Assembly: GCF_013116745.1 (NCBI RefSeq)
Contig: NZ_JABFOE010000009.1
Span: 124,001 to 188,000, forward strand
DNA length: 64,000 bases
Direction: 5' to 3'
Origin: Arthrobacter sp. 260
Lineage (GTDB): Bacteria; Actinomycetota; Actinomycetes; Actinomycetales; Micrococcaceae
Made by a program: the position numbers and the translations under genes. This document shows, in pieces, positions 1 to 64,000 of the stretch; positions within the stretch are counted from its first letter, which is position 1, and the number at the start of each line of letters is the position of its first letter. The notes under the pieces were generated by a model. That model was not told where the DNA came from. It did no database searches and saw nothing but the letters and a program-made list of their open reading frames with translations.

Positions 1-461
1 AGCACCCAGGCGTTGAGGGTTTGCCCCACAGCGAACGCAAGTAGTGAGGCCAGGACAATCAGCGGCACCGGTCCGAGCGCACCCTCAAGGGCGGCCTGCT
101 TCGAAGTGCCGAAGTCGTCGTCAAATCCGGGAAGCGCGATGATGATCAGGTAGCAGAGCGACGCGAAGGCCGACAGGACGAACGTCACGATGATTGCCAG
201 GCGTGCGGCCTTGAACCCGTACACCTCGCTGATCACATCGCCCAGAATGTAGGCCAACGGGAAGAGGAAGAACCCGCCATCGGTGATGATGCTGAAATCA
301 CCCACGATCGGACCGATCACCACGCCCTTGGACGCTCCGATGTTGGACAGAATCACGAGGACGGCGAGCGCTGCCAGCATGATGGCGAAGTAGGTACTCC
401 CGGAGGAGGCAAATTTGGCGCGGGTTTTTTCCTGCAGTTGAGTCAACGTCATCTCATTCAT
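1..461 (-). CDS. VUT/YhhQ-family queuosine precursor transporter (3' part outside window)
   Basis: The reverse strand reads MNEMTLTQLQEK... from 461 and stays open to the left edge, so the C-terminal part is missing. The protein has several hydrophobic segments and the block DVISEVYGFKAAR, which is the hallmark of the VUT/YhhQ family of inner-membrane importers for queuosine precursors (queuine or preQ0/preQ1) used in tRNA modification. Two in-frame ATG codons lie at 461 and 452 and either could be the start. The gene diverges from the pyridoxine kinase gene across about 140 bp. Membrane location and family are seen; the substrate is inferred from the family. Confidence 0.8.
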   Translation of the reverse strand, partial: MNEMTLTQLQEKTRAKFASSGSTYFAIMLAALAVLVILSNIGASKGVVIGPIVGDFSIITDGGFFLFPLAYILGDVISEVYGFKAARLAIIVTFVLSAFASLCYLIIIALPGFDDDFGTSKQAALEGALGPVPLIVLASLLAFAVGQTLNAWV

Positions 462-599
462 CGAAGTGGTTCGCGGACGCTTTATAGGTCCGCTGTATTA
501 GCACTGATGCCCGGCTGCCCCCGGACAGTTCAATTCTGCCACGGTCTGCTGAAGCGCCCCGAACTGGCCGCCCCGACAGAAAATGGGCAGACTGTACAA

Positions 600-1424
600 A
601 TGTCCAAAACTTTCCCTGCCCCAGCCGTGACGCTCACCATCGCCGGATCCGAAGCCACCGGCGGCGCCGGAGCCCAGGCAGATCTGAAGACCTTCCAGGA
701 GCTGGGGGTGTACGGCGTCGCAGCCCTGACCTGCATTGTGTCGTTCGATCCCAAGGACAACTGGAATCACCGGTTCGTCCCGGTGGAGCCACAGGTCATC
801 GCCGACCAGCTGGAAGCGGTGCAGACCTGTTACCCGCTGGAGACCGTCAAGATCGGGATGCTCGGCACCCCGGCCACCATCGACACCGTCGCCACGGCGC
901 TGAAGTCGCAGCCGTGGCGGAACATCGTGCTGGACCCGGTGCTGATCTGCAAAGGGCAGGAGCCGGGTGCCGCACTCGACACTGATCAGGCGCTGAAGGC
1001 ACACATCCTCCCCCTGGCGAGTGTTGTCACCCCCAACCACTTCGAAGCCGAATCGCTCTCCGGCATGTCCATCAACAGCATTGAGGATCTGCAAGAGGCG
1101 GCCAAACGGATTCACCAGCTCAGCGGCGCGGTCGTTGTCGCCAAGGGCGGCATCCGGTTGGAAGGCGAGAACGCCGTCGACGTGTTCTACGACGGCACCA
1201 CCCTCGAACTGCTGAGCGCCCCGAAGGTGGGCGAGGTGGCGGTGAGCGGCGCGGGCTGCACCCTCGCTGCGGCCATCGCCGCAGAACTGTCCAAGGGCGC
1301 CACCCCGCTGGACGCCGCCCGCACCGCCAAAGCGTTTGTCACCAGGGCCATCCAGAACCGGCTCTCCTCGCACGCACCATTCGACGCCGTCTGGCAGGGC
1401 GGCGCCGCCGGGACCTCCGCATGA
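600..1424 (+). CDS. pdxK: Pyridoxine/pyridoxal kinase, ThiD-like ribokinase fold
   Basis: This 274-residue cytoplasmic kinase phosphorylates vitamin B6 vitamers to supply pyridoxal 5'-phosphate. The N-terminal LTIAGSEATGGAGAQADLKT, the VLDPVLICKG block and the C-terminal VSGAGCTLAAAIAAEL anion-hole/catalytic Asp-type region follow the Bacillus PdxK branch of the ThiD superfamily rather than classical PdxY. The frame is open from 438, but the conserved protein begins at the ATG at 600, so that start is chosen. The last four bases overlap the start of the pyruvyl transferase gene (ATGA), which implies translational coupling although the functions are not obviously linked. A hydroxymethylpyrimidine kinase role is the main alternative. 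Confidence 0.85.
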   Translation: MSKTFPAPAVTLTIAGSEATGGAGAQADLKTFQELGVYGVAALTCIVSFDPKDNWNHRFVPVEPQVIADQLEAVQTCYPLETVKIGMLGTPATIDTVATALKSQPWRNIVLDPVLICKGQEPGAALDTDQALKAHILPLASVVTPNHFEAESLSGMSINSIEDLQEAAKRIHQLSGAVVVAKGGIRLEGENAVDVFYDGTTLELLSAPKVGEVAVSGAGCTLAAAIAAELSKGATPLDAARTAKAFVTRAIQNRLSSHAPFDAVWQGGAAGTSA

Positions 1425-2920
1425 GGGTTGCCATCCTGGGCGACATCGGACAGCACGTCTACCATGTAGGCGATGACGCGATGACCCATGCCGCCGTCGA
1501 CGAACTCGCCGCCCGGGGCGTCAACGACGTTGTGCTGCTGAGCCGGAACGTCGAGGACACCACCGCGCGGTTCGGTACTGACGCCGCCCCGACGATCGAA
1601 TTCCCGTGGCCGTACGCGGACTACCAGCGATACCTGGCCGACATCCGGTCCTTCCTGGCGGGCGAGGCGCACGGTCTCGCCCCTGACGACCAGGTGCACC
1701 CCCTCATCGAGACGCTCCGCGGCTGCGATGCCGTGCTGATCGCTGGCGGGGGCAACATGAACTCGGTGTACGGCTGGCTGCTGTACGAGCGGGCGGCGGT
1801 CGTCGAGATTGCCCACCACCTGGGAAAGACCGTGGTGATTGCTGGCCAGACCATCGGTCCCCTCCTCTACGGTGCCGACCGCGACGTCGCGGCACGCATG
1901 CTTTCCCGCGCCGCGCTGGTGGGTGCACGGGAGGACAGTTCGCTGACTCTGGGCCGCACCCTCGCGGGCCCTGCGGTGGTCCCCTGCCTCGATGACGCGT
2001 CATTCCTCGCCAGCACGTCCTTGGACACCACGGCCGACGCCGCACCAGCCCCTGGGACTTCAGCCCCAGCCACAGCTGACTCCGTGCCGGCAGCTGGCTC
2101 CTACCTGGTGGGGACCTTTTCGGGAAGCACCGGAGCTTGCCCACGCGATCAGTTCGTGGCCGCGGCGGCGAAGACCCTTGACGATGCCGCTGAGCTTTCC
2201 GGGTTGCCCGTCCTGCTGCTGCCCCATATGGCAGTGGAGGGCGAGGGCGGTGTCGACGAAACCCTGCACGCCGAGATCGCGGCGGCAATGACCGCCCGGG
2301 TCGAGTCGAGGCACATCGCGTCCGCCCGCGACACGGCAGCCCTGACCGCTCGGGCGGCGCTGGTCATCACCTCCCGCTACCACCCGGTGGTATTTGCGCT
2401 CGACGGCGGCGTTCCGACAGTCGCCCTGTCGCTCGACGAGTACAGCGATGTCCGGCTGCGCGGGGCGATGGCCAACTGGGGTCTGGGCGACTTCACGCTG
2501 CCGTTGCCATCCCTCCTGGCCGGATCTCTCGGGGCAGCCATCCACGAGGTGTGGGACCGCCGCGACGAGACCGCCACCCACGTGCATTCCCTCCGTCCCC
2601 GGAAGGTAGCGGACTCCGCCGCCTGGTGGGATCTGGTTGTCCGGGCCCTGCAGGGAACGCCAGTCGAAGCCCCGACGCCAGCCCCAGCGCCCCGACTGCT
2701 GGCGGACGGGTCCTGGGCGGCTGACGCCGACGCCGCCCGGGTGGTCTTCCTCCCCATGTCCGCCGAGCTCGGAGAACTGCGGAAGGCCACCGAGGACCTC
2801 GAGGGCCAAGCATCCGCCGCCCGGGCCGAACTGCAGGGTTGGTTCAACTCCAGCAGCTTCGCCCTGGTCCGCAAGCTCGCCTCATTACGAACGCGGCTGC
2901 GCCCGCGCCGGAACCCCTAA
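1421..2920 (+). CDS. Polysaccharide pyruvyl transferase family protein (CsaB/WcaK-like)
   Basis: A 499-residue cytoplasmic protein beginning MRVAILGDIGQHVYHVGDDA, with IAGGGNMNSVYGWLLYERAA and VVIAGQTIGPL, matching the polysaccharide pyruvyl transferase family that adds ketal-pyruvate from PEP to sugars of cell-wall polymers. A second block around residues 310-350 (ITSRYHPVVFALDGGVPTVA) is the usual C-terminal sugar-binding half. An Ala/Pro-rich insert lies near residues 200-225, and the C-terminus has a short coiled-coil-like and basic tail. It overlaps pdxK by four bases and is followed after 9 bp by a glycosyltransferase. The SLH-domain protease lies 1.3 kb downstream; SLH domains of other bacteria bind pyruvylated polymers, so a functional link is plausible but inferred. 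Confidence 0.8.
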   Translation: MRVAILGDIGQHVYHVGDDAMTHAAVDELAARGVNDVVLLSRNVEDTTARFGTDAAPTIEFPWPYADYQRYLADIRSFLAGEAHGLAPDDQVHPLIETLRGCDAVLIAGGGNMNSVYGWLLYERAAVVEIAHHLGKTVVIAGQTIGPLLYGADRDVAARMLSRAALVGAREDSSLTLGRTLAGPAVVPCLDDASFLASTSLDTTADAAPAPGTSAPATADSVPAAGSYLVGTFSGSTGACPRDQFVAAAAKTLDDAAELSGLPVLLLPHMAVEGEGGVDETLHAEIAAAMTARVESRHIASARDTAALTARAALVITSRYHPVVFALDGGVPTVALSLDEYSDVRLRGAMANWGLGDFTLPLPSLLAGSLGAAIHEVWDRRDETATHVHSLRPRKVADSAAWWDLVVRALQGTPVEAPTPAPAPRLLADGSWAADADAARVVFLPMSAELGELRKATEDLEGQASAARAELQGWFNSSSFALVRKLASLRTRLRPRRNP

Positions 2921-2929
2921 GGACCGTCA

Positions 2930-3919
2930 GTGCCGACTTCACCCCCGCCATCAGTAGCCATCATCATGCGGTCCCGCAACCGTTCGCTGCTGCTGGACCG
3001 AGCCCTGCGGGACGTCCTCCAGCAGACGGTCACTGACTGGACCGTCGTCGTCGTCAATGACGGCGGGGACCGCTCCGAAGTGGACCCGGTCGTGGAACGG
3101 TACCGCGCACGGCTCGGCGACCGGGTGCAGGTCATCCACCACGACACGTCCCTGGGGATGGAGGCTGCCTCCAACGCCGGTATCCGGGCGTCGGACTCCG
3201 AGTACATCGCCATTCACGACGACGACGACGAGTGGCACCCGACGTTCCTTGAGCGCACCCTCGCCTACCTGGCCCGGCACGATGACGCGGGCGTCGCAGT
3301 GCGCACCGAGATCGTGTTCGAGCGGATCACCGACGGGACCATCGAGGAGGTCAGCCGGGAGATTTTCCAGCCCGATCTGAAGGCGGTCACTCTTTTCGAC
3401 ACCATCCGGCACAACCGCTGCGTTCCCATTTCGGTGTTGTACCGCCGCGCCATTCACCACCAGATCGGCTATTACAACGAATCCCTGTCGGTGGTCGGTG
3501 ATTGGGAATTCCAGCTCCGCCTCCTCCAGCAACACACCCTCGGATTTATCGACGGGGATCCGCTGGCCTACTGGAATCAGCGCCGGGAGGCCATCGGGGA
3601 TCTGGGTAACAGTGTCATCGTCGAGGACTCCGAGCACAAACGTCTGGACCAGAGTGTCCGCGAACACCACCTCAAGGAGCACGTCAGCCAGTCAGGCCTG
3701 GGTGCGGTGCTCTATCAGACGGCCTACCAGCAGCGGGAATTCGATCATCTGCATCAACGGCAGAACTACTCGGAGGACCTGCTGCGGCAGATCCTCGAGA
3801 CGAATCGTCACCTCGCCGACCGCGTGCAGGTTCTGGAGCAGTCGGTCAGCGACGCCAGCCTCGTCGCCCTGCTCCGGCGTCGTTATCGTCGGTTGAAAGA
3901 CCGCGCGCTGCGCCGCTAG
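2930..3919 (+). CDS. Family 2 glycosyltransferase
   Basis: A 329-residue GT-A fold glycosyltransferase. The N-terminal nucleotide-binding stretch VAIIMRSRNRSLLLDRAL and VVVVNDGGD are followed by the metal-binding acidic run HDDDDEWHP near residue 95. The WEFQLRLL block near residue 190 resembles the acceptor or catalytic region. The C-terminus (about residues 280-315) is probably coiled coil. It starts with GTG 9 bp after the pyruvyl transferase gene and is in the same orientation, so the two probably form an operon that builds and modifies a surface polysaccharide. Donor and acceptor sugars cannot be read from the sequence. Confidence 0.82.
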   Translation: MPTSPPPSVAIIMRSRNRSLLLDRALRDVLQQTVTDWTVVVVNDGGDRSEVDPVVERYRARLGDRVQVIHHDTSLGMEAASNAGIRASDSEYIAIHDDDDEWHPTFLERTLAYLARHDDAGVAVRTEIVFERITDGTIEEVSREIFQPDLKAVTLFDTIRHNRCVPISVLYRRAIHHQIGYYNESLSVVGDWEFQLRLLQQHTLGFIDGDPLAYWNQRREAIGDLGNSVIVEDSEHKRLDQSVREHHLKEHVSQSGLGAVLYQTAYQQREFDHLHQRQNYSEDLLRQILETNRHLADRVQVLEQSVSDASLVALLRRRYRRLKDRALRR

Positions 3920-4218
3920 CCCGGCGGTTTTAGTCACCAAATATGTGACGTGATGCTGTTCTCAGGCAATTATCAGGAAATTGCCTAACTTAACTAAGTT
4001 TTTTGTGTGCTACCCGTTGACTTGTGACCCACTACACAGAAAAGTGGTGTGGGTGGAGGGGGCCGGGTGTCCGGCATCCACAGTTCAACTACTGCTGACG
4101 CAACTTGTTCACACCAGGAATGTCACTCACATCTGTCACGGCCGTGTCAGCAGTACTTGCGGGGAGCTAATCAAAGGTCTCAGCGGGTGGCCATGACTGA
4201 GCCTCACTAAGGAGAAGT
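3920..4218 (+). promoter_or_regulatory. AT-richer leader with hairpins upstream of the SLH protease
   Basis: A 299-bp gap with no convincing gene. It is less GC-rich than its surroundings. Visible elements are an inverted repeat AGGCAATT (3964-3971) / AATTGCCT (3979-3986), then an AACTTA/TAAGTT hairpin running into a T6 tract at about 3986-4004, which could terminate the glycosyltransferase operon, and an imperfect hairpin around 4026-4054. A good ribosome binding site (aaggag, 4209-4214) precedes the protease ATG. The remainder presumably carries the protease promoter. I could not assign it to a known riboswitch class. Confidence 0.5.
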
Positions 4219-7200
4219 ATGAGCAAGTCATACCACCGGAATACAGGAAAGGCTGTGTTGGCTTCGCTAACCGGCCTAGTCCTGGCTTCCAGCATGTGGG
4301 CGCCTGCTTCGGCACTGGAATCACCATCATCGGGTGAGGCCACAGCCGAAGGAATCGAGCTCCAGGCAGTACCCGACCTCAAGGTCAGCAGGGACCTGGC
4401 GGAGCGGACGGGACCGACAGCGGCCTACGTCCAGTTCGCTGGAAAAGGCGCCTTCGAACAGACGCAGCCTGCAGAGGTGCGCAACGGCATCCAGTCCCCG
4501 GTTGATCGGACCAGCGATGTGCTGAACATCAGGGCTGGCATCCAGGCTCAGGCAGATGAGGTAGCAGCCGAGGCGTCAGCCTCCCAGCTCTACACCACCA
4601 CCAACACCATCCCGGGTGTTGCCATCCAGGGTGACGCCGAGGCAATCAAGGCACTTGCTGCCCGCCCCGACGTTGTGAAAATCACCGGTATCGTGCCGAA
4701 GACCACCACCAACAAGGGTGCGGACATCGACACGCGCGCACTTGATGCGTGGACGGCACGCGACCAGACCGGCGACGGCATCACCATCGCCGTCCTCGAC
4801 ACCGGACTCGACTACACCCACTCCGGCTTCGGCGGACCGGGAACCATCGAGGCCTTCGAGCAGGCACAGGCGGACCTGGTTCCTGATCCCGCTCTCTTCG
4901 ACGCTGCCAAGTACGTGGGCGGCTATGACCTGGTGGGCGACGACTACAACGCCGACGACCCCAACAATGACATTCCTCAGCCGGACCTCAACCCCCTCGA
5001 CTGCCAGAGCCACGGCTCCCACGTTGCTGGCACCTCTTCCGGCTACGGTGTGAACGACGACGGAACCACCTTCGACGGCGACTACGGCACCCTCGATGCC
5101 GACGCCGTCAACGCCATGCGGATCGGCCCAGGCTCGGCTCCCGAATCCCAGCTGGTCGCACTCCGCGTCTTCGGCTGCACGGGCTCCAGTTCAGTCGTCG
5201 GATCAGCTCTCGACTTCGTGCTCGACCCCAACGGCGACGGCAACTTCGATGACCGCGCACAGGTCGTCAACATGTCACTCGGCGCAGCATTCCCCGCCTA
5301 TGACGATCCTGAAAACGACATCGTCAACGCACTGACCGCCCAGGGCGTCCTGTCGGTCGTCTCCTCCGGCAACAGCGGCGACGTCTACGACATCGGCGGC
5401 TCCCCCGGCAGCTCCGAGTCAGCCCTGACCGTCGCTGCAAGCGTCGGCTCGCAGATCACCCTGGACCGGGCCGACGTGCTCGCTCCGGACGACGTCGTCG
5501 GGCAGGCCGCCGGCCAGTACAGTGTCAACTTCGACTACTCCACCGCATCCGAGGAAGAGCTCACCGGTACCGTCGTAAAGGCCGACCCCGCCAACGCGTT
5601 CGGTTGCGATCCCTTCGCCCCGGGCACCTTTGACGGTGAATGGGTCTGGCTGCAGTGGGAAGAGGACGGCGCGTTCCCTTGCGGATCAACCGTTCGCTTC
5701 AACAACGTTGAAGCCGCAGGCGGAGCAGGCATCGTCCTCGACTCGCCTCGCTCGGTCTTCGACGCAGGCATCGGCGGCAACGCCACCATCCCAGGCGTTC
5801 AGTTCAACGCCGAGTTCTCCGAGCAGCTCGAACCAGCCGCAGAAGCCGGCACCCTTGAGGTCCGCCTCGCTTCCGAGTACCAAGCAACTGCCGGTGGCAG
5901 CTCCGACGCACTCGACACGCTGGCAGCTTTCTCCTCACGCGGCCTGCACGGCTCCAACGGAGTCGTCAAGCCCGACGTAGCAGCTCCCGGCGTATCCACT
6001 GGCTCGGTCCAGGTGGGCACGGGAACCGGTGCATCGGTCAAGAGCGGCACCTCGATGGCAGCCCCGCACGTGGCTGGCATCGCAGCACTGCTCTTCGCGG
6101 AAACCAACTTCAACCCGTACGAGATCAAGTCGATGATCATGAACACGGCCATCGCCGATCTGGTGACAGCCGATGGCGTCGAGTACGCCCCGAACCGCGT
6201 GGGTTCCGGACGTGTCGACGCTGTATTGGCACTCGACACCCCGGTCCTCGCCTACGCAACAGAACAGCCGTCACTGACTTCGGTGAACTTCGGTGTTCTG
6301 GAACTGGGCAGCGAAGCCATGACCATGACCAAGCAGATCACCGTCGAGAACAAGTCGGATGACGTGATTCGCTACAGCGCTTCCTACCTGGAAGCGTCAA
6401 CGATGCCAGGCGCCGAGATCACTGTGACCCCACAGGTGCTCGCCCCGGGCACGCTCACCAACGCCTTCGATGTTCCAGCCAACGGCACGGCGACCGTCGA
6501 CGTCACGCTGACCATCGATGATCCTGCCGCGCTGGCAAAGACGATCGACCCCGCCGCTGAGGAAACCCAGCTCGGTGTCGCCCGTCAGTACCTGGCCGAC
6601 GTTTCGGGCCGCGTGCAGTTCGCGAGTGAAGTGAACACCCTGCGTGTTCCCGTCTACTCGGCACCGAAGCCCACCTCGGAGATCTCTGCTGGATCGCAGA
6701 TCCTGTTCGAGAACGCTTCAACCCTTGAGAGCCTGATCACTCTCGAAGGACGCGGACTGCTGCAGGGTGGCGAGGATTCCCTCTACGCCTCGCTGGTGAC
6801 CCCGCTGGTTCTTGGCGCCGAAAGCCCCCGGGCTGAGGAGCGTCCGCTGGAGTCCCTGTACTCCCTCGACCTGCGCTCCGTCGGTGCCGCATCAACGGTC
6901 CCCGCCGTTGTAGCAGCCGGTGGCGAGGCAGAAGATGGTTACCTGAACCTCGGTATCAGTACCTGGCAGAACTGGGCCCAGCTGGCCGGCAACAGCCAGG
7001 TAGCAGTTGAACTGGATCTCGACGGCGACACCGAAGCTGACATGGTGGTCCTCACCCTGCGCATCGACGACCTGGACATGATCCTGTTCGAGGTGGCACC
7101 GGTTCTCGAAGATGGTTCACTGGGCCAGGGCGACAGCCTGTACTTCGCCAACGGCGTTGACGGCAGCGTGGACACCAACACCTTCGACACCAACGTCGTC

Positions 7201-8112
7201 ACCCTGCCGGTTCCGGTAGCTGACCTCGGCCTGGACCTGAGCGCTTCCGCTCCGATCCAGTACCGCGTCTCCACCGCCAGCCCGTTCAACGTGGACGAGG
7301 ATGGCAACACCGCCGGACCGGTCGATGAGACCGAGTGGATTGACTTCAACGTCACCGAGCCCGAGCTGTGGTTCACTGGCGTCACCCCCGACACGGTGTA
7401 CATTGCCGCCGAGGGTGCAGCCATCGGCGCCGTCCGTCAGGAAGGCGTCACCGATGCCCGCGCGCTGTTCATTCACCACCAGAACGCGACGGGTCTGAAG
7501 GATGAAATCCTCGACATTCAGGTTGACGAGCTCCGGTTCCCGGATGTTGCGGGCAACCTCCACGAGGAGGCCATCAACTGGCTCGCCGATCAGGGTCTGA
7601 CCACCGGCTACCCGGACGGCACCTACCGTCCGCTCGCCTCGATCAACCGCGATGCCATGGCGGCGTTCCTCTACCGCCTGGCCGGTGAGCCTGCGTTCGC
7701 AGAGCCCACCACCTCCCCATTCTCCGACATCACCCCTGAGACCCAGTTCTACAAGGAGATGGCGTGGATGGCCGAGACCGGTCTGTCGACGGGCTACAGC
7801 GACGGCACCTTCCGTCCGTTGGCTCCCGTCAACCGTGACGCGATGGCCGCGTTCATGAACCGCTTCGCTGGCGAGTACTGCAGCATAGCGGACGCAGCCG
7901 ATTACGATGCACCCCAGGTTGCACCGTTCCCGGATGTTCCAGTGAACGATCAGTTCCACCGGGAGATCTCCTGGATGGCTGAGAACAACATCACGACCGG
8001 CTTCCCTGATGGCGAGTACAAGCGCCTTCAGCCAGTCGCCCGTGACGCCATGGCAGCCTTCATCCAGCGTCTCGATGGCTACACCGAGAACAACGGCGGC
8101 TGCAACCCGTAA
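4219..8112 (+). CDS. Secreted S8 subtilisin-like protease with PA insert and three C-terminal SLH domains
   Basis: A 1297-residue exported serine protease. Residues 1-33 form a Sec signal peptide ending ASA. An inhibitor-type propeptide occupies about 60-160. The catalytic triad is Asp194 (AVLDTGLDY), His265 (SHGSHVAGTS) and Ser612 (SGTSMAAPHVAG), with oxyanion Asn385 (SSGNSGD). A protease-associated (PA) domain is inserted at about 440-560, as in large surface subtilases. After Fn3-like beta domains come three S-layer homology domains from about residue 1107 to the end, each with an (I/V)xRDAMAAF motif. These should anchor the enzyme to the wall. It is a single gene ending in a strong terminator. 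Substrates are unknown. The SLH tail and the pyruvyl transferase upstream suggest anchoring on a pyruvylated polymer. Confidence 0.93.
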   Translation: MSKSYHRNTGKAVLASLTGLVLASSMWAPASALESPSSGEATAEGIELQAVPDLKVSRDLAERTGPTAAYVQFAGKGAFEQTQPAEVRNGIQSPVDRTSDVLNIRAGIQAQADEVAAEASASQLYTTTNTIPGVAIQGDAEAIKALAARPDVVKITGIVPKTTTNKGADIDTRALDAWTARDQTGDGITIAVLDTGLDYTHSGFGGPGTIEAFEQAQADLVPDPALFDAAKYVGGYDLVGDDYNADDPNNDIPQPDLNPLDCQSHGSHVAGTSSGYGVNDDGTTFDGDYGTLDADAVNAMRIGPGSAPESQLVALRVFGCTGSSSVVGSALDFVLDPNGDGNFDDRAQVVNMSLGAAFPAYDDPENDIVNALTAQGVLSVVSSGNSGDVYDIGGSPGSSESALTVAASVGSQITLDRADVLAPDDVVGQAAGQYSVNFDYSTASEEELTGTVVKADPANAFGCDPFAPGTFDGEWVWLQWEEDGAFPCGSTVRFNNVEAAGGAGIVLDSPRSVFDAGIGGNATIPGVQFNAEFSEQLEPAAEAGTLEVRLASEYQATAGGSSDALDTLAAFSSRGLHGSNGVVKPDVAAPGVSTGSVQVGTGTGASVKSGTSMAAPHVAGIAALLFAETNFNPYEIKSMIMNTAIADLVTADGVEYAPNRVGSGRVDAVLALDTPVLAYATEQPSLTSVNFGVLELGSEAMTMTKQITVENKSDDVIRYSASYLEASTMPGAEITVTPQVLAPGTLTNAFDVPANGTATVDVTLTIDDPAALAKTIDPAAEETQLGVARQYLADVSGRVQFASEVNTLRVPVYSAPKPTSEISAGSQILFENASTLESLITLEGRGLLQGGEDSLYASLVTPLVLGAESPRAEERPLESLYSLDLRSVGAASTVPAVVAAGGEAEDGYLNLGISTWQNWAQLAGNSQVAVELDLDGDTEADMVVLTLRIDDLDMILFEVAPVLEDGSLGQGDSLYFANGVDGSVDTNTFDTNVVTLPVPVADLGLDLSASAPIQYRVSTASPFNVDEDGNTAGPVDETEWIDFNVTEPELWFTGVTPDTVYIAAEGAAIGAVRQEGVTDARALFIHHQNATGLKDEILDIQVDELRFPDVAGNLHEEAINWLADQGLTTGYPDGTYRPLASINRDAMAAFLYRLAGEPAFAEPTTSPFSDITPETQFYKEMAWMAETGLSTGYSDGTFRPLAPVNRDAMAAFMNRFAGEYCSIADAADYDAPQVAPFPDVPVNDQFHREISWMAENNITTGFPDGEYKRLQPVARDAMAAFIQRLDGYTENNGGCNP

Positions 8113-8137
8113 CCACGGTTAGCAAACGCTAGACACC

Positions 8138-8180
8138 AAAAAGTGGTGGCCACCCGGAAACGGGTGGCCACCACTTTTTT
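8138..8180 (+). terminator. Strong Rho-independent terminator after the SLH protease
   Basis: A perfect 19-bp stem (8138-8156 with 8161-8179) closed by a GAAA tetraloop and ending in a T6 run. The A-run on the other side makes it usable in both directions, so it can also stop transcription of rraA arriving from the right. Confidence 0.95.
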
Positions 8181-8219
8181 GTCTTCAGGCCGCACGCAGC
8201 GCCAGCGGCAGGCGGTGCG

Positions 8220-8696
8220 CTACGGCGCCGGTTCCTGGACGAGGATGCCGTCCTCATCGGCGTAGACGGTGGCGCCGGGGGTGAAAACGACTCCGCCGAT
8301 GGTGACTGGCACATCCACGTCCCCCGCCCCCTCCTTGGTGCTTTTGCGGGGGTTGCTGCCGAGCGCCTTGATCCCGAGGGGGAGGTTCGCCAACACCGCC
8401 CGGTCCCTGATGGCACCGTTGATGATCACCCCGTGCCACCCGTTCTCCAGCGCAATCTTGGCGATCATGTCGCCCATCAGCGCACGCTCCAGTGAGCCAC
8501 CGCCATCGACGACGAGGACGTCACCCGTACCGGGGGTCGAGAGGACCGCCTTGAGCACCACGTTGTCGTGATGACACTTCACGGTCCTGACCCTCCCACT
8601 GAAGGCCCTCGTCAGGCCCAGGTCCTGAAACTGGGTGGGGACGGATTGAACTGACTCTCCAAACTCGTCGTACAGGTCTGCGGTAGCGGTTTCCAT
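8220..8696 (-). CDS. rraA: RraA family protein (regulator of RNase E activity / HMG-type aldolase)
   Basis: A 158-residue cytoplasmic protein of typical RraA length. It begins METATADLYDEFGESVQ and contains VVDGGGSLERALMGDMIAK and GWHGVIINGAIRDRAVL, the glycine-rich loop and Arg-Asp site of the family. Members either inhibit RNase E or act as metal-dependent 4-hydroxy-4-methyl-2-oxoglutarate aldolases and oxaloacetate decarboxylases; the sequence does not decide between these. The ATG at 8696 is chosen because homology starts there, although the frame stays open further upstream. It lies 34 bp downstream of the RamB-like regulator gene on the same strand and may be cotranscribed with it. Confidence 0.88.
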   Translation of the reverse strand: METATADLYDEFGESVQSVPTQFQDLGLTRAFSGRVRTVKCHHDNVVLKAVLSTPGTGDVLVVDGGGSLERALMGDMIAKIALENGWHGVIINGAIRDRAVLANLPLGIKALGSNPRKSTKEGAGDVDVPVTIGGVVFTPGATVYADEDGILVQEPAP

Positions 8697-8730
8697 GGTG
8701 CCTCCTGAGCTAGATGGGGATAGTGCCTTC

Positions 8731-10236
8731 TCAGCCCGAGTGGGCCTCGAGAAATGTGTAGACCTCGGTTTCGTCGACGCCGGGGAACGCCCCGGGCGGC
8801 ATTGCAGCCAACAGATGCGAATGTGCACGGGCGCTGGGCCACGCGTGGCCCGCCCAGTTCTCTGCCAACGACAACGGCGGCCGCCGACAGCACGACTCGT
8901 CGGGGCAGAAGGACTTCTCCCGGATGGGGGTGTCCCTGCCCCTAAACCACTTCACATGCGCGTAAGGCACCCCGATGCTCAGCGAGAACTCGCCGGCCGC
9001 TGACCGCTCGGTGCGCGCCGTGCACCAGTAGGTGCCGCTTGGGGTGTCGGTGTACTGGTTATAGGCACGGAACTTGTCGGCAACCTCGAACACCACCCGT
9101 GAGGTCCACCGTTTACAGGACGGTTGGCCCTCGATGGCCCCGGTGTGATCCTGGGGGAAGGTGACGCCGTCGTTCTCGTACGCCTTGTAGATGATCCCGC
9201 TCTCATGGGTCTTCTGAAAATGGGTGGGAATGCCCAGATGCTCGGTGGCCAGGTTGGTGAACCGGTGCGCGGCGGTCTCGTAGGACACCGCGAAGGCGTC
9301 CCTGATGTCCTCGACGGCGATCTCCTTGGCCGCCTTGGACCGCTGCAGGAACTCGACGGCTGGCTTCTCCGGGAGCAGCAGGGCCGCAGCGAAGTAGTTG
9401 GTCGCGACCCGCTGCCGCAGAAATTCGCGATAGTTTTCGGGTGTCTGGTGGTCCAGCACGTAGTGGCCCAGGGCCTGCAACAGGACGGAGCGCGGGTCAT
9501 GATCGGTCCGCTGCGACTGGGTCAGGTAAATCCGGCGGTTCTTCAGATCGGTGACTGACCGGGTGGAGTGCGGCAGGTCCCCCACGTGGTGCAGGGTGAA
9601 CCCCAGGTGGGCGGCGATGTCAGCGATCAGGTGCTGCGACATGGGTCCGGTGGTGTGTCCCACCGAATCGAGGACCTTCTGCGCTTCAGCCTCGAGCTCG
9701 GGAAAGTAGTTGTTCTGCCGGCGCATTTCCCGCCGCAACTCGGCGTTGGCCCGCCTGGCCTCCTCCGGGGTGGCGACTTGCTCGTTCAGGCGCCGCTCCA
9801 GTTCGCCCTGGAGGCCCACCAGTGATTCGAGCACCTCCATGGGCAGCCGGGACGAGATGCGCACCTTCGGCAACCCCAGGGACCCGTACAACGGCCCCCG
9901 CTGGGCCCTCTCCAACTCGATCTCCAGGGCGGCCCGGCGGGTCGGCGGTTCAGCACCGAGCAGCTGGTCGATCCCCACGCCGAGGGCGGCAGCCAGCCCC
10001 TGCAACATGCCCAGCTTGGGCTCCCGTTTGCCGTTCTCGATCAGCGACAACTGGGAGGCCACCGTCCCGACCAGCGCCCCAAGGTCATCGAGGGTCATGC
10101 TCTGGGCTTTGCGGAGGTGGCGGATCCGGCGCCCGAGACTGATCACGTCCAGTTCCGCGGGCGCTGCCGACGATCCCGCGCCGGACGGGTCCGGTCCGGG
10201 GCGGTTCCAGGTGGAAGTGGGCATTATCTTCGTCAT
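8731..10236 (-). CDS. ramB: RamB/ScfR-like XRE-family regulator of acetate metabolism
   Basis: A 501-residue DNA-binding protein. After about 32 variable residues comes a Cro/CI helix-turn-helix (LGRRIRHLRKAQSMTLDDLG ... SQLSLIENGKREPKLGML). The middle is an IrrE/ImmA-like domain, and the C-terminus is a DUF2083-type region with several Cys and His residues (SCKRW, FCPDESCCRR). This is the layout of short-chain acyl-CoA-responsive regulators such as Corynebacterium RamB and mycobacterial Rv0465c, which control isocitrate lyase and malate synthase. The gene diverges from aceA, which supports the same role. The usual metallopeptidase HExxH motif reads HYVLDH here, so the central domain is probably only a sensor. 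Confidence 0.88.
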   Translation of the reverse strand: MTKIMPTSTWNRPGPDPSGAGSSAAPAELDVISLGRRIRHLRKAQSMTLDDLGALVGTVASQLSLIENGKREPKLGMLQGLAAALGVGIDQLLGAEPPTRRAALEIELERAQRGPLYGSLGLPKVRISSRLPMEVLESLVGLQGELERRLNEQVATPEEARRANAELRREMRRQNNYFPELEAEAQKVLDSVGHTTGPMSQHLIADIAAHLGFTLHHVGDLPHSTRSVTDLKNRRIYLTQSQRTDHDPRSVLLQALGHYVLDHQTPENYREFLRQRVATNYFAAALLLPEKPAVEFLQRSKAAKEIAVEDIRDAFAVSYETAAHRFTNLATEHLGIPTHFQKTHESGIIYKAYENDGVTFPQDHTGAIEGQPSCKRWTSRVVFEVADKFRAYNQYTDTPSGTYWCTARTERSAAGEFSLSIGVPYAHVKWFRGRDTPIREKSFCPDESCCRRPPLSLAENWAGHAWPSARAHSHLLAAMPPGAFPGVDETEVYTFLEAHSG

Positions 10237-10257
10237 TTGTTGAGGTTACGCCAAGAA

Positions 10258-10305
10258 TCGCATTTCTTGCCAGGGGTTTTCTCTAGAAAGCCCCTTGAAA
10301 TGCGA
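10258..10305. promoter_or_regulatory. Nested palindromes in the ramB-aceA divergent promoter
   Basis: An outer 9-bp inverted repeat TCGCATTTC (10258-10266) / GAAATGCGA (10297-10305) brackets an inner near-perfect palindrome, GGGGTTTTCT (10273-10282) against AGAAAGCCCC (10285-10294). Both lie between the divergent starts at 10236 and 10367. Their symmetry and position make them candidate operators for autoregulation of ramB and control of aceA. Which protein binds is inferred. Confidence 0.6.
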
Positions 10306-10366
10306 GAAAGGTTGGTTTTACGAAGCCCAAGACACTAGCGGCACCGGGAATTCAAAGGAGAATGCA

Positions 10367-11683
10367 ATGACACAGGACCAGAGCACACCATCCGCCACCG
10401 AGGGTTCGACGGAGCGGGAACTGGAACTCGAATGGGCAGCCAACCCGCGCTGGGAGTCAGTCCGTCGGGATTACTCGGCGGCCGACGTCGTCCGCCTCCG
10501 CGGCCGTGTCCAGGAAGAGCACACGCTGGCCCGGCGCGGCGCCGAGAAGCTCTGGACTCAGCTCACGGACCAGGCGCGCACTGGTGAGTACACTCACTCG
10601 CTGGGCGCACTCACCGGCAACCAGGCGGTGCAGCAGGTCAAGGCGGGCCTCAAAGCCATCTACCTGTCCGGGTGGCAGGTAGCGGCGGATGCCAACAACT
10701 CCGGTCACACCTACCCGGATCAGTCCCTCTACCCTGCCAACTCAGTCCCAACGGTGGTGCGCCGCATCAACAACGCACTGCTCCGCGCCGACCAAATCGA
10801 CTTTGCTGAGGGCGTCCAGACGGTGGAGGACTACCTGGTTCCCATCATCGCTGACGCTGAAGCCGGTTTCGGTGGCCCGCTGAACGCCTACGAGCTGATG
10901 AAGTCGATGATCCAGGCTGGCGCCGCGGGCGTTCACTGGGAGGATCAGCTGGCCTCCGAGAAGAAGTGCGGGCACCTCGGCGGGAAGGTGCTCATTCCGA
11001 CGCAGCAGCACGTCCGCACTCTCAACGCTGCCCGGCTGGCCGCCGACGTCGCCGGGACACCGTCGGTGGTAGTGGCCCGCACCGATGCGGAAGCCGCGAC
11101 CCTGATCACCTCGGACGTGGACGAACGTGACCAGCCGTTCATCACCGGTGAGCGCACCCCTGAGGGTTTCTACAAGGTCCGCAATGGCCTTGAGGCCTGC
11201 ATCGCCCGTGGCCGGGCCTACGCACCCTATGCGGACCTGCTGTGGATGGAGACCGGCACCCCGGACCTCGACCTGGCGCGAAAGTTCGCTGAGGGCATCA
11301 AATCGGAACACCCCGACCAGATGCTGGCGTACAACTGCTCGCCGTCGTTCAACTGGAAGAAGCACCTCGACGATTCGACGATCGCCAAGTTCCAGCGGGA
11401 GCTCGGCGCGATGGGCTTCACCTTCCAGTTCATCACCCTGGCGGGCTTCCACGCCCTGAACTACTCGATGTTCGATCTCGCCGAAGGCTACGCCCGCAAT
11501 GGCATGAGCGCTTACGTCGAACTGCAGGAGCGGGAATTCGCTGCCGAGTCCCGCGGGTACACCGCCACGAAGCACCAGCGTGAAGTGGGAACCGGCTACT
11601 TCGACCAGGTGGCCACCGCCCTCAACCCGACCGGCAGCACCCTTGCCCTGGCCGGCTCCACCGAGGCACAGCAGTTCCACTAA
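10367..11683 (+). CDS. aceA: Isocitrate lyase
   Basis: A 438-residue cytoplasmic enzyme that cleaves isocitrate to glyoxylate and succinate, the first step of the glyoxylate shunt needed for growth on acetate and fatty acids. Seen are the catalytic signature KKCGHLGGK near residue 205, [19 protein letters not shown] and [15 protein letters not shown]. The open frame begins at 10295, but the ATG at 10367 is chosen because it follows the ribosome binding site aaaggag (10354-10360) and begins a normal N-terminus, [13 protein letters not shown]. The gene diverges from ramB and is followed by malate synthase after about 110 bp. Confidence 0.97.
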
Positions 11684-11792
11684 CCGTTTGACCCCACCCT
11701 TGACCGAGTCAACAGAAATAGCCACCTTCCACCCGGAAGCCCGCCAGTTCTGTTGGCCCGGTCATGGGCCCCACTTTTCCAGGAGGCACACC

Positions 11793-13412
11793 ATGAACGA
11801 ACTGATCACCCTCAACGGCGTTACCCTGACGGCGCCGGCCGTGCGCCGCCAGGACGAAATCCTCACCCCGGAGGCCCTCGAGTTCCTGCGCCGGCTGCAC
11901 CAGGCGACCGCCAGTCGGCGGCAGGAGCTGCTGCAGCTGCGGCAACAGTCCCGCGCCCGGATCTCCAACGGCATGGACCCGCGCTTCCTGCCGGAGACCA
12001 AACACATCAGGGACGACGACGGCTGGAAAGTAGCGCCGATCGCCCCCGGCCTGGAGGACCGCCGGGTGGAAATTACGGGGCCGGTGGACCGCAAGATGAC
12101 CATCAACGCCCTGAACTCGGGCGCCAGGGTGTGGCTCGCCGACATGGAGGACTCGTCCACCCCCAGCTGGTCCAACGTCATCAACGGGCAGCTCAACCTG
12201 CGTGACGCGCTGGCCGGACGGATCGACTTCACGTCCCCGGAAGGCAAGGAGTACCGGCTGGGCGCCGACCGGCCCACCATCGTCGTCCGCCCCCGCGGCT
12301 GGCACCTGCCCGAAAAGCACCTCCTGATCAATAACACGCCGATCGCCGGCGGGCTGGTGGACTTCGGCCTGTACTTTTTCCACAACGCGCGCACTCTGAT
12401 CAGCCAGGGGCGGGGACCGTACTTCTACCTGCCGAAGATCGAGAACCATCTGGAGGCGCGGCTGTGGAACGACATCTTCGTTCAGGCCCAGCAACTCCTG
12501 GGACTCCCCCAGGGCACCATCCGCGCGACGGTCCTGATCGAAACCATCACCGCGGCGTTCGAAATGGAGGAGATCCTCTACGAGCTGCGCGAACACGCCG
12601 CGGGCCTGAACGCCGGCCGCTGGGACTACATCTTCTCGGTAATCAAGAACTTCAGGACCAGAGGACCCCGCTTTGTCCTGCCGGACCGGTCAATGGTGAC
12701 CATGACCGCCCCGTTTATGCGGTCCTACACCGAGCAACTGGTCCGGATCTGCCACCGCCGGGGTGCCCACGCGATCGGCGGTATGGCAGCGAACATTCCG
12801 AACCGCCGCGACGAGGCCGCCAACGCCGTCGCGCTGGAGAAGGTGCGGGCAGACAAGACCCGGGAGGCCAACGACGGGTTCGACGGCTCCTGGGTGGCGC
12901 ACCCTGACCTGGTTCCGGTGGCCATGGAGGTGTTCGACGCCGTTCTCGGCGACCAGCCGAACCAGCTGACGAAGCTGCGCGACGACGTCGTACCCGATGA
13001 CAAGGCGCTGCTGCACATCGCCGGAACCCCGGGGGTCATCACCGAAGCCGGGATCCGCGAGAACCTGGCGGTGGGGGTCCGTTACATCGAGTCGTGGCTG
13101 CGCGGCAACGGGGCGGCGGCCATCAATTCCCTGATGGAGGACGCGGCGACGGCCGAGATCTCCCGGTCGCAGATCTGGCAGTGGATCTACTCGGGTGCCG
13201 TCACCGACGAGGCCGAGTTGATCACCCACAGCTGGGTCGCTGAACTGCTGGAGGAGGAATTCGAAGCGGTGGAGCGCTTCGACGGTGACCGGTTTAATGA
13301 CGCCCGGGCCATCTTCGAAGAGGTGGCGCTCGGCGAGGAGTTCCCCACTTTCCTCACTGTTCCGGCCTACGCCCGCTACCTGCACGAGAGCCAGGAGCTG
13401 GCTGCCGTCTAG
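11793..13412 (+). CDS. aceB: Malate synthase A
   Basis: A 539-residue enzyme condensing glyoxylate with acetyl-CoA to malate, completing the glyoxylate shunt. Characteristic stretches are MEDSSTPSW, FFHNARTL, PKIENHLEARLWND, VLIETITAAFEMEEILYELR, and FVLPDRSMVTMTAPFM in the CoA-binding core. Length fits the A isoform rather than the 720-residue G isoform. The ATG at 11793 follows aggagg (11780-11785); an upstream in-frame extension is not conserved-looking. It lies downstream of aceA, from which it may be partly cotranscribed, and is followed by a hairpin terminator. Confidence 0.96.
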   Translation: MNELITLNGVTLTAPAVRRQDEILTPEALEFLRRLHQATASRRQELLQLRQQSRARISNGMDPRFLPETKHIRDDDGWKVAPIAPGLEDRRVEITGPVDRKMTINALNSGARVWLADMEDSSTPSWSNVINGQLNLRDALAGRIDFTSPEGKEYRLGADRPTIVVRPRGWHLPEKHLLINNTPIAGGLVDFGLYFFHNARTLISQGRGPYFYLPKIENHLEARLWNDIFVQAQQLLGLPQGTIRATVLIETITAAFEMEEILYELREHAAGLNAGRWDYIFSVIKNFRTRGPRFVLPDRSMVTMTAPFMRSYTEQLVRICHRRGAHAIGGMAANIPNRRDEAANAVALEKVRADKTREANDGFDGSWVAHPDLVPVAMEVFDAVLGDQPNQLTKLRDDVVPDDKALLHIAGTPGVITEAGIRENLAVGVRYIESWLRGNGAAAINSLMEDAATAEISRSQIWQWIYSGAVTDEAELITHSWVAELLEEEFEAVERFDGDRFNDARAIFEEVALGEEFPTFLTVPAYARYLHESQELAAV

Positions 13413-13424
13413 CCGCCAGCCCAC

Positions 13425-13465
13425 CGCGGGGGTGGTCCCGGGAATACCCCGGAGCCACCCCCGCG
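13425..13465 (+). terminator. GC-rich hairpin after aceB
   Basis: An 11-bp perfect stem (CGCGGGGGTGG at 13425-13435 with its complement at 13455-13465), extended inward by a CCGGG/CCCGG pairing. There is no T-run, so it is a terminator-like hairpin of the kind common in actinobacteria. Confidence 0.65.
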
Positions 13466-13476
13466 TTGTGCCGGAT

Positions 13477-14193
13477 ATGCAGATTGAAATTTGGTCAGAC
13501 GTGAAGTGCCCGTGGTGTTTCGTTGGGAAACGCCGGTTCGAGAAAGCCCTTGAAGGGTTTGAGCACAAGGACCAGGTCACCGTGACCTGGAAGAGCTTCC
13601 AGCTGGACCCGAACCTCCCGGACCACTATGACGGTACCGAGCAGCAGTATCTTGCCGAGCGCAAGGGCATCCCCGAGGACCAGGTTCGCGCGATGTGGGA
13701 CAGCCTGTCCGCGTCAGCAGCCGGTGAGGGGTTGGACTTCCGCTTCGAGGACGTGGTGGTCGGCAATAGCTTCACAGCACACCGGTTCCTGCACCTGGCC
13801 AAGTCCCAGGGCCTGGGGGATGAGGCGAAGGAAGCCATCCTGTCCGCCCACTTCGAGCAGGGCAAGGACACCTCTGACACCGAGTTCCTGGTGCAGCTGG
13901 GAGCCGGGATCGGCCTCGCCGAGCAGGACGTGCGTGACACCCTGGGCTCCGACCGGTTCGCCGACGACGTCCGGCACGACATCGCCGAGGCGCAGACCCT
14001 CGGCATCAGTGGCGTCCCGTTCTTCGTGATTGACCGGAAGTACGGGATCTCCGGCGCGCAGCCGACCGACCTGTTCGCCGAGGCACTCGACACCGCCTGG
14101 AAGGAAGCGAACCCGTTGACCCTGGTGAGCCCCTCCCGTTCAGGCGCGCCGTCGGCTGACGGCGAAGCGTGCGGACCGGACGGCTGCAGCTAG
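13477..14193 (+). CDS. DsbA-family (FrnE-like) thioredoxin-fold oxidoreductase
   Basis: A 238-residue protein starting MQIEIWSDVKCPWCFVGKRR, with a CPWC redox motif at about residues 11-14 and the cis-proline region ISGVPFFVIDRKYGISGAQP. This is the FrnE/2-hydroxychromene isomerase-like branch of DsbA proteins, which is usually cytoplasmic; no signal peptide is visible. The role is thiol-disulfide exchange, often linked to oxidative stress. The C-terminus carries an extra Cys pair (EACGPDGCS). The ATG at 13477 is preceded by the aceB hairpin and lacks a strong Shine-Dalgarno. It converges with the LytR_C gene and overlaps it by four bases. Confidence 0.88.
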   Translation: MQIEIWSDVKCPWCFVGKRRFEKALEGFEHKDQVTVTWKSFQLDPNLPDHYDGTEQQYLAERKGIPEDQVRAMWDSLSASAAGEGLDFRFEDVVVGNSFTAHRFLHLAKSQGLGDEAKEAILSAHFEQGKDTSDTEFLVQLGAGIGLAEQDVRDTLGSDRFADDVRHDIAEAQTLGISGVPFFVIDRKYGISGAQPTDLFAEALDTAWKEANPLTLVSPSRSGAPSADGEACGPDGCS

Positions 14194-14897
14194 GGAGCCG
14201 CCGGGGTTGACGCTGGAGCGCCCGACGTGGCTTCCGCCTCGGCGGAAGCCGTCGTCGGGTCGGTGCAAACCAGACCGGCGGCTGTCGCGTCGAGTTCCTC
14301 CTCGGGAATGAGGGCCTCGTAGCCCGAGCCGACCACGACGTCGACTGTCGCATCGACCCGTTCGTCCTCGACGAAGACGGTCCCCGGGATCTGCCGTTGC
14401 ACTGTGAACGCGTTCGCGTAGCCGTTGGGGCCCGCCACCACGATCGCCGTCATGCCCTCCCTGTTTACCGACCGGTTGCCGATCTCGCCGAGGACGAAGG
14501 CCCGCTCCCGCAGGCTCTCCCCGACCGTGCCAGCCAGCCCGGAAATGGTGGTGCTGTTGTACAGGTTCACGGTGACCGCCGAGGGCGACTGCACCTCGAA
14601 CGGCCCGGCGGGGCACGTGTAGGTGGGTTCAGGATCCGGTTCCAGCGCGGCGATGCGGATATCGCCACGGTTGATGCCGATCGCCACGAACACTGCCGCT
14701 GCCACCAGTGCAACCAGGAGTACGAGCACCACACCGTGCCGGAGCCGCCGCATGTAGATGTGCGGGCGTTCGACGTCGCCGGTGTCGGCGAACACATTGT
14801 CCAGGTCGTTCTCGGTGACAATCCGGTGGCCGTGCCACTCGATCGGGTTCTTCTTGGACTTCTTGGTCACATGCCGGTGCGGGGGCTGGTCAGTCAT
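14190..14897 (-). CDS. Membrane-anchored LytR_C-domain protein
   Basis: A 235-residue protein with a basic cytoplasmic N-terminus (HVTKKSKKNPIEWHGHR), a single transmembrane helix near residues 55-75 (VLVLLVALVAAAVFVAIGI), and an extracytoplasmic LytR_C domain (about 100-200: VTVNLYNSTTISGLAGTVGE ... VDVVVGSGYEALI). LytR_C domains occur at the end of LCP wall-polymer ligases and alone in proteins such as mycobacterial VirR (Rv0431). The tail is Ala/Ser/Thr-rich. The start overlaps the end of the upstream 100-residue gene, so the two are translationally coupled. A cell-envelope function is inferred; no catalytic residues are known for the stand-alone domain. Confidence 0.82.
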   Translation of the reverse strand: MTDQPPHRHVTKKSKKNPIEWHGHRIVTENDLDNVFADTGDVERPHIYMRRLRHGVVLVLLVALVAAAVFVAIGINRGDIRIAALEPDPEPTYTCPAGPFEVQSPSAVTVNLYNSTTISGLAGTVGESLRERAFVLGEIGNRSVNREGMTAIVVAGPNGYANAFTVQRQIPGTVFVEDERVDATVDVVVGSGYEALIPEEELDATAAGLVCTDPTTASAEAEATSGAPASTPAAP

Positions 14898-15192
14898 CGA
14901 TCACCAGGACGCGGGCGTGCAGGATGGTCCGCTGATGCAGCGCGGTCCGTACCGCGCGGTGGAGACCGTCCTCCAGATAGAGGGTCTCGTTCCACTGGAC
15001 CACGTGCGGGAAGAGATCACCGAAAAAGGTGGAATCCTCGGCCAACAGCGCCTCGAGGTCAAGGGTGGTCTTGGTGGTCACCAGCTCATCCAGGCGCACC
15101 TGGCGGGGGGCGACGCCGGCCCAGTCCTTGGGGGTCACGTAACCATGGTCAGGGTAGGGACGTCCTGCGCTTACAGCTTTGAAGATCACCAA
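14890..15192 (-). CDS. Conserved small protein resembling Rv0430, partner of the LytR_C gene
   Basis: A 100-residue cytoplasmic protein starting MVIFKAVSAGRPYPDHGYVT. The core QVRLDELVTTKTTLDLEALL and NETLYLEDGLHRAVRTAL look like a minimal ParB-like or DGxHR-type fold. The pairing with a LytR_C gene immediately downstream (8-nt overlap) resembles the mycobacterial order Rv0430-Rv0431. Some databases label relatives as antitoxins, but no toxin gene is next to it. I regard its function as unknown and probably linked to the envelope protein it is coupled to. Confidence 0.7.
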   Translation of the reverse strand: MVIFKAVSAGRPYPDHGYVTPKDWAGVAPRQVRLDELVTTKTTLDLEALLAEDSTFFGDLFPHVVQWNETLYLEDGLHRAVRTALHQRTILHARVLVIDD

Positions 15193-15274
15193 TACAGACT
15201 AGAGAAGATCACCGGGCAATGGAACACGGGCCGGACCACACGGGGTTTAGTGGCCAAAAGGTTACGCCGGGCGG

Positions 15275-16384
15275 TCAGCCAGCGATGATCGGTACAGTCC
15301 GCGCCGCGAGGATCTTACCGGTGATCCAATCTTCCCATTCGACCCTGAGCTGGTACCGGCCGGCCGTCGGGGGCCGCAGAATCACGTCGTAACGTTCAGC
15401 TGCTCCGAAACACAGCACACTGGTAAAGAGTGGATTCCCTGAGGCCCCACTGGGAAGAGATGGGGCTCCGGGCACCGACGTGTCTCTAAAGGGCCGTCCA
15501 TCGTGCGCGATGATTTCGGCGATCTTCGCCGGTTTCCCCGCCGGATCAGTGAAGTACATCCGGTTGGGCAGATAGTTGGCGTTGAGAATCCGCAGGAGGG
15601 TCGGCTTGCGAACGCCCGGTACTACGTTGGCTGGAATGGAGGAGAGGCTCCAGGTCCGGCCATCGGTGTTGCCCCTCTTGGCCAGATTGCCTCCCAGCAG
15701 GTAAAAGTGCTTCGGCTCAAACCGGTTCAGGCCCGCATCTTCACCAGACAAGCCAGCGGCATGGTGCATTTTGTGCCAGCGAGGGTCAACTGAGTATGGA
15801 ATGAGAATGCTCTCCGTCGCAATGTCGTACTCGGGCCCATCGACGAAGGGCCGCCGAGCGCCAAGGCTCACTGGATAGCTGGGGTGCACCACGGGGTCCA
15901 CAACCAACGCGCCAAACATGCCCATCTGGGCGTGCAGAACGGTATTGACGTGGCAGTGATAGAAATAGGTGCCCGCCGCTCCGTAGTTCGGGTCACCGGG
16001 CCTACCTGGCTCGGCCTGCCATTGATAGGTGTAGGTTCCTCCGATTTCAAAGGAGGTGTGTCCCACCCCGTCGTTGCGGGGGTCAGGCTCCATGCCGTGC
16101 CAATGTATGGTGTGCGCCCCCTTGCTCGGGGTGAACTTGGCATGGAAGATTTCGCCTTCTTTGGGCCGGAGCGTCGGTCCCGGCAGGCTACGTCCAGAAC
16201 TATTGGATTCGAAACTCCAGACAGTGAATATCTTTCCGTCACTGAATTTGAGATCCCGGGAAAAGAACTCCAGCGCCACCGACCGCTGTGGGATCTGGCG
16301 AAACTCCGTGACGGGATTGTCGAGATCCAGCTGTTCTGAGCTGAAATCCACTTGGCTGCGGAAGCGATGACTTGGGGTGCTCAC
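15275..16384 (-). CDS. Multicopper oxidase subunit B (two cupredoxin domains, no signal peptide)
   Basis: A 369-residue protein. Residues 70-165 form a cupredoxin domain with copper-ligand motifs HTIHWHG (91-97) and YHCHVNTVLHAQMGM (142-156). The segment GHTSFEIGGTYTYQW between them is typical of large bacterial multicopper oxidases. The second domain (about 245-369) has the fold pattern but no ligand motif. The usual type 1 ligand spacing Cys-x4-His is altered: position Cys144+5 is Val and a His sits at +7, while Met154 is at the normal +10. No export signal is visible although the partner subunit has one. It overlaps that upstream gene by four bases. The two chains probably make one oxidase; the substrate is unknown. 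Confidence 0.8.
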   Translation of the reverse strand: MSTPSHRFRSQVDFSSEQLDLDNPVTEFRQIPQRSVALEFFSRDLKFSDGKIFTVWSFESNSSGRSLPGPTLRPKEGEIFHAKFTPSKGAHTIHWHGMEPDPRNDGVGHTSFEIGGTYTYQWQAEPGRPGDPNYGAAGTYFYHCHVNTVLHAQMGMFGALVVDPVVHPSYPVSLGARRPFVDGPEYDIATESILIPYSVDPRWHKMHHAAGLSGEDAGLNRFEPKHFYLLGGNLAKRGNTDGRTWSLSSIPANVVPGVRKPTLLRILNANYLPNRMYFTDPAGKPAKIAEIIAHDGRPFRDTSVPGAPSLPSGASGNPLFTSVLCFGAAERYDVILRPPTAGRYQLRVEWEDWITGKILAARTVPIIAG

Positions 16385-17826
16385 AATGCCGCTCCTTTAA
16401 TCGGGGCCTTAAGCGTCCAGTGTGCAACCAGCCCGCCGGGGTACAACCCGCCAGCAGCTGTCTGCGATGGTTCTGCGTGGCAGTGCATCGGATATTCCCA
16501 GTCTGTGGTTCGCGCGTCCCAGACGGGGTTGATGGCGTCAGGCGGCCGTTTGATGGGGATGATGCAGTCCTTGCGGTCCATGGGTTCGAGTTCGACCACG
16601 TCCTCCCACTGTTGAATAACCACGTGCCCCTCGGGGTCCACAAAGCCGTTTCTGCGAGGCCAGTTATAGTTGTTGCGCCCCACAGTCCACAGGTGATTGC
16701 CGTGGAAGTGCATTTGATGGAACACGATGCCGGGGTTGACCATCCGGACGAGCTGCCCGCCACGTACCGTCCCCAGTTCGGAGCCCTCACCGAATTGCCG
16801 GACGTCCAGTTGCCGCGGATAGCCCGAAATGAGCGTCTCTTCCTCGCTTGCCAAATTCAGCGCGTCGTCAGTGGTGATACCCAAGGATTCGAAGCCGCTG
16901 CGCCCGTTCAGGAGAAAGAACCGAGGCACTGCCTTGGTGATGCGCGGGTCAACGGTCCCCCCCGAAGCCTCAATCCCTGCCCAGACTGAGTCAACATCGT
17001 GACAGATCCAGAGCCATTGGCGTTCGAAGGATGCGAGATCCTCCCCAATAGCCCACTGATGTTCAGGGTGGACAACCAGCAGCACTCCAAAGAGACCTAA
17101 CACCCGTTCGACCGGGGCATTGGTCGGGTCAGCATAGATATACGTCCCCGGCGCCGGGGTATCCAATTCCAGCAGAGCGGTTCCACCTGGGTCGATTGAA
17201 CCGGTACCAACGTCGCTTCGATCAGGGCCGGCTCCATGGAGGACGAACTGATGCGGTTTTGACAGACGATTCTGGATACGAATCCGTATCCGGCCTCCCA
17301 CCTCGGCGATGATGGTCCGCTGCGGGTAATAACTCGCCCAATAGTTCCGGCGAATGTAATACTGTCCAGGATTAGCAGGATCCGGACCGAAGGGCTGTGG
17401 CGTTCCGTGAGGCGGAAGCGGGGCTCCCAAAGGATAGCTCCGACTTTCCACGAGTCGTCCGTCAGCCGTGAACACCTTCGGCGTTACTGCAAGGCTGGGG
17501 CTGAAGTCGTTCAGATTAGAAGGACGGTCTCCAAATCCACGGTGGTACACCAATGACCTATCAACCATTCTCAGATAGCCTTCGTTGATATAAAGGTCGA
17601 GCACACCGGGGATCGGGCTGACGGCGAAGGGCTGAGCCGTCACTACCCTGTTGACCTGCGTGGCTTTGGCGGGCTGGGAGTTAAGCAGTGCGATTGCGCC
17701 AAGACCTGCTGCTGCCCCGTATCGAAGGAAGTCCCAGCGCCCGAGGTGGCCGGGAGCCGCCGCAAGCTCGGTAGACTTCTCCCCGCTAGCGAAGCCAGTT
17801 TCCCGGTTATCCTGATGATCAGACAT
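16381..17826 (-). CDS. Multicopper oxidase subunit A (exported, two cupredoxin domains)
   Basis: A 481-residue protein. A Tat-like signal (GRWDFLRYGAAAGLGAIALL, residues 29-48) ends near AKA but shows only one of the two arginines. The first cupredoxin domain (about 165-255) is degenerate. The second (about 345-475) carries HQMHFHGNH (370-378) and YPMHCHAEPSQTAAGG (446-460), the trinuclear-centre ligands. The type 1 His expected five residues after Cys449 is Ser454 and the axial Met is absent. It complements subunit B encoded directly downstream. The ATG at 17826 is chosen over the frame's earlier ATG at 17874 because the latter lies inside the preceding gene and adds an unlikely Cys-rich leader. 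Confidence 0.8.
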   Translation of the reverse strand: MSDHQDNRETGFASGEKSTELAAAPGHLGRWDFLRYGAAAGLGAIALLNSQPAKATQVNRVVTAQPFAVSPIPGVLDLYINEGYLRMVDRSLVYHRGFGDRPSNLNDFSPSLAVTPKVFTADGRLVESRSYPLGAPLPPHGTPQPFGPDPANPGQYYIRRNYWASYYPQRTIIAEVGGRIRIRIQNRLSKPHQFVLHGAGPDRSDVGTGSIDPGGTALLELDTPAPGTYIYADPTNAPVERVLGLFGVLLVVHPEHQWAIGEDLASFERQWLWICHDVDSVWAGIEASGGTVDPRITKAVPRFFLLNGRSGFESLGITTDDALNLASEEETLISGYPRQLDVRQFGEGSELGTVRGGQLVRMVNPGIVFHQMHFHGNHLWTVGRNNYNWPRRNGFVDPEGHVVIQQWEDVVELEPMDRKDCIIPIKRPPDAINPVWDARTTDWEYPMHCHAEPSQTAAGGLYPGGLVAHWTLKAPIKGAAL

Positions 17827-18484
17827 GATCCACCGCCAACGAACCAGGCCGGTTGAGCACCGATGGCAGTTCAAGAGTCAGATGGGTTCCTCCGCCCCCC
17901 GAATCGGTGAAATCAGCGGTGAGTCCCGTCTCCCCGGACGGCACCAGAAAACTGATCCATAAAGAAGTCGCCGTTCCCGCCAGTAGCGGGCCGGTGACAG
18001 CTTCCGCGTCCCGGTTCGTCACGGTCGGCCCGTCCGCCCCGATCTGCAGCCGCAGTTGACCGGGCGCGAAGAGTAGCGGCTGATCAGAGTCGTTGCGGAC
18101 CTCTAATCGGAGGGCCAGGTGTTCCCCCCAGGTACTGTTGGCAGACTGAACCGTGTTGCTGATCGCTCCGTGGCCACCGTGGGCGGGCCTGGACAGTTCA
18201 CTTGAGCCAGCTCTGCCCTGACCGGGCTGTGGCAGGAACCTCATCTGCCGCTCAGCCTCCGTCAGCCGGACGCTGCCGAAGGAAGTCTTGACTGCTGGCG
18301 GGCCGGCCGAACTACCGGCTGCCAGTAGAGAGCCGGCCGCCGCTGTGCCAGCCACGGTGACACCGACCAAGACCCCAAAAACCCTACGCGTTAGGCCGGT
18401 CCTGTCCTCGGATGTGATGCCTTCGTCAACCATTACGTCTGTTTCGACAATGGGTCGCTCAACGTCCCCCAATAATGTGGTCAT
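17819..18484 (-). CDS. Exported companion protein of the multicopper oxidase operon, function unknown
   Basis: A 221-residue protein. Residues 28-57 look like a twin-arginine signal or membrane anchor (TGLTRRVFGVLVGVTVAGTA). A linker with PAHGGHGAIS, a possible metal-binding His pair, precedes a C-terminal beta-sandwich-like region (about 115-215: HLALRLEVRNDSDQPLLF), similar in pattern to DUF4352-type extracellular domains. Its end overlaps the start of subunit A by 8 nt, so it is the first gene of the three-gene operon. The frame remains open for 1.4 kb upstream, but that extension is antisense to the HAD and gpx genes and is not real. A copper delivery or assembly role is speculation. Confidence 0.65.
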   Translation of the reverse strand: MTTLLGDVERPIVETDVMVDEGITSEDRTGLTRRVFGVLVGVTVAGTAAAGSLLAAGSSAGPPAVKTSFGSVRLTEAERQMRFLPQPGQGRAGSSELSRPAHGGHGAISNTVQSANSTWGEHLALRLEVRNDSDQPLLFAPGQLRLQIGADGPTVTNRDAEAVTGPLLAGTATSLWISFLVPSGETGLTADFTDSGGGGTHLTLELPSVLNRPGSLAVDHV

Positions 18485-18583
18485 TGGTGATGTCCGCTCA
18501 CTCGGTGTGGATCGATCTGGGTAATGCGTGTCACCGAACGATTCTGGCTTCGACACCTTGTAAAAAACATGGAGAATTGACCT

Positions 18584-19477
18584 ATGTTCGATAGAGATGC
18601 TCACCGACCCACCGGACTCCTGCTCGATGTTGACGGACCTGTCGCGAGCCCCGTGTCGCGGACCGTGCGGCCCGCCATCATCGACGATCTCCTGACCCTT
18701 GCCGCCGCCGGATGGCCGGTCATCTTCAACACCGGCCGCTCCGACACGTTCATTCGCAGCGAGGTCATGGCCCCCATGCTCGCGGCCGGCATCCCCGAGG
18801 GTGTGGTGTTCCACGCCATCTGTGAAAAGGGTGGCGTCTGGTTCAGCTTCGACCAGTCCGGGGCGGGGGAACTGCACGTGGATGAGACGCTTGCCCTGCC
18901 GCGGGAGTTCGGCGCAGGGATCCGCGACTTGGTGGCCGAGAAGTACTCGGGCCACATGTTCTTCGATGAGACCAAGTACGCGATGGTGTCCGTGGAGCAG
19001 CACATCGAGGTGGACAACACCGACTATCTGGCGGAACAGGCCGGGTTCGACGCCGACGCGCTGGCCCTGATGCGCTCGTTCGGGATGGGTGTCTGCCGGC
19101 TGGCCCACCACGCCCCGGACAGCGACGACAACATCGACTTCCGGATCGACCCGACCATCATCTCCACCGACATCGAGTCCGTCCGGCTGGGGAAGGATCT
19201 CGGCGCCGAGCGTGCCCTGGGCCTGCTGGGCACCGCCATCCCGGCCCGCTGGCGGACCGTCGGCGATTCGCGTACCGACTATGCGATGGCGGACTACCTC
19301 CACGAGCACGGCTACGACGTCGCTCACGTGGATGTCCGCCCGGCCGACGGCGTCCCGGACAAGCCGTACCCAGTGCTCACCGAGGGGCAGTTGACCAACG
19401 ACGACGCCGGCGCCGCTTTCCTCGCCGGCTGCGTGCAGTCCCTGCGGGCCGTCAGCGGCGAGCCAACCGGTCGTTAG
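18584..19477 (+). CDS. HAD-superfamily hydrolase
   Basis: A 297-residue cytoplasmic protein with the HAD motifs LLLDVDGPV (motif I, residues 12-20), FNTGRSDTF (motif II) and VGDSRTDYAMADYL (motif IV, about residue 226). The layout resembles Cof/sucrose-phosphatase-like members that hydrolyse phosphate esters. It diverges from the multicopper oxidase operon across about 100 bp, and its stop overlaps that of gpx. A ggag sequence precedes the ATG. The substrate is not identifiable. Confidence 0.78.
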   Translation: MFDRDAHRPTGLLLDVDGPVASPVSRTVRPAIIDDLLTLAAAGWPVIFNTGRSDTFIRSEVMAPMLAAGIPEGVVFHAICEKGGVWFSFDQSGAGELHVDETLALPREFGAGIRDLVAEKYSGHMFFDETKYAMVSVEQHIEVDNTDYLAEQAGFDADALALMRSFGMGVCRLAHHAPDSDDNIDFRIDPTIISTDIESVRLGKDLGAERALGLLGTAIPARWRTVGDSRTDYAMADYLHEHGYDVAHVDVRPADGVPDKPYPVLTEGQLTNDDAGAAFLAGCVQSLRAVSGEPTGR

Positions 19478-19974
19478 GCAGTCTTGGCGAGGGTCTCTTC
19501 GATGGCTGCGACCACCTCGGCCGATTCGGGTTCCACTGTGGGAGCGAAGCGCGCCACCACCGAGCCCTGACCGTTCACCAGGAACTTCTCGAAGTTCCAC
19601 TTCACCAGCCCGGGCAGCACACCGTTCTTGAACTTGGTCAGCTCCGAGTACAGGGGGTGCTGGTTCTTCCCGCGCACGTCGGCCTTTTTGGTCAGCGGGA
19701 ACGTGACGTCGTAGGTGGTGGAGCAGAAAGCCTGAATGTCCTCGTCGGTGCCGGGCTCCTGGCCCATGAACTGGTTGCAGGGCACCCCGACCACCACAAA
19801 TCCCTGGTCCCGGTACTTCTGGTACAGGTTCTCCAGGCCACCGTACTGCGGGGTGTAGCCGCACTTCGACGCGACGTTGACCACCATGACCGTCTTCCCC
19901 GAAAAGTCGCCGAACGACTTCTCGGTGCCGTCGTTCATGGTCAGAGGGATTGAGTGAAGATTAGTTGAAGGCAT
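19474..19974 (-). CDS. gpx: Glutathione-peroxidase-family thiol peroxidase
   Basis: A 166-residue protein with the complete GPx tetrad region: ASKCGYTPQY (catalytic Cys, not selenocysteine), PCNQFMGQEPG (Gln) and KWNFEKFLV (Trp and Asn). Actinobacteria make mycothiol rather than glutathione, so the enzyme probably uses thioredoxin as reductant to reduce hydroperoxides; this is family knowledge. The start at 19974 is supported by length and by homology beginning at MPSTNLHSIPL. It converges with the HAD gene. Confidence 0.92.
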   Translation of the reverse strand: MPSTNLHSIPLTMNDGTEKSFGDFSGKTVMVVNVASKCGYTPQYGGLENLYQKYRDQGFVVVGVPCNQFMGQEPGTDEDIQAFCSTTYDVTFPLTKKADVRGKNQHPLYSELTKFKNGVLPGLVKWNFEKFLVNGQGSVVARFAPTVEPESAEVVAAIEETLAKTA

Positions 19975-20048
19975 GGTTACTCCCGGTAGGCGTCTGCAAA
20001 GCATTCGTACAGTAACAGCCGGCGGATGGGCCTGGGCGATAATGAGGG

Positions 20049-21008
20049 GTGGCCTCACTGAAGAACACCTGGCTCAACCGTTCCCTCGACAGCTGGCGGA
20101 CGCAGCTCCGCAAGACGTTCACCGGCAACTCCGAGGTGCCTCCGTCCTGGGCGGAGAAACTGGACGAGGGCGACGACGTCGGGTACTTTCCGCCGTCGTC
20201 GGCGGCCTGGGCGGTGCACGGTTCGATGACCCCGCTGGTCGGCGGGATCCGGGCGCTGCTGCTGCAGGCCCTTCACCCCGGGGCCATGGCGGGAGTCCAC
20301 GACTTCTCCCGGTACCGCGAGGACCCGCTCGGCCGGTTGGCGGGGACCATCCAGTGGATCTTCACCGTCACGTACGGGTCCGCGGAGGCAGCCAAGGGCG
20401 GCTCGGCCTGGGTGCAGCGCCTGCACCAGCGGGTTACCGGAACCTATATCGACAGCCAGGGGGCTACCCAGCCCTACTCCGCGGGTTCCCCCGATCTGCT
20501 GCGCTGGGTGCACCTGGCCTTCACCGATGCGTTCCTCGCCTCCCATCTGGCGTATGGTCCGCCGATCCCGGGCGGAGCCGACGGGTATGTGGCCGAGTGG
20601 GCCCAGGCGGGCCGGCTGATGGGCGTGACCGATCCTCCCAGCTCGGCGGCGGAACTCGCCGCCCAGCTGGCAGCCTTCGACGACCAGCTGGTCTGCGGCC
20701 CACAGGTCACCGAAGCCCTCCGCTACATCAAGCGCCCGCCGTTGCCGATGTCGCAGCGGTTCGGGTACCAGGTGCTGTTTGCCGGCGCGGTGGCCACGCT
20801 TGAGCCCAGGCATCGGGAGCTGCTGGGCCTCCGTGTCCCCTCGCTGGGTCCCATTCCCCTCCCGGTACGCACCGCGACCCGGCTGGTGATGTTCGTTGTA
20901 CGGCTAGGGCTCGGCCCCGAAGGTCCAAGCGAGGCCGCCGCCAAGCGCCGCCTGGACCGGCTGCGGGGCACAGCGGCCGAGGCGAATCCGCCCCAGCCAG
21001 GGGCGTGA
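20049..21008 (+). CDS. MpaB-like oxygenase family protein (DUF2236)
   Basis: A 319-residue protein with the DUF2236 pattern: GGIRALLLQALHPGAMAGVH, GRLAGTIQWIFTVTYG and WVHLAFTDAFLASH. The family includes rubber oxygenase Lcp and MpaB, haem-b proteins with buried His ligands; His residues in ALHPGAM and WVHLAF are candidates. No signal peptide is visible. The GTG at 20049 is the likely start, diverging from gpx by 74 bp. The last 31 bases lie inside the first copy of a 34-bp direct repeat, which encodes the tail EANPPQPGA. Confidence 0.78.
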   Translation: MASLKNTWLNRSLDSWRTQLRKTFTGNSEVPPSWAEKLDEGDDVGYFPPSSAAWAVHGSMTPLVGGIRALLLQALHPGAMAGVHDFSRYREDPLGRLAGTIQWIFTVTYGSAEAAKGGSAWVQRLHQRVTGTYIDSQGATQPYSAGSPDLLRWVHLAFTDAFLASHLAYGPPIPGGADGYVAEWAQAGRLMGVTDPPSSAAELAAQLAAFDDQLVCGPQVTEALRYIKRPPLPMSQRFGYQVLFAGAVATLEPRHRELLGLRVPSLGPIPLPVRTATRLVMFVVRLGLGPEGPSEAAAKRRLDRLRGTAAEANPPQPGA

Positions 21009-21011
21009 GGC
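20978..21011. repeat. 34-bp direct repeat, copy 1
   Basis: An exact 34-bp match to 21881-21914, running from cgaggcgaat to gcgtgaggc and containing a CGCCCC-AGCCA-GGGGCG hairpin. It forms the 3' end and stop codon of the MpaB-like gene. Confidence 0.9.
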
Positions 21012-21053
21012 CGCGCCGTCCCACGCTAATAGTGCGGATCTGCAGATGTGTCC

Positions 21054-21767
21054 TTAGTAGGCATACTCCCATGCGCTGCCAGTCCAGAAGTCCTGGTAAA
21101 TGAGAATTCCCGACGGGCTAGCAACGTCAAGCAGCACCAAACCATTCGCTTTCTCTCCCGGACCGATATCCGTTGGCAGCAGAAGAGAATCTTCAAGGCA
21201 GAAGAGCGTAGCCACACTGTCAGCTCCGGCGTTCGAAGTAACCCCGTCTGGCCCGATCGCCTGGAAAGTATAGGAAGACATGCTGAATTGCTGAATCAGG
21301 TCGGAATCGAGCATGTTGGGACTGGTCTCGACTGAGACATCTAACGCGACGAAGTGCCCGTTCTCTGGAGGTTCTGCAAACTGTTCGGTGCATGGGATGT
21401 CGACAACAATGTCGTTGACAACAAACGTTACGAGGTACTCGCCGTTTGCGTCCCTGATGCCGGCCAGCTCGCCCACCTGTTTGATGAGGTTACCGCGACC
21501 AGACGTTTGTGGGCTGGCAGGCGGGGCCGCTGTAGGCCGCGGCACCTGGGTTGCGGTTGGACTAGGAGCCGGGTCGGGTTCAGACGTTGGGGGTTGCGAT
21601 GTAGATGTCGCGATGGGCGGGGCCGAAGACTGGGTGGGTACTGGTTCCTGAGACGGGCTCGCACTATCAGTGACCGCGTCGATGGGCGCGGCTTCACCCG
21701 ATCCTCCGGCCGAACAACCGGTAAGGACAAGAGCAATGCCGACTAACGGCACAAAATGACTTTTCAT
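21054..21767 (-). CDS. Putative lipoprotein with Pro/Thr-rich linker and DUF4352-like domain
   Basis: A 237-residue protein. The N-terminus MKSHFVPLVGIALVLTGCSAGG has a lipobox (LTGC), so it is probably a membrane-anchored lipoprotein. A Ser/Pro/Thr-rich low-complexity linker spans about 25-85. The rest (VVDIPC ... GHFVALDVSVETSPNML ... GLVLLDVASPSGI) resembles DUF4352-type extracellular beta-sandwich domains, with two Cys that could pair. It stands alone and is flanked on both sides by copies of a 34-bp repeat. Composition seems less GC-rich than its neighbours, which suggests acquisition. The function is unknown. Confidence 0.72.
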   Translation of the reverse strand: MKSHFVPLVGIALVLTGCSAGGSGEAAPIDAVTDSASPSQEPVPTQSSAPPIATSTSQPPTSEPDPAPSPTATQVPRPTAAPPASPQTSGRGNLIKQVGELAGIRDANGEYLVTFVVNDIVVDIPCTEQFAEPPENGHFVALDVSVETSPNMLDSDLIQQFSMSSYTFQAIGPDGVTSNAGADSVATLFCLEDSLLLPTDIGPGEKANGLVLLDVASPSGILIYQDFWTGSAWEYAY

Positions 21768-21880
21768 GGTTCCCCCGGGTGCGTAAATGCGGTCCCTAGA
21801 TCGTACGTGCCCGTGCACGCCGTCCGCGCCTCAATGAGAGTCCCGGTGATCAGCTCGGTTCATCTGACGTTTGGGCCAAT

Positions 21881-21914
21881 CGAGGCGAATCCGCCCCAGC
21901 CAGGGGCGTGAGGC
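21881..21914. repeat. 34-bp direct repeat, copy 2
   Basis: An exact copy of 20978-21011, 903 bp away in the same orientation, between the lipoprotein gene and tRNA-Ser. The 297-bp gap 21768-22064 around it otherwise holds only the lipoprotein promoter region, small palindromes (CCCACCGGTGGG at 21979-21990) and the tRNA terminator. Confidence 0.9.
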
Positions 21915-22011
21915 TGCGCTTTTTCCCACCGAACACCCGCCATGAGTGGGATTGTCTAGACATGCCCACCGATCGCCGCCCACCGGTGGGAAACTCGATG
22001 GGTGAACAACA

Positions 22012-22043
22012 AAAAACACCCCCGGCCGAAGCTGGGGGTGTTT
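22012..22043 (-). terminator. Rho-independent terminator of tRNA-Ser
   Basis: The stem AAACACCCCC (22014-22023) pairs with GGGGGTGTTT (22034-22043), extended across the inner GGC/GCT pairs. On the minus strand it is followed by a T-run, just downstream of the tRNA. Confidence 0.85.
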
Positions 22044-22064
22044 CTTTGGTGCAACTCACATGTG

Positions 22065-22149
22065 CGGAGGATGGGGGATTTGAACCCCCGAGGGCGTTAA
22101 CCCAACACGCGTTCCAGGCGTGCGCCATAGGCCGCTAGGCGAATCCTCC
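22065..22149 (-). tRNA. tRNA-Ser (anticodon GGA)
   Basis: The reverse strand folds as a class II tRNA: acceptor GGAGGAT/ATCCTCC, D-arm GCC...GGC, anticodon stem CACGC/GCGTG around the loop CTGGAAC (anticodon GGA, reading UCC/UCU), a short variable arm, and a T-arm with GTTCAAATC. CCA is not encoded. It is followed by its own terminator. Confidence 0.95.
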
Positions 22150-22273
22150 TAGTTTGGAGCAGATACCAGAATACCCACTGGGGAACGATCTAACGAATCG
22201 CGGCCCTGTGACCCTGTCGAAACCCCCTCACTAGCCCTTGGCCCAGGGAGTGCAGGAGCCCCATACTCTGTGC

Positions 22274-23761
22274 ATGGATGACACGCGTCCGGGCCGGCAC
22301 CGGTTGGCGCTGGGGCCGGTCTGGTCAGCGGCGGCAGCCCTCGCCGTCGCCCTCACCCTCTTCAGTGCCCCCTACGGTTTTCACCGGGACGAACTCTATT
22401 TCCGGATGCTGGAGCCCGCCTGGGGGTATGTGGACCAGCCACCCCTGACCCCGCTGCTGGTGCAGTTCTTCAGCTCGGTCGTGGCCGACGAACCCTGGGC
22501 TATCCGGATCCCTGCGACCGTGGCGGCGAGCGCCTCGGTGCTTGTGATCGCTGGCATCACCAGGGAACTCGGCGGGGACCGCGCCGCTCAGACGCTGTCT
22601 GCCTGGGCCTACGCCTTCGCCGCCACCCCACTGCTGATGGGGCACGTGATGCTGACCTCGTCACTCGACCTGCTGGTCTGGCCCGCCGTGTGCCTGCTGG
22701 TGATCATGGCCGTCCTCCGGGACGAAAAACGCTGGTGGCTGCTCACCGGCGTCGTCGTCGGGCTCAGCATGTACAACAAGTTGCTAGTGGCCGGGTTGCT
22801 GGCCTCGCTGGTCGTCGGCCTGTTGCTGGTGGGACCGCGCGGGGTGCTGGTCTCCCGCGCCGTCATCGCGGCCGCGGTGATCGCGCTGGCGATTGGCGCA
22901 CCCAACCTGATCTATCAGGCGGCGAACGGTTGGCCGCAGCTGGCCATGGGTGCCGCTCTGGCGGGGAACAACGCCGGAGAAGTGAGAATCCTTATGTGGC
23001 CATTCCTACTGCTGCTGCTCGGGCCGCCGCTGGTGCTGGTCTGGGTGGCCGGGGTGGTGGCGCTGGTCCGCCGCCCGCAGTGGCGGGCCGTCCGGTTTCT
23101 GGCAGCGGCCCTCCCCGTGCTCCTGGTGCTGACCTTTCTGGCCGGGTCGCAGGTCTACTACCCCTTCGGACTGCTGGCGGTGTTGTTCGCCGCCGGATGT
23201 ATTCCAGTGGTGGAGTACGTTGACCGGTCGGGTCGGAAACTGCGACCGGCCCTGGCGGGCGCCGTCGCACTAAATGCGGTGGTGTCGGCGGTGATCGCGC
23301 TCCCGCTCCTGCCCGTCCGGACGCTGGGGGCCAGCCCCATTCCGGCGCTCAACCAGCTCGCGGCCGATCAGGTGGGGTGGCCGGAGTACACGCAGCAGGT
23401 GGCCTCCGCCTATCTCTCCCTGCCCGCCGGGGAGAGGGAACGCGCCGTGATCATCGCCAGCAATTATGGCGAGGCGGGCGCCGTGGCCCGGTACGGCCTG
23501 GACCTGGGCCTCCCCGGCCCCTACAGCGGCCACAACCAGCTGTATTTCGACCGGATACCGCCCGAAATCGCCGACACGGCGGTGATCGTGGGCGGTCAGG
23601 TGGAGCGGGTATCCGCCTACTTTGCCTCCTGCGAGCACGTGGGGTCACTCGATCACGGGTTGGGCGTCGACTCCGAGGAACAGGCCCAGCCGCTCGCCCT
23701 CTGCCGCTCCCCGCTCGGTTCCTGGGCCGCCATCTGGCCTGTCTTCCAGCATTATGACTGA
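22274..23761 (+). CDS. Family 39 (ArnT/PMT-like) membrane glycosyltransferase
   Basis: A 495-residue polytopic membrane protein with about ten hydrophobic helices. The first external loop carries the GT39/GT83 signature FHRDELYFRMLEPAWGYVDQ followed by PPLTPLL, including the acidic residue thought to be the catalytic base in lipid-linked mannosyl or arabinosyl transferases. The C-terminal 120 residues are soluble and probably extracytoplasmic. Members use polyprenyl-phosphate sugars to glycosylate lipids or proteins at the outer face. The start at 22274 (MDDTRPGRHR) is preferred, though its Shine-Dalgarno is weak. The gene is between tRNA-Ser and the SRP RNA and seems monocistronic. Confidence 0.82.
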   Translation: MDDTRPGRHRLALGPVWSAAAALAVALTLFSAPYGFHRDELYFRMLEPAWGYVDQPPLTPLLVQFFSSVVADEPWAIRIPATVAASASVLVIAGITRELGGDRAAQTLSAWAYAFAATPLLMGHVMLTSSLDLLVWPAVCLLVIMAVLRDEKRWWLLTGVVVGLSMYNKLLVAGLLASLVVGLLLVGPRGVLVSRAVIAAAVIALAIGAPNLIYQAANGWPQLAMGAALAGNNAGEVRILMWPFLLLLLGPPLVLVWVAGVVALVRRPQWRAVRFLAAALPVLLVLTFLAGSQVYYPFGLLAVLFAAGCIPVVEYVDRSGRKLRPALAGAVALNAVVSAVIALPLLPVRTLGASPIPALNQLAADQVGWPEYTQQVASAYLSLPAGERERAVIIASNYGEAGAVARYGLDLGLPGPYSGHNQLYFDRIPPEIADTAVIVGGQVERVSAYFASCEHVGSLDHGLGVDSEEQAQPLALCRSPLGSWAAIWPVFQHYD

Positions 23762-23811
23762 CGATTCCAGCGGTTCGAAACCGGTCCCGGGATTCCTGTA
23801 GACTATTTCCC

Positions 23812-23903
23812 GGCCCCTCATGTGGTGTCACCCTGTGAACTCCCCCAGGACCGGAAGGTAGCAAGGGTAAGCGGGCTCTGGCAGGTGCATGGGGGGTCTT
23901 CTC
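23812..23903 (+). ncRNA. ffs: Signal recognition particle RNA, small 4.5S type
   Basis: The apical SRP Alu-less hairpin is recognisable: GACCGGAAGGTAGCAAGG holds the conserved GGAA tetraloop region and the asymmetric internal loop bound by Ffh, flanked by CTCCCCCA...and the return strand GGCAGGTGCATGGGGGG. The outer stem pairs GGCCCCTCATG with CATGGGGGGTC. It targets ribosomes making membrane and secreted proteins. The end is close to a TCTTCTC pyrimidine tract that may act in termination. Confidence 0.9.
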
Positions 23904-23928
23904 ATTCCCTGACGCAGCAGGAGCACCG

Positions 23929-24822
23929 ATGAACAGCCCCGGCGCCGGCCGCTTCGCCCCGAGCCCCTCCGGCGAACTGCATGTGGGAAACCTCCGCACC
24001 GCCATGCTGGCCTGGCTGTTTGCGCGCAGCACCTCCCGGGAGTTCCTGGTGAGGATCGAAGACCTGGACCGCTCCCGCGCCGGAGCCGAGGCCGCCCAGC
24101 TCGCCGAGCTTGCCGCCGTCGGGATCGACTGGGACCACGAACCTACCCGTCAGAGCGACCGTCTCCCCCTCTACCAGCAGGCGATTGACTCGCTTCGGGA
24201 GGCTGGCCTGCTGTACGAGTGCTACTGCACCCGCCGCGACATTGCCGAGGCCGCCTCCGCACCCCATTCCCTCCCGGGCTCTTACCCGGGCACCTGCCGC
24301 ACCCTGTCGAAGGCGGACCGGGACCTGCCGCGCGACCGCCCGCCGGCACTGCGGCTGCGATCAGGGGTCACCAGCTGGACGGTCGAGGATCAGCTGCACG
24401 GTACGTACACCGGTCCGGTGGATGACCTCGTCATCGTTCGCAGCGACGGGGTGCCCGCCTACAACCTGGCGGTGGTCGTCGACGACGCCGCGCAGGGTGT
24501 CGACCAGGTGGTCCGCGGCGATGACCTGTTGAGTTCCACCCCGCGGCAGGCCTATCTGGCGGGTCTGCTGGGGTTGGCCCCACCCCGGTATGCCCACGTT
24601 CCGCTCGCCCTGAACCAGGACGGACAGCGCCTGGCCAAACGGGACGGTGCCGTCACCCTTGAATCACTCGCCGGGAAGGGTCTGGGTCCGGACCGGGTGA
24701 GGGACCTGATCCTTCGCTCGGCGGGCCTCCCTGAGGGTACGCTGGCAGGAGCGCTTGAGGCGTTTGATCCCGCAGGGTTGCCGCGGGAAGCCTGGGTGGT
24801 CCAACCCGGCGAGCTGTCCTGA
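23929..24822 (+). CDS. gluQRS: Glutamyl-Q tRNA(Asp) synthetase
   Basis: A 297-residue truncated glutamyl-tRNA synthetase paralogue that attaches glutamate to the queuosine of tRNA-Asp. It has the class I HIGH-type motif (SGELHVGNLRTA), a KMSKS-like RLAKRDGA, and the zinc-site ECYCTRRD, and lacks an anticodon-binding domain, as expected for GluQRS. The organism's YhhQ-like importer at the left edge is consistent with queuosine use. It lies directly downstream of the SRP RNA; the ATG at 23929 begins the conserved FAPSPSG region. Confidence 0.93.
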   Translation: MNSPGAGRFAPSPSGELHVGNLRTAMLAWLFARSTSREFLVRIEDLDRSRAGAEAAQLAELAAVGIDWDHEPTRQSDRLPLYQQAIDSLREAGLLYECYCTRRDIAEAASAPHSLPGSYPGTCRTLSKADRDLPRDRPPALRLRSGVTSWTVEDQLHGTYTGPVDDLVIVRSDGVPAYNLAVVVDDAAQGVDQVVRGDDLLSSTPRQAYLAGLLGLAPPRYAHVPLALNQDGQRLAKRDGAVTLESLAGKGLGPDRVRDLILRSAGLPEGTLAGALEAFDPAGLPREAWVVQPGELS

Positions 24823-24866
24823 TTCCGCCACTGCACTACGTCACCACCAACCGATAGGGTTCTTCT

Positions 24867-27776
24867 GTGAGCACAGCCCTTTACCGCCGATACCGCCCGG
24901 AAGCCTTCGCGGATGTTATCGGCCAGGAGCACGTCACCGAGCCCCTCATGGCTGCCATCGAGAAGGGCCGGGTCAATCACGCCTACCTGTTCTCCGGCCC
25001 CCGCGGCTGCGGAAAGACCACCTCCGCCCGCATTCTCGCCCGCTGCCTGAACTGTGCGCAGGGCCCCACCCCCGTCCCGTGCGGTGTCTGCGACAGTTGC
25101 GTGGAGTTGGCCCGGGGCGGATCCGGCAGCCTCGATGTCATCGAGATTGATGCCGCCAGCCACGGTGGTGTCGACGACGCCAGGGATCTCCGCGAGCGTG
25201 CCACGTTCGCTCCCGTCCGTGACCGCTACAAAATCTTCATTATTGACGAGGCCCACATGGTCACCTCGGCGGGCTTCAACGCGCTCCTGAAGATCGTCGA
25301 GGAGCCGCCCGAGCACATCAAGTTCATCTTCGCCACCACCGAGCCCGACAAGGTGATCGGCACCATCCGGTCCCGCACCCACCACTACCCGTTCCGCCTG
25401 GTGCCCCCCGAGCCGTTGATGGGATACCTGGATCTGCTCTGCACCCAGGAAGGAATCCCGGTTGCCCCAGGGGTCCTCTCGCTGGTGATTCGCGCTGGCG
25501 GCGGATCAGTGCGTGATTCCCTATCGGTCCTGGACCAGCTGATGGCCGGCGCCGGCCCCGATGGTCTCGACTACGAACTGGCCGTGTCCCTCCTCGGATA
25601 CACCCACGCTTCGCTGCTCGACGACGTCGTCGACGCCTTCGCCGCAGGAGACGCCGGCACCGTGTTCAGCGCCGTCGACCGGGTCATCCAGACCGGACAC
25701 GACCCCCGCCGGTTCGTCGAGGACCTGCTGGAACGGTTCCGTGACCTGATCATCGTGAACGCGGTTCCAGACAGTGCCGCCGCGATCCTCCGCGGCACCC
25801 CGGATGACCAGCTGAACCGCATGCGGACCCAGGCCAACCAGATGGGACGCGGTGAACTGTCCCGCGCCGCTGACATCACCAACACGGCGCTGACTGAAAT
25901 GACCGGCGCCACCTCGCCGCGCCTTCACCTTGAACTGCTCTGCGCGCGGATCCTGCTGCCAGCCGCCGATGAAACCGAACGGGGAACACTGGCCAGGGTG
26001 GACCGGATTGAGCGTCGCCTGCAGTACGCCGGGTCCGACGCCGTGCCCGCAGCGGCACCCGTCGCGCCGACAGCGCCCGCACAAGGGCAGGGCCGTGGTA
26101 CGGGTGATCAGGCCACTCCCGAGCGTGGCACCCCTGAGAAAGGTGTTCCTACCCAGCCTCGTTCTGGTCAGTTTGGTTCTGCGCAGGTTGCCCCAGCGGC
26201 AGCTGCCCCGGATGCTGGCGCAGCGCCCCAGGAGCGTATCGCACCCCCCGCAGCGGACGCGGTCGACGCCGCCCCGGCCCAGAACACGGCGCGTCCGGTT
26301 CCGGACGACGCCGCGTGGCCCGACGAGTCCACCTTCACAGAGTCCGCACCCGTTTCCGCAGTGTCAGCACCAGCTGGCCCGGCCACTCCCTCGCCGGAGA
26401 CATCGATGCCAGCCCAGGCGGAGCCAGCTCCCGCGCCCACCACCGCGGGTGCGCCTCAGGTGGAGATGATCAGGCGGGCCTGGCCCGAAATCATGGACGA
26501 GCTGGCCAGGATCAAACGCACCACCTGGCTCAACGTCAACCCCGACGCCAAGCCACGCACCATGAACGGCAACCAGCTGGTGCTTGCCTTCGCCACCCAG
26601 GGGAACGCCATCGCCTTCCAGCGCGGCCCCCACATGGATAACGTGAAGCAGGCCATCCACAAGATCCTGGCTCTCGACGTCACCATTGAAGTGGTGCACG
26701 ACGGCGCGGCGGCAGCGGGTGAGCCAAACCCAAAAGTACCCACTAGTCGGCAGACGCCGGCGGAGCCACACAGCAGCTCAACGCCCGAAACGCGTCGCGT
26801 CGAGCCCGTCGCCGCGACCCCGCGACCCGCAGCGGTGTCCCCGGACACGCGTTCAACCGAGCCACCCTCGGTCACGGCTCCGCTGACCTCACCGGACGCG
26901 TCCCCGGCGAACCCGGCGCCCGTCGCTGCGGCGACGGCACGACCCGGGACCAGCCCGGCGCGGCAAGCCCCCTCGGCCACGTCACCCGCTACCGTGACAC
27001 CGGCAACTTCCGAGCCCGCCACGGTAAGCCAGGTCCCGTCAGCAGCAACACCTGCCACCCCGGCAGCTGTCTCCCCTGCACCCGTACCGGAAACCGTGCA
27101 GCCGACGCGGCGGCCGTCCGCAGCGTCGACGACTGCGGGGCACGCCCCCACCACCCGGTGGAACACGGGCCCCGCCGCCGCCGGGAACCAGTCCCCCGCC
27201 CCGAGTCCAGCCGCACACAACGCACCGGGTCCACGCGACGGATCGGGGGCGCGTGGAGGTACCCGGCCTGCCCGGACCGCTCCCCAGCCGGACGATTCGT
27301 GGGCCTCGGTGGAACCGCCCTCCGATGAGTACGACCTTGGGCCGGAAAGCACAGCCTGGCAGACACCAGAGCCGTCCGAAGCCGAGACCTGGGCGCCCGA
27401 ATCGCCTCAGCCGGCACCTGCCAGAACGCCCGCCGCCGCGCCGCAGGGCAGTGCACCTCCACGCCAAGCGGATCCGGGACAGCGCCCGGAAGCCACGCCG
27501 CCCGCGCAGCGGCCACCGTCCGCGTCGCCGGAGGCTGCACCGTCCGCAGCCAAACCGCTCAGCCGCTACCAGCGGCTGCTCGATGAAGCCGAGCGAAAAC
27601 GGCAGGAAGAGGAAGCGGCAAATCCCCGAAAGGGCGCCGTAGACTTGACCTACATTGAGGACGAGCCCAGCGCCGACGATGTCACCATCGAAGAGTCTGG
27701 GCTGGTGGGCCGTTCGGCAATCGAACGCATCCTCAATGGCAGGCTGATTGAGGAACGCGGCGTCGACAGCCCCTAG
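24867..27776 (+). CDS. dnaX: DNA polymerase III subunits gamma/tau
   Basis: A 969-residue clamp-loader ATPase. Walker A (GPRGCGKTTSARI, about residue 44), a four-Cys zinc module (CLNC...CGVCDSC) and Walker B (FIIDEAHMVT) are intact, as are sensor regions such as LLKIVEEPPEHIKFIFATTE. The AAA+ and collar domains end near residue 370. A folded tau-type segment (about 530-615: RRAWPEIMDELARIKRTTW) sits between two long Pro/Ala/Thr-rich low-complexity stretches (about 385-525 and 620-900). This extended tail is longer than in model bacteria. GTG start at 24867. recR follows 39 bp downstream, the classical dnaX-recR pairing. Confidence 0.97.
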   Translation: MSTALYRRYRPEAFADVIGQEHVTEPLMAAIEKGRVNHAYLFSGPRGCGKTTSARILARCLNCAQGPTPVPCGVCDSCVELARGGSGSLDVIEIDAASHGGVDDARDLRERATFAPVRDRYKIFIIDEAHMVTSAGFNALLKIVEEPPEHIKFIFATTEPDKVIGTIRSRTHHYPFRLVPPEPLMGYLDLLCTQEGIPVAPGVLSLVIRAGGGSVRDSLSVLDQLMAGAGPDGLDYELAVSLLGYTHASLLDDVVDAFAAGDAGTVFSAVDRVIQTGHDPRRFVEDLLERFRDLIIVNAVPDSAAAILRGTPDDQLNRMRTQANQMGRGELSRAADITNTALTEMTGATSPRLHLELLCARILLPAADETERGTLARVDRIERRLQYAGSDAVPAAAPVAPTAPAQGQGRGTGDQATPERGTPEKGVPTQPRSGQFGSAQVAPAAAAPDAGAAPQERIAPPAADAVDAAPAQNTARPVPDDAAWPDESTFTESAPVSAVSAPAGPATPSPETSMPAQAEPAPAPTTAGAPQVEMIRRAWPEIMDELARIKRTTWLNVNPDAKPRTMNGNQLVLAFATQGNAIAFQRGPHMDNVKQAIHKILALDVTIEVVHDGAAAAGEPNPKVPTSRQTPAEPHSSSTPETRRVEPVAATPRPAAVSPDTRSTEPPSVTAPLTSPDASPANPAPVAAATARPGTSPARQAPSATSPATVTPATSEPATVSQVPSAATPATPAAVSPAPVPETVQPTRRPSAASTTAGHAPTTRWNTGPAAAGNQSPAPSPAAHNAPGPRDGSGARGGTRPARTAPQPDDSWASVEPPSDEYDLGPESTAWQTPEPSEAETWAPESPQPAPARTPAAAPQGSAPPRQADPGQRPEATPPAQRPPSASPEAAPSAAKPLSRYQRLLDEAERKRQEEEAANPRKGAVDLTYIEDEPSADDVTIEESGLVGRSAIERILNGRLIEERGVDSP

Positions 27777-27815
27777 CTCTCCTCCTCAGCAAACCAGCAA
27801 CCAGAAGAAGGTTCA

Positions 27816-28412
27816 GTGTACGAAGGCGCAGTCCAGGAGCTCATCGACGAACTGGGCCGGCTCCCCGGAGTAGGACCCAAATCCGCGCAACGACTGGCGT
27901 TCTACATCCTCGAAGGCGACAGCGAAGATATCAAACGCCTTGTCACAGCCATCGTCACTGTGAAGGAGCGCGTCAAATTCTGCACTGTCTGCGGCAACGT
28001 CGCCGAGCAGGACACCTGCGGCATCTGTCGTGACCCACGCCGTGACCCGACGGCAATCTGCGTTGTCGAGGAATCCAAGGATGTGATCGCCGTTGAACGC
28101 ACCCGATCGTTCAGGGGTCGCTATCACGTGCTCGGCGGAGCCATCAACCCCATCGCCGGGATTGGGCCGGACCAGCTCCGCATCCGCGAACTACTCAGCA
28201 GGCTCTCCGATGACAAGATCGAAGAGATTATCATCGCCACCGACCCCAATCTGGAGGGGGAGGCAACCGCGACCTACCTCGCCCGGATGCTCAAAACCAT
28301 CGGGATCAAAGTGACCCGCCTTGCCTCGGGGCTACCTGTCGGCGGCGACCTTGAGTATGCCGATGAAGTGACGCTCGGCCGGGCCTTCGAAGGACGCAGG
28401 ACCGTTTCCTGA
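27816..28412 (+). CDS. recR: Recombination mediator RecR
   Basis: A 198-residue protein with the usual order: helix-hairpin-helix ([20 protein letters not shown]), a four-Cys zinc finger ([16 protein letters not shown]), and a TOPRIM domain ([16 protein letters not shown] ... [19 protein letters not shown]). RecR works with RecF/RecO to load RecA at gaps. The GTG at 27816 is preceded by agaagaagg. It is the distal gene of the dnaX-recR unit, and a long hairpin starts directly after its stop. Confidence 0.97.
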
Positions 28413-28413
28413 T

Positions 28414-28496
28414 CCGGTGAGGAACCTGGACATCGGTGCGCAACCTTCCGCTCACGGATGTCCAGATTCACACCTCCAGTCCAGGTTGCTCACCGG
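28414..28496. repeat. Long hairpin between the convergent recR and ABC permease genes
   Basis: 18-nt arms 28414-28431 and 28479-28496 pair with a single mismatch. An alternative internal stem TGGACATC (28427-28434) / GATGTCCA (28457-28464) competes for the same strand. It lacks a T-run. It may act as a bidirectional terminator or RNA 3'-end stabiliser. Confidence 0.75.
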
Positions 28497-28533
28497 AACA
28501 GTACTATTCGTGGGATGAACCCCAGCGAACCGC

Positions 28534-29670
28534 TCAGGCGATCCGGGTTCCCTGGGCGAGCCGTCTGGCCGGGGTGGCAAGCTTTCCACGTCCCAACCAC
28601 AGCAGACCCCCGGCGAGCGCAGACTGCAGTACGAGACCGAGAGGCCAGATCGGGAAACTTTCGTCCGGTAGGTCCCGGCCAAAACCCTGCGCTTCCTCAC
28701 AGGTGGTCTCGTAGTCAGGCCCCGCCTGCAACAGGCGGACCCCCACACTGATGCCTTCCATGATGCCGGGCTGGACATACACGTCCGGGTTAGCCGGTTG
28801 GGACACCTGCCCGAAGTCACCGCCGCGGGAGTACGGCACCGAGTCGGCCACGATCACGAACGGGTTGGCGGCCAGCAGCCAGGTGGTCCGATCGGTGTGG
28901 TGCACGGTCTGGAGTTGGGTGCGGGTGACGCATTCCAACTCGACGGACGCCGGGATCGGTGCAGAAAAGTCGGTGCCCGGTGGGTAGTCCAGATAGGAGT
29001 ACGTCACCTCCACATTCTCCTCGTCGACCAGAGCGTAGCTAAGTCCAAAGGTGATCAGGGTGCCGATGCCGAGCAGGGCCACCACCATGTAGGTGGTGAC
29101 AATCGAGAACAGCGGCCGGTTGGCGAGGGCGGAGATGCCGATGCCGATCGCCGACACGATCCCCAATTCCACGCTGAGCATCAGCAGCGAGGTGAAGGCC
29201 TCCGCCGGGTTCACCCCACCCAGTGCCAGCGCCCAGAAGATGAACGGTGAGCTGACCAGGAGGAAGGCCAGCGACGCCACCCAGGAGGCCAGCCATTTGC
29301 CCCAGAGGATCTGCCCCGGGGTGAGGAGTGTGATCTGCAGGATGGCGAGGGTCCCCGCAGCGCGGTCACCGTTCACGGCGTTGGCTGACAGGCCCGGCGC
29401 CACCAGCAACCCGAAGAACAGGACGAATCCCACCACCAGGTCAAAGAGAATGGCGCCCGAGCCCTCGGTGGCCGCGGTGGTGACCGACGCCAACAGGAAC
29501 ACCAGCCCAATGACGAAGAACCAGATGACGAGCATGATGTACCAGGCCCGGGCCCGCAACCGTTGACGCATTTCAAGGCCGAACACTGCTTTCACCCCGT
29601 TCCAATAGGAGAGGGTGAGGTCGGTCGACGCGCCGGTTGAGCCCGGCTGCTCAGTCGTTGAGGTGCTCAT
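28534..29670 (-). CDS. ABC-2 type transporter permease
   Basis: A 378-residue membrane protein with six or more helices in the ABC-2 pattern. The first helix (WYIMLVIWFFVIGLVFLLAS) follows a cytoplasmic N-terminus, and the large external loop holds about residues 220-330 (VELECVTRTQLQ ... TCEEAQGF) with Cys residues that may form disulfides. The block NAVNGDRAAGTLAILQITLL is typical of ABC-2 permeases. It is translationally coupled (4-nt overlap) to the ATP-binding gene upstream. It probably exports a drug, lipid or peptide; the cargo is unknown. Confidence 0.85.
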   Translation of the reverse strand: MSTSTTEQPGSTGASTDLTLSYWNGVKAVFGLEMRQRLRARAWYIMLVIWFFVIGLVFLLASVTTAATEGSGAILFDLVVGFVLFFGLLVAPGLSANAVNGDRAAGTLAILQITLLTPGQILWGKWLASWVASLAFLLVSSPFIFWALALGGVNPAEAFTSLLMLSVELGIVSAIGIGISALANRPLFSIVTTYMVVALLGIGTLITFGLSYALVDEENVEVTYSYLDYPPGTDFSAPIPASVELECVTRTQLQTVHHTDRTTWLLAANPFVIVADSVPYSRGGDFGQVSQPANPDVYVQPGIMEGISVGVRLLQAGPDYETTCEEAQGFGRDLPDESFPIWPLGLVLQSALAGGLLWLGRGKLATPARRLAQGTRIA

Positions 29671-30599
29671 TGTCTGTCCGTATCAAGGCTCATATAGGTT
29701 TCTTCGAGGGCGCCGCCAGCTGGAGCGAAGGCGGTGATCGCGACGTCGGCCAGGATCAGCGTGCGAAGCAGCCAGGCTGCCTGGTCGGTGCTGCTCATCA
29801 TCACCTGATACTCGGCACGGCGGGAGTCCCCCCGCACCTCGAACGTCACGCCGTGGCTGGTGAGCGCCTCCGCCAGCGGCTCCATCGGGTCAGCTTGGAT
29901 GTAGTAGCGGCGAATTTGGGTGCCGGCCTCATCAAGGGTCTGGTTCTTGACCGATTCACCCCGGTTGATGAACACTGCACGATCCGCGATCTCGTCCAGT
30001 TCGGAGAGCACATGGCTGGACACCACCACCGTCTTCCCCTGGTCCGCCAGGGAGCGCAGGGTGGCACGGAGCTCCACCCTCGATCCCGGGTCCAGCCCTG
30101 ACGCGGGCTCGTCCAGCAGTAGCACCGCCGGATCGTGGATCAATGCACGGGCAAGGCTCAGCCGTTGCTGTTGCCCCCGGGAGAGCACCCGTGCGGGTTT
30201 GTCAGCGAACTCCTCCAGCCGGACCGCGGCCAGCAGCTCGGCGGCCCGCTCCCGGCGCCGGTCCGACGGCATCCCGTAGAGGGAGCCCATCGTGGTCAGG
30301 ATTTCCGTAGCAGTCAGGGATTCCCAGACCCCCAGGGTGTCCGGCATCCAACCGACGGTGCGCCTCACGGCCGCAGCATCTCGCAGGGGGTCCACCCCAC
30401 CGACCGTCAAGGTTCCCGTATCGGGCGCCAGCAGGGATGCCAGGATCAGAAGCAGGGTGGTTTTACCCGACCCGTTGGGCCCGATCAGTGCCGTCACCTC
30501 CCCGGGCGGCGCCGCAAAGTCAATATGCCTGATCGCCGCGACGGTGCCGAAGCTCCGTGCGATTCCCGTGGCAACGATTCCCCCATACTCGTTGTTCAT
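29667..30599 (-). CDS. ABC transporter ATP-binding protein (ABC-2/CcmA-like)
   Basis: A 310-residue nucleotide-binding subunit. It has Walker A (IGPNGSGKTTLLLILAS), the signature LSRGQQQRLSLARAL, Walker B VLLLDEPASGLDP and the H-loop VVVSSHVLSEL. The C-terminal 80 residues form the regulatory extension common in exporters of the NatA/CcmA type. It is the first gene of a two-gene exporter unit and diverges from lysC across about 160 bp. Confidence 0.92.
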   Translation of the reverse strand: MNNEYGGIVATGIARSFGTVAAIRHIDFAAPPGEVTALIGPNGSGKTTLLLILASLLAPDTGTLTVGGVDPLRDAAAVRRTVGWMPDTLGVWESLTATEILTTMGSLYGMPSDRRRERAAELLAAVRLEEFADKPARVLSRGQQQRLSLARALIHDPAVLLLDEPASGLDPGSRVELRATLRSLADQGKTVVVSSHVLSELDEIADRAVFINRGESVKNQTLDEAGTQIRRYYIQADPMEPLAEALTSHGVTFEVRGDSRRAEYQVMMSSTDQAAWLLRTLILADVAITAFAPAGGALEETYMSLDTDRQ

Positions 30600-30761
30600 A
30601 GTTGAACCCTATGCGACTTGCGTCACACCCCGGGGACATCGGCGGAACATTCGGACGCGCAATTGGCTGCCGCAAAACCCGCGGGGCTAAACTTGGACCG
30701 TCTACCGAGGCGCCAGTGATGTCGCACGGCTAACCCCCAACATCCGTCAGCGAGCGTGTGC

Positions 30762-32054
30762 ATGAGCCTGATCGTCCAGAAGTTTGGTGGCTCCTCAGTT
30801 GGGGATGCCGCCGGAATCAAGCGTGTCGCGCAACGTGTTGTCCAGACCCAGCGCGCCGGCCACCAGGTAGTGGTGGTGGTATCGGCTATGGGTGACAGCA
30901 CCGATGAGCTCCTCGACCTTGCTGCCCAGGTTTCCAACGATGCCGTCGCGAATCCCCGCGAAATGGACATGCTCCTGAGCGCTGGCGAACGCATCTCGAT
31001 GGCCCTGCTCGCGATGGGGATCCACGGGCTGGGTGCGTCGGCCCAATCGTTCACCGGCAGCCAGGCGGGCATGATCACCGACGCGATCCACGGCCGTGCC
31101 CGCATCATCTCCGTTTCACCCCATCGGATCAGGACAGCGATCGACCGCGGCGACGTCGCGATTGTCGCCGGGTTCCAGGGCATGAGCCGGGAAAGCAACG
31201 ACATCACCACACTCGGGCGGGGCGGTTCCGATACGACGGCGGTTGCCCTCGCCGCGGCACTGGGCGCTGACGTGTGCGAGATCTACACCGACGTCGACGG
31301 CGTCTACACCGCAGACCCGCGCGTCGTCCCGAGCGCAAAGAAAATCGAGGAGATCTCCAGCGAGGAGATGCTCGAAATGGCTGCCTCGGGTGCGAAGATC
31401 CTGCACCTGCGCAGCGTTGAGTATGCGCGGCGGTTCGGGGTTCGGCTGCACGTGCGCTCATCGTTCAGTGACCACGTGGGCACCTGGGTGCTTCCCAGCC
31501 CTGACGACCAGATCAAAATTCAAGAGGGAGATCCCATGGAACAACCCATCATCTCGGGCGTGGCCCATGACCGTTCGGAAGCGAAGGTCACAGTGGTGGG
31601 TGTCCCCGACATCCCGGGCAAGGCCGCCGAGATTTTCGGTATCGTCGCGGGCGCCCACTCCAACATCGACATGATCGTGCAAAACGTTTCGACTCACGGT
31701 TCCGGGCGCACTGACATCTCGTTTACCCTGCCGATCGTTGAGGGCTCAGATGCCCTGGCCGCGCTGAAGGCCGCGCAGGAACGGGTGGGATACGAGAGCG
31801 TCGACTACAACGAAAAGATCGGAAAGCTCTCGCTGATTGGCGCTGGCATGCGCTCCAACCCGGGCGTCTCCTACCGGTTCTTCAAAGCCCTCTCCGATGC
31901 GGGAGTGAACATCGACATGATCTCGACGTCAGAGATCCGCATCTCGGTGGTGACCGACGCGGACCTGCTGGACCGCGCAGTCCGTGCGGTGCACGCCGCG
32001 TTTGACCTCGACGGCGAGTCGGTAGCCACGGTCCATGCGGGGACCGGGCGCTAG
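30762..32054 (+). CDS. lysC: Aspartate kinase with alpha and internal beta products
   Basis: A 430-residue enzyme phosphorylating aspartate at the entry to lysine, threonine, methionine and diaminopimelate synthesis. The kinase domain shows [20 protein letters not shown] and [20 protein letters not shown]; the C-terminal half holds two ACT domains ([40 protein letters not shown]) for feedback by lysine and threonine. The ATG at 30762 is chosen over GTG at 30756. No asd gene follows; the next gene is convergent and overlaps the stop by four bases. Confidence 0.96.
31524..31538 (+). promoter_or_regulatory. Internal ribosome binding site and start for the LysC beta subunit
   Basis: A strong Shine-Dalgarno gagggag (31524-31530) precedes an in-frame ATG at 31536 inside lysC. 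Translation would give a 172-residue ACT-domain protein ([15 protein letters not shown]...). This matches the overlapping alpha/beta arrangement known for Corynebacterium and Bacillus aspartokinases, where the beta chain makes the feedback-sensitive alpha2beta2 enzyme. Confidence 0.8.
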
Positions 32055-32332
32055 TCCTCGGTGTGTAGGACCTTCTTGCCGGTGTAGTCCGTGTATTTCA
32101 TCGGGGGCTCCGGCGGGCGGACCGGCGGGTGCTCTTTCCGCACCGCGTAGTGATGCCCCTCAGAATCCTCCTCCACCTCAAAGCCGGCAAGGTCGGCCTC
32201 CGAGGCCTGCTCAAACTCGTCGTGCCGGTGAACTACCGGGAGGGTGGGATCACTGCGTTCCGCGGGACCCATGAACACCTTGGCCGGGTTTTTCAGCCAC
32301 TTCCGGGGGGACCGCTTCGTGGGATTACTCAT
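32051..32332 (-). CDS. Hypothetical 93-residue hydrophilic protein
   Basis: A small, highly charged protein ([20 protein letters not shown] ... GKKVLHTED), basic at the start and acidic in the middle, with no hydrophobic segment. The ATG at 32332 has a good upstream aggaag. Its stop overlaps that of lysC in convergent orientation. The clear ribosome site and gene-like composition support a real gene, but I do not recognise a family. Confidence 0.6.
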
Positions 32333-32488
32333 TCGAACCGCCTTCTTCCTATGCGATGCGCCTGGGGATAATTTTACTGCCGGAACACGGAAAAGGCGCC
32401 GCCGCTGGCGGGGTCCTTCTTTCACTTCCCGGCCCGAATGCGCCAGAATCGGGAGGACGGACAACGGCACCCACCCAAAGGATCACCC

Positions 32489-33133
32489 ATGCGGAACTCA
32501 GCGGCGGACATCTGGCCGACAGTCCACGCCGAGAGGCATCAACTGGCCGAGGACCTGTCGTTGGTGAGTGGCACCAAATGGCTGACCCCGTCGCTTTGTC
32601 CGGGCTGGGATGTCCACGACGTCCTGGCACACCTGGTGGATACAGCCCGCACCGGACGGGCGTCCTTCATCAGGGGCCTGCTGGCGGCGAGAATGGACTT
32701 TGACCGGCTGAATGAGATCGGCATCGCCCGGGCTAAACACTCCGACCCGAGGGACACGCTGGCGGCGCTCCGCCGCGACGCACCACTCACCCGGACACCG
32801 CCAGCGAACCTGGCGACCCGGCTGGTCGAAGCCTTCGTGCACGGTGAAGATATCCGCCGCCCCCTCGGCATCTCGGCAACGTATCCTCACGACGCTGTCG
32901 CCACCGCCCTCGCCTACCAGCTGAAAACCAGTGTCTCCTACGGCGGAGGGCGGGAACGTGTCCAGAACCTTCGGCTGGTTAATCGGGACACCGGCGCCTG
33001 GTGGGGCGAGGGGGACACCGTCGAGGCCGACGGTATCGACCTGCTCCTCGCGGTCTCTGGACGATCGGTGGAGGCAGCCCGCCTCACGGGTGACGGGGCC
33101 CCACGCCTCAGCGGTCCTGCGGCGGCCGGCTAG
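32489..33133 (+). CDS. Maleylpyruvate isomerase-family mycothiol-dependent protein
   Basis: A 214-residue member of the DinB-like MDMPI family. The N-terminal four-helix domain has SLCPGWDVHDVLAHLVDTAR and the characteristic VEAFVHGEDIRRPLG, which carry His residues for a metal site; the C-terminal domain is shorter. Characterised members use mycothiol as cofactor, but many function in unknown transfer or detoxification reactions, so the true substrate is open. ATG at 32489 after aaagga. It converges with the small gene at 33130 and overlaps it by four bases. Confidence 0.8.
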   Translation: MRNSAADIWPTVHAERHQLAEDLSLVSGTKWLTPSLCPGWDVHDVLAHLVDTARTGRASFIRGLLAARMDFDRLNEIGIARAKHSDPRDTLAALRRDAPLTRTPPANLATRLVEAFVHGEDIRRPLGISATYPHDAVATALAYQLKTSVSYGGGRERVQNLRLVNRDTGAWWGEGDTVEADGIDLLLAVSGRSVEAARLTGDGAPRLSGPAAAG

Positions 33134-33333
33134 CTCTTCGGCACGATGTAGGTGCTGCCGTCGGGGCGCTTCACCGTTTCCCACCGCGACGCGTCAGCTT
33201 CCCGGTCCTTCAGCAACGCCTGGTTCTCGCGGGTCATCGGATGATCCAGCGAGCTGCTCTGCGCGGGACCGAAAACGGCCCGCGCGCGGCCGGTCGCCTT
33301 CATGAACCGTTGCACAAAACTTGGCTTAGCCAT
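33130..33333 (-). CDS. Hypothetical 67-residue protein
   Basis: A small basic protein (MAKPSFVQRFMKATGRARAV ... GSTYIVPKS) with no membrane segment. ggaagga lies just upstream of the ATG at 33333. Its stop overlaps the convergent MDMPI-family gene. I recognise no domain; the ribosome site and compact intergenic layout are the main support. Confidence 0.55.
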   Translation of the reverse strand: MAKPSFVQRFMKATGRARAVFGPAQSSSLDHPMTRENQALLKDREADASRWETVKRPDGSTYIVPKS

Positions 33334-33470
33334 CTCGTTCCTTCCACGCGTCCTGATCGGCAAAGTGGTGCCGTCCTTCCCATTGTCCTCCCGATTGATC
33401 CCCCGGGAGCGCGTCCCACTTCCTGTGGCCTCCTTGGACCCATGCGAGGCCGCGGTGAGACACTGGGTGG

Positions 33471-34445
33471 GTGATCAGTCCACCCATCAGCGCGACGGCG
33501 CCCACCCGCGCTCCCACCTTGACGGTGCTCCAGCGTGGGGACTGGCTGGCTGCCGCGGCAGCACACCGGGACCGGGTGGAGCCGTTTGCCCGGCCCTACC
33601 TGGAGCGGCGCGCGGCGGGGAAGAAGCACCCGGTGGAGGACTTCCTGTTCACCTACTACACCCAGAAACCGGGCCCGCTGGCACGCTGGCACCCGGGCGC
33701 CGGCGTCGTCCTGATCGGACCCGAGGCCGCCGAGCGGGCCAGCTGGAAGCACTACCGACTGATCACTTCCGCGGAGCGCTCAGCCCTCGCCCTGCCCGAC
33801 GACGTCGACGCCGTCACCGGGGATGTCGAGGGGTTCCGACGAGACCGGGCCGAGGCGCTGGACTTCGCTGCGATCATCGTCCGTCGCACCCAGGCCAGGC
33901 GGGCCCAGCTCGGTTGCTTTGGGTTGCACGAGTGGGCCATGGCCTACCGGTCGCAGATGAACGGCATCCGCCATGAGTACCTTGAACTGAGGCTGGGTGC
34001 TGCTGGTACCGACCAGCTGGTGGAGGACAGCAGAATCACGTGCACCCACTTCGATGCGTTCCGCTTCTACACCCCGCAGGCGACACCCCTCAATACGCTT
34101 CAGCCCACCCGCGAGACGCAGCGCGACCTGGAACAGCCCGGCTGCCTTCACGCCAACATGGACCTGTACAAGTGGGCGTACAAGCTCACTCCCCTGCTTC
34201 CCAGCGACCTGGTGATGGACTGCTTTGAACTGGCCTGGCGGATCCGTGCGATGGACATGCGAGCTTCGCCGTATGACCTGGGAGCCTGGGGGTACGCGCC
34301 GATCCGTATTGAAACGCCTGAGGGACGTGCCGAGTACGCCCGGCTCCAGCGCGGTTTTTCCGAAGAGTCCCAGGTGCTTCGGCAACGATTGGGTACCGCT
34401 TTGGAAAACGTGGAACTGGCAACAAACGAGTCAGCGTTGAGCTAG
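33471..34445 (+). CDS. Actinobacterial protein annotated as 3-methyladenine DNA glycosylase
   Basis: A 324-residue soluble protein (TVLQRGDWLAAAAAHRDRVE ... PVEDFLFTYYTQKPGPLARW ... GCFGLHEWAMAYR). Homologues throughout the actinobacteria carry the name 3-methyladenine DNA glycosylase, but I see neither the helix-hairpin-helix of AlkA/Tag nor the AAG fold, so the enzymatic role is doubtful. Several conserved His, Cys and Trp residues could form an active site. GTG at 33471 is the probable start. The gene appears monocistronic. Confidence 0.65.
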   Translation: MISPPISATAPTRAPTLTVLQRGDWLAAAAAHRDRVEPFARPYLERRAAGKKHPVEDFLFTYYTQKPGPLARWHPGAGVVLIGPEAAERASWKHYRLITSAERSALALPDDVDAVTGDVEGFRRDRAEALDFAAIIVRRTQARRAQLGCFGLHEWAMAYRSQMNGIRHEYLELRLGAAGTDQLVEDSRITCTHFDAFRFYTPQATPLNTLQPTRETQRDLEQPGCLHANMDLYKWAYKLTPLLPSDLVMDCFELAWRIRAMDMRASPYDLGAWGYAPIRIETPEGRAEYARLQRGFSEESQVLRQRLGTALENVELATNESALS

Positions 34446-34522
34446 GTGAAGGAACGCTTCCAGTTTCAGAGCAGCATCCGATAGCCGCGGCAGCGTCGCC
34501 GTCGGCTGGTGAAGGAGTTTCA

Positions 34523-35083
34523 ATGATCAGCGACCGCCTGACACGTCGACAGCTCTCACGCAGCAGTTTCCTGGTGGGTTCCGGCCTGGTACTGCTGGTG
34601 CTCGCCGGGTGTGGCGCGGAGAGCGGCGGCACGGCACCGGGCACCGCGACCGGTTCCCCGACCGCCACCACCCAAAGCGAAACGCCCGCCCCCTCCGGCC
34701 AGCCCACGCCGGATCCCTCGGACACAGCCACTGGTAATGCTGCCGCCGATGCCCAACTCTCGATCGTCCTTACCGCCGGGGAGGGCGCCGAACCGGTCAC
34801 CTACGAACTCGCGTGCGAGGCTGGCGAGCCGGTCGGGGACTCTGCCCTCCCGGATCCGTCGGCTGCCTGCGACGTGCTGGCGACGAACGGTGACCTGATC
34901 ATGGACGAGCCTGCTGCCGGGGCAATGTGCACCCAGCTGTACGGCGGGCCGGAGACCGCAGTCGTGACCGGCACCCTTAACGGGAATGCGGTGGACGCCT
35001 CCTTCTCCCGTGACAATGGGTGCTCCATCGACCGGTGGGCCATGTTCGAGCCGCTGCTCGGAACCTCCGGCGGCGTCCAGTAA
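34523..35083 (+). CDS. Lipoprotein with subtilisin-inhibitor-like (SSI) domain
   Basis: A 186-residue protein. The signal peptide ends in a lipobox (LVLLVLAGCGAES), with RRQLSRSSF upstream suggesting possible Tat export. A Thr/Pro/Ser-rich linker (about 35-75) tethers a C-terminal domain with four Cys (ELACEAG, SAACDVL, GAMCTQLYGGP, NGCSIDRW). The end VVTGTLNGNAVDASFSRDNG is the SSI-family pattern; two disulfides would match the canonical fold. This should be a membrane-tethered serine protease inhibitor at the outer surface. The reactive-site loop is not certain. Confidence 0.75.
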   Translation: MISDRLTRRQLSRSSFLVGSGLVLLVLAGCGAESGGTAPGTATGSPTATTQSETPAPSGQPTPDPSDTATGNAAADAQLSIVLTAGEGAEPVTYELACEAGEPVGDSALPDPSAACDVLATNGDLIMDEPAAGAMCTQLYGGPETAVVTGTLNGNAVDASFSRDNGCSIDRWAMFEPLLGTSGGVQ

Positions 35084-35283
35084 CAGTCCAGTAACAGTCC
35101 GGTGGCAGCCCGGTAGCAACGGGGCGCCGCACGCCCTGGTGCCGGCGAATGACGGGTGACGGGCGATCGCCGTTAGACTGGAAGCGCAAGCTCGCGGAGC
35201 GCTGGATTCACCACTCTTCTCAGCGTGAGACGGCACCTCCGAAGCCACTGCATTTAACGCACCTTGAGCCCAGGAGTTACCGG

Positions 35284-35556
35284 ATGCCCCGGATAGTTGT
35301 CGACGTCATGCCCAAACCCGAGATCCTTGACCCGCAGGGCAAGGCCATTGCCGGCGCACTGCCCCGGCTGGGCTTTACCGGTTTCTCCGGAGTCCGGCAG
35401 GGCAAGCGTTTCGAACTCACCGTTGACGGGGAGGTCACCGAAGAATTGCTGGAACAGGCACGAACCGCTGCCAGCACCCTGCTGTCGAACCCGGTCATTG
35501 AGGACGTCACCCGTGTGGAGGTCCTCGCCGACGACACCGCCGAGGGCCAGCAGTGA
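35284..35556 (+). CDS. purS: Phosphoribosylformylglycinamidine synthase subunit PurS
   Basis: A 90-residue small subunit ([20 protein letters not shown] ... [17 protein letters not shown]) that bridges PurQ and PurL in the bacterial FGAM synthase complex for purine synthesis. The ATG at 35284 follows caggag. Its stop overlaps the GTG of purQ by four bases. The 200 bp upstream hold the operon promoter region and two short cagtaacagtc repeats (35081-35101), with no recognisable riboswitch. Confidence 0.95.
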
Positions 35557-36314
35557 CCCTGGAAACCGACGCACCGTTCGATGCTCCGGCCCTGGACTCC
35601 GTCCGGGTCGGCATTGTCACCTTCCCGGGCTCGCTCGATGACCGCGACGCCGCACGGGCAGTCCGCCTCGCCGGCGGCACCGCCGTTCCCCTCTGGCACG
35701 GGGACCACGACCTGCAGGATGTGGACGCCGTCGTCGTCCCCGGTGGGTTCTCCTATGGCGATTACCTGCGCGCCGGCGCCATCTCGCGTTTCGCGCCGCT
35801 GATGGAGCAGATCACCGCTGCCGCGTCCGGCGGCGAGCGGGCGTTGCCCGTCCTGGGCATCTGCAACGGGTTCCAGGTCCTCACCGAAGCCCACCTGTTG
35901 CCCGGTTCGATGATCAAGAACAACCACCTGCACTTCCTGTGCCGTGACCAGCGCCTCCGGGTGGAGAACGCCGACACGGCGTGGACCGCCTCCTACGCCG
36001 CCGGAGACGAGATTGTGGTCCCCCTGAAGAACCAGGATGGACAGTTCGTCGCCGACGAGCGCACCCTCGACGAGTTGGAGGGTGAGGGCCGGGTGGTATT
36101 CCGCTACGTCGGCGCCAACCCCAACGGATCACGCCGCGACATTGCCGGAATCTCCAACGCCGCAGGCAACGTGGTGGGCCTGATGCCGCACCCCGAGCAC
36201 GCGGTCGAGGCGGGTTTTGGCCCGGATTCCTCCGCCGCAGGGTTAGTCGGTGTCCGCGGCGGCACCGACGGGCTCGGAATATTCACCTCTGTACTGAAGA
36301 AGCTGGTTAAGTAA
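35553..36314 (+). CDS. purQ: Phosphoribosylformylglycinamidine synthase subunit PurQ
   Basis: A 253-residue class I glutamine amidotransferase providing ammonia to PurL. Seen are the nucleophile elbow [20 protein letters not shown], the [16 protein letters not shown] loop and the C-terminal His/Glu of [10 protein letters not shown]. The GTG start overlaps purS (GTGA), and an N-terminal extension of about 18 residues precedes the conserved [16 protein letters not shown]. purL starts immediately after its stop. Confidence 0.96.
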
Positions 36315-38627
36315 GTGACGATCAATAGCTCCTCCGCGCCCACCGAGGCCCGCAAGTTCAACATCGACACCGTGGCCAACGCCGCTGAGACCCCCGACGT
36401 CGAACTGCCCTGGGCCGCCCTCGGCCTGAAGGAAAACGAGTTCGACCGGGTCGTCGAGATCCTGGGACGCCGCCCTACCGCCGCCGAGTTGGCCATGTAC
36501 TCGGTGATGTGGAGCGAACACTGCTCCTACAAGTCCTCGAAGGTGCACCTGGCGCAGTTCGGCGACAAAGTCACCGACGCCATGAAGGAACACCTTCTGG
36601 TGGGCATCGGCGAAAATGCCGGCGTCGTCGACATCGGGGACGGCTGGGCGGTCACGTTCAAGGTGGAGTCCCACAACCACCCCTCCTTCGTGGAACCGTA
36701 CCAGGGCGCTGCGACCGGCGTCGGCGGCATCGTCCGCGACATCATCTCGATGGGCGCCCGCCCGGTGGCGATCATGGATCCGCTCCGCTTCGGCGCCATC
36801 GACCACCCGGACACCCCGCGGCTGGTGCACGGGATCGTCTCCGGCATCGGCGGCTACGGCAACTCGCTGGGCCTTCCCAACATCGGCGGCGAAGTGGTGT
36901 TCGACTCCGTCTACCAGGGCAACCCGCTGGTCAACGCACTCGCCGTCGGCGTCCTGCGCCACGAGGACATCCGCCTTGCCAACGCCTCCGGCGTCGGCAA
37001 CAAGGTGGTGCTCTTCGGAGCCCGCACCGGTGGCGACGGCATTGGCGGCGCCTCGGTGCTGGCCTCCGAGTCCTTCGACGCCGACAAGCCGTCCAAGCGT
37101 CCCGCCGTCCAGGTGGGCGATCCGTTTGCCGAGAAGGTCCTCATTGAGTGCTGCCTCGAGCTGTTCAAGGCCTCGGTCGTGGAAGGTATCCAGGACCTGG
37201 GTGCCGCCGGAATCTCCTGCGCCACCTCCGAGCTGGCGTCCAACGGCGACGGCGGCATGCACGTCGAGCTGACCGACGTGCTGCTCCGCGATCCGTCGCT
37301 GACCCCCGGCGAGATCCTGATGTCCGAGTCGCAGGAACGCATGATGGCCGTGGTCACCCCGGCCAACGCCGCCGCGTTCGAAGCGATTATGGACAAGTGG
37401 AACGTCGAATACTCGTGGCTGGGTGAGGTCACCGACACGGGCCGGCTCATCATCGAGTGGGACGGCGAGAAGATTGTCGACGTCGACCCTCGCACCGTCG
37501 CACACGACGGACCCGTCTACCACCGGCCGTTCCACCGTCCCGAGTGGCTCGACGCTCTGCAGGAGAACACCTTCGACGGCGACCGGCCAGCCGACGGCAA
37601 CGCCCTCCGCGCCGCTGTCCTTGAGCTAATGGCTTCGCCGAACATGTGCTCCAAGGACTGGATCACCAACCAGTACGACAGGTTTGTGCAGGGCAACACC
37701 GCCCTCGCCATGCCCGACGACGCTGGCGTGGTCCGCGTGGATGAGGAAACCGGTCTCGGCGTTGCCATCTCCACTGACGCGAATGGCCGCTACTCCTACC
37801 TCAACCCCTACGAGGGTGCCCGGCTGGCCCTCGCCGAGGCCTACCGCAACGTTGCCACCACCGGCGCGAAGCCGCTGGCAGTCACCGATTGCCTGAACTT
37901 CGGCTCCCCCGAGGACCCCGAGGTGATGTGGCAGTTCGCCGAGACCGTGCGTGGCCTGGCCGACGCCTGCCAGGAGCTCGGCGTCCCGGTTACCGGCGGC
38001 AACGTGTCGCTGTACAACCAGACGGGTGGTGTGCCCATCCACCCGACCCCCGTGGTCGGTGTGCTCGGCGTGTTCGACGACGTCGCCCGCCGCACCCCCT
38101 CGGGCTGGCGCGACGACGGACAAGCCATCTACCTGCTGGGCACCACCCGGGACGAGCTGGACGGCTCGGAGTGGGCCAACCTGCGCGGGCACCTTGGTGG
38201 GCAGCCACCGGCCGCCGACCTGACCGCCGAGAAGACCCTGGCCGCGATCCTGATCAATGCATCCCGGGACGGCATGATCGACGCCGCCCACGACCTCTCC
38301 GAGGGTGGCCTCGCGGCTGCACTCTCCGAGGCGGCGCTGCGCTTCGGCGTCGGCGCGCGGATTGGGATCGATGAACTGTGCGAGCGCGACGGGATCGACC
38401 CGTTCACTGCCCTGTTCTCCGAGAGCCAGGGTCGCGCCGTCGTCAGCGTCGCCCGCTCCGAAGAGGTGCGGTTCAACGACATGTGCACGGCGCGCAACTA
38501 CCCGCACCTGCGGATCGGTGTGGTTGACGTAGAGAACGGCGCCCTGGACGTGCAGGGCCACTTCACCCTGCCGCTGGAGGAACTACGGAAAGCCCACGAG
38601 GCGACCCTGCCGGAGCACTTCGCCTAA
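36315..38627 (+). CDS. purL: Phosphoribosylformylglycinamidine synthase subunit PurL
   Basis: A 770-residue ATP-dependent synthetase converting FGAR to FGAM with PurQ and PurS; this is the small PurL type, consistent with separate subunits. Motifs include [12 protein letters not shown], the ATP-site [20 protein letters not shown], and GGGxxP-like loops in the second half ([20 protein letters not shown]). GTG start directly abuts the purQ stop. A very long hairpin lies 14 bp after its end. Confidence 0.97.
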
Positions 38628-38640
38628 CCCGGCCGGGTGA

Positions 38641-38742
38641 CCGTGCAGGTTTCCCCACCTTGTCGTCCGGAATCCCCAGAAACTCCGCGTGTTGCACTGC
38701 GACACGCGGAGTTGGGGTCAGAAGGTGGGGAAACCTGCACGG
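38641..38742. repeat. Long double-stem hairpin after purL
   Basis: A perfect 21-bp outer stem (38641-38661 with 38722-38742) encloses a second stem of 12 bp (38681-38692 with 38702-38713), extended by CCCC (38674-38677) / GGGG (38714-38717). There is no T-run. It is between convergent genes and may be a terminator, an RNA 3'-end barrier or a small repeat element. Confidence 0.85.
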
Positions 38743-38765
38743 GCCGGCACCTTCAGGGTGAGGAA

Positions 38766-39299
38766 CTAACCGGCGAGGCGCTGCGCCGTGGACAGGTACC
38801 GGCGGGTGACCAGCTCCTGGAAGAAGCGGGCCACCGGGGCGCCGAGCGTGAAGAACCAGTTGGCATGCCGGCTGAAGGCAAACACCTCGAAATAGACTGC
38901 ACCATCCGAGTCGAGTACGGCGATGAACGCCTCCTCACCCCGTTCCGGGTGACCCGGCAGCGTGCCGTACCCAAACCCGGCGCGCTGCGGTCCGCCGTCG
39001 TTGTCGTTGTCGACCGGATCCTCGACCCACACCACGCGGCACGGAGCGGGCAACCGCACCGGACCGATCCCAAACGCTGGCACCACCTCACGGCCGACGA
39101 CGGCCCGGCCCTGCCCCGGGGAGACCCTCAACCCGGCCCCCCTGTGCAGTTCCCAGGACAGGATCCCCTCGGCGAGCCGGGCGTAGGCGGCATGTCCGTT
39201 CCCGACCCGGACCCGCCGGCTGACCGTGCGGTAGCCGGCAGGTGACTCTCCGCGTTGGCTCAGGCCCTGGGGTTCATAGGTGAAATCAGGAGTCGTCAT
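38766..39299 (-). CDS. DUF1990-family protein
   Basis: A 177-residue protein (FTYEPQGLSQRG ... YRTVSRRVRVGNGHAAYARL ... FGYGTLPGHPERGEEAFIAV) matching the DUF1990 family, a START-like lipid-binding-type fold of unknown function that is common in actinobacteria and plants. No signal or membrane segment is visible. Its start overlaps the end of the upstream MmcQ/YjbR gene by 14 nt, so both are probably translated from one mRNA. Confidence 0.8.
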   Translation of the reverse strand: MTTPDFTYEPQGLSQRGESPAGYRTVSRRVRVGNGHAAYARLAEGILSWELHRGAGLRVSPGQGRAVVGREVVPAFGIGPVRLPAPCRVVWVEDPVDNDNDGGPQRAGFGYGTLPGHPERGEEAFIAVLDSDGAVYFEVFAFSRHANWFFTLGAPVARFFQELVTRRYLSTAQRLAG

Positions 39300-39681
39300 C
39301 TGCTGCCCATCTGCTCCAGCCGAGCATTATGCGGTCCCGTAGCGGCAGGGATGCCACCACCAGGTCGTACGAATCCTCAATCATCTCGCGGATCATCACG
39401 GCCGACAGCTCACCGGTGCACGAGACGCCATTCCAGTGGGTCTTGTTCAGGTGGTAGGCGCCCACGATCTCGGGATGCGCCGCCCTCAGCGCTTCAGCGA
39501 TCAGGGGCTCACATTTGAGGCTGACCGACAGGTCGGGATCCGACAGGTCAGACAACGCAAACATTTTCGCGGTACCGCCCGCCGCGGAGACTTTGAACAC
39601 CGAGACGACCGGTCCAAACGGAAAGTCCTCGAAGGTTCCTGGTAGGCCCAGGCAAAACTGTCGCAGCTCATCGGCGTCCAT
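39286..39681 (-). CDS. MmcQ/YjbR-family DNA-binding-fold protein
   Basis: A 131-residue protein (MDADELRQFCLGLPGTFEDF ... GAYHLNKTHWNGV) with the CyaY-like/MmcQ-YjbR pattern, including the typical end DLVVASLPLRDRIMLGW. Members are small cytoplasmic proteins of unclear role. The ATG at 39681 is chosen because the frame further upstream is antisense to the DUF1206 gene. It heads a two-gene unit with the DUF1990 gene. Confidence 0.8.
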   Translation of the reverse strand: MDADELRQFCLGLPGTFEDFPFGPVVSVFKVSAAGGTAKMFALSDLSDPDLSVSLKCEPLIAEALRAAHPEIVGAYHLNKTHWNGVSCTGELSAVMIREMIEDSYDLVVASLPLRDRIMLGWSRWAADDDS

Positions 39682-39741
39682 TCGCTGAGCGTACCGGCAA
39701 TCAATGGCAGGATAGGAGAAAACCAACCGCAGGAGCACACC

Positions 39742-40569
39742 ATGGGCGAGGCAAAACGCCAGGCCGGCAAGGCGAAGGACACCGCGGAAGACGTCTCGGA
39801 CTCCAAAACCTTTGAGGTCCTGGCCAGGGCCGGCTACATCGCCGCAGGGCTCCTGCACATCCTGATCGGCGTCATCGCTCTTCGGGTGGCAATGGGTGGC
39901 TCGGGGAGCGCCGACCAGAGCGGAGCGATCAGCGCCCTGGGTGAAGGCCCCGGCGGATCGCTCCTCCTGTGGGCGTGTGCCATCGGGTCCATCGCCCTGG
40001 CACTGTTCATGCTTAGCGAGGTATTTTTTGGCGCACGCGGTCTGAAGGATTCCGACAAGCTGAAGTTCCGCGCCAAGAACGGCGGCAAGGCGGTGACCTA
40101 CGGCGTGATCGGCGGGACCTTCGCCAGGTACGCGGCCGGCGGCAGCAGCGACAGCAGCGAGAGCACCCAGAGCGTCAGCGCCAGCCTCATGTCCAACCCA
40201 GCAGGTTCGGTCCTGCTGATGGCGGTCGGTGCCGGGGTCATGGTGGTGGGCGGCTACTTCGTTTACAGCGGGGTCACCAAAAAATTCAAGGAGAACCTGA
40301 GGAGCCTGCCGGGCAAGGGCGCCGGACAGGCGATCGTCCGCCTGGGAATGGCGGGGTATGTGGCCAAGGGCGTGGCACTGCTTGTCCTGGGATTGCTCTT
40401 CATTGTCGCGACCATCAACAACAATCCTGAAGAATCGACCGGCCTGGATGGCGCGCTGAAGTCCCTGCAGGATCAGCCGTACGGCGCCTGGATCCTCGGC
40501 GCCGTGGCGCTGGGCCTGATTGCTTACGGCGTGTTCATGGTGATCAGGTCCCGCTACCAGAGGATGTAG
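39742..40569 (+). CDS. DUF1206-family membrane protein
   Basis: A 275-residue protein with six predicted helices arranged as three similar two-helix units (LARAGYIAAGLLHILIGVIA, GKAVTYGVIGG, LGMAGYVAKGVALLVLGLLF), the repeat pattern of DUF1206. The N-terminus is a charged cytoplasmic stretch. It diverges from the YjbR-like gene across 60 bp and has aggag before the ATG. Function unknown; its location is the cytoplasmic membrane. Confidence 0.85.
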   Translation: MGEAKRQAGKAKDTAEDVSDSKTFEVLARAGYIAAGLLHILIGVIALRVAMGGSGSADQSGAISALGEGPGGSLLLWACAIGSIALALFMLSEVFFGARGLKDSDKLKFRAKNGGKAVTYGVIGGTFARYAAGGSSDSSESTQSVSASLMSNPAGSVLLMAVGAGVMVVGGYFVYSGVTKKFKENLRSLPGKGAGQAIVRLGMAGYVAKGVALLVLGLLFIVATINNNPEESTGLDGALKSLQDQPYGAWILGAVALGLIAYGVFMVIRSRYQRM

Positions 40570-40586
40570 CGGGACCACCGCATCAG

Positions 40587-41003
40587 TTAGAGCCCCAGCC
40601 CCGGCGCCTCGATGGCCGGGCAGGTATTCATGACGACGTCGAGTCCTGCCGCCTTGGCCCGTTCCGCCGCCGCCTCGTCGATGACCCCGAGCTGCAGCCA
40701 CACGGCCTTCGCACCCACCTCGATGGCTTGATCCACCACCGCTCCGACCTTTGACGAGTTCACAAAACAGTCGACGACGTCGATCGCTCCGGGGATGTCT
40801 GCAAGCCGCTGGTACCCCTTGCGGCCATGCACGTCGTCGCCCTTGAGGCTGACCGGGATCACTTCCATTCCGAGGTGGTCAATCAGGAACCGGGAGACGC
40901 CGACCGCTGCCCGCCGGGGGTTGTTGGAGAGCCCCACCACCGCCCACCGGCCGGGCGTAGTGAGGAGTTCGCGGACCACTTGGGGATCGTTGGTGTGGGT
41001 CAC
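40587..41003 (-). CDS. CoA-binding domain protein (YccU-like)
   Basis: A 138-residue Rossmann-type protein: WAVVGLSNNPRRAAVGVSRF, VNSSKVGAVVDQAIEVGAKA, VWLQLGVIDEAAAERAKAAG and the end VVMNTCPAIE. This is the stand-alone CoA-binding family homologous to the N-terminal part of succinyl-CoA synthetase alpha. It overlaps the upstream GlxA-like regulator gene by four bases. A paralogue is encoded at 51026-51529 next to metY. The role is unknown. Confidence 0.85.
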   Translation of the reverse strand: MTHTNDPQVVRELLTTPGRWAVVGLSNNPRRAAVGVSRFLIDHLGMEVIPVSLKGDDVHGRKGYQRLADIPGAIDVVDCFVNSSKVGAVVDQAIEVGAKAVWLQLGVIDEAAAERAKAAGLDVVMNTCPAIEAPGLGL

Positions 41004-42010
41004 GGTGTTTTGCCTTTCGCTGTAATCTGTCGGGCTGAGGTTGAGACGGCTGCCTGAGGGACGCGCTTGCCTCTGAAGGTTCTGCGGTAACCCGCAGGGC
41101 TGATCCCCAGGGCCCGGTGGAAATGGTGGCGCAACAGGACCGACTGCCCGAACCCGGATTTGGTGGCCACGGCGTCAATGCTCAACTCGGTATCCTCCAG
41201 GAGCGCCTGTGCGCGCAATAGCCGTTGGGAATTTACCCAGGCAGCAGGAGTGGCACCCGTTTCGGCCCGGAATCTCCGGGCGAAGGTGCGCTCCGACATG
41301 TGCATTCGGGCGGCGAGCGCGCTCACAGGTAAGTCCTGTTCCAGGTGATCGGCCAGCCAGACCAACAGGTGCTCCATCGTGTCGGACCTGACGGCCGGGA
41401 AGGGCCGCTCGATATACTGCGCCTGTCCACCGTCACGGTGGGGCGGGACCACCATTCCCCGGGCAATCGTATTGGCGGCCTTGCTGCCCAACTCGGTACG
41501 CACCAGGTGCAGACACGCATCCACCCCGGCGGCTGATCCGGCGCTGGTGATGATGTTGCCGTCATGGACGTAGAGCACATCCTCATCGACGATCACGTCC
41601 GGATAGCTCTGGGCGAGTCTTTGGGAGTGCTTCCAGTGGGTCGCTGCACGCCGCCCGTCGAGCAGGCCCGCCTCCGCCAGGAGGAAGGCACCACTGCAGA
41701 CCGACAGGATCCAGGCGCCTCTTTCGTTTGCCTGCCGCAGCGCGCTGATGACGGCCGGCGGAACGGGCGAACCGCCGTCGTACGGACAGACCACCACCAG
41801 ATCCGCTACTTCGACCGGGCCGAGGCCTTCCCCAACCTCCATGGCGAAGCCGAGGCTGGTCGGCACCATTCCAGGGGATTCGGCACAGATTCGAAAGTCA
41901 AAGGGTGGCACGCCGTCAGCGGTGCGGTCTTCGCCGAAGACCTCGCACACCACGCCAAACTCGAAGGGTGTCACCCCTGGAAGGACCACCGCTGCCACGT
42001 TCTTCAGCAT
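41000..42010 (-). CDS. GlxA-like AraC-family transcriptional regulator with DJ-1/PfpI domain
   Basis: A 336-residue regulator. Residues 1-190 are a DJ-1/PfpI (class I amidotransferase-like) sensor domain with VCSGAFLLAEAGLLDGRRAA, including the nucleophile-elbow Cys. Residues about 215-320 form the AraC HTH pair (VSALAARMHMSERTFARRFR, AVATKSGFGQSVLLRHHF). It probably controls the coupled CoA-binding gene or nearby genes; the ligand is unknown. The start at 42010 is supported by MLKNVAAVVLPGVTPFEFGV. Confidence 0.88.
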   Translation of the reverse strand: MLKNVAAVVLPGVTPFEFGVVCEVFGEDRTADGVPPFDFRICAESPGMVPTSLGFAMEVGEGLGPVEVADLVVVCPYDGGSPVPPAVISALRQANERGAWILSVCSGAFLLAEAGLLDGRRAATHWKHSQRLAQSYPDVIVDEDVLYVHDGNIITSAGSAAGVDACLHLVRTELGSKAANTIARGMVVPPHRDGGQAQYIERPFPAVRSDTMEHLLVWLADHLEQDLPVSALAARMHMSERTFARRFRAETGATPAAWVNSQRLLRAQALLEDTELSIDAVATKSGFGQSVLLRHHFHRALGISPAGYRRTFRGKRVPQAAVSTSARQITAKGKTP

Positions 42011-42091
42011 GCATCCAGTATGGCAGAAAATTATCGATTAGGGTCTTTTCAGCCACTGTTTTCTTCGGTTCAATCGGCAGACCATCGAGGT

Positions 42092-42271
42092 ATGGAACTA
42101 ATTGCAGCCCTCGCTTTGATAGCAGTATTCGGTGCCGCAGTACAGGTCTTCCGGGCCGTGCTACGGGACGGCGCCGGACACGCGCCAACCGTCCGGTCAG
42201 AGGCACCCTGGGCCGGGGACTACCTTCCCAGCACCGGATACCGCAACATGCTGGAACCGGGAGATCACTGA
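42092..42271 (+). CDS. Hypothetical 59-residue single-helix membrane protein
   Basis: A small protein (MELIAALALIAVFGAAVQVF...) with one N-terminal transmembrane helix and a short polar tail. Its TGA stop overlaps the ATG of the next small gene (TGATG), which supports translation of both. It lies 81 bp from the divergent GlxA-like gene. No family recognised. Confidence 0.5.
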   Translation: MELIAALALIAVFGAAVQVFRAVLRDGAGHAPTVRSEAPWAGDYLPSTGYRNMLEPGDH

Positions 42272-42492
42272 TGGCCCTTCTCATTATTGTCGGCAGCACG
42301 ATAGCCCTGTTTGCCTACATCGGCAGGATGAGCATGCCAGCCGCCGAGCGTCTGCCGGTCCGGTCCTGGGGAATCCGGGGACTCGCAACGAATGTTTGGC
42401 GCGGATTGGCCGTCTGTTCCATGCACACCCCCGTGGACCGGGCACTGGAAGACATCAACCGGTGGCAGCGGGCCGCCGCCGGGCGGAACTAG
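42271..42492 (+). CDS. Hypothetical 73-residue membrane protein
   Basis: A small protein starting MALLIIVGSTIALFAYIGRM with one hydrophobic N-terminal helix and a basic amphipathic remainder. It overlaps the preceding 59-residue gene by one base, so the pair may act together. ggag lies just upstream of the ATG. No family recognised. Confidence 0.5.
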   Translation: MALLIIVGSTIALFAYIGRMSMPAAERLPVRSWGIRGLATNVWRGLAVCSMHTPVDRALEDINRWQRAAAGRN

Positions 42493-42563
42493 CCTGCCAA
42501 TCAGTCGGAATGTTACGTCAACACTTGCGGTGAACCCCTGCACAGGAGTTTAGTGGTGCTTGA

Positions 42564-42692
42564 CCATCCCGAGCGGCCGAGAGACCTGGATCGATGAAGC
42601 CGCAGCAACCCTGGCCATCCGGCTGACCTTTTGCAGAGCAGCAGTGCAGAAGTAATCCGGTGACATTAGGGTGCTACCGCCAGGATCGATGG
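42564..42692 (+). promoter_or_regulatory. SAM riboswitch (SAM-I superfamily) before the sulfonate transporter
   Basis: The aptamer core is recognisable: CGAGCGGCCGAGAGACCTGG, then GATGAAGCCGCAGCAACC and, after a long variable P3-P4 region, AGGGTGCTACCGCCAGG. Outer helix P1 pairs CCATC (42564-42568) with GATGG (42688-42692). The 3' strand of P1 runs into the ggag ribosome site (42691-42694) for the ATG at 42703, so ligand binding probably blocks translation directly. A near copy occurs at 48430-48528. Confidence 0.88.
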
Positions 42693-42702
42693 AGTTAATC
42701 CT

Positions 42703-43515
42703 ATGACCGTTCTGGCAACACCTAAGTCCCGTTCCGCCGTGTCCGCCAAGCAGGCGCTCAACGTGAGGTTCACCGGCCTCGGCCGCAGTTTCGGACCCCC
42801 CGCTGACCGGCGCACCGTCCTCCGGGACATCAACTTCGACGTCGCAGCGGGGGAAGTCCTTGCCATTCTCGGGCCCAGCGGGTGCGGGAAATCCACCCTC
42901 CTGCGGGCCGCAGCAGGCCTGGACGCCCTCAACGCCGGTTCAGTGGTGATCGACGGTACCGAGGTCCGCGGCATTGACGAACGCTGCGCGGTCGCTTTCC
43001 AGGAGCCACGCCTGCTGCCATGGCACACCCTTCAGGCCAATGTGGCGATCGGTCTACCCAAAGCATCGAGCGCCAGCGAGGGCAAGGCCAAAGTCGCCGA
43101 GCTCCTGCAGCTGGTGGAGCTCGACCAGTTCGCCAAGCACCGCCCGCGGGAAGTCTCCGGCGGAATGGCTCAGCGGGCCTCCCTGGCCCGGGCGCTGGCC
43201 CGTAACCCAGGGGTCCTCCTCCTCGACGAACCGTTCGGCGCCCTGGACGCTCTCACCCGGATCAAGATGCAGGACCTCCTGCTCGACATCCATAAGGCCC
43301 AGCCGACCACGGTATTGCTGGTCACCCACGACGTCGATGAGGCGCTGCAACTGGCCGACCGGATTGTCGTCCTGGGTTCCGACGGGGATCAACCCGGTGC
43401 CACTATCACCGAGGTCCTCACGGTACCGGGAGACCGACCCCGCGACCGCAACTCGGCTGACCTCGGCCGAATGCGCAGCTCCCTGCTGGCCTCCCTCGGA
43501 GTGACCGGCCACTAG
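42703..43515 (+). CDS. ssuB: ABC transporter ATP-binding protein, SsuB/TauB-like
   Basis: A 270-residue nucleotide-binding subunit of a nitrate/sulfonate/taurine-type importer. It shows Walker A GPSGCGKSTLLRAAAGLDAL, the Q-loop VAFQEPRLLPWHTLQANVAI typical of SsuB/TauB, the signature VSGGMAQRASLARAL, and Walker B GVLLLDEPFGALDAL. It is the first gene under the upstream SAM riboswitch, so it should be repressed when methionine and SAM are plentiful, fitting sulfur import. A 150-bp gap separates it from the binding protein gene. Confidence 0.9.
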   Translation: MTVLATPKSRSAVSAKQALNVRFTGLGRSFGPPADRRTVLRDINFDVAAGEVLAILGPSGCGKSTLLRAAAGLDALNAGSVVIDGTEVRGIDERCAVAFQEPRLLPWHTLQANVAIGLPKASSASEGKAKVAELLQLVELDQFAKHRPREVSGGMAQRASLARALARNPGVLLLDEPFGALDALTRIKMQDLLLDIHKAQPTTVLLVTHDVDEALQLADRIVVLGSDGDQPGATITEVLTVPGDRPRDRNSADLGRMRSSLLASLGVTGH

Positions 43516-43666
43516 GCCGCGCCTTCCTGGCTTTCCTCTGCGGCCCCCGGCCTCCCGGCGCCGCCGTTTCGCGCACCCCCGGCACCCGTGCCGCACCCAG
43601 AATTACCGATCTGTTTACAGTCCCATCCACCCCGTCCCCCAGGACTTGTCTCACCAAAGGACCACC

Positions 43667-44710
43667 ATGAACCGCCAGCCATCTCACCTCCCCCGCCGCA
43701 GCGCACTGGGCGCAGCCTCCCTCGCCGTCGTCGCCTCCTTCGCCCTGACCGGGTGCATGGCTGGTGAGGACGCCGTCGGAACCGCCGGTCCGGCGGGCGG
43801 CGAGCTGAACATCGACTTCGCCACCTACAATCCTCTGTCGCTGGTCATCAAGGAACAGGGCTGGCTAGAGGATGAGCTGGCGGAGGAGAACGTCACCGTC
43901 AACTGGATCCAGTCCGCCGGGTCCAATAAGGCCAATGAGGCGCTACGTGCCGGGGCGATCGACGTCGGGTCCACCGCCGGATCGGCCGCTCTGCTCGCCC
44001 GCTCCAACGGCTCACCCATCAAGACGATCGACATCTACTCCCAGCCGGAATGGGCCGCCCTGGTCACCAACGCGGATTCGGGTATCGAGGAAATCAGCGA
44101 CCTGCGCGGCAAGTCGATCGCCGCCACCAAGGGAACGGACCCGTACTTCTTCCTGTTGCAGGCGCTCGAGGCTGGCGGGGTCGATCCCTCCGAGGTGACG
44201 GTGCAGAACCTGCAGCACGCCGATGGCCGCGCCGCGCTGGCCAACGGATCGGTCGATGCGTGGTCCGGACTCGACCCGATCATGGCGTCCGCCGAGCAGG
44301 ACGGCGCCACCCTCTTCTTCAGGGACATCGACTTCAACACCTACGGGTTCCTCAACGCCACGGAGGAGTTCCTTGAGGAGTCCCCCGAACTGGCCCAGAC
44401 CGTAGTGAATGCCTACGAGAAAGCCCGCGAATGGGCTATCGAGAACCCCGAAGAGACGGCGGAAATCCTCGCCGAAGTGGCGGGGATCGACGTCGAGATC
44501 GCCAACGCCGTCATCATCGACCGCACCAACCTGAGCGTCGACCCCGCCCCGGGGGACGCACAGCGCGCCGTGCTGGAGAAGATCGGGCCGGTATTCGTCG
44601 AATCCGGTGACGTCTCCAGCCAGGAACAGGTCGATGAAGCGCTGGACACCCTCTTTGATGACTCCCTGGTGCGCAATGCGGACCCCGCGGCGATTGAGGC
44701 CTCCTCATGA
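43667..44710 (+). CDS. ssuA: Sulfonate-type ABC transporter substrate-binding lipoprotein
   Basis: A 347-residue extracytoplasmic binding protein. The signal peptide (PRRSALGAASLAVVASFALT) ends in the lipobox LTGC. Typical SsuA/NMT1-like segments are LSLVIKEQGWLEDELAEENV, ALRAGAIDVGSTAGSAALLA and LRGKSIAATKGTDPYFFLLQ. It should capture aliphatic sulfonates or sulfate esters at the cell surface. The ATG at 43667 follows aaagga. Its end overlaps the permease gene by four bases. Confidence 0.88.
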   Translation: MNRQPSHLPRRSALGAASLAVVASFALTGCMAGEDAVGTAGPAGGELNIDFATYNPLSLVIKEQGWLEDELAEENVTVNWIQSAGSNKANEALRAGAIDVGSTAGSAALLARSNGSPIKTIDIYSQPEWAALVTNADSGIEEISDLRGKSIAATKGTDPYFFLLQALEAGGVDPSEVTVQNLQHADGRAALANGSVDAWSGLDPIMASAEQDGATLFFRDIDFNTYGFLNATEEFLEESPELAQTVVNAYEKAREWAIENPEETAEILAEVAGIDVEIANAVIIDRTNLSVDPAPGDAQRAVLEKIGPVFVESGDVSSQEQVDEALDTLFDDSLVRNADPAAIEASS

Positions 44711-45621
44711 CCCATCAGGGGAACCCGTACGTGACCGGGAACAGTGTTACGGCAGTGAGCAAGGCCGGTTTAGAGGCCTCAGGCTCCACCGTGACAACGG
44801 CAGACGCCACCCAGCCGCCGCCCGAACGGGGTGGGCCGGCACATGGATGGTCCCAGACCGGCCCGCTGCGGCGTGGCTGGGTGCGTCTGCTCCTCGGGCT
44901 GATCCTGCCATCACTGATCATCACCGTCTGGCAGCTGAACTCGGTCACCGGCCTGTTCAGCTCCGTGCAGGTCCCGCCACCCGCGGCGGTCTTCAACGCC
45001 GCCGTGGAACTGATCCAACGTGGTGAATTGTGGACGCACATCGGGATTTCCACACAGCGGGTACTGCTGGGCTTCACCTTCGGTGCGGCCCTGGGACTGG
45101 TGATTGGTTCACTGGTGGGGTTGTCCCGGATCGCCGATGCCCTGTTGGCCCCGACCATCGGGGCGTTGCGTGCCGTCCCGTCGCTGGCCTGGGTGCCCCT
45201 GCTGATCCTGTGGATGAAAATTGGTGAAGATTCGAAGATCACCCTGATCCTCATCGGCGCCTTCTTCCCCGTGTTCACCACCGTCTACATTGCGCTACGC
45301 CACGTGGACCGGAACCTGGTCGAAGCTGGCCGGGCGTTCGGGCTCAGCGGCTTCAAGCTGCTGACCACTGTGCAGCTCCCGGCCGTGATCCCCGCCGTCT
45401 TCTCGGGCCTGCGTCTGGGCCTCGCCCAGGCGTGGCTGTTTCTGGTCGCCGCGGAACTGATTGCCTCTTCCCTGGGGCTCGGCTATCTGCTCAGCGATTC
45501 ACAGAACAATGGACGGGTGGACAGAATCTTCCTGGCCATCATCCTGTTGGCCATCATCGGCAAGACCACCGACGCCCTGCTGGGGATCGCCGAGAAGTGG
45601 GCGGTACGACGATGGGCGTAA
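44707..45621 (+). CDS. ssuC: Sulfonate-type ABC transporter permease
   Basis: A 304-residue inner-membrane subunit with six helices after a variable polar N-terminus of about 60 residues. The cytoplasmic EAA loop reads VEAGRAFGLSGFKLLTTVQL, followed by PAVIPAVFSGLRLGLAQAW, as in SsuC/TauC. It forms the import channel with SsuA and SsuB encoded upstream. The last ten bases overlap the start of acs, indicating cotranslation of transporter and synthetase. Confidence 0.9.
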   Translation: MTHQGNPYVTGNSVTAVSKAGLEASGSTVTTADATQPPPERGGPAHGWSQTGPLRRGWVRLLLGLILPSLIITVWQLNSVTGLFSSVQVPPPAAVFNAAVELIQRGELWTHIGISTQRVLLGFTFGAALGLVIGSLVGLSRIADALLAPTIGALRAVPSLAWVPLLILWMKIGEDSKITLILIGAFFPVFTTVYIALRHVDRNLVEAGRAFGLSGFKLLTTVQLPAVIPAVFSGLRLGLAQAWLFLVAAELIASSLGLGYLLSDSQNNGRVDRIFLAIILLAIIGKTTDALLGIAEKWAVRRWA

Positions 45622-47588
45622 GCCTGCAGGACGCCGACCCGCTCACCGAGGCAGAGCATCTGAACTTCTGGGACCGGCAGGCACGCCGGCTCGACTGGGC
45701 CACCGAATGGTCGACCGTGCACAGCTTCGCTCCGGCCCGCCCGGTTCCCGGGCGTATTGCCGGTGGGAACGATGACGGTGACGACGTCGAACTGACAGTT
45801 CCGGTGATCGAATGGTTTGCTGGTGGCCGCCTGAATGTGGCCCACAACTGTGTGGACCGGCAGGTCAGAGCCGGATTGGGGGCCAAAGTGGCCCTGCACT
45901 TCGAGGGCGAACCCGGCGACCGGCGCACCGTCACCTACGCGGACCTGCAGGACGAGGTGTCGCGGGCCGCCAACGCGTTGCTCGCACTGGGGATAGGCAA
46001 GGGCGACCGGGTGGTGATCTATCTTCCGGTTCTCGTGGAAACTGTGGTGATCACCCTGGCGTGCGCCCGGATCGGGGCGGTCCACTCGCTGGTGTTCGGC
46101 GGCTTTTCGGCCGAGGCGCTCCGGTTCCGGGTCGAGGACACCGGCGCCAAGCTCCTGGTGACCACCGACGGGCAGTACCGTCGCGGGGCTGCTGTACCCG
46201 TGAAGGCCAACGCCGACCAGGCCGTGGCCGGATCAGACACCATCGAACATGTCCTGGTGATCCGCCGCACCGGCGACGACGTCGAGTGGACCGAGGGGCG
46301 CGACGTGTGGTGGCACGACGTGGTCGACTCCGCCTCCCCGGAGCACACCCCTGAGGCGTTCGACGCCGAGACACCCCTGTTCATCATGTACACCTCCGGG
46401 ACCACAGGAAAGCCCAAGGGCCTGGTCCACACGTCCGGCGGCTACCTCACCCAGGCGTCCTGGAGTTTCGAGTACCTGTTCAGCCATCCCGACCCCGAGT
46501 TGCGGGAGCGTGATGTCCACTGGTGCACCGCCGACCTGGCCTGGGTCACCGCCCACACCTATGAGATTTACGGACCACTCTCCAACGGCGCCACCCAGGT
46601 GATCTTCGAGGGCACTCCCAACACTCCACACCCGGGCCGGCACTTCGAGATCATCGAACGTTACGGCGTGACCAGCTACTACACGGCACCCACACTGATC
46701 CGGTCCCTGATGGGCTGGTTCCCGGACGGCGCCCCAGCCAGCTACGACCTGTCCTCGATCCGGTTGCTCGGCACGGTCGGCGAAGCCACCAACCCCGAAG
46801 CGTGGCGCTGGTTCAGGGAACACCTCGGAGCGGGCACCGCACCAGTCGTGGACACCTGGTGGCAGTCCGAGACCGGCGCCACCATCCTCTCCCCGCGTCC
46901 GACCGACGCTTCGTTCAAACCGGGTTGCGCCTCTCGCGCCCTCCCTGGAGTCAGCACCAGGATTGTCGACGACGCCGGCCACCCCGTGCCCGTCGGTGAG
47001 CAGGGCCTGATCGTGGTGGACCGCACCGGCCCGGCGATGGCCCGGACCGTGTGGGGTGACCCGCAGCGCTACCTCGACTCCTACTGGCGGAAGTTCGCTG
47101 CGCAGGGCTGGTTCCTCGCCGGAGACGGCGCGAGGTACGACGACGACGGCGACACCTGGATCCTCGGGCGGGTGGATGACGTGCTCAATGTGTCCGGTCA
47201 CCGGCTGTCGACTATCGAGATTGAATCGGCCCTGGTGGCCCACCCGTGGGTGGTCGAGGCAGGAGTCTGCCCGGTATCCGACCCGCGGACCGGACACGCC
47301 ATCGCCGCGTTCGTGGTCCTGTCCCCCTCGGCGGGCACAAATCCCGCTGCCGGGGAGGACGTGGGCCGGGTGCTGCGGGACCACGTAGCAGCCGTGATCG
47401 GACCGATCGCGAAACCGGCCGCCGTCGTCGTTGTCGATGATGTCCCCAAGACCCGGTCCGGCAAGATCATGCGGCGGCTCCTGACCCAGCTGTTCGAAAA
47501 CACTGCACTCGGTGACACCACGTCGCTGCAGAACGAGGGGTGCGTGCCCGGGATTGCGGCGGTCCTCGCCGCCCGCCCGGACAGGTGA
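45612..47588 (+). CDS. acs: Acetyl-CoA synthetase
   Basis: A 658-residue AMP-forming synthetase that activates acetate to acetyl-CoA. Seen are the P-loop YTSGTTGKPKGLVH, the acyl-AMP motif VVDTWWQSETGATI and the C-terminal PKTRSGKIMRR with the lysine usually regulated by acetylation. The acetyl-pocket Trp in WWQSE supports acetate rather than longer acids. It overlaps the sulfonate permease gene, so it belongs to the SAM-riboswitch operon. This is unusual, and the acetate released by MetY (49.7 kb) is a likely reason. Propionate as substrate is an alternative. Confidence 0.88.
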   Translation: MGVSLQDADPLTEAEHLNFWDRQARRLDWATEWSTVHSFAPARPVPGRIAGGNDDGDDVELTVPVIEWFAGGRLNVAHNCVDRQVRAGLGAKVALHFEGEPGDRRTVTYADLQDEVSRAANALLALGIGKGDRVVIYLPVLVETVVITLACARIGAVHSLVFGGFSAEALRFRVEDTGAKLLVTTDGQYRRGAAVPVKANADQAVAGSDTIEHVLVIRRTGDDVEWTEGRDVWWHDVVDSASPEHTPEAFDAETPLFIMYTSGTTGKPKGLVHTSGGYLTQASWSFEYLFSHPDPELRERDVHWCTADLAWVTAHTYEIYGPLSNGATQVIFEGTPNTPHPGRHFEIIERYGVTSYYTAPTLIRSLMGWFPDGAPASYDLSSIRLLGTVGEATNPEAWRWFREHLGAGTAPVVDTWWQSETGATILSPRPTDASFKPGCASRALPGVSTRIVDDAGHPVPVGEQGLIVVDRTGPAMARTVWGDPQRYLDSYWRKFAAQGWFLAGDGARYDDDGDTWILGRVDDVLNVSGHRLSTIEIESALVAHPWVVEAGVCPVSDPRTGHAIAAFVVLSPSAGTNPAAGEDVGRVLRDHVAAVIGPIAKPAAVVVVDDVPKTRSGKIMRRLLTQLFENTALGDTTSLQNEGCVPGIAAVLAARPDR

Positions 47589-47655
47589 GCAACACATCCC
47601 ACCGGGCGGGTCCAGCGTTTGGCGGTGATACCGCGCCTGTGATCGGGTTAAGACC

Positions 47656-48351
47656 ATGAGCGTTGACCAGGATGAACAGAAGCGGCGCGAGGACCGGCTG
47701 GCAATGACCCGGATCGTGCTCCGGCCCACCGGAACGCCCCTCCCCCTGGCGTTCATGGGGCTGGCAGTGGCGACCATCGGAGTCAGCGCACTCCAGTTGG
47801 GGATCGTCCCGGCCCGGGAGGAACAGATTATTGCGCTGGGGATCCTGGTGCTCACGGTGCCGCTGCAGCTGTTTTCCTCGGTGATCGGCTTCGGTGCACG
47901 CGATCCGATCGCCGGGACGGGCATGGCCATGGTCGCCGGTACCTGGGCGCTGATCGCGGTGGCGATGCTTGTCACCCCGGACGGCGCATCGCTTTCCGCG
48001 CTGGGGGTACTCCTGATTACCGCGGCGCTGGCCATGCTGGCGCCGATCCTGGGCGCGAAGGGCAAACTGGTGGCCGCAGCGGTGCTGGCTGGTTCAGCCC
48101 TCCGGTTCGCCATCACCGGCGTCGCGCACCTGACCGGCTCGGACGGCTGGGAAACCGCCGCCGGAATCTTTGGTTTCGCCCTCGGCGCGTTGGCGATCTA
48201 CGCGGCAATTGGCTTCGAGACGGAGGAGGCCGGCGGGCCGTTCCACCTCCCGCTGCTCCGCCGCGGATCGGGCACCAAACCGCTGGCCGACGACATGGGT
48301 GAGCAGGTCGAAGGGATTGCCCGGGAGGCGGGCGTGCGCCGCCAACTGTGA
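47656..48351 (+). CDS. GPR1/FUN34/YaaH-like membrane protein, possible acetate transporter
   Basis: A 231-residue protein with six hydrophobic helices between about 28 and 190 (PTGTPLPLAFMGLAVATIGV, LTVPLQLFSSVIGFGARDPI, GFALGALAIYAAIGF) and cytoplasmic ends (terminal EAGVRRQL). The helix pattern and TPLPLAFMGLA resemble the GPR1/FUN34/YaaH acetate-succinate channel family as found in actinobacteria, though the classical NPAPLGL motif is altered. It starts 67 bp after acs in the same direction, which fits acetate handling. The family call is moderate. Confidence 0.62.
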   Translation: MSVDQDEQKRREDRLAMTRIVLRPTGTPLPLAFMGLAVATIGVSALQLGIVPAREEQIIALGILVLTVPLQLFSSVIGFGARDPIAGTGMAMVAGTWALIAVAMLVTPDGASLSALGVLLITAALAMLAPILGAKGKLVAAAVLAGSALRFAITGVAHLTGSDGWETAAGIFGFALGALAIYAAIGFETEEAGGPFHLPLLRRGSGTKPLADDMGEQVEGIAREAGVRRQL

Positions 48352-48429
48352 GAGCCGCATTCCGCCAAACGCTGCAACGGAGAGCAACAATGTTGGTCCA
48401 CCGTGATGGTGCTGTCACACTGGTGGAGA

Positions 48430-48528
48430 CCATCCCGAGCGGTTGAGAGATCTGGCTCATTGACACCGCAGCAACCCTGGCCACTGCCTACGGCAGTGAC
48501 ATTAGGGTGCTAATGCCAGGCACGATGG
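48430..48528 (+). promoter_or_regulatory. SAM riboswitch (SAM-I superfamily) before sfnG-metY
   Basis: A second, compact copy: CGAGCGGTTGAGAGATCTGG, ACCGCAGCAACC, a perfect 7-bp hairpin CACTGCC-TAC-GGCAGTG, then AGGGTGCTAATGCCAGG. P1 pairs CCATC (48430-48434) with GATGG (48524-48528). The P1 3' strand overlaps the ribosome site ggagga (48527-48532) of sfnG (ATG 48538), so SAM binding should hide it. The 78 bp before it may hold a promoter and a TCCACC/GGTGGA stem. Confidence 0.9.
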
Positions 48529-48537
48529 AGGACCAAT

Positions 48538-49695
48538 ATGGCTATTGACCTTTCCCAACCCCTGAAGTTTGCGTACTGGGTTCCCAATGTGAGCGGTGGC
48601 CTGGTGGTCTCCACCATTGAGCAGCGCACCAGCTGGGACTTCGAGTACAACAAGAAGCTGGCCCGCATCGCGGAGAACGCCGGCTTCGAGTACGCCCTCT
48701 CGCAGACCCGGTACGCTGCGAGCTACGGGGCAGACAAGCAGCACGAGGCGACGTCGTTCTCGCTGGCCCTGCTCGGTGCGACCGAGAAGCTGAAGGTAAT
48801 CGCCGCTGTCCACCCCGGCATGTGGCAGCCCGGCGTCCTCGCGAAGTTCATCATCACCGCTGACCACATTTCCAATGGCCGGGCGGCCGTGAACATTGTG
48901 TCGGGCTGGTTGAAAAGCGAGTTCACCGGCTTCGGCCTCCCCTGGCTGGAGCACGACGAAAGGTACGTCCGCACCGAGGAGTTCATCAGGATCCTCCGCG
49001 GCCTCTGGACCGAGCAGAACTTTTCCCAGTCCGGAAAGTACTACAACATCACCGATTTCACCCTCAACCCGCCACCGGTTGACGTTCCCGGACGGCCGCA
49101 TCCGGAGGTCTTCTTCGGCGGGAACTCCACTGCCGCGCAGGCCACCGCTGGCCGGGTGGCCGACTGGTACTTTTCCAACGGCAAGGACCTTGAAGGATTC
49201 AAGGAGAACATCGCCGGTGTGCAGGCCTCCGCGGCCGACGCTGGGCGGCACCCACGGTTCGGGCTGAACGGGTTCGTGATTGCCCGCGACACCGAGAAGG
49301 AAGCCCGCGAGACCCTCCGGGAGATTGTGGCCAAGGCGCACAAGCCCGCGGTCGAGGGGTTCCGCGACGCCGTCCAGGAAGCAGGTGCCTCCACCAAGGA
49401 CGGTAAGGGCATGTGGGCGGATTCCTCCTTCGAGGACCTGATCCAGTACAACGACGGTTTCAAAACCCAGCTGATCGGCACCCCCGAGCAGGTTGCCGAG
49501 CGGATCGTCGAGTACAAGAAGATCGGCGTCAACCTCATGCTGACCTGCTACCTCCACTTCCAGGAGGAGGTCGAAGCCTTCGGCAAAGACATCCTCCCCA
49601 TTGTCCGCGAGCTTGAAGCGGACCTCGCCCGTAAAGAGGGCCTGGATTTCATCATCGACGACGTCACTCCCGAGAATATTAAGGCAGGTGTCTAA
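48538..49695 (+). CDS. sfnG: Dimethylsulfone monooxygenase SfnG (FMNH2-dependent, LLM class)
   Basis: A 385-residue flavin-dependent enzyme of the bacterial luciferase-like class. The N-terminus KFAYWVPNVSGGLVVSTIEQ and the blocks NAGFEYALSQTRYAASYG and AAVNIVSGWLKSEFTGFG follow SfnG, which oxidises dimethylsulfone to methanesulfinate so that sulfur can be assimilated. It needs reduced FMN from a separate reductase not seen here. It is the first gene under a SAM riboswitch and its stop overlaps the ATG of metY. An alkanesulfonate monooxygenase role (SsuD, MsuD) is possible. Confidence 0.85.
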   Translation: MAIDLSQPLKFAYWVPNVSGGLVVSTIEQRTSWDFEYNKKLARIAENAGFEYALSQTRYAASYGADKQHEATSFSLALLGATEKLKVIAAVHPGMWQPGVLAKFIITADHISNGRAAVNIVSGWLKSEFTGFGLPWLEHDERYVRTEEFIRILRGLWTEQNFSQSGKYYNITDFTLNPPPVDVPGRPHPEVFFGGNSTAAQATAGRVADWYFSNGKDLEGFKENIAGVQASAADAGRHPRFGLNGFVIARDTEKEARETLREIVAKAHKPAVEGFRDAVQEAGASTKDGKGMWADSSFEDLIQYNDGFKTQLIGTPEQVAERIVEYKKIGVNLMLTCYLHFQEEVEAFGKDILPIVRELEADLARKEGLDFIIDDVTPENIKAGV

Positions 49696-51029
49696 TGGCT
49701 GACCGCAGCTTCGGATTCCGTACCCGTGCCCTCCATGCAGGAGGCACCCCCGACTCGGCCCATGGTGCCCGGGCCGTCCCCATCTACCAGACGACTTCCT
49801 TCGTGTTCAAGGACACGGCCGACGCCGCCAACCTCTTTGCGCTGCAAAAGTACGGCAACATTTACTCCCGGATCGGTAACCCCACGGTCGCCGCCTTCGA
49901 GGAGCGGATCGCGTCCCTGGAGGGAGGCATCGGGGCGGTCGCGACGGCGTCGGGCATGAGCGCTGAATTCATCACCTTCGCCGCCCTGTGCCAGGCGGGC
50001 GACCATATCGTCGCCGCTTCTCAGCTGTACGGGGGCACGGTCACCCAACTCGACGTGACCCTGCGCCGGTTCGGTATCGACACCACCTTCGTCCCCGGCA
50101 CTGATCCCGCCGACTACGCGGCAGCCATCCAGGACAACACGAAAGCGGTCTACGCCGAAGTGATTGCCAACCCGTCGGGCGAAGTGGCCGACATCCAGGG
50201 CCTGGCGAAGATTGCCCACGACGCCGGAGTGCCGCTGATCATCGACTCCACCCTGAGCACTCCCTACCTGATTCGCCCGATCGAACACGGCGCTGACATA
50301 GTGATCCACTCGGCGACGAAGTTCATCGGCGGGCATGGGACCACCCTGGGCGGCGTCATCGTCGAGGCCGGTACCTTCAACTGGGGCAATGGCAGGTTCC
50401 CCACCATGACCGAACCGGTTCCCTCCTACGGGAACATCCAGTGGTGGGCGAACTTCGGGGAGTACGGGTTCCTGACGAAGCTGCGCACGGAGCAGCTCCG
50501 GGACATCGGCCCGTCCCTGTCCCCCATGTCCGCCTTCCAGCTGCTACAGGGCGTGGAGACACTGGCCCAGCGGATGGACGAGCACCTCTCGAACGCGCAG
50601 GCGGTCGCCGAGTGGCTGGAGAACGATCCGCGGGTGGAGTACGTGAACTACGCCGGACTGCCCTCCCACCGCCACTTCGAGCGGGCGGCGAAGTATCTTC
50701 CGCAGGGCCCCGGCTCGGTGTTCAGCTTCGGGGTGAAGGGCGGCAGGACTGCCGGGCAGACCTTCATCGAGTCGCTGCAGCTGGCCTCGCACCTGGCGAA
50801 CGTGGGGGACGCCAGGACACTAGTCATCCACCCGGGGTCGACGACGCATCAGCAGCTTTCCGCCGAGCAGCTGGTCACCGCCGGAATCCCTGAAGACCTG
50901 GTGCGCATCTCGGTGGGGCTGGAGGACCTGGAGGACATCCTGTGGGACCTCGATCAGGCCCTGGACCTTGCCACGGCACCGAAGCTTGAGGACCAGTTGA
51001 ACCCCAATGTTGAGGGAGTGAAGGCGTGA
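49695..51029 (+). CDS. metY: O-acetylhomoserine sulfhydrylase (aminocarboxypropyltransferase)
   Basis: A 444-residue PLP enzyme of the Cys/Met metabolism family, converting O-acetylhomoserine plus sulfide to homocysteine and acetate. The N-terminus [20 protein letters not shown], the [20 protein letters not shown] loop and the PLP lysine in [16 protein letters not shown] are clear; length fits MetY rather than the 390-residue MetB. It is translationally coupled to sfnG upstream and to the CoA-binding gene downstream and is under SAM riboswitch control, so it makes methionine when SAM is low. Confidence 0.95.
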
Positions 51030-51529
51030 GCGCTGACCTGGAAACGGCACGCACCTGGGAGGGCCCGTCCGCCCCTGAGCGGCTCTCGCTGCTGCGCAAC
51101 GCCAAGTCGGTGGCCATCGTCGGGGCGTCGGACAAGCCGTCCCGAGCGTCCTACTTCGTGGCGACCTACCTGCAGTCGTCGTCGCCGTACCGGCTGTACT
51201 TCGTGAACCCGGTGGCGAAAGAGATCTTGGGACAGCCCGTCTACGCGTCATTGGCGGATCTGCCGGAGGTGCCCGACATTGTCGACGTGTTCCGCAAGCA
51301 CGACGACCTGCCGGGTGTCCTTGAGGAAGCGAAGGCTGTCGGAGCGAAGACCCTCTGGTTGCAGCTCGGCTCCTGGCATGAGGGGGTTGCCCGTGACGCC
51401 GAGGAGGCTGGCCTGAACGTCGTGATGGACCGGTGCATCAAGATCGAGCACGCACGGTTCCACGGCGGGCTGAACCTCGCCGGCTTCAACACCGGCGTGA
51501 TCTCCTCGAAGCGCCAGGTCACCGCCTAG
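51026..51529 (+). CDS. CoA-binding domain protein linked to metY
   Basis: A 167-residue Rossmann-type CoA-binding protein (SVAIVGASDKPSRASYFVAT ... VDVFRKHDDLPGVLEEAKAV ... LWLQLGSWHEGVARDAEEAG). It overlaps the end of metY by four bases and has gagggag inside metY as its ribosome site. It is a paralogue of the protein at 40587-41003. Coupling to a homocysteine-forming, acetate-releasing enzyme suggests a role in acyl-CoA or homoserine acetylation control, but that is inference. It ends the operon, followed by a terminator. Confidence 0.85.
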   Translation: MSADLETARTWEGPSAPERLSLLRNAKSVAIVGASDKPSRASYFVATYLQSSSPYRLYFVNPVAKEILGQPVYASLADLPEVPDIVDVFRKHDDLPGVLEEAKAVGAKTLWLQLGSWHEGVARDAEEAGLNVVMDRCIKIEHARFHGGLNLAGFNTGVISSKRQVTA

Positions 51530-51556
51530 CGCTTCAAAAACGCCGCAATACTCCTA

Positions 51557-51624
51557 CAGAAACTGCCCTGAGGCCAAGGCCCGCTGATTGTCAACGGAAA
51601 CCCTTTGCCTCAGGGTAGTTTTTT
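51557..51624 (+). terminator. Rho-independent terminator of the sfnG-metY operon
   Basis: AGAAACTGCCCTGAGGC (51558-51574) pairs with GCCTCAGGGTAGTTTTTT (51607-51624) with one G-T wobble and ends in T6. The loop is about 32 nt. The 107 bp after it carry the peroxidase promoter region and a gggag ribosome site. The arm sequence resembles the hairpin at 60323-60411. Confidence 0.85.
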
Positions 51625-51730
51625 CATGTGTGGCGGGACTTCGCCGATGGCGCCGACGCTGGTTAAAGATATTCCCAAGGTGAAAGAGGGACTCTGTGCC
51701 CAGCTAACACCAGCAAACAGGGAGATCACC

Positions 51731-54700
51731 ATGCGTACTAATCCCATTTTTCGCAAGCGGCAGTTCAGGGCGCAGAGTGATGCCCGCGCTCATCCCACAT
51801 TCAGACGGCGCCTCACTGCCGGAATGATCACTGTTCTCCTGGCGGGTGGTGCATTGCCGGTTGTTGTTGCACCCGCCGCGCAAGCCGCACCGGTCGGTCA
51901 AGGGCTTACGCTCAACGCCGGCGACATGCGCTTCATTCTCAAGCAGATCAAGATTGCGGAAAATCACGCGACCAAGGAGGACGCCCAAGGCAACCCAGTT
52001 CCAGGTCAGCCGTTGCTCGGTTCCGGCCCCAATCAGATCGCCAACGCCCTGCTGCCCTACGGGCTGCGGACAGTGGACGGATCAGAAAACAATCTGGTGG
52101 CAGAGCGCACGGAATTCGGCGCCAGTGGCCTTCCGTTCCCGCGGTTGGCCACGCCACAATGGCGGACCACCGCAGCCGGTCAGACGTACAAGTCGGTGAA
52201 CACCAATGTAACGGACGCCGAACCGAGGTTCATCAGCAACGTCATTGTGGATCAGACGTCCACCAACCCTGCCGCCATCGCTGCGGCCGGCCAGGCACAC
52301 CGGACAGTCAATAACGCCGCTACGGCAGTGCCGTGTGATGCTAACGGTTTGCCGGCCGGTTGCGTGCCCGCCGGCGAAACCCTTGACATTCCCAACGTCA
52401 CCACGGACTTCGGATTGTCACCCCCCTACAACGGAATGTTTGCCTTATTTGGCCAGTTCTTTGATCACGGGGTCGATTTCACCAAGAAGACCAAGAACTA
52501 TGTGATGGTTCCGCTGGCCCAGGATGACCCGCTGATAATGGATGGCTCAGCACGGAATGCACCGTTCATGATCCTGAACCGAGCGGAGAACCAGCCCGGC
52601 CCGGACGGAAGACTTGGCACCGCCGACGACGTCCAGGATGGCACCAACACTGACTCGCCGTGGGTGGATCAGAGCCAGACCTACGGCTCACATTCCTCCC
52701 ACCAGGTCTTCCTGCGGGAATACGAGATGAATGCCGACGGAAAGCCGGTTTCCACCGGCGAGCTGATCGAAGGTGTCCCAGGAGGGATGGCCACCTGGAA
52801 GGACCTCAAAGCACAGGCATCCTCGAAGCTCGGACTGTTGCTCTCCGACGCCGACGTCGCCGACCTTCCGATGCTGGCCACTGACCAGTATGGGCGCTTC
52901 CTCCGGGGACCCAACGGCCTGCCCCAGTTCATCAACCAGGATCTCAGCCTGACTGAAGGAAACCTGGAAACCCCGGTAGCCCCTCCCGCCAATGTGCAGC
53001 GCGTCGGCATCGCGTTCCTCGACGACATCGCCCACAACGGCAATCCCTTCAATTCCCAGACCGGCGCGGCACTTACGGCGGACACGGATACCGACATTGC
53101 GGAACCCACCTCCCGCCAGCCAGCGGGGACCTACGACAACGAAATGCTTGACACCCACTTTGTTGCTGGAGACGGCCGCGTGAACGAGAACATTGGCCTC
53201 ACCGCTATTCACCAGATCTTCCACTCCGAGCACAATAGGCTCACCGGTTACATGAAGGACCTGCTGACGTCCCTGAACCTGGACCTGAATGAGTGGAAGC
53301 TGCCCTCGGGTCAATGGAACGGTGAACGCATCTTCCAGGCGGCCAGGTACGTGACGGAAATGGAATACCAGCACATCGTGTTTGAAGATTTTGCCCGGAA
53401 GATCCAGCCTGGCATCAACCCCTTCAACGTCTTCACGCAGTCCGACACAGGAATCAACCCGGCGATCATGGCCGAGTTTGCCCATGCAACCTACCGTTTC
53501 GGCCACTCAATGTTGACTGACACGGTCGACCGGAAGACCAACACGGGATCCGATCTTGGTCTGCCCCTGCTTGAGGCTTTCCTCAACCCGCCCGCCTACT
53601 ACGAGAGCACCGAAGGGACGCTCACTCCGGAGAAGGCCGCTGGCGTCATTGCCATGGGCATGACCGACCAGGTGGGTGCAGAGCTGGACGAATTTGTCAC
53701 TGACACCCTGCGCAACAACGTTCTGGGTCTGCCACTCGACTTGGCTACCCTCAACATCGCCCGCGGACGGGAAACCGGCATTCCATCGCTGAATAACTTC
53801 CGCAAGGAACTGTACCGGACAACCGGCGAATCCTCCCTGAAACCGTACACCAGCTGGGTGGACTTCGGGCAGGGACTGAAGCACCCAGATTCGGTGGTCA
53901 ACTTCATGGCTGCCTACGGCACGCATGAGACCATCCGAAACGCCACGACGATCGCTGGCAAGCGCGCTGCCGCTCAGCTCCTGTTTGACATGAATCCTGC
54001 CAACACTGACACACCGGCCGACGCGTACGATTTTGTCAACAGCACGGGAGCCGATTGGACGCCTGTCAACGGCAACTCCACGACGGGTGTCGACGGCGTC
54101 GACCTGTGGGTAGGCGGCCTCGCCGAATCACAGAACCTCTTCGGAGGTTTGCTTGGATCGACCTTCAACTACATTTTCGAACGTCAAATGACTGACCTGC
54201 AGGACGGTGACCGGTTGTACTACCTGTCCCGCACTTCGGGCCTGAATCTTCGCACCCAGCTTGAAGGGAACTCACTGGCGGAGTTGATCATGCGCAACAC
54301 CGATGCAAAAGCCCTGAAAGCTGACGTGTTCGGAGTAGCCGACTGCGAGTTCGAACTGGAGAATATTGTGCCGACCACCGGCAACAATGTGGCTGACGAT
54401 CCTACCTCAGCCTGCAACGAGTCAGCGCTGCTCCTGCGGATGGCTGATGGAACCATCCGTTACCGGCTGACTAATACCGTGGACCGCCCAGGGCTCAACG
54501 CCCAGTCCACCTTCAACGGCACACCCGCCCGCGACAGGATCTGGGGCGGTATTGACAATGACACCGTCTGGGGAAACGACGGTGATGACATCGTTGAAGG
54601 CAACGATGGTGCTGACACTGTCCTTGGCGGCGAAGGCAACGACATCATCACTGACTCCCACGGGGACGACGTGCTCAAGGGCGGACCTGGCAACGACGCG

Positions 54701-56977
54701 ATCGACGCCGGCCCGGGCCTGGACATCATCATGTCCGGTGCAGGTGATGACTTTTCCAACGGCGGCCTCAACGGAAACGAAACCTTCGCGGCGGAAGGAA
54801 ATGACCTTATCCTCTCCGGTGACGGACCGGACGCTGTCTTCGGCGGGGGAGGAAATGACTGGATGGAAGGCGGCAACGCCAACGATCTCCTGCAAGGCGA
54901 CAGTGGCGCTCCCTTCTTCGACGATCTCAACGACCCGGGCCACGATGTACTCATTGGGGACAGCGGCGAGGATGACTACGATTCAGAGGGCGGCGACGAT
55001 GTCATGGTCGGCGGCCCGGGTATCGAGCGCAACCACGGCCTCTACGGCTTCGACTGGGTGACCCACGCTCGGTCCGGAGAAGCCGCGGATTCCGACATGC
55101 GCATGGTCATCGTGGAAGGCCCCAACGCTCTTCGGGACCGCTTCCTGCTGGTTGAAGGGCTGTCCGGCTGGGATAAGAACGATGTCCTGCGCGGCAACGA
55201 TGATATCCCTTCTGAACCGGACGAAGAGGTAGCAGTGCCCGGGGCGAGCAACGTTCTCACCGAGGAAGGTATTGGACGGATCAGAGGTCTTGCTGAACTG
55301 CTGCCAGCAAATGCCACCACGTTCGGGGAAGGAAACATCATCATCGGCGGATCGGGGAGTGACCAGATCTGGGGCAATGGCGCAGATGACATCATTGATG
55401 GGGACAGGTGGCTCAATGTGAGGCTCAGTGTCCGTACTGATGTGAATGATCCGGCCACTGAAACCCGGACCGAAAGCACCTTGAAAAATCTCCAGGCGGA
55501 CATCATGGCGGGAACCATCGACCCAGGCAAGGTAGCTATTGTCAGGGAAATCCTTTCCACACCAGAGGCCACGGATGTGGATACCGCCAACTTCTCAGGG
55601 GCGCGTGCCGAGTATGCCATCAGCACTGAGAACGGCGTCACCACGGTGGCCCATACCGGCGGTACCGGCGCAGACGGCACCGACCGCATCACCAATGTTG
55701 AACAATTGCGATTCACTGACGCCACGGTCGACCTGACCGAAACGTCAGCACCCACTGTGACGGGGCGCACCCCGGCGGAGGGAGCCACCACTGCCGCAGT
55801 TGCGGGCAACATCACGGCGACCTTCAGCGAGGCTGTCAGTGGCGTCAACAGCACGTCGGTCACTCTGGCTACAGCCGCTGGCGCCCCAATCCCGGCTGTC
55901 GTGACCTACGACGCCTCCACCAGGACAGCGACGCTGAACCCCAACGCAAACCTGGCCAATGGCACCCAATACCGGGTGAACCTGGCAGGAACTATCAGGG
56001 ATGCAGCGGGGAATGCACTACCGGCAACCACCTGGACCTTCACCACCATCGGGACTGCCCCGACGGTGACCGGACGGACCCCAGGGGTGAACGCTACGAA
56101 CGTGCTGATCAACGGCAATGTCACAGCCACCTTCAGCCAGCCCGTCACCGGAGTGAGTACCACCACGGCTCGGTTGGTTAATCCGACCGGCGCTACGGTG
56201 GCAGCGGTAGTCAGCTACAACGCGACCACCCGCACAGCAACACTGAACCCGAACGCCAACCTGGCAGTGAACACCCGTTACACGGTGCAGCTGACCAACG
56301 GCATCAGGAATCTGCAGGGAACCGCAATCCCAACCACCAGTTGGGCCTTTACCACCGAAGCCGCTCCAGCAATCACCGGACGGGCCCCGGGGGTGAACGC
56401 GACGAACGTGCTGATCAGCTCGAATGTCACGGCCACCTTCAGCAAGCCCGTCAACGGGCTCAGCGCCACTACCGTCCGGTTGGTTAACCCGGCCGGCGCT
56501 ACGGTGGCAGCGGTAGTCAGCTACAACGCGACCACCCGCACAGCAACACTGAACCCGAACGCCAACCTGGCAGTGAACACCCGTTACACGGTGCAGCTGA
56601 CCAACGGCATCAGGGACCTGCAGGGAACCGCAATCCCAACCACCAGTTGGGCTTTCAACACCGAAGCCGCTCCAGCCATCACAGGACGGACCCCAGGAGT
56701 GAACGCGACCGGTGTCAGCAGAACCGGCAATGTGAGCGCCACCTTCAGCAAGCCCGTCACCGGAGTGAGCGCCACCAGCGTCTGGGTGACCAACCCGGCC
56801 GGGGCAACAATGTCAGCGGTGGTCACTTACAACGCCACCACCCGGACTGCCACACTCAACCCAAATGCCACCCTGGCAGCTAACACCAGCTACACGGTTC
56901 GACTCTCCAACGCGATCCGGGATGCTTCGGGGATTCCGTTGCAGGCAACGGCCTGGTCGTTCAGGACTGGAGGGTAA
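51731..56977 (+). CDS. Secreted animal-type haem peroxidase with RTX-like and Ig-like repeats (peroxicin-like)
   Basis: A 1748-residue exported protein. Signal peptide about 1-55, long and basic before the hydrophobic core, ending AQA. Peroxidase domain about 190-830: distal site FGQFFDHGVDF (Gln242, His246), catalytic Arg483 in DGRVNENIGLTAIHQIFHSE followed by HNRL, and proximal His592 in YRFGHSML. Residues about 935-1100 hold RTX-like calcium repeats (GNDGDDIVEGNDGADTVLGG). Four Ig-like (Big_5) repeats of about 102 residues occupy 1345-1748. It should produce oxidants at the cell surface or outside. Start at ATG 51731 with gggag upstream. It is followed by a terminator and faces a regulator cluster. 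Confidence 0.9.
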   Translation: MRTNPIFRKRQFRAQSDARAHPTFRRRLTAGMITVLLAGGALPVVVAPAAQAAPVGQGLTLNAGDMRFILKQIKIAENHATKEDAQGNPVPGQPLLGSGPNQIANALLPYGLRTVDGSENNLVAERTEFGASGLPFPRLATPQWRTTAAGQTYKSVNTNVTDAEPRFISNVIVDQTSTNPAAIAAAGQAHRTVNNAATAVPCDANGLPAGCVPAGETLDIPNVTTDFGLSPPYNGMFALFGQFFDHGVDFTKKTKNYVMVPLAQDDPLIMDGSARNAPFMILNRAENQPGPDGRLGTADDVQDGTNTDSPWVDQSQTYGSHSSHQVFLREYEMNADGKPVSTGELIEGVPGGMATWKDLKAQASSKLGLLLSDADVADLPMLATDQYGRFLRGPNGLPQFINQDLSLTEGNLETPVAPPANVQRVGIAFLDDIAHNGNPFNSQTGAALTADTDTDIAEPTSRQPAGTYDNEMLDTHFVAGDGRVNENIGLTAIHQIFHSEHNRLTGYMKDLLTSLNLDLNEWKLPSGQWNGERIFQAARYVTEMEYQHIVFEDFARKIQPGINPFNVFTQSDTGINPAIMAEFAHATYRFGHSMLTDTVDRKTNTGSDLGLPLLEAFLNPPAYYESTEGTLTPEKAAGVIAMGMTDQVGAELDEFVTDTLRNNVLGLPLDLATLNIARGRETGIPSLNNFRKELYRTTGESSLKPYTSWVDFGQGLKHPDSVVNFMAAYGTHETIRNATTIAGKRAAAQLLFDMNPANTDTPADAYDFVNSTGADWTPVNGNSTTGVDGVDLWVGGLAESQNLFGGLLGSTFNYIFERQMTDLQDGDRLYYLSRTSGLNLRTQLEGNSLAELIMRNTDAKALKADVFGVADCEFELENIVPTTGNNVADDPTSACNESALLLRMADGTIRYRLTNTVDRPGLNAQSTFNGTPARDRIWGGIDNDTVWGNDGDDIVEGNDGADTVLGGEGNDIITDSHGDDVLKGGPGNDAIDAGPGLDIIMSGAGDDFSNGGLNGNETFAAEGNDLILSGDGPDAVFGGGGNDWMEGGNANDLLQGDSGAPFFDDLNDPGHDVLIGDSGEDDYDSEGGDDVMVGGPGIERNHGLYGFDWVTHARSGEAADSDMRMVIVEGPNALRDRFLLVEGLSGWDKNDVLRGNDDIPSEPDEEVAVPGASNVLTEEGIGRIRGLAELLPANATTFGEGNIIIGGSGSDQIWGNGADDIIDGDRWLNVRLSVRTDVNDPATETRTESTLKNLQADIMAGTIDPGKVAIVREILSTPEATDVDTANFSGARAEYAISTENGVTTVAHTGGTGADGTDRITNVEQLRFTDATVDLTETSAPTVTGRTPAEGATTAAVAGNITATFSEAVSGVNSTSVTLATAAGAPIPAVVTYDASTRTATLNPNANLANGTQYRVNLAGTIRDAAGNALPATTWTFTTIGTAPTVTGRTPGVNATNVLINGNVTATFSQPVTGVSTTTARLVNPTGATVAAVVSYNATTRTATLNPNANLAVNTRYTVQLTNGIRNLQGTAIPTTSWAFTTEAAPAITGRAPGVNATNVLISSNVTATFSKPVNGLSATTVRLVNPAGATVAAVVSYNATTRTATLNPNANLAVNTRYTVQLTNGIRDLQGTAIPTTSWAFNTEAAPAITGRTPGVNATGVSRTGNVSATFSKPVTGVSATSVWVTNPAGATMSAVVTYNATTRTATLNPNATLAANTSYTVRLSNAIRDASGIPLQATAWSFRTGG
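55763..56977 (+). repeat. Four tandem Ig-like coding repeats, two nearly identical in DNA
   Basis: Units begin at 55763, 56072, 56378 and 56684. Units 2 and 3 are exactly 306 bp apart. Stretches such as 56191-56385 and 56497-56691 are almost identical even at silent positions, which points to recent duplication or gene conversion; units 1 and 4 have diverged. Confidence 0.9.
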
Positions 56978-57000
56978 TTGACACAGTGAGTTGGATCGGC

Positions 57001-57052
57001 AGAGGCCGGGCTCGGAGTACCGGGCCCGGCTTCTGTCTGTCTAGGACAGACA
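57001..57052. terminator. Hairpin and palindrome after the haem peroxidase
   Basis: A GCCGGGC/GCCCGGC stem (57005-57011 with 57024-57030), extended by AGA/TCT, is followed by a second palindrome TGTCTGTC-TAG-GACAGACA (57034-57052). Located between convergent genes, it probably terminates both. There is no T-run. Confidence 0.65.
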
Positions 57053-57061
57053 TAGGGTGGC

Positions 57062-58399
57062 TCAGCGTGCCGTATCGGCGCGAGGAGCGCCCAGTATCAC
57101 CACAACACGGGTTCCCTCTCCCAATCGGGATCGGACCTCGATGGACCCTCCGGCCTCACTAATCGCATCTTTCATGATCATCAAACCTAGATGTCCTTCG
57201 CGCGGTTGAGCTTTCGCATCAAATCCGATCCCATCGTCATGAACGACCATCACCGTGCGACGCGCTTCCCGGGTGAGAACCAGGTCCACTGTGCGCGCAT
57301 GGGCGTGCTTCGAGATGTTCATCAGAATCTCACGGGCAAGGCGGTAGAGGACCGCCGACTGTTCCGAACTGAGATCGCTACATTCGGCAAGTTGCGAGCG
57401 GACGTCGACACCCTGGTCCTTCAAAGGTTCGGTGAGTCGCTCCAGCGACGAGCACAGGTCAAGGTCCTGCACGTCGGTGAGGTAGAGCGCGCTCGTCATG
57501 CTCCGCAGCGTGCGAACGTTTTCCTGCAGCATAGTCCGCGATTGGTTGAGGAATTGCTGCTGACCTGGGTCTCCGTGGGTTTCTTGCGACTCCATTGCGT
57601 AGGCCAACCCTGAGAGGTCCTGGATGACCTCATCATGTAGCTCCCTGGCAATCCTTCGGCGTTCCGTTTCGGAGGCGTCCATGGCGCGCTGTAGCAGCAA
57701 CCGTCGGACAACCTGGTGCCCCTGAACCCTTCGTGCCAATCGGACCGCAGGAACCAATTGCGCCAACTGCAGCACCACGAGAGCCAGCAGGATGGCGGGC
57801 ACAATTCCGAGCAAGAGGTCGCCGTGCTGCGCCCGCACGTTCTCGTCGTCGTAATAGGCTTGCACAATCAACGGGTGTCCGTCGGCTCCGCGGGATCCGA
57901 CCAGCACCTCGACCAACTCTTCAGTACCCCCGTCAAGCTCGTGTATCAACTCGTCACGACTCTGATAGGTCACCGATCCTTGGCCTTCTGCCAGAAGTGC
58001 AGTACTACTCTCCTGCAGCTCTAGTTCCCTTCCGATGAGGGTAGGCACATTCGAGTAGATGACCTGGCCATCCGCGTTCAAAACCTTAATCCTTGACACT
58101 GCCCCGTTAGCGATCCAGGGAGAAAGGCGATTATCCAGCCGTTGAATCGATTCCGGATTTCCCGCCAGGAGCTCATCGCTCACCAGCGGACCAACAGCGT
58201 AATCGGCGAGCCTTTGGGTGATGCCCTTTGCGTTTTCGAGGGCGTAATCCTCAGATACTTCACGGATCCAGAAACCCACAGGAATTGCCACGATAACAAG
58301 GGCGACCAGCCCCATGAGAAGGAATCTGTACACGGCTATTCTGACTTCAGAACGTTCCGCCCCACTCACAGGCGGTGCGGGGAGATAAGCTGGCTCCAT
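57062..58399 (-). CDS. NarX-type sensor histidine kinase
   Basis: A 445-residue membrane kinase. Helix 1 (YRFLLMGLVALVIVAIPVGF) and helix 2 (GIVPAILLALVVLQLAQLVP) enclose an extracytoplasmic sensor of about 150 residues. The HisKA_3 box ERRRIARELHDEVIQDLSGL carries the phosphorylated His, and the ATPase end has HDDGIGFDAK and REGHLGLMIMKDA. It should phosphorylate the response regulator encoded 2 bp upstream. The start at 58399 lacks a clear ribosome site and fits coupling. The signal is unknown. Confidence 0.9.
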   Translation of the reverse strand: MEPAYLPAPPVSGAERSEVRIAVYRFLLMGLVALVIVAIPVGFWIREVSEDYALENAKGITQRLADYAVGPLVSDELLAGNPESIQRLDNRLSPWIANGAVSRIKVLNADGQVIYSNVPTLIGRELELQESSTALLAEGQGSVTYQSRDELIHELDGGTEELVEVLVGSRGADGHPLIVQAYYDDENVRAQHGDLLLGIVPAILLALVVLQLAQLVPAVRLARRVQGHQVVRRLLLQRAMDASETERRRIARELHDEVIQDLSGLAYAMESQETHGDPGQQQFLNQSRTMLQENVRTLRSMTSALYLTDVQDLDLCSSLERLTEPLKDQGVDVRSQLAECSDLSSEQSAVLYRLAREILMNISKHAHARTVDLVLTREARRTVMVVHDDGIGFDAKAQPREGHLGLMIMKDAISEAGGSIEVRSRLGEGTRVVVILGAPRADTAR

Positions 58400-58401
58400 T
58401 G

Positions 58402-59100
58402 CTAAAGTGCCTGATATGCCGACAGAAGGCCAAGTTTCCTGGCAGTGACAACCGCCTCCAACTGCGAATGTGCACCCAGTTTCGCGAGGATTGTCTTTAC
58501 ATGGCCCCGGCACGTGTTCTGCGATATGCCCAACGCCACGCTACTGGCCTTCACATCACTGCCCTCGGCCATCCTGCACAAAACCTCCATCTCCCGCGGT
58601 GTCAGGTATGGGACCGGGACATCGTTGATACGAGCACGTCGTCGTTCAACCAGCTGAGCGAGCAGGGTCGGGTGCACCACCATGCTTCCACGCCGGGCAT
58701 GGCGGAGTGTATCGAGCATGATGGCCAAAGATCCGTCTTTTGGAAGGAATGCACAGATGCCGATTCCGGCTGCCCTCTCGAGGGCCTCAGGCGTCGGATC
58801 GCCGGTAAGCATAATGATCCGGGTCTGGGGTTGCTCGGCCAGGATTCTTTCAGCCGCGGTGATACCTGTGCCGTCCGGTAGGTGGAAGTCCATTACCACG
58901 ACGTCGGGAAGCAGATCACGCCAGAGCGCGATGCCCGCTGCAACGCTGCAAGCGAAACCGACGCTAAGCAGATCCTCCTCACGGTTCAACGCCCCCGCGA
59001 GGAGCTCCGCGAAGGTCGCATGGTCGTCGATTATCAGAACCGTCGTCGGTTTGATGGCAACCGTCTGTCCAATATCTAAATCTGACTCAAATACTGACAT
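58402..59100 (-). CDS. NarL/LuxR-family response regulator
   Basis: A 232-residue regulator. The receiver domain has the acidic pair TVLIIDDHATFAELLAGAL, the phosphorylated Asp in VVVMDFHLPDGTG and Lys in CAFLPKDGS. The C-terminal LuxR-type HTH reads YLTPREMEVLCRMAEGSDVK ... ISQNTCRGHVKTILAKLGAH. ATG at 59100 with a gggga site is preferred over 59139. It is cotranscribed with the kinase gene downstream. Targets are unknown; the adjacent peroxidase and SARP genes are candidates. Confidence 0.9.
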   Translation of the reverse strand: MSVFESDLDIGQTVAIKPTTVLIIDDHATFAELLAGALNREEDLLSVGFACSVAAGIALWRDLLPDVVVMDFHLPDGTGITAAERILAEQPQTRIIMLTGDPTPEALERAAGIGICAFLPKDGSLAIMLDTLRHARRGSMVVHPTLLAQLVERRRARINDVPVPYLTPREMEVLCRMAEGSDVKASSVALGISQNTCRGHVKTILAKLGAHSQLEAVVTARKLGLLSAYQAL

Positions 59101-59183
59101 GATCTGTCCCCCGCCAGAGCCCGCCCCCAACGGGATCATGTCACCCGGATCAGATCTTGTACAGAGCGAACCTCAACGAGACC

Positions 59184-60158
59184 TCAGCAGGCGGCGAGTG
59201 CGCGCCGCAGGAACGAATCGACCACTTTTCCCGCCTCCTCGAGCGAAGCGCGGATTTGCGACGCGGAAGTGGTTGTTATCGGGCCCAAACTGCCGGAAGA
59301 TCCGGCGCTCAGCCGGTCATTCAGCATCAACAATGCCGACAGTACGTCCGACAATTCGTTGCTGTTCGCGGCGGTAGCCTGCAGTAACCGGGCATGGGCT
59401 GCCCTTAGAGCCGGGCCGGGCTCGCAGCCCAGTTCGCGGTTCAGGGCCTGACGCCATTGTTCATAGGCACGAAGGCATTCTGCATAGTGGCCAGCCTCTT
59501 CGAGACCCGTAATCAGGAGGGTCCAGGCCGACTCATTGAGCGGGTCTTCGATCACTGCACGCCGTGACCAAACCACCGCCTCATTGAACTTGCCGAGCTT
59601 CAGCGCGGCTTCCGCCGCCCGTATCCTGGCCCCGGTGACGCGGCCAGTATGGAAGCCCCTCTCTTCCTCCGCCCAGCCAGGCAGCAATTCATCACCCAGC
59701 AATGGAGCCACGGCCATTTCAAGCGCCTGGCACAGCAGCGGGTAGGAATCCGCCAGAGTTGCCTGTTCAGCTATCGCGATGAGGTTATTGAACCGGGTCA
59801 CATCAAGATCCACCATCGACCGGTCCATCAAATAGCCTCCGGGCGTGGTCTGTAGCGGTCCATACTTCCCCAAACCCGGTTGGAGGCGCCGACGCAGCAC
59901 GCTGACGTAGCTTTCCAAGGTGGCCAATGCTGCGGCTGGCGGATGCCCTTCCCAGATCATTTCGATCAGGCGGTCCTTAGAGACCGGAGTCCCGAGTCGA
60001 AGGAGAAGGATCTCCAGGATCTTGCGAGGTTTCGGCCCCCCAAGCTCGTGTGGATGCACCATTGTGTTACCGCGCTGTATCCGAATGCTGCCAATAATTT
60101 GCACTGACAAGTGATAGGTAGTTGGAACGGGTGCGGACAAATCTCTATTGATATCCAT
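59184..60158 (-). CDS. SARP/AfsR-type transcriptional regulator (BTAD)
   Basis: A 324-residue activator-type protein. The N-terminal OmpR-like winged helix (GGPKPRKILEILLLRLGTPV, LATLESYVSVLRRRLQPGLG, PGGYLM) is followed by a bacterial transcriptional activation domain (about 130-275: VDLDVTRFNNLIAIAEQATL ... LRAYEQWRQALNRELGCEPG). SARPs usually switch on secondary-metabolite clusters, but none is visible here. ATG at 60158 follows gggagagg. It lies upstream of the response regulator and kinase on the same strand; 83 bp separate them. A G11 run sits about 95 bp upstream. Confidence 0.88.
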   Translation of the reverse strand: MDINRDLSAPVPTTYHLSVQIIGSIRIQRGNTMVHPHELGGPKPRKILEILLLRLGTPVSKDRLIEMIWEGHPPAAALATLESYVSVLRRRLQPGLGKYGPLQTTPGGYLMDRSMVDLDVTRFNNLIAIAEQATLADSYPLLCQALEMAVAPLLGDELLPGWAEEERGFHTGRVTGARIRAAEAALKLGKFNEAVVWSRRAVIEDPLNESAWTLLITGLEEAGHYAECLRAYEQWRQALNRELGCEPGPALRAAHARLLQATAANSNELSDVLSALLMLNDRLSAGSSGSLGPITTTSASQIRASLEEAGKVVDSFLRRALAAC

Positions 60159-60251
60159 TGAGCGCCTCTCCCAATGATGGAATAACCCAATTCTGCAAGA
60201 CCGGTGACCGTCGCCCAACCCCCACCTAGGTGGTCGAATCCGCCCAAATTT

Positions 60252-60262
60252 GGGGGGGGGGG
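60252..60262. repeat. G11 homopolymer upstream of the SARP gene
   Basis: Eleven consecutive G on the plus strand, 94-104 bp upstream of the SARP start codon, in the 267-bp gap 60159-60425. Such runs slip easily in replication and in sequencing. Confidence 0.8.
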
Positions 60263-60322
60263 AGTAGTCGGTGGGAGTCAAAAGGGTGAGCCCAAGACAG
60301 TGCACCTATTGCCGCAGAGACG

Positions 60323-60411
60323 CACCCCAGCACAGAAACGGCCCCACGGCCAAGAAACGCCGGAAGCAACCGGCAATCCTTGGCCTCAGGGCCGTTTCTC
60401 TGTGTGGGGTC
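60323..60411. repeat. Multi-stem hairpin downstream of the sugar transporter operon
   Basis: An imperfect outer stem (60324-60343 with 60390-60410), then GGCCAAG (60348-60354) / CTTGGCC (60379-60385) and GCCGG (60359-60363) / CCGGC (60370-60374). It starts 15 bp beyond mmsB's stop and may terminate that operon. There is no T-run. The arms share CAGAAAC-GCCC and CCTCAGGG with the terminator at 51557-51624. Confidence 0.75.
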
Positions 60412-60425
60412 TGACGTGACCCCAG

Positions 60426-61625
60426 CTATTTCAGCGCGTTCCCGGCGCGGCGCTTGTTGAAGATGTCGAACGCTACTGCGAGCAGCAACACCATCCCCTT
60501 GATGAACTGCTGGAAGTCGGTGCCCACACCCAGCAGCGACATTCCATTGTTCAGCACGCCGACGATCAGACCACCGGTAATGGCACCGATGACGGTACCC
60601 ACACCGCCGGTCACTGCCGCCCCACCAATGAAAGCAGCAGCGATCGCGTCCAATTCGAAGAGGTTACCTGCGCCGGGTCCGGCGGAGTTCAGCCGGCCGG
60701 TGAAGATCAGGCCGGCGAGGGCGGCGAGCACCCCCATGTTCACGAACAGCATGAAGTCGATCCGCTTGGTGTTTACGCCGGACAGCTGGGCTGCCTGCAG
60801 GTTGCCACCACGGGCGTAGATGTGACGGCCAAAAACTGTCTTGTTCATCACGGCACTGTAGAGAACCACCAGCAGCCCGAGGACCACCAGCACGATTGGG
60901 GTACCGCTGCGCGAGCTGGCCAGGAGGTAGGTGAGTCCCAGGATGATGAAGGTACCGAAGGCCACCTTGGTGTAGAACCAGCCGGCCGGCTCATCAATGA
61001 GTCCCAGCTTGGCCCGGGTGGCCCGACCGCGAAGCATGCTGACCACCAAGAGGATGGCTGAGATGACACCGAGGGCAACCGTGGTCCAGTCAAGAATGTT
61101 GGTATCCGCCGGGAATAAGCCAGGGAACAGGAAACCTCCGCCCAGCTGCCGGTACTCCTCCGGGAAACCGGTAATCCGCGCGTTCTCCAGGGTGATCTGG
61201 GTCAGGCCGCGGAAGATCAACATGCCAGCGAGGGTCACGATGAACGCCGGTATCCCCACGTAGGCGACCCAGAACCCTTGCCAGGCACCCACCAGGGCGC
61301 CAACGAGGAGGGAGGCAGCAAACGCCATCCACCAGTTGAAGCCCCAGTCCCGGATCATCACCCCGGACATAGCGCCCACGAAGGCGGCCACGGATCCCAC
61401 CGACAGGTCAATGTGACCGGCGATGATGATCATGACCATGCCAATGGCGAGCAACAGGATGTAGCTGTTCTGGACGATGATGTTGGAGACGTTGTCGGCC
61501 TGCAGCAGCCTGCCGCCAGTAAGGACCTGGAAGAGGACAACAATTACCAACAGGGCTAAGAAAATGCCGATTTGTCGGAGCCGGCTAGTGAGAAACTGGG
61601 CGGCGTCCTTAACGGTAGAAGCCAT
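60426..61625 (-). CDS. mmsB: Multiple-monosaccharide ABC transporter permease (MmsB/GguB-like)
   Basis: A 399-residue inner-membrane protein of the RbsC/GguB type with about ten helices (IGIFLALLVIVVLFQVLTGG; MVMIIIAGHIDLSVGSVAAF; FIGGAAVTGGVGTVIGAITG). The GHIDLSVGS and AFIGGAA motifs are typical of CUT2 sugar permeases; length of about 400 fits GguB/MmsB. ATG at 61625 follows aagga, five bases after the stop of the ATPase gene. It forms the channel for the sugars bound by the ChvE-like protein. Confidence 0.93.
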   Translation of the reverse strand: MASTVKDAAQFLTSRLRQIGIFLALLVIVVLFQVLTGGRLLQADNVSNIIVQNSYILLLAIGMVMIIIAGHIDLSVGSVAAFVGAMSGVMIRDWGFNWWMAFAASLLVGALVGAWQGFWVAYVGIPAFIVTLAGMLIFRGLTQITLENARITGFPEEYRQLGGGFLFPGLFPADTNILDWTTVALGVISAILLVVSMLRGRATRAKLGLIDEPAGWFYTKVAFGTFIILGLTYLLASSRSGTPIVLVVLGLLVVLYSAVMNKTVFGRHIYARGGNLQAAQLSGVNTKRIDFMLFVNMGVLAALAGLIFTGRLNSAGPGAGNLFELDAIAAAFIGGAAVTGGVGTVIGAITGGLIVGVLNNGMSLLGVGTDFQQFIKGMVLLLAVAFDIFNKRRAGNALK

Positions 61626-61630
61626 TGAAG

Positions 61631-63160
61631 TTAGTCCTTTTCCTTGGTCATAAACTGCATCAGAGTTTCGGGGGTGGCCTCGCTGATGGGGACGTCGGCG
61701 GTGATGACGCCCTCGGCGAGGGTGTAGATCCGGTCGCAAATTCCCAGAAGCTCAGGAAGTTCGGAAGAGATCACGATGACCGCTTTACCGTCGGCTGCGA
61801 GCTGATTGATGATGGTGTAGATCTCGTACTTGGCGCCGACGTCGATCCCGCGGGTCGGTTCGTCAAGAATCAGGACATCCGGGTCGGAGAACATCCACTT
61901 GGACAGCACCACCTTCTGCTGGTTACCACCGGAGAGTTTTCCGGTGATGGATGCAACCGAGGGGGCCTTGATGTTCATTGATTTGCGGTAACCCTCAGCG
62001 ACGACGGTTTCCTTGCCGCCATCCACCCAGCCCCTGTTTGCGAGCTTGTCGAGGGCGGCACCGGAGATGTTGCGCTTGATGTCGTCGAGCAGGTTGAGCC
62101 CGTACTTTTTGCGGTCTTCGGTGGCGTAGGCCAGGCCATGCCCGATCGCCTCCGTCACGGTCCGCGCCTTGATCGGCTCACCGGACTTGTAGATGGATCC
62201 GCTGATGTTGGATCCGTAGCTGTGGCCAAAGATGCTCATGGCCAGTTCGGTGCGGCCCGCGCCCATCAGCCCGGCGATGCCCACAATCTCACCGGCCTTG
62301 ACTGAAAGGTTTGCCCCATCGATGACTACCCGTGAGTGCTCGGTCGGGTGGTGCACCGTCCAGTTCTCCACCCGCAGCACTTCCGCGCCGATGTCGGGGG
62401 TACGGTCCGGGTAGCGGCTAAGCAGGTCGCGGCCAACCATGCCCTTGATGATGCGCTCCTCGGTGACTGATCCGTCGTGAAGGCTCAGGGTCTCGATGGT
62501 CTTGCCGTCCCGGAGGATGGTGACCGAGTCGGCGATGGCCCGGATCTCGTTGAGCTTGTGGCTGATGATGATGCAGGCGATGCCCTGATCCCGGAGCCCC
62601 TTCACCAGGCCCAGCAGGTGCGCCGAGTCCTCGTCGTTGAGTGCAGCGGTGGGTTCGTCGAGGATCAGCAGTTTCACGTTCTTGGAGAGCGCCTTCGCGA
62701 TTTCCACTAGCTGTTGCTTGCCGACGCCGATCTCTCCGGCCTTGGTGGCGGGGTTCAGGTTAAGTCCCACCCGGTTGAGCAGCTGGGCTGCGAGGTGGTT
62801 GGTCTCGTTCCAGTCGATGATGCCGCGTTTGGAGCGTTCGTTGCCGAGGAAGATGTTCTCCGCCACTGACAGGTACGGGGACAGGGCCAGCTCCTGGTGG
62901 ATGATCACCACACCCAGTTTTTCGCTGTCCTTGATGTCACGGAAGGCAACGGTTTTGCCTTCGAACACAATGTCGCCCTCATAGGTCCCGTGCGGATAGA
63001 CGCCGGAGAGCACTTTCATCAATGTTGACTTACCGGCGCCGTTTTCGCCGCAGATCGCGTGTACTTCGCCAGGCGCCACCTCAAGGCTGACGTCCTGGAG
63101 TGCCTTGACACCGGGGAAGGACTTCGAGATCTGGCGCATCTCCAGGATGTGCTCTGCCAT
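61631..63160 (-). CDS. mmsA: Multiple-monosaccharide ABC transporter ATPase (MmsA/GguA-like)
   Basis: A 509-residue fused tandem ATPase of the CUT2 class. The first half has Walker [21 protein letters not shown] and [20 protein letters not shown]; the second has [19 protein letters not shown] and [14 protein letters not shown] with [19 protein letters not shown]. It powers uptake of pentoses and hexoses such as xylose, glucose or galactose. gagg lies seven bases before the ATG. It lies between the binding protein and permease genes. Confidence 0.95.
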
Positions 63161-63213
63161 GGGATCCTCAGTTCATCGGGGGTAAATACTGGAACTTCAA
63201 GAAAAAGATGGAT

Positions 63214-63247
63214 CTGCGGCCGGCGGCCCGTGGGCCGCCGACCGCAG
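63214..63247 (-). promoter_or_regulatory. Intercistronic hairpin between chvE-like gene and mmsA
   Basis: A strong stem CTGCGG-CGGCGGCCC (63214-63229) with its complement ending at 63247, one mismatch. It follows the binding-protein stop by about 10 bp and probably attenuates or protects mRNA so that the binding protein is made in excess. Confidence 0.75.
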
Positions 63248-63257
63248 GATGAGGGGG

Positions 63258-64000
63258 TTAGAGCTCGTCAGCGGTGTAGTAGCCGCTGTCGACCAGAACT
63301 TCCTCGTAGTTGTCCACCGTCACGATGGTGGATTCGAGCAGGTACGAGGGGACGACGATCTCGCCGTTGTCGTACGTCTCGGTGTCGTTGACCTCGACCT
63401 CTTCACCGTTGATGATCGAGTCGACCATGGTCACGGCACGCTCGCCGAGTTCGCGGACGTCCTTGAAGATAGTCGAGTACTGCTCGCCGGCGATGATCGA
63501 CTGGACCGAACCAACTTCGGCGTCCTGGCCGGTGACGATCGGCAGGTCGTCTGCCGAGTATCCGCCCGAGGTCAGCGCCGAGATGATGCCGATCGACAGG
63601 CCGTCGTACGGGGAGAGGACGCCGTCGACGGTTTCGCCGCCACCGATCGTCAGGAGATCTTCCATGCGGTCCTGGGCGGTGTCGGGCAGCCAGCGAAGGA
63701 TCGCTGCCTGCTCGAAGTCAACCTGGCCGCTCGGCACGTTGAGGACGCCGCTGTCCAGGTATGGCTGCAGGACGCTCATGGCGCCGTTCCAGAAGAAAGT
63801 GGCGTTGTTGTCGTCGGGGCTGCCGGCGAAGAGCTCCACGTTGTAGGGGCCCTCTTCACCCGTTTCCTCACCGTTCTCATCCAGGACACCCAACCCGGTC
63901 AGCAGCGAGGTGGCCTGCTGGACACCCACCTGCTCGTTGTCGAAGGTGGTGTAGTAATCGACCGTGTCGGAACCGTTGATCAGCCGGTCGTACGCGATGA
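63258..64000 (-). CDS. chvE: ChvE-like multiple-sugar-binding protein (N-terminus outside window)
   Basis: The C-terminal 247 residues of a periplasmic-binding-protein-like sugar receptor, open to the right edge. Characteristic stretches are [40 protein letters not shown] and [20 protein letters not shown], as in ChvE/Mms substrate-binding proteins. It is acidic, as expected for an exported lipoprotein, but the signal peptide lies outside. It is the first visible gene of the chvE-mmsA-mmsB operon. Confidence 0.92.

Follow-up and report, generated by a model that had tools for sequence, protein, structure and literature searches.

Four described systems come close to the locus analysed here. 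The SAM-I (S-box) regulons, defined by RF00162, place sulfur and methionine genes downstream of an aptamer, and to our knowledge they do not include any acetyl-CoA synthetase. The AMP-forming acetyl-CoA synthetases (Acs/AcsA; TIGR02188; PDB 2p2m, 1pg3 and relatives) share an acetate pocket and an acetylated-lysine motif. In the metX-metY pair for direct sulfhydrylation, MetY uses sulfide and O-acetylhomoserine, and acetate leaves at every sulfhydrylation. Finally, the ssu/sfn genes for organosulfur acquisition encode an SsuBAC-type importer and SfnG. The locus of Arthrobacter sp. 260 described here has features of all four. As in the S-box regulons, aptamer matches precede sulfur and methionine genes, but here the P1 strand of the aptamer overlaps the likely SD. 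Its Acs passes the equivalog cut-off and keeps the pocket and the lysine motif, whereas it belongs to a clade of its own with A308/A312, is coupled to metY and ssu and is additional to a housekeeping copy. A MetY of the common family is present, with a MetX over the PRK00175 cut-off encoded elsewhere in the genome, whereas metX is absent from loci of this type and adjoins another MetY clade. The importer and SfnG are as in the ssu/sfn genes, but the genome has no SsuD over cut-off, SAM-I elements stand in front, and acs and metY lie in the cluster. Available excerpts of one report (PMC8922893) describe plasmid-borne Acs genes, acetate feeding and engineered acetyl-CoA supply in O-acetylhomoserine-producing C. 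glutamicum, which is an engineered choice and neither a natural operon nor a MetY cycle. As far as the accessible excerpts of the open-access literature go, PMC8922893 and PMC8557817 included, no natural operon linking a SAM riboswitch or metY to an acetyl-CoA synthetase was found, in agreement with the first-pass annotation, which knew of no described operon joining these functions. The enzyme families are known; a description of the module was not found in the literature searched.

The window, the whole 64,000-nucleotide stretch that was analysed, carries the module on its forward strand in two runs, each behind a SAM riboswitch, as the first-pass annotation had proposed. Riboswitch 1 (42561..42695, found by cmscan; P1 strands CCATC at 42564-42568 and GATGG at 42688-42692) lies upstream of an ssuB-like gene for the ATP-binding subunit of an SsuBAC-type importer (42703..43515; PF00005), an ssuA-like gene for the substrate-binding protein (43646..44710; TIGR01728, 214.9 against a cut-off of 163.5 bits), an ssuC-like permease gene (44707..45621; PF00528, best NCBIfam match SsuC, below cut-off), acs (45612..47588; TIGR02188, 772.5 against 724.95 bits) and a distant SatP/YaaH relative (47656..48351), whose assignment is weak. 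The genes ssuA and ssuC overlap by 4 bases, and the overlap of acs with ssuC, also noticed at first pass, amounts to 10 bases, from the acs ATG at 45612, the start chosen in this analysis, to the end of ssuC at 45621. Riboswitch 2 (48427..48531) precedes sfnG, for a dimethylsulfone monooxygenase (48538..49695; TIGR04021, 630.6 against 382.95 bits), metY, for an O-acetylhomoserine sulfhydrylase of the clade called MetY1 (49695..51029; TIGR01326, 603.8 against 495.1 bits), and a gene for a CoA-binding protein (51026..51529; CoA_binding_2, PF13380; PDB relatives 2duw, 2d59 and 1iuk), which overlaps metY by 4 bases. A second CoA_binding_2 paralogue is encoded on the reverse strand, upstream of the module (40587..41003), and is so placed in 12 of the 61 loci of this Acs subfamily.

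These sequences provide gene content, subfamily, synteny, co-occurrence, riboswitches and SD overlap, for which acetate recycling would be the best explanation; we infer both the cycle and its direction. The chances appear about level that the module, one for organosulfur and methionine, supplies a second, dedicated Acs that is coupled to MetY1 and recycles the acetate released by MetY. At low SAM the riboswitches would expose the ribosome-binding sites, and the genes would be expected to be off when methionine is plentiful. The importer and SfnG would supply organic sulfur, and MetY1 would join sulfide to O-acetylhomoserine, made by a MetX encoded outside the module, thus freeing acetate, which the module Acs would convert to acetyl-CoA for MetX. 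Acetate would then be a reusable carrier, which after its activation would be passed on to homoserine by MetX, set free by sulfide and activated anew, at a net cost of ATP to AMP per homocysteine. More tentatively, and with somewhat less than even prospects, the Acs subfamily, MetY1 and the CoA-binding protein may form this acetate-carrier cycle together, possibly in a complex, under the SAM riboswitches in Micrococcaceae. The acetate from methionine synthesis is a small flux, which counts against recycling.

Riboswitch 2 passes the gathering score of RF00162 (50.9 against 44.4 bits, E 9.7e-9), and riboswitch 1 stays below it (39.9 against 44.4 bits, E 1.7e-6). The position of riboswitch 1 is kept in genomes of the same genus, and its copy in locus L097 scores 77.3 bits with its own model (R1), built from 21 elements with riboswitch 1 itself among them; we treat it as a divergent SAM-I element. 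Read from the sequence, the 3′ strand of its P1 overlaps the likely SD of ssuB (GGAG, 42691-42694), and that of riboswitch 2 (GATGG, 48524-48528) overlaps the likely SD of sfnG (GGAGG, 48527-48531), which suggests a translational mode of control by both predicted riboswitches. The minimum-energy folds of the two leaders lack P1 (z -0.26 and -1.69), a helix expected to be ligand-dependent. A survey of acs genes beside SAM riboswitches, suggested at first pass, revealed SAM-I at a distance of under 800 bases upstream of acs in 18 of the 61 loci with module-type Acs and upstream of the ssuBAC-acs run in 13 more, and in none of the 22 control loci, which carry other Acs. Within the family Micrococcaceae, either placement occurs in 28 of 31 loci. 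SAM-I was found in 0 of the 27 module-type loci from families other than the two labelled f1 and f7, and a search of 9 of these 27 with Rfam gave no other riboswitch class at gathering score.

The module Acs is a separate subfamily, as judged by tree and alignment. Aligned to Salmonella-type chains, the window's enzyme keeps the lysine of the acetylation motif together with V310, T311, V386 and W414, which we take to be the acetate pocket residues, pointing to acetate as its probable substrate. V310, V386 and W414, which presumably restrict the pocket to C2-C3 acids, are conserved in 88 of 88 module-type rows, and T311 in 87 of 88. Alanines 308 and 312 are found in all 88 of these rows and glycines in the 14 others (14/14); these positions flank pocket residues and might alter the substrate, a point against recycling. 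The genome encodes a second acs elsewhere, 57% identical to that of the module, and of the 32 genomes in which module acs was seen, 30 also have a housekeeping-type acs. A single acs clade serving both jobs is excluded by the tree and the additional housekeeping copy. The second acs could serve the same need as the module gene, a point against recycling. A second acs and an unconserved neighbourhood had together been named at first pass as speaking against the proposal; the former exists, and the neighbourhood is conserved.

This conservation is visible in the same-strand neighbours within ~7 kb of module-type acs, which include metY in 47 of 61 loci (25 of 31 inside the family and 22 of 30 outside), a CoA-binding gene in 44 and an ssu gene in 42, each against 0 of 22 controls, which excludes chance or annotation error behind the linkage. 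Among the 14 loci without metY in that range, L134 meets a contig end 2.5 kb behind acs, and four (L133, L154, L155 and L157, the last also at a contig end) lack any link. At the genome level, 192 of 295 family genomes hold both module Acs and MetY1, none holds this Acs alone, 39 hold MetY1 alone and 64 neither (Fisher p 7e-38, not corrected for descent). The 39 genomes, out of 231 with MetY1, depend on an Acs threshold of E 1e-240 and count against recycling. Soil bacteria related to Arthrobacter retain a second, distinct acetate-activating enzyme next to MetY. Descent alone, the genes having been joined once and kept together with no functional tie, could produce part of this pattern, as co-occurrence partly tracks phylogeny and loss of the block takes all its genes together, but we regard it as highly improbable: neither the order nor the spacing of the genes is fixed, co-occurrence persists where acs and metY are 97 kb apart or on separate contigs (5 of the 36 genomes measured, some perhaps because of contig breaks), SAM-I stays before acs where metY is not near, and within the window's genus both genes occur in 18 genomes, neither in 4 and one alone in none.

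The MetY of the metX-linked clade adjoins metX in 19 of 20 loci and has acs in 0/20 and SAM-I in 0/20, whereas metX is found in 0 of the 61 module-type Acs loci. That this other clade manages without a module Acs speaks against recycling. The genome's MetX exceeds the PRK00175 cut-off (451 against 331), lies under those of MetX_acetyl_MTB (466 against 475) and TIGR01392 (424 against 500), and scores 333 with MetX_succinyl against a cut-off of 560; by these scores it is closer to the acetyl than to the succinyl type. Because of Acs-metY synteny, co-occurrence and SAM-I placement, together with the lack of acs and SAM-I around the other MetY clade, acs is taken to be coupled to MetY and, in Micrococcaceae, to the SAM regulon. 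The earlier claim of a tie between acs and methionine synthesis stands as far as metY linkage, SAM-I placement and the 192 of 192 genomes with MetY1 go, and it falls short in the 39 genomes with MetY1 and no such Acs, in the families where SAM-I was not found, and in ssu-acs pairs without metY within ~7 kb (for example L141 and L147).

The gene behind acs bears on whether the acetate comes from outside. Up to E = 10, its product matches just two PDB chains, both of SatP (E 0.0048 and 0.092). In each of the three homologues PF01184 heads the Pfam matches, though below threshold (E 0.011-0.065); at 15.4 against a gathering score of 25 bits, the protein is described as SatP-like and not assigned to the family. 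Its AlphaFold model, built on three sequences, is too poor for use (mean pLDDT 45.9), and helices fitting six transmembrane segments appear only in that model. Acs could be an ordinary acetate scavenger within the sulfur regulon, fed with external acetate by this permease and not specific to MetY, because demand for acetyl-CoA for O-acetylated precursors would rise when sulfur amino acids are short. Six loci without metY within ~7 kb (L090, L093, L094, L160, L162 and L166) still have SAM-I under 800 bases upstream of acs, which would fit such a role, as does the SatP-like gene, which follows acs in three genomes and also counts in favour of recycling. However, these three, all of the window's genus and including the genome of the window, are the only ones among 395 family genomes searched, against 192 of 192 for MetY1 with Acs, and metX is missing from every module-type locus, so that scavenging seems quite unlikely.

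A last question concerns the substrate brought in by the importer, probably an organosulfur compound. Only SsuA passes a curated cut-off, that of a subfamily model; ssuC passes none among its 7 NCBIfam matches, and ssuB none among the 25 listed of 185. No classical SsuD was found over cut-off in the genome, where the three matches to the SsuD model are SfnG (164 bits) and two genes at 73 and 62 bits, the last of NtaA/DmoA type. The ssu link hints at another Acs substrate, which also weighs against recycling: the enzyme could activate some other small acid arriving with imported organosulfur, such as a C2 acid with a sulfonate or thio group, or acetate derived from the compound's carbon portion, and serve sulfur-source breakdown instead of MetY. 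Same-strand ssu genes in 42 of 61 loci, some with no metY within ~7 kb (L141, L147, L093, L094, L160 and L162), the alanines 308 and 312 of all 88 members, and organosulfur-type monooxygenases that recur near module-type acs (from crude gene calls used solely for the recurring-neighbour search) are in line with this. Nevertheless, it is an unlikely role, because the residues V310, V386 and W414 are kept, no plausible next-step CoA-thioester enzyme or aldehyde dehydrogenase was seen in 13 scanned representatives of 29 neighbour clusters, and it does not predict the invariable co-occurrence with MetY1.

The fate of the acetate from O-acetylhomoserine sulfhydrylation is rarely considered, and a conserved Acs beside MetY would, if the recycling of MetY acetate is true, amount to deliberate cellular handling of this acetate. 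An acetyl-CoA synthetase would also join the SAM regulon, in one family. The MetY proteins of Micrococcaceae fall into two contexts, beside metX or beside acs, and the motif AWVTAH offers a mark for recognising the Acs subfamily with a likely role in sulfur metabolism.

Two gene runs, each headed by a SAM-I riboswitch, occupy positions 42561-51529 of the window in a genome of 3.9 Mb. Element 1 (42561-42695) precedes, in order, ssuB, ssuA, ssuC, acs and a SatP/YaaH-like gene, whereas element 2 (48427-48531) precedes sfnG, metY and a CoA_binding_2 gene. The overlaps between ssuA and ssuC (4 bases), ssuC and acs (10), sfnG and metY (1), and metY and the CoA-binding gene (4) suggest that these pairs would be translationally coupled. 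Upstream of element 1, a second CoA_binding_2 gene lies on the opposite strand (40587-41003, minus), as in 12 of the 61 Acs-subfamily loci compared; between it and the riboswitch sits a gene for an FtrA-like AraC-family regulator (41000-42010, minus), which was not found at the equivalent loci of two genomes from the same genus (L075, L098). In same-genus relatives the interval between acs and riboswitch 2, occupied in the window by the SatP-like gene, contains an opposite-strand LysM-domain gene (L079:9021-10337). Directly past the module, 51605-56977 (plus) encodes a protein of 1790 residues that combines animal haem peroxidase, RTX calcium-binding and Big_5 domains, and a bacterial small SRP RNA is found at 23809-23904 (plus).

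The module Acs scores above the acetate-CoA ligase cut-off, and its residues 65-646 align with PDB Acs chains. A quick tree of 102 rows places it within a clade of 88 (SH-aLRT 100, stem 1.02), all of whose members carry alanine at 308 and 312 (numbered after PDB chain 2p2m as aligned to the module Acs), the other 14 rows having glycine; V310, V386, W414 and the acetylation-motif lysine are retained in 88 of 88 members, and T311 in 87. A class-wide search yielded the glycine form in 22 of 22 further loci (L202-L223, drawn from 90 genomes with a match, two of the loci belonging to the same order), and within the loci sampled the alanine form is restricted to the order. The window's genome holds a second acs, 57% identical to the module gene. 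With the second protein as query (E 1e-190), module acs was found in 32 of 61 Micrococcaceae genomes, 30 of which also hold a housekeeping-clade Acs, none being detected at that threshold in the other two (G016, G038).

The 61 subfamily loci, mostly of ~16 kb and some shortened by contig ends, were picked for breadth across genera and families, although not blind to riboswitches: a nearby SAM-I was already known at selection for eleven (L085, L089-L094, L160, L161, L163, L165), and L165 was fetched around such an element itself. The metY and ssu content of the first batch was not known at selection. On the same strand and within ~7 kb of acs, metY occurs in 47 of the 61 (25/31 from the family, 22/30 from others), the CoA-binding gene in 44, an ssu gene in 42 and sfnG in 16. 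Around other-type Acs, each of these is found in none of 22 control loci (L095, L158, L180-L199; 21 from the family, assigned by identity or tree), where a search with R1, a SAM-I model built here from 21 elements including element 1, returned no SAM-I element either. Among the subfamily loci, R1 located a same-strand SAM-I less than 800 bases upstream of acs in 18 (one match, in L088, being weak at 47.5 bits) and ahead of an ssuBAC-acs run in 13 more; the gap to acs of ~540-770 bases in L091, L149, L161 and L165 leaves room for a small gene. Such elements were seen in 28/31 loci of the window's family (f1), 3/3 of f7 and 0/27 of the others, and nine of these 27 submitted to Rfam gave no riboswitch at gathering score. 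Since the ordered ssuBAC-acs-metY-CoA-binding cluster occurs without SAM-I in f6, f8, f11 (with sfnG ahead of metY), f13 and f19, the gene cluster is spread wider than the riboswitch. A hexapeptide-repeat (acyltransferase-type) protein is encoded upstream of ssuB in 4 loci from families without SAM-I (e.g. L146:2617-3216).

Fourteen of the 61 loci have no metY in that ~7 kb range: six have a SAM-I ahead of acs (L090, L093, L094, L160, L162, L166), four only ssu (L134, L139, L141, L147) and four no module part (L133, L154, L155, L157), L134 and L157 being shortened by contig ends. From 29 recurring neighbour clusters 13 representatives were scanned; the ones from sulfur contexts proved to be luciferase-type monooxygenases and SfnB-like oxidases with the acyl-CoA-dehydrogenase fold, and the remainder seem unrelated (LysM, DUF1990, nitrilase, sigma factor, SpoIIE and others).

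Across 295 Micrococcaceae genomes, the subfamily Acs was found in 192 (E 1e-240, counted by E-value rather than by A308/A312) and module-type MetY in 231 (E 1e-190). Both are present in 192, MetY alone in 39, Acs alone in none and neither in 64 (Fisher 7e-38, uncorrected for shared descent); a more diverged Acs may be present in some of the 39. Of the genomes in the window's genus, 18 carry both genes and 4 carry neither. Where positions were compared, in 36 genomes, the distance between acs and metY is at most 10 kb in 24 and at most 40 kb in 31; in 5 the two genes are 97 kb apart or on separate contigs.

A second MetY clade, 49-54% identical, is present in many of the 61 genomes searched. 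In 20 of its loci (L227-L246), metX is adjacent in 19, with SAM-I and acs in none, whereas none of the 61 Acs-subfamily loci has metX. One MetY thus travels with the maker of its substrate, and the other with an enzyme that might reuse its by-product, a contrast that is the strongest hint at acetate; the metX-linked clade also shows that a MetY is able to work without the module Acs. In the window's genome the module-type MetY is the only one at E 1e-130, and MetX, closer to the acetyl than to the succinyl type, is encoded elsewhere.

With regard to regulation, element 2 exceeds the Rfam gathering score and element 1 falls under it (39.9 vs 44.4 bits), reaching 77.3 bits with R1, of which it is itself a part. 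In both leaders, as read from the sequence, the P1 3' strand GATGG overlaps the likely Shine-Dalgarno (GGAG, 42691-42694, plus, 8 bases ahead of the start codon; GGAGG, 48527-48531, plus, 6 bases ahead). Because SAM binding stabilises P1 in this class, bound SAM would be expected to cover the Shine-Dalgarno and block initiation at both. P1 does not appear in the ligand-free minimum-energy folds of the two leaders, whose z-scores (-0.26 and -1.69) fall short of significance. The two elements have in common a P3 arm that ends in GTGACATTAGGGTGCTA and is missing from the other 19 alignment rows; one leader has therefore probably been copied from the other. The genome's third SAM-I element (contig C139, 61.8 bits; locus L096, G000:C139:213500-232500) precedes a peptide-type importer, with an NtaA/DmoA-like monooxygenase, above its cut-off, and a gene clustering with a sub-threshold SfnB relative further downstream.

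MetX consumes acetyl-CoA and MetY releases acetate. The best reading, to which we give about an even chance, is that the module Acs recycles this acetate, and the Acs pocket, the genome's MetX and the SatP-like gene are all compatible with it. Counted against it are the ssu-acs link where metY is missing, the 39 genomes with module-type MetY and no module Acs, the second acs, a possible effect of A308/A312 and the modest size of the flux. That MetY matters during use of organic sulfur is supported from outside by Rhodococcus IGTS8, whose MetY rose 2.9-3.1 log2 in dibenzothiophene culture (PMC8557817); the main text of that paper does not contain the words acetate and acetyl-CoA. Growth on methanesulfonate, proposed as a test in the first-pass annotation, is not assured, since no SsuD was found above cut-off in the window's genome. 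The module is made of known enzyme families, for whose arrangement and regulation no description was found in the literature searched, the closest case there being metabolic engineering (PMC8922893).
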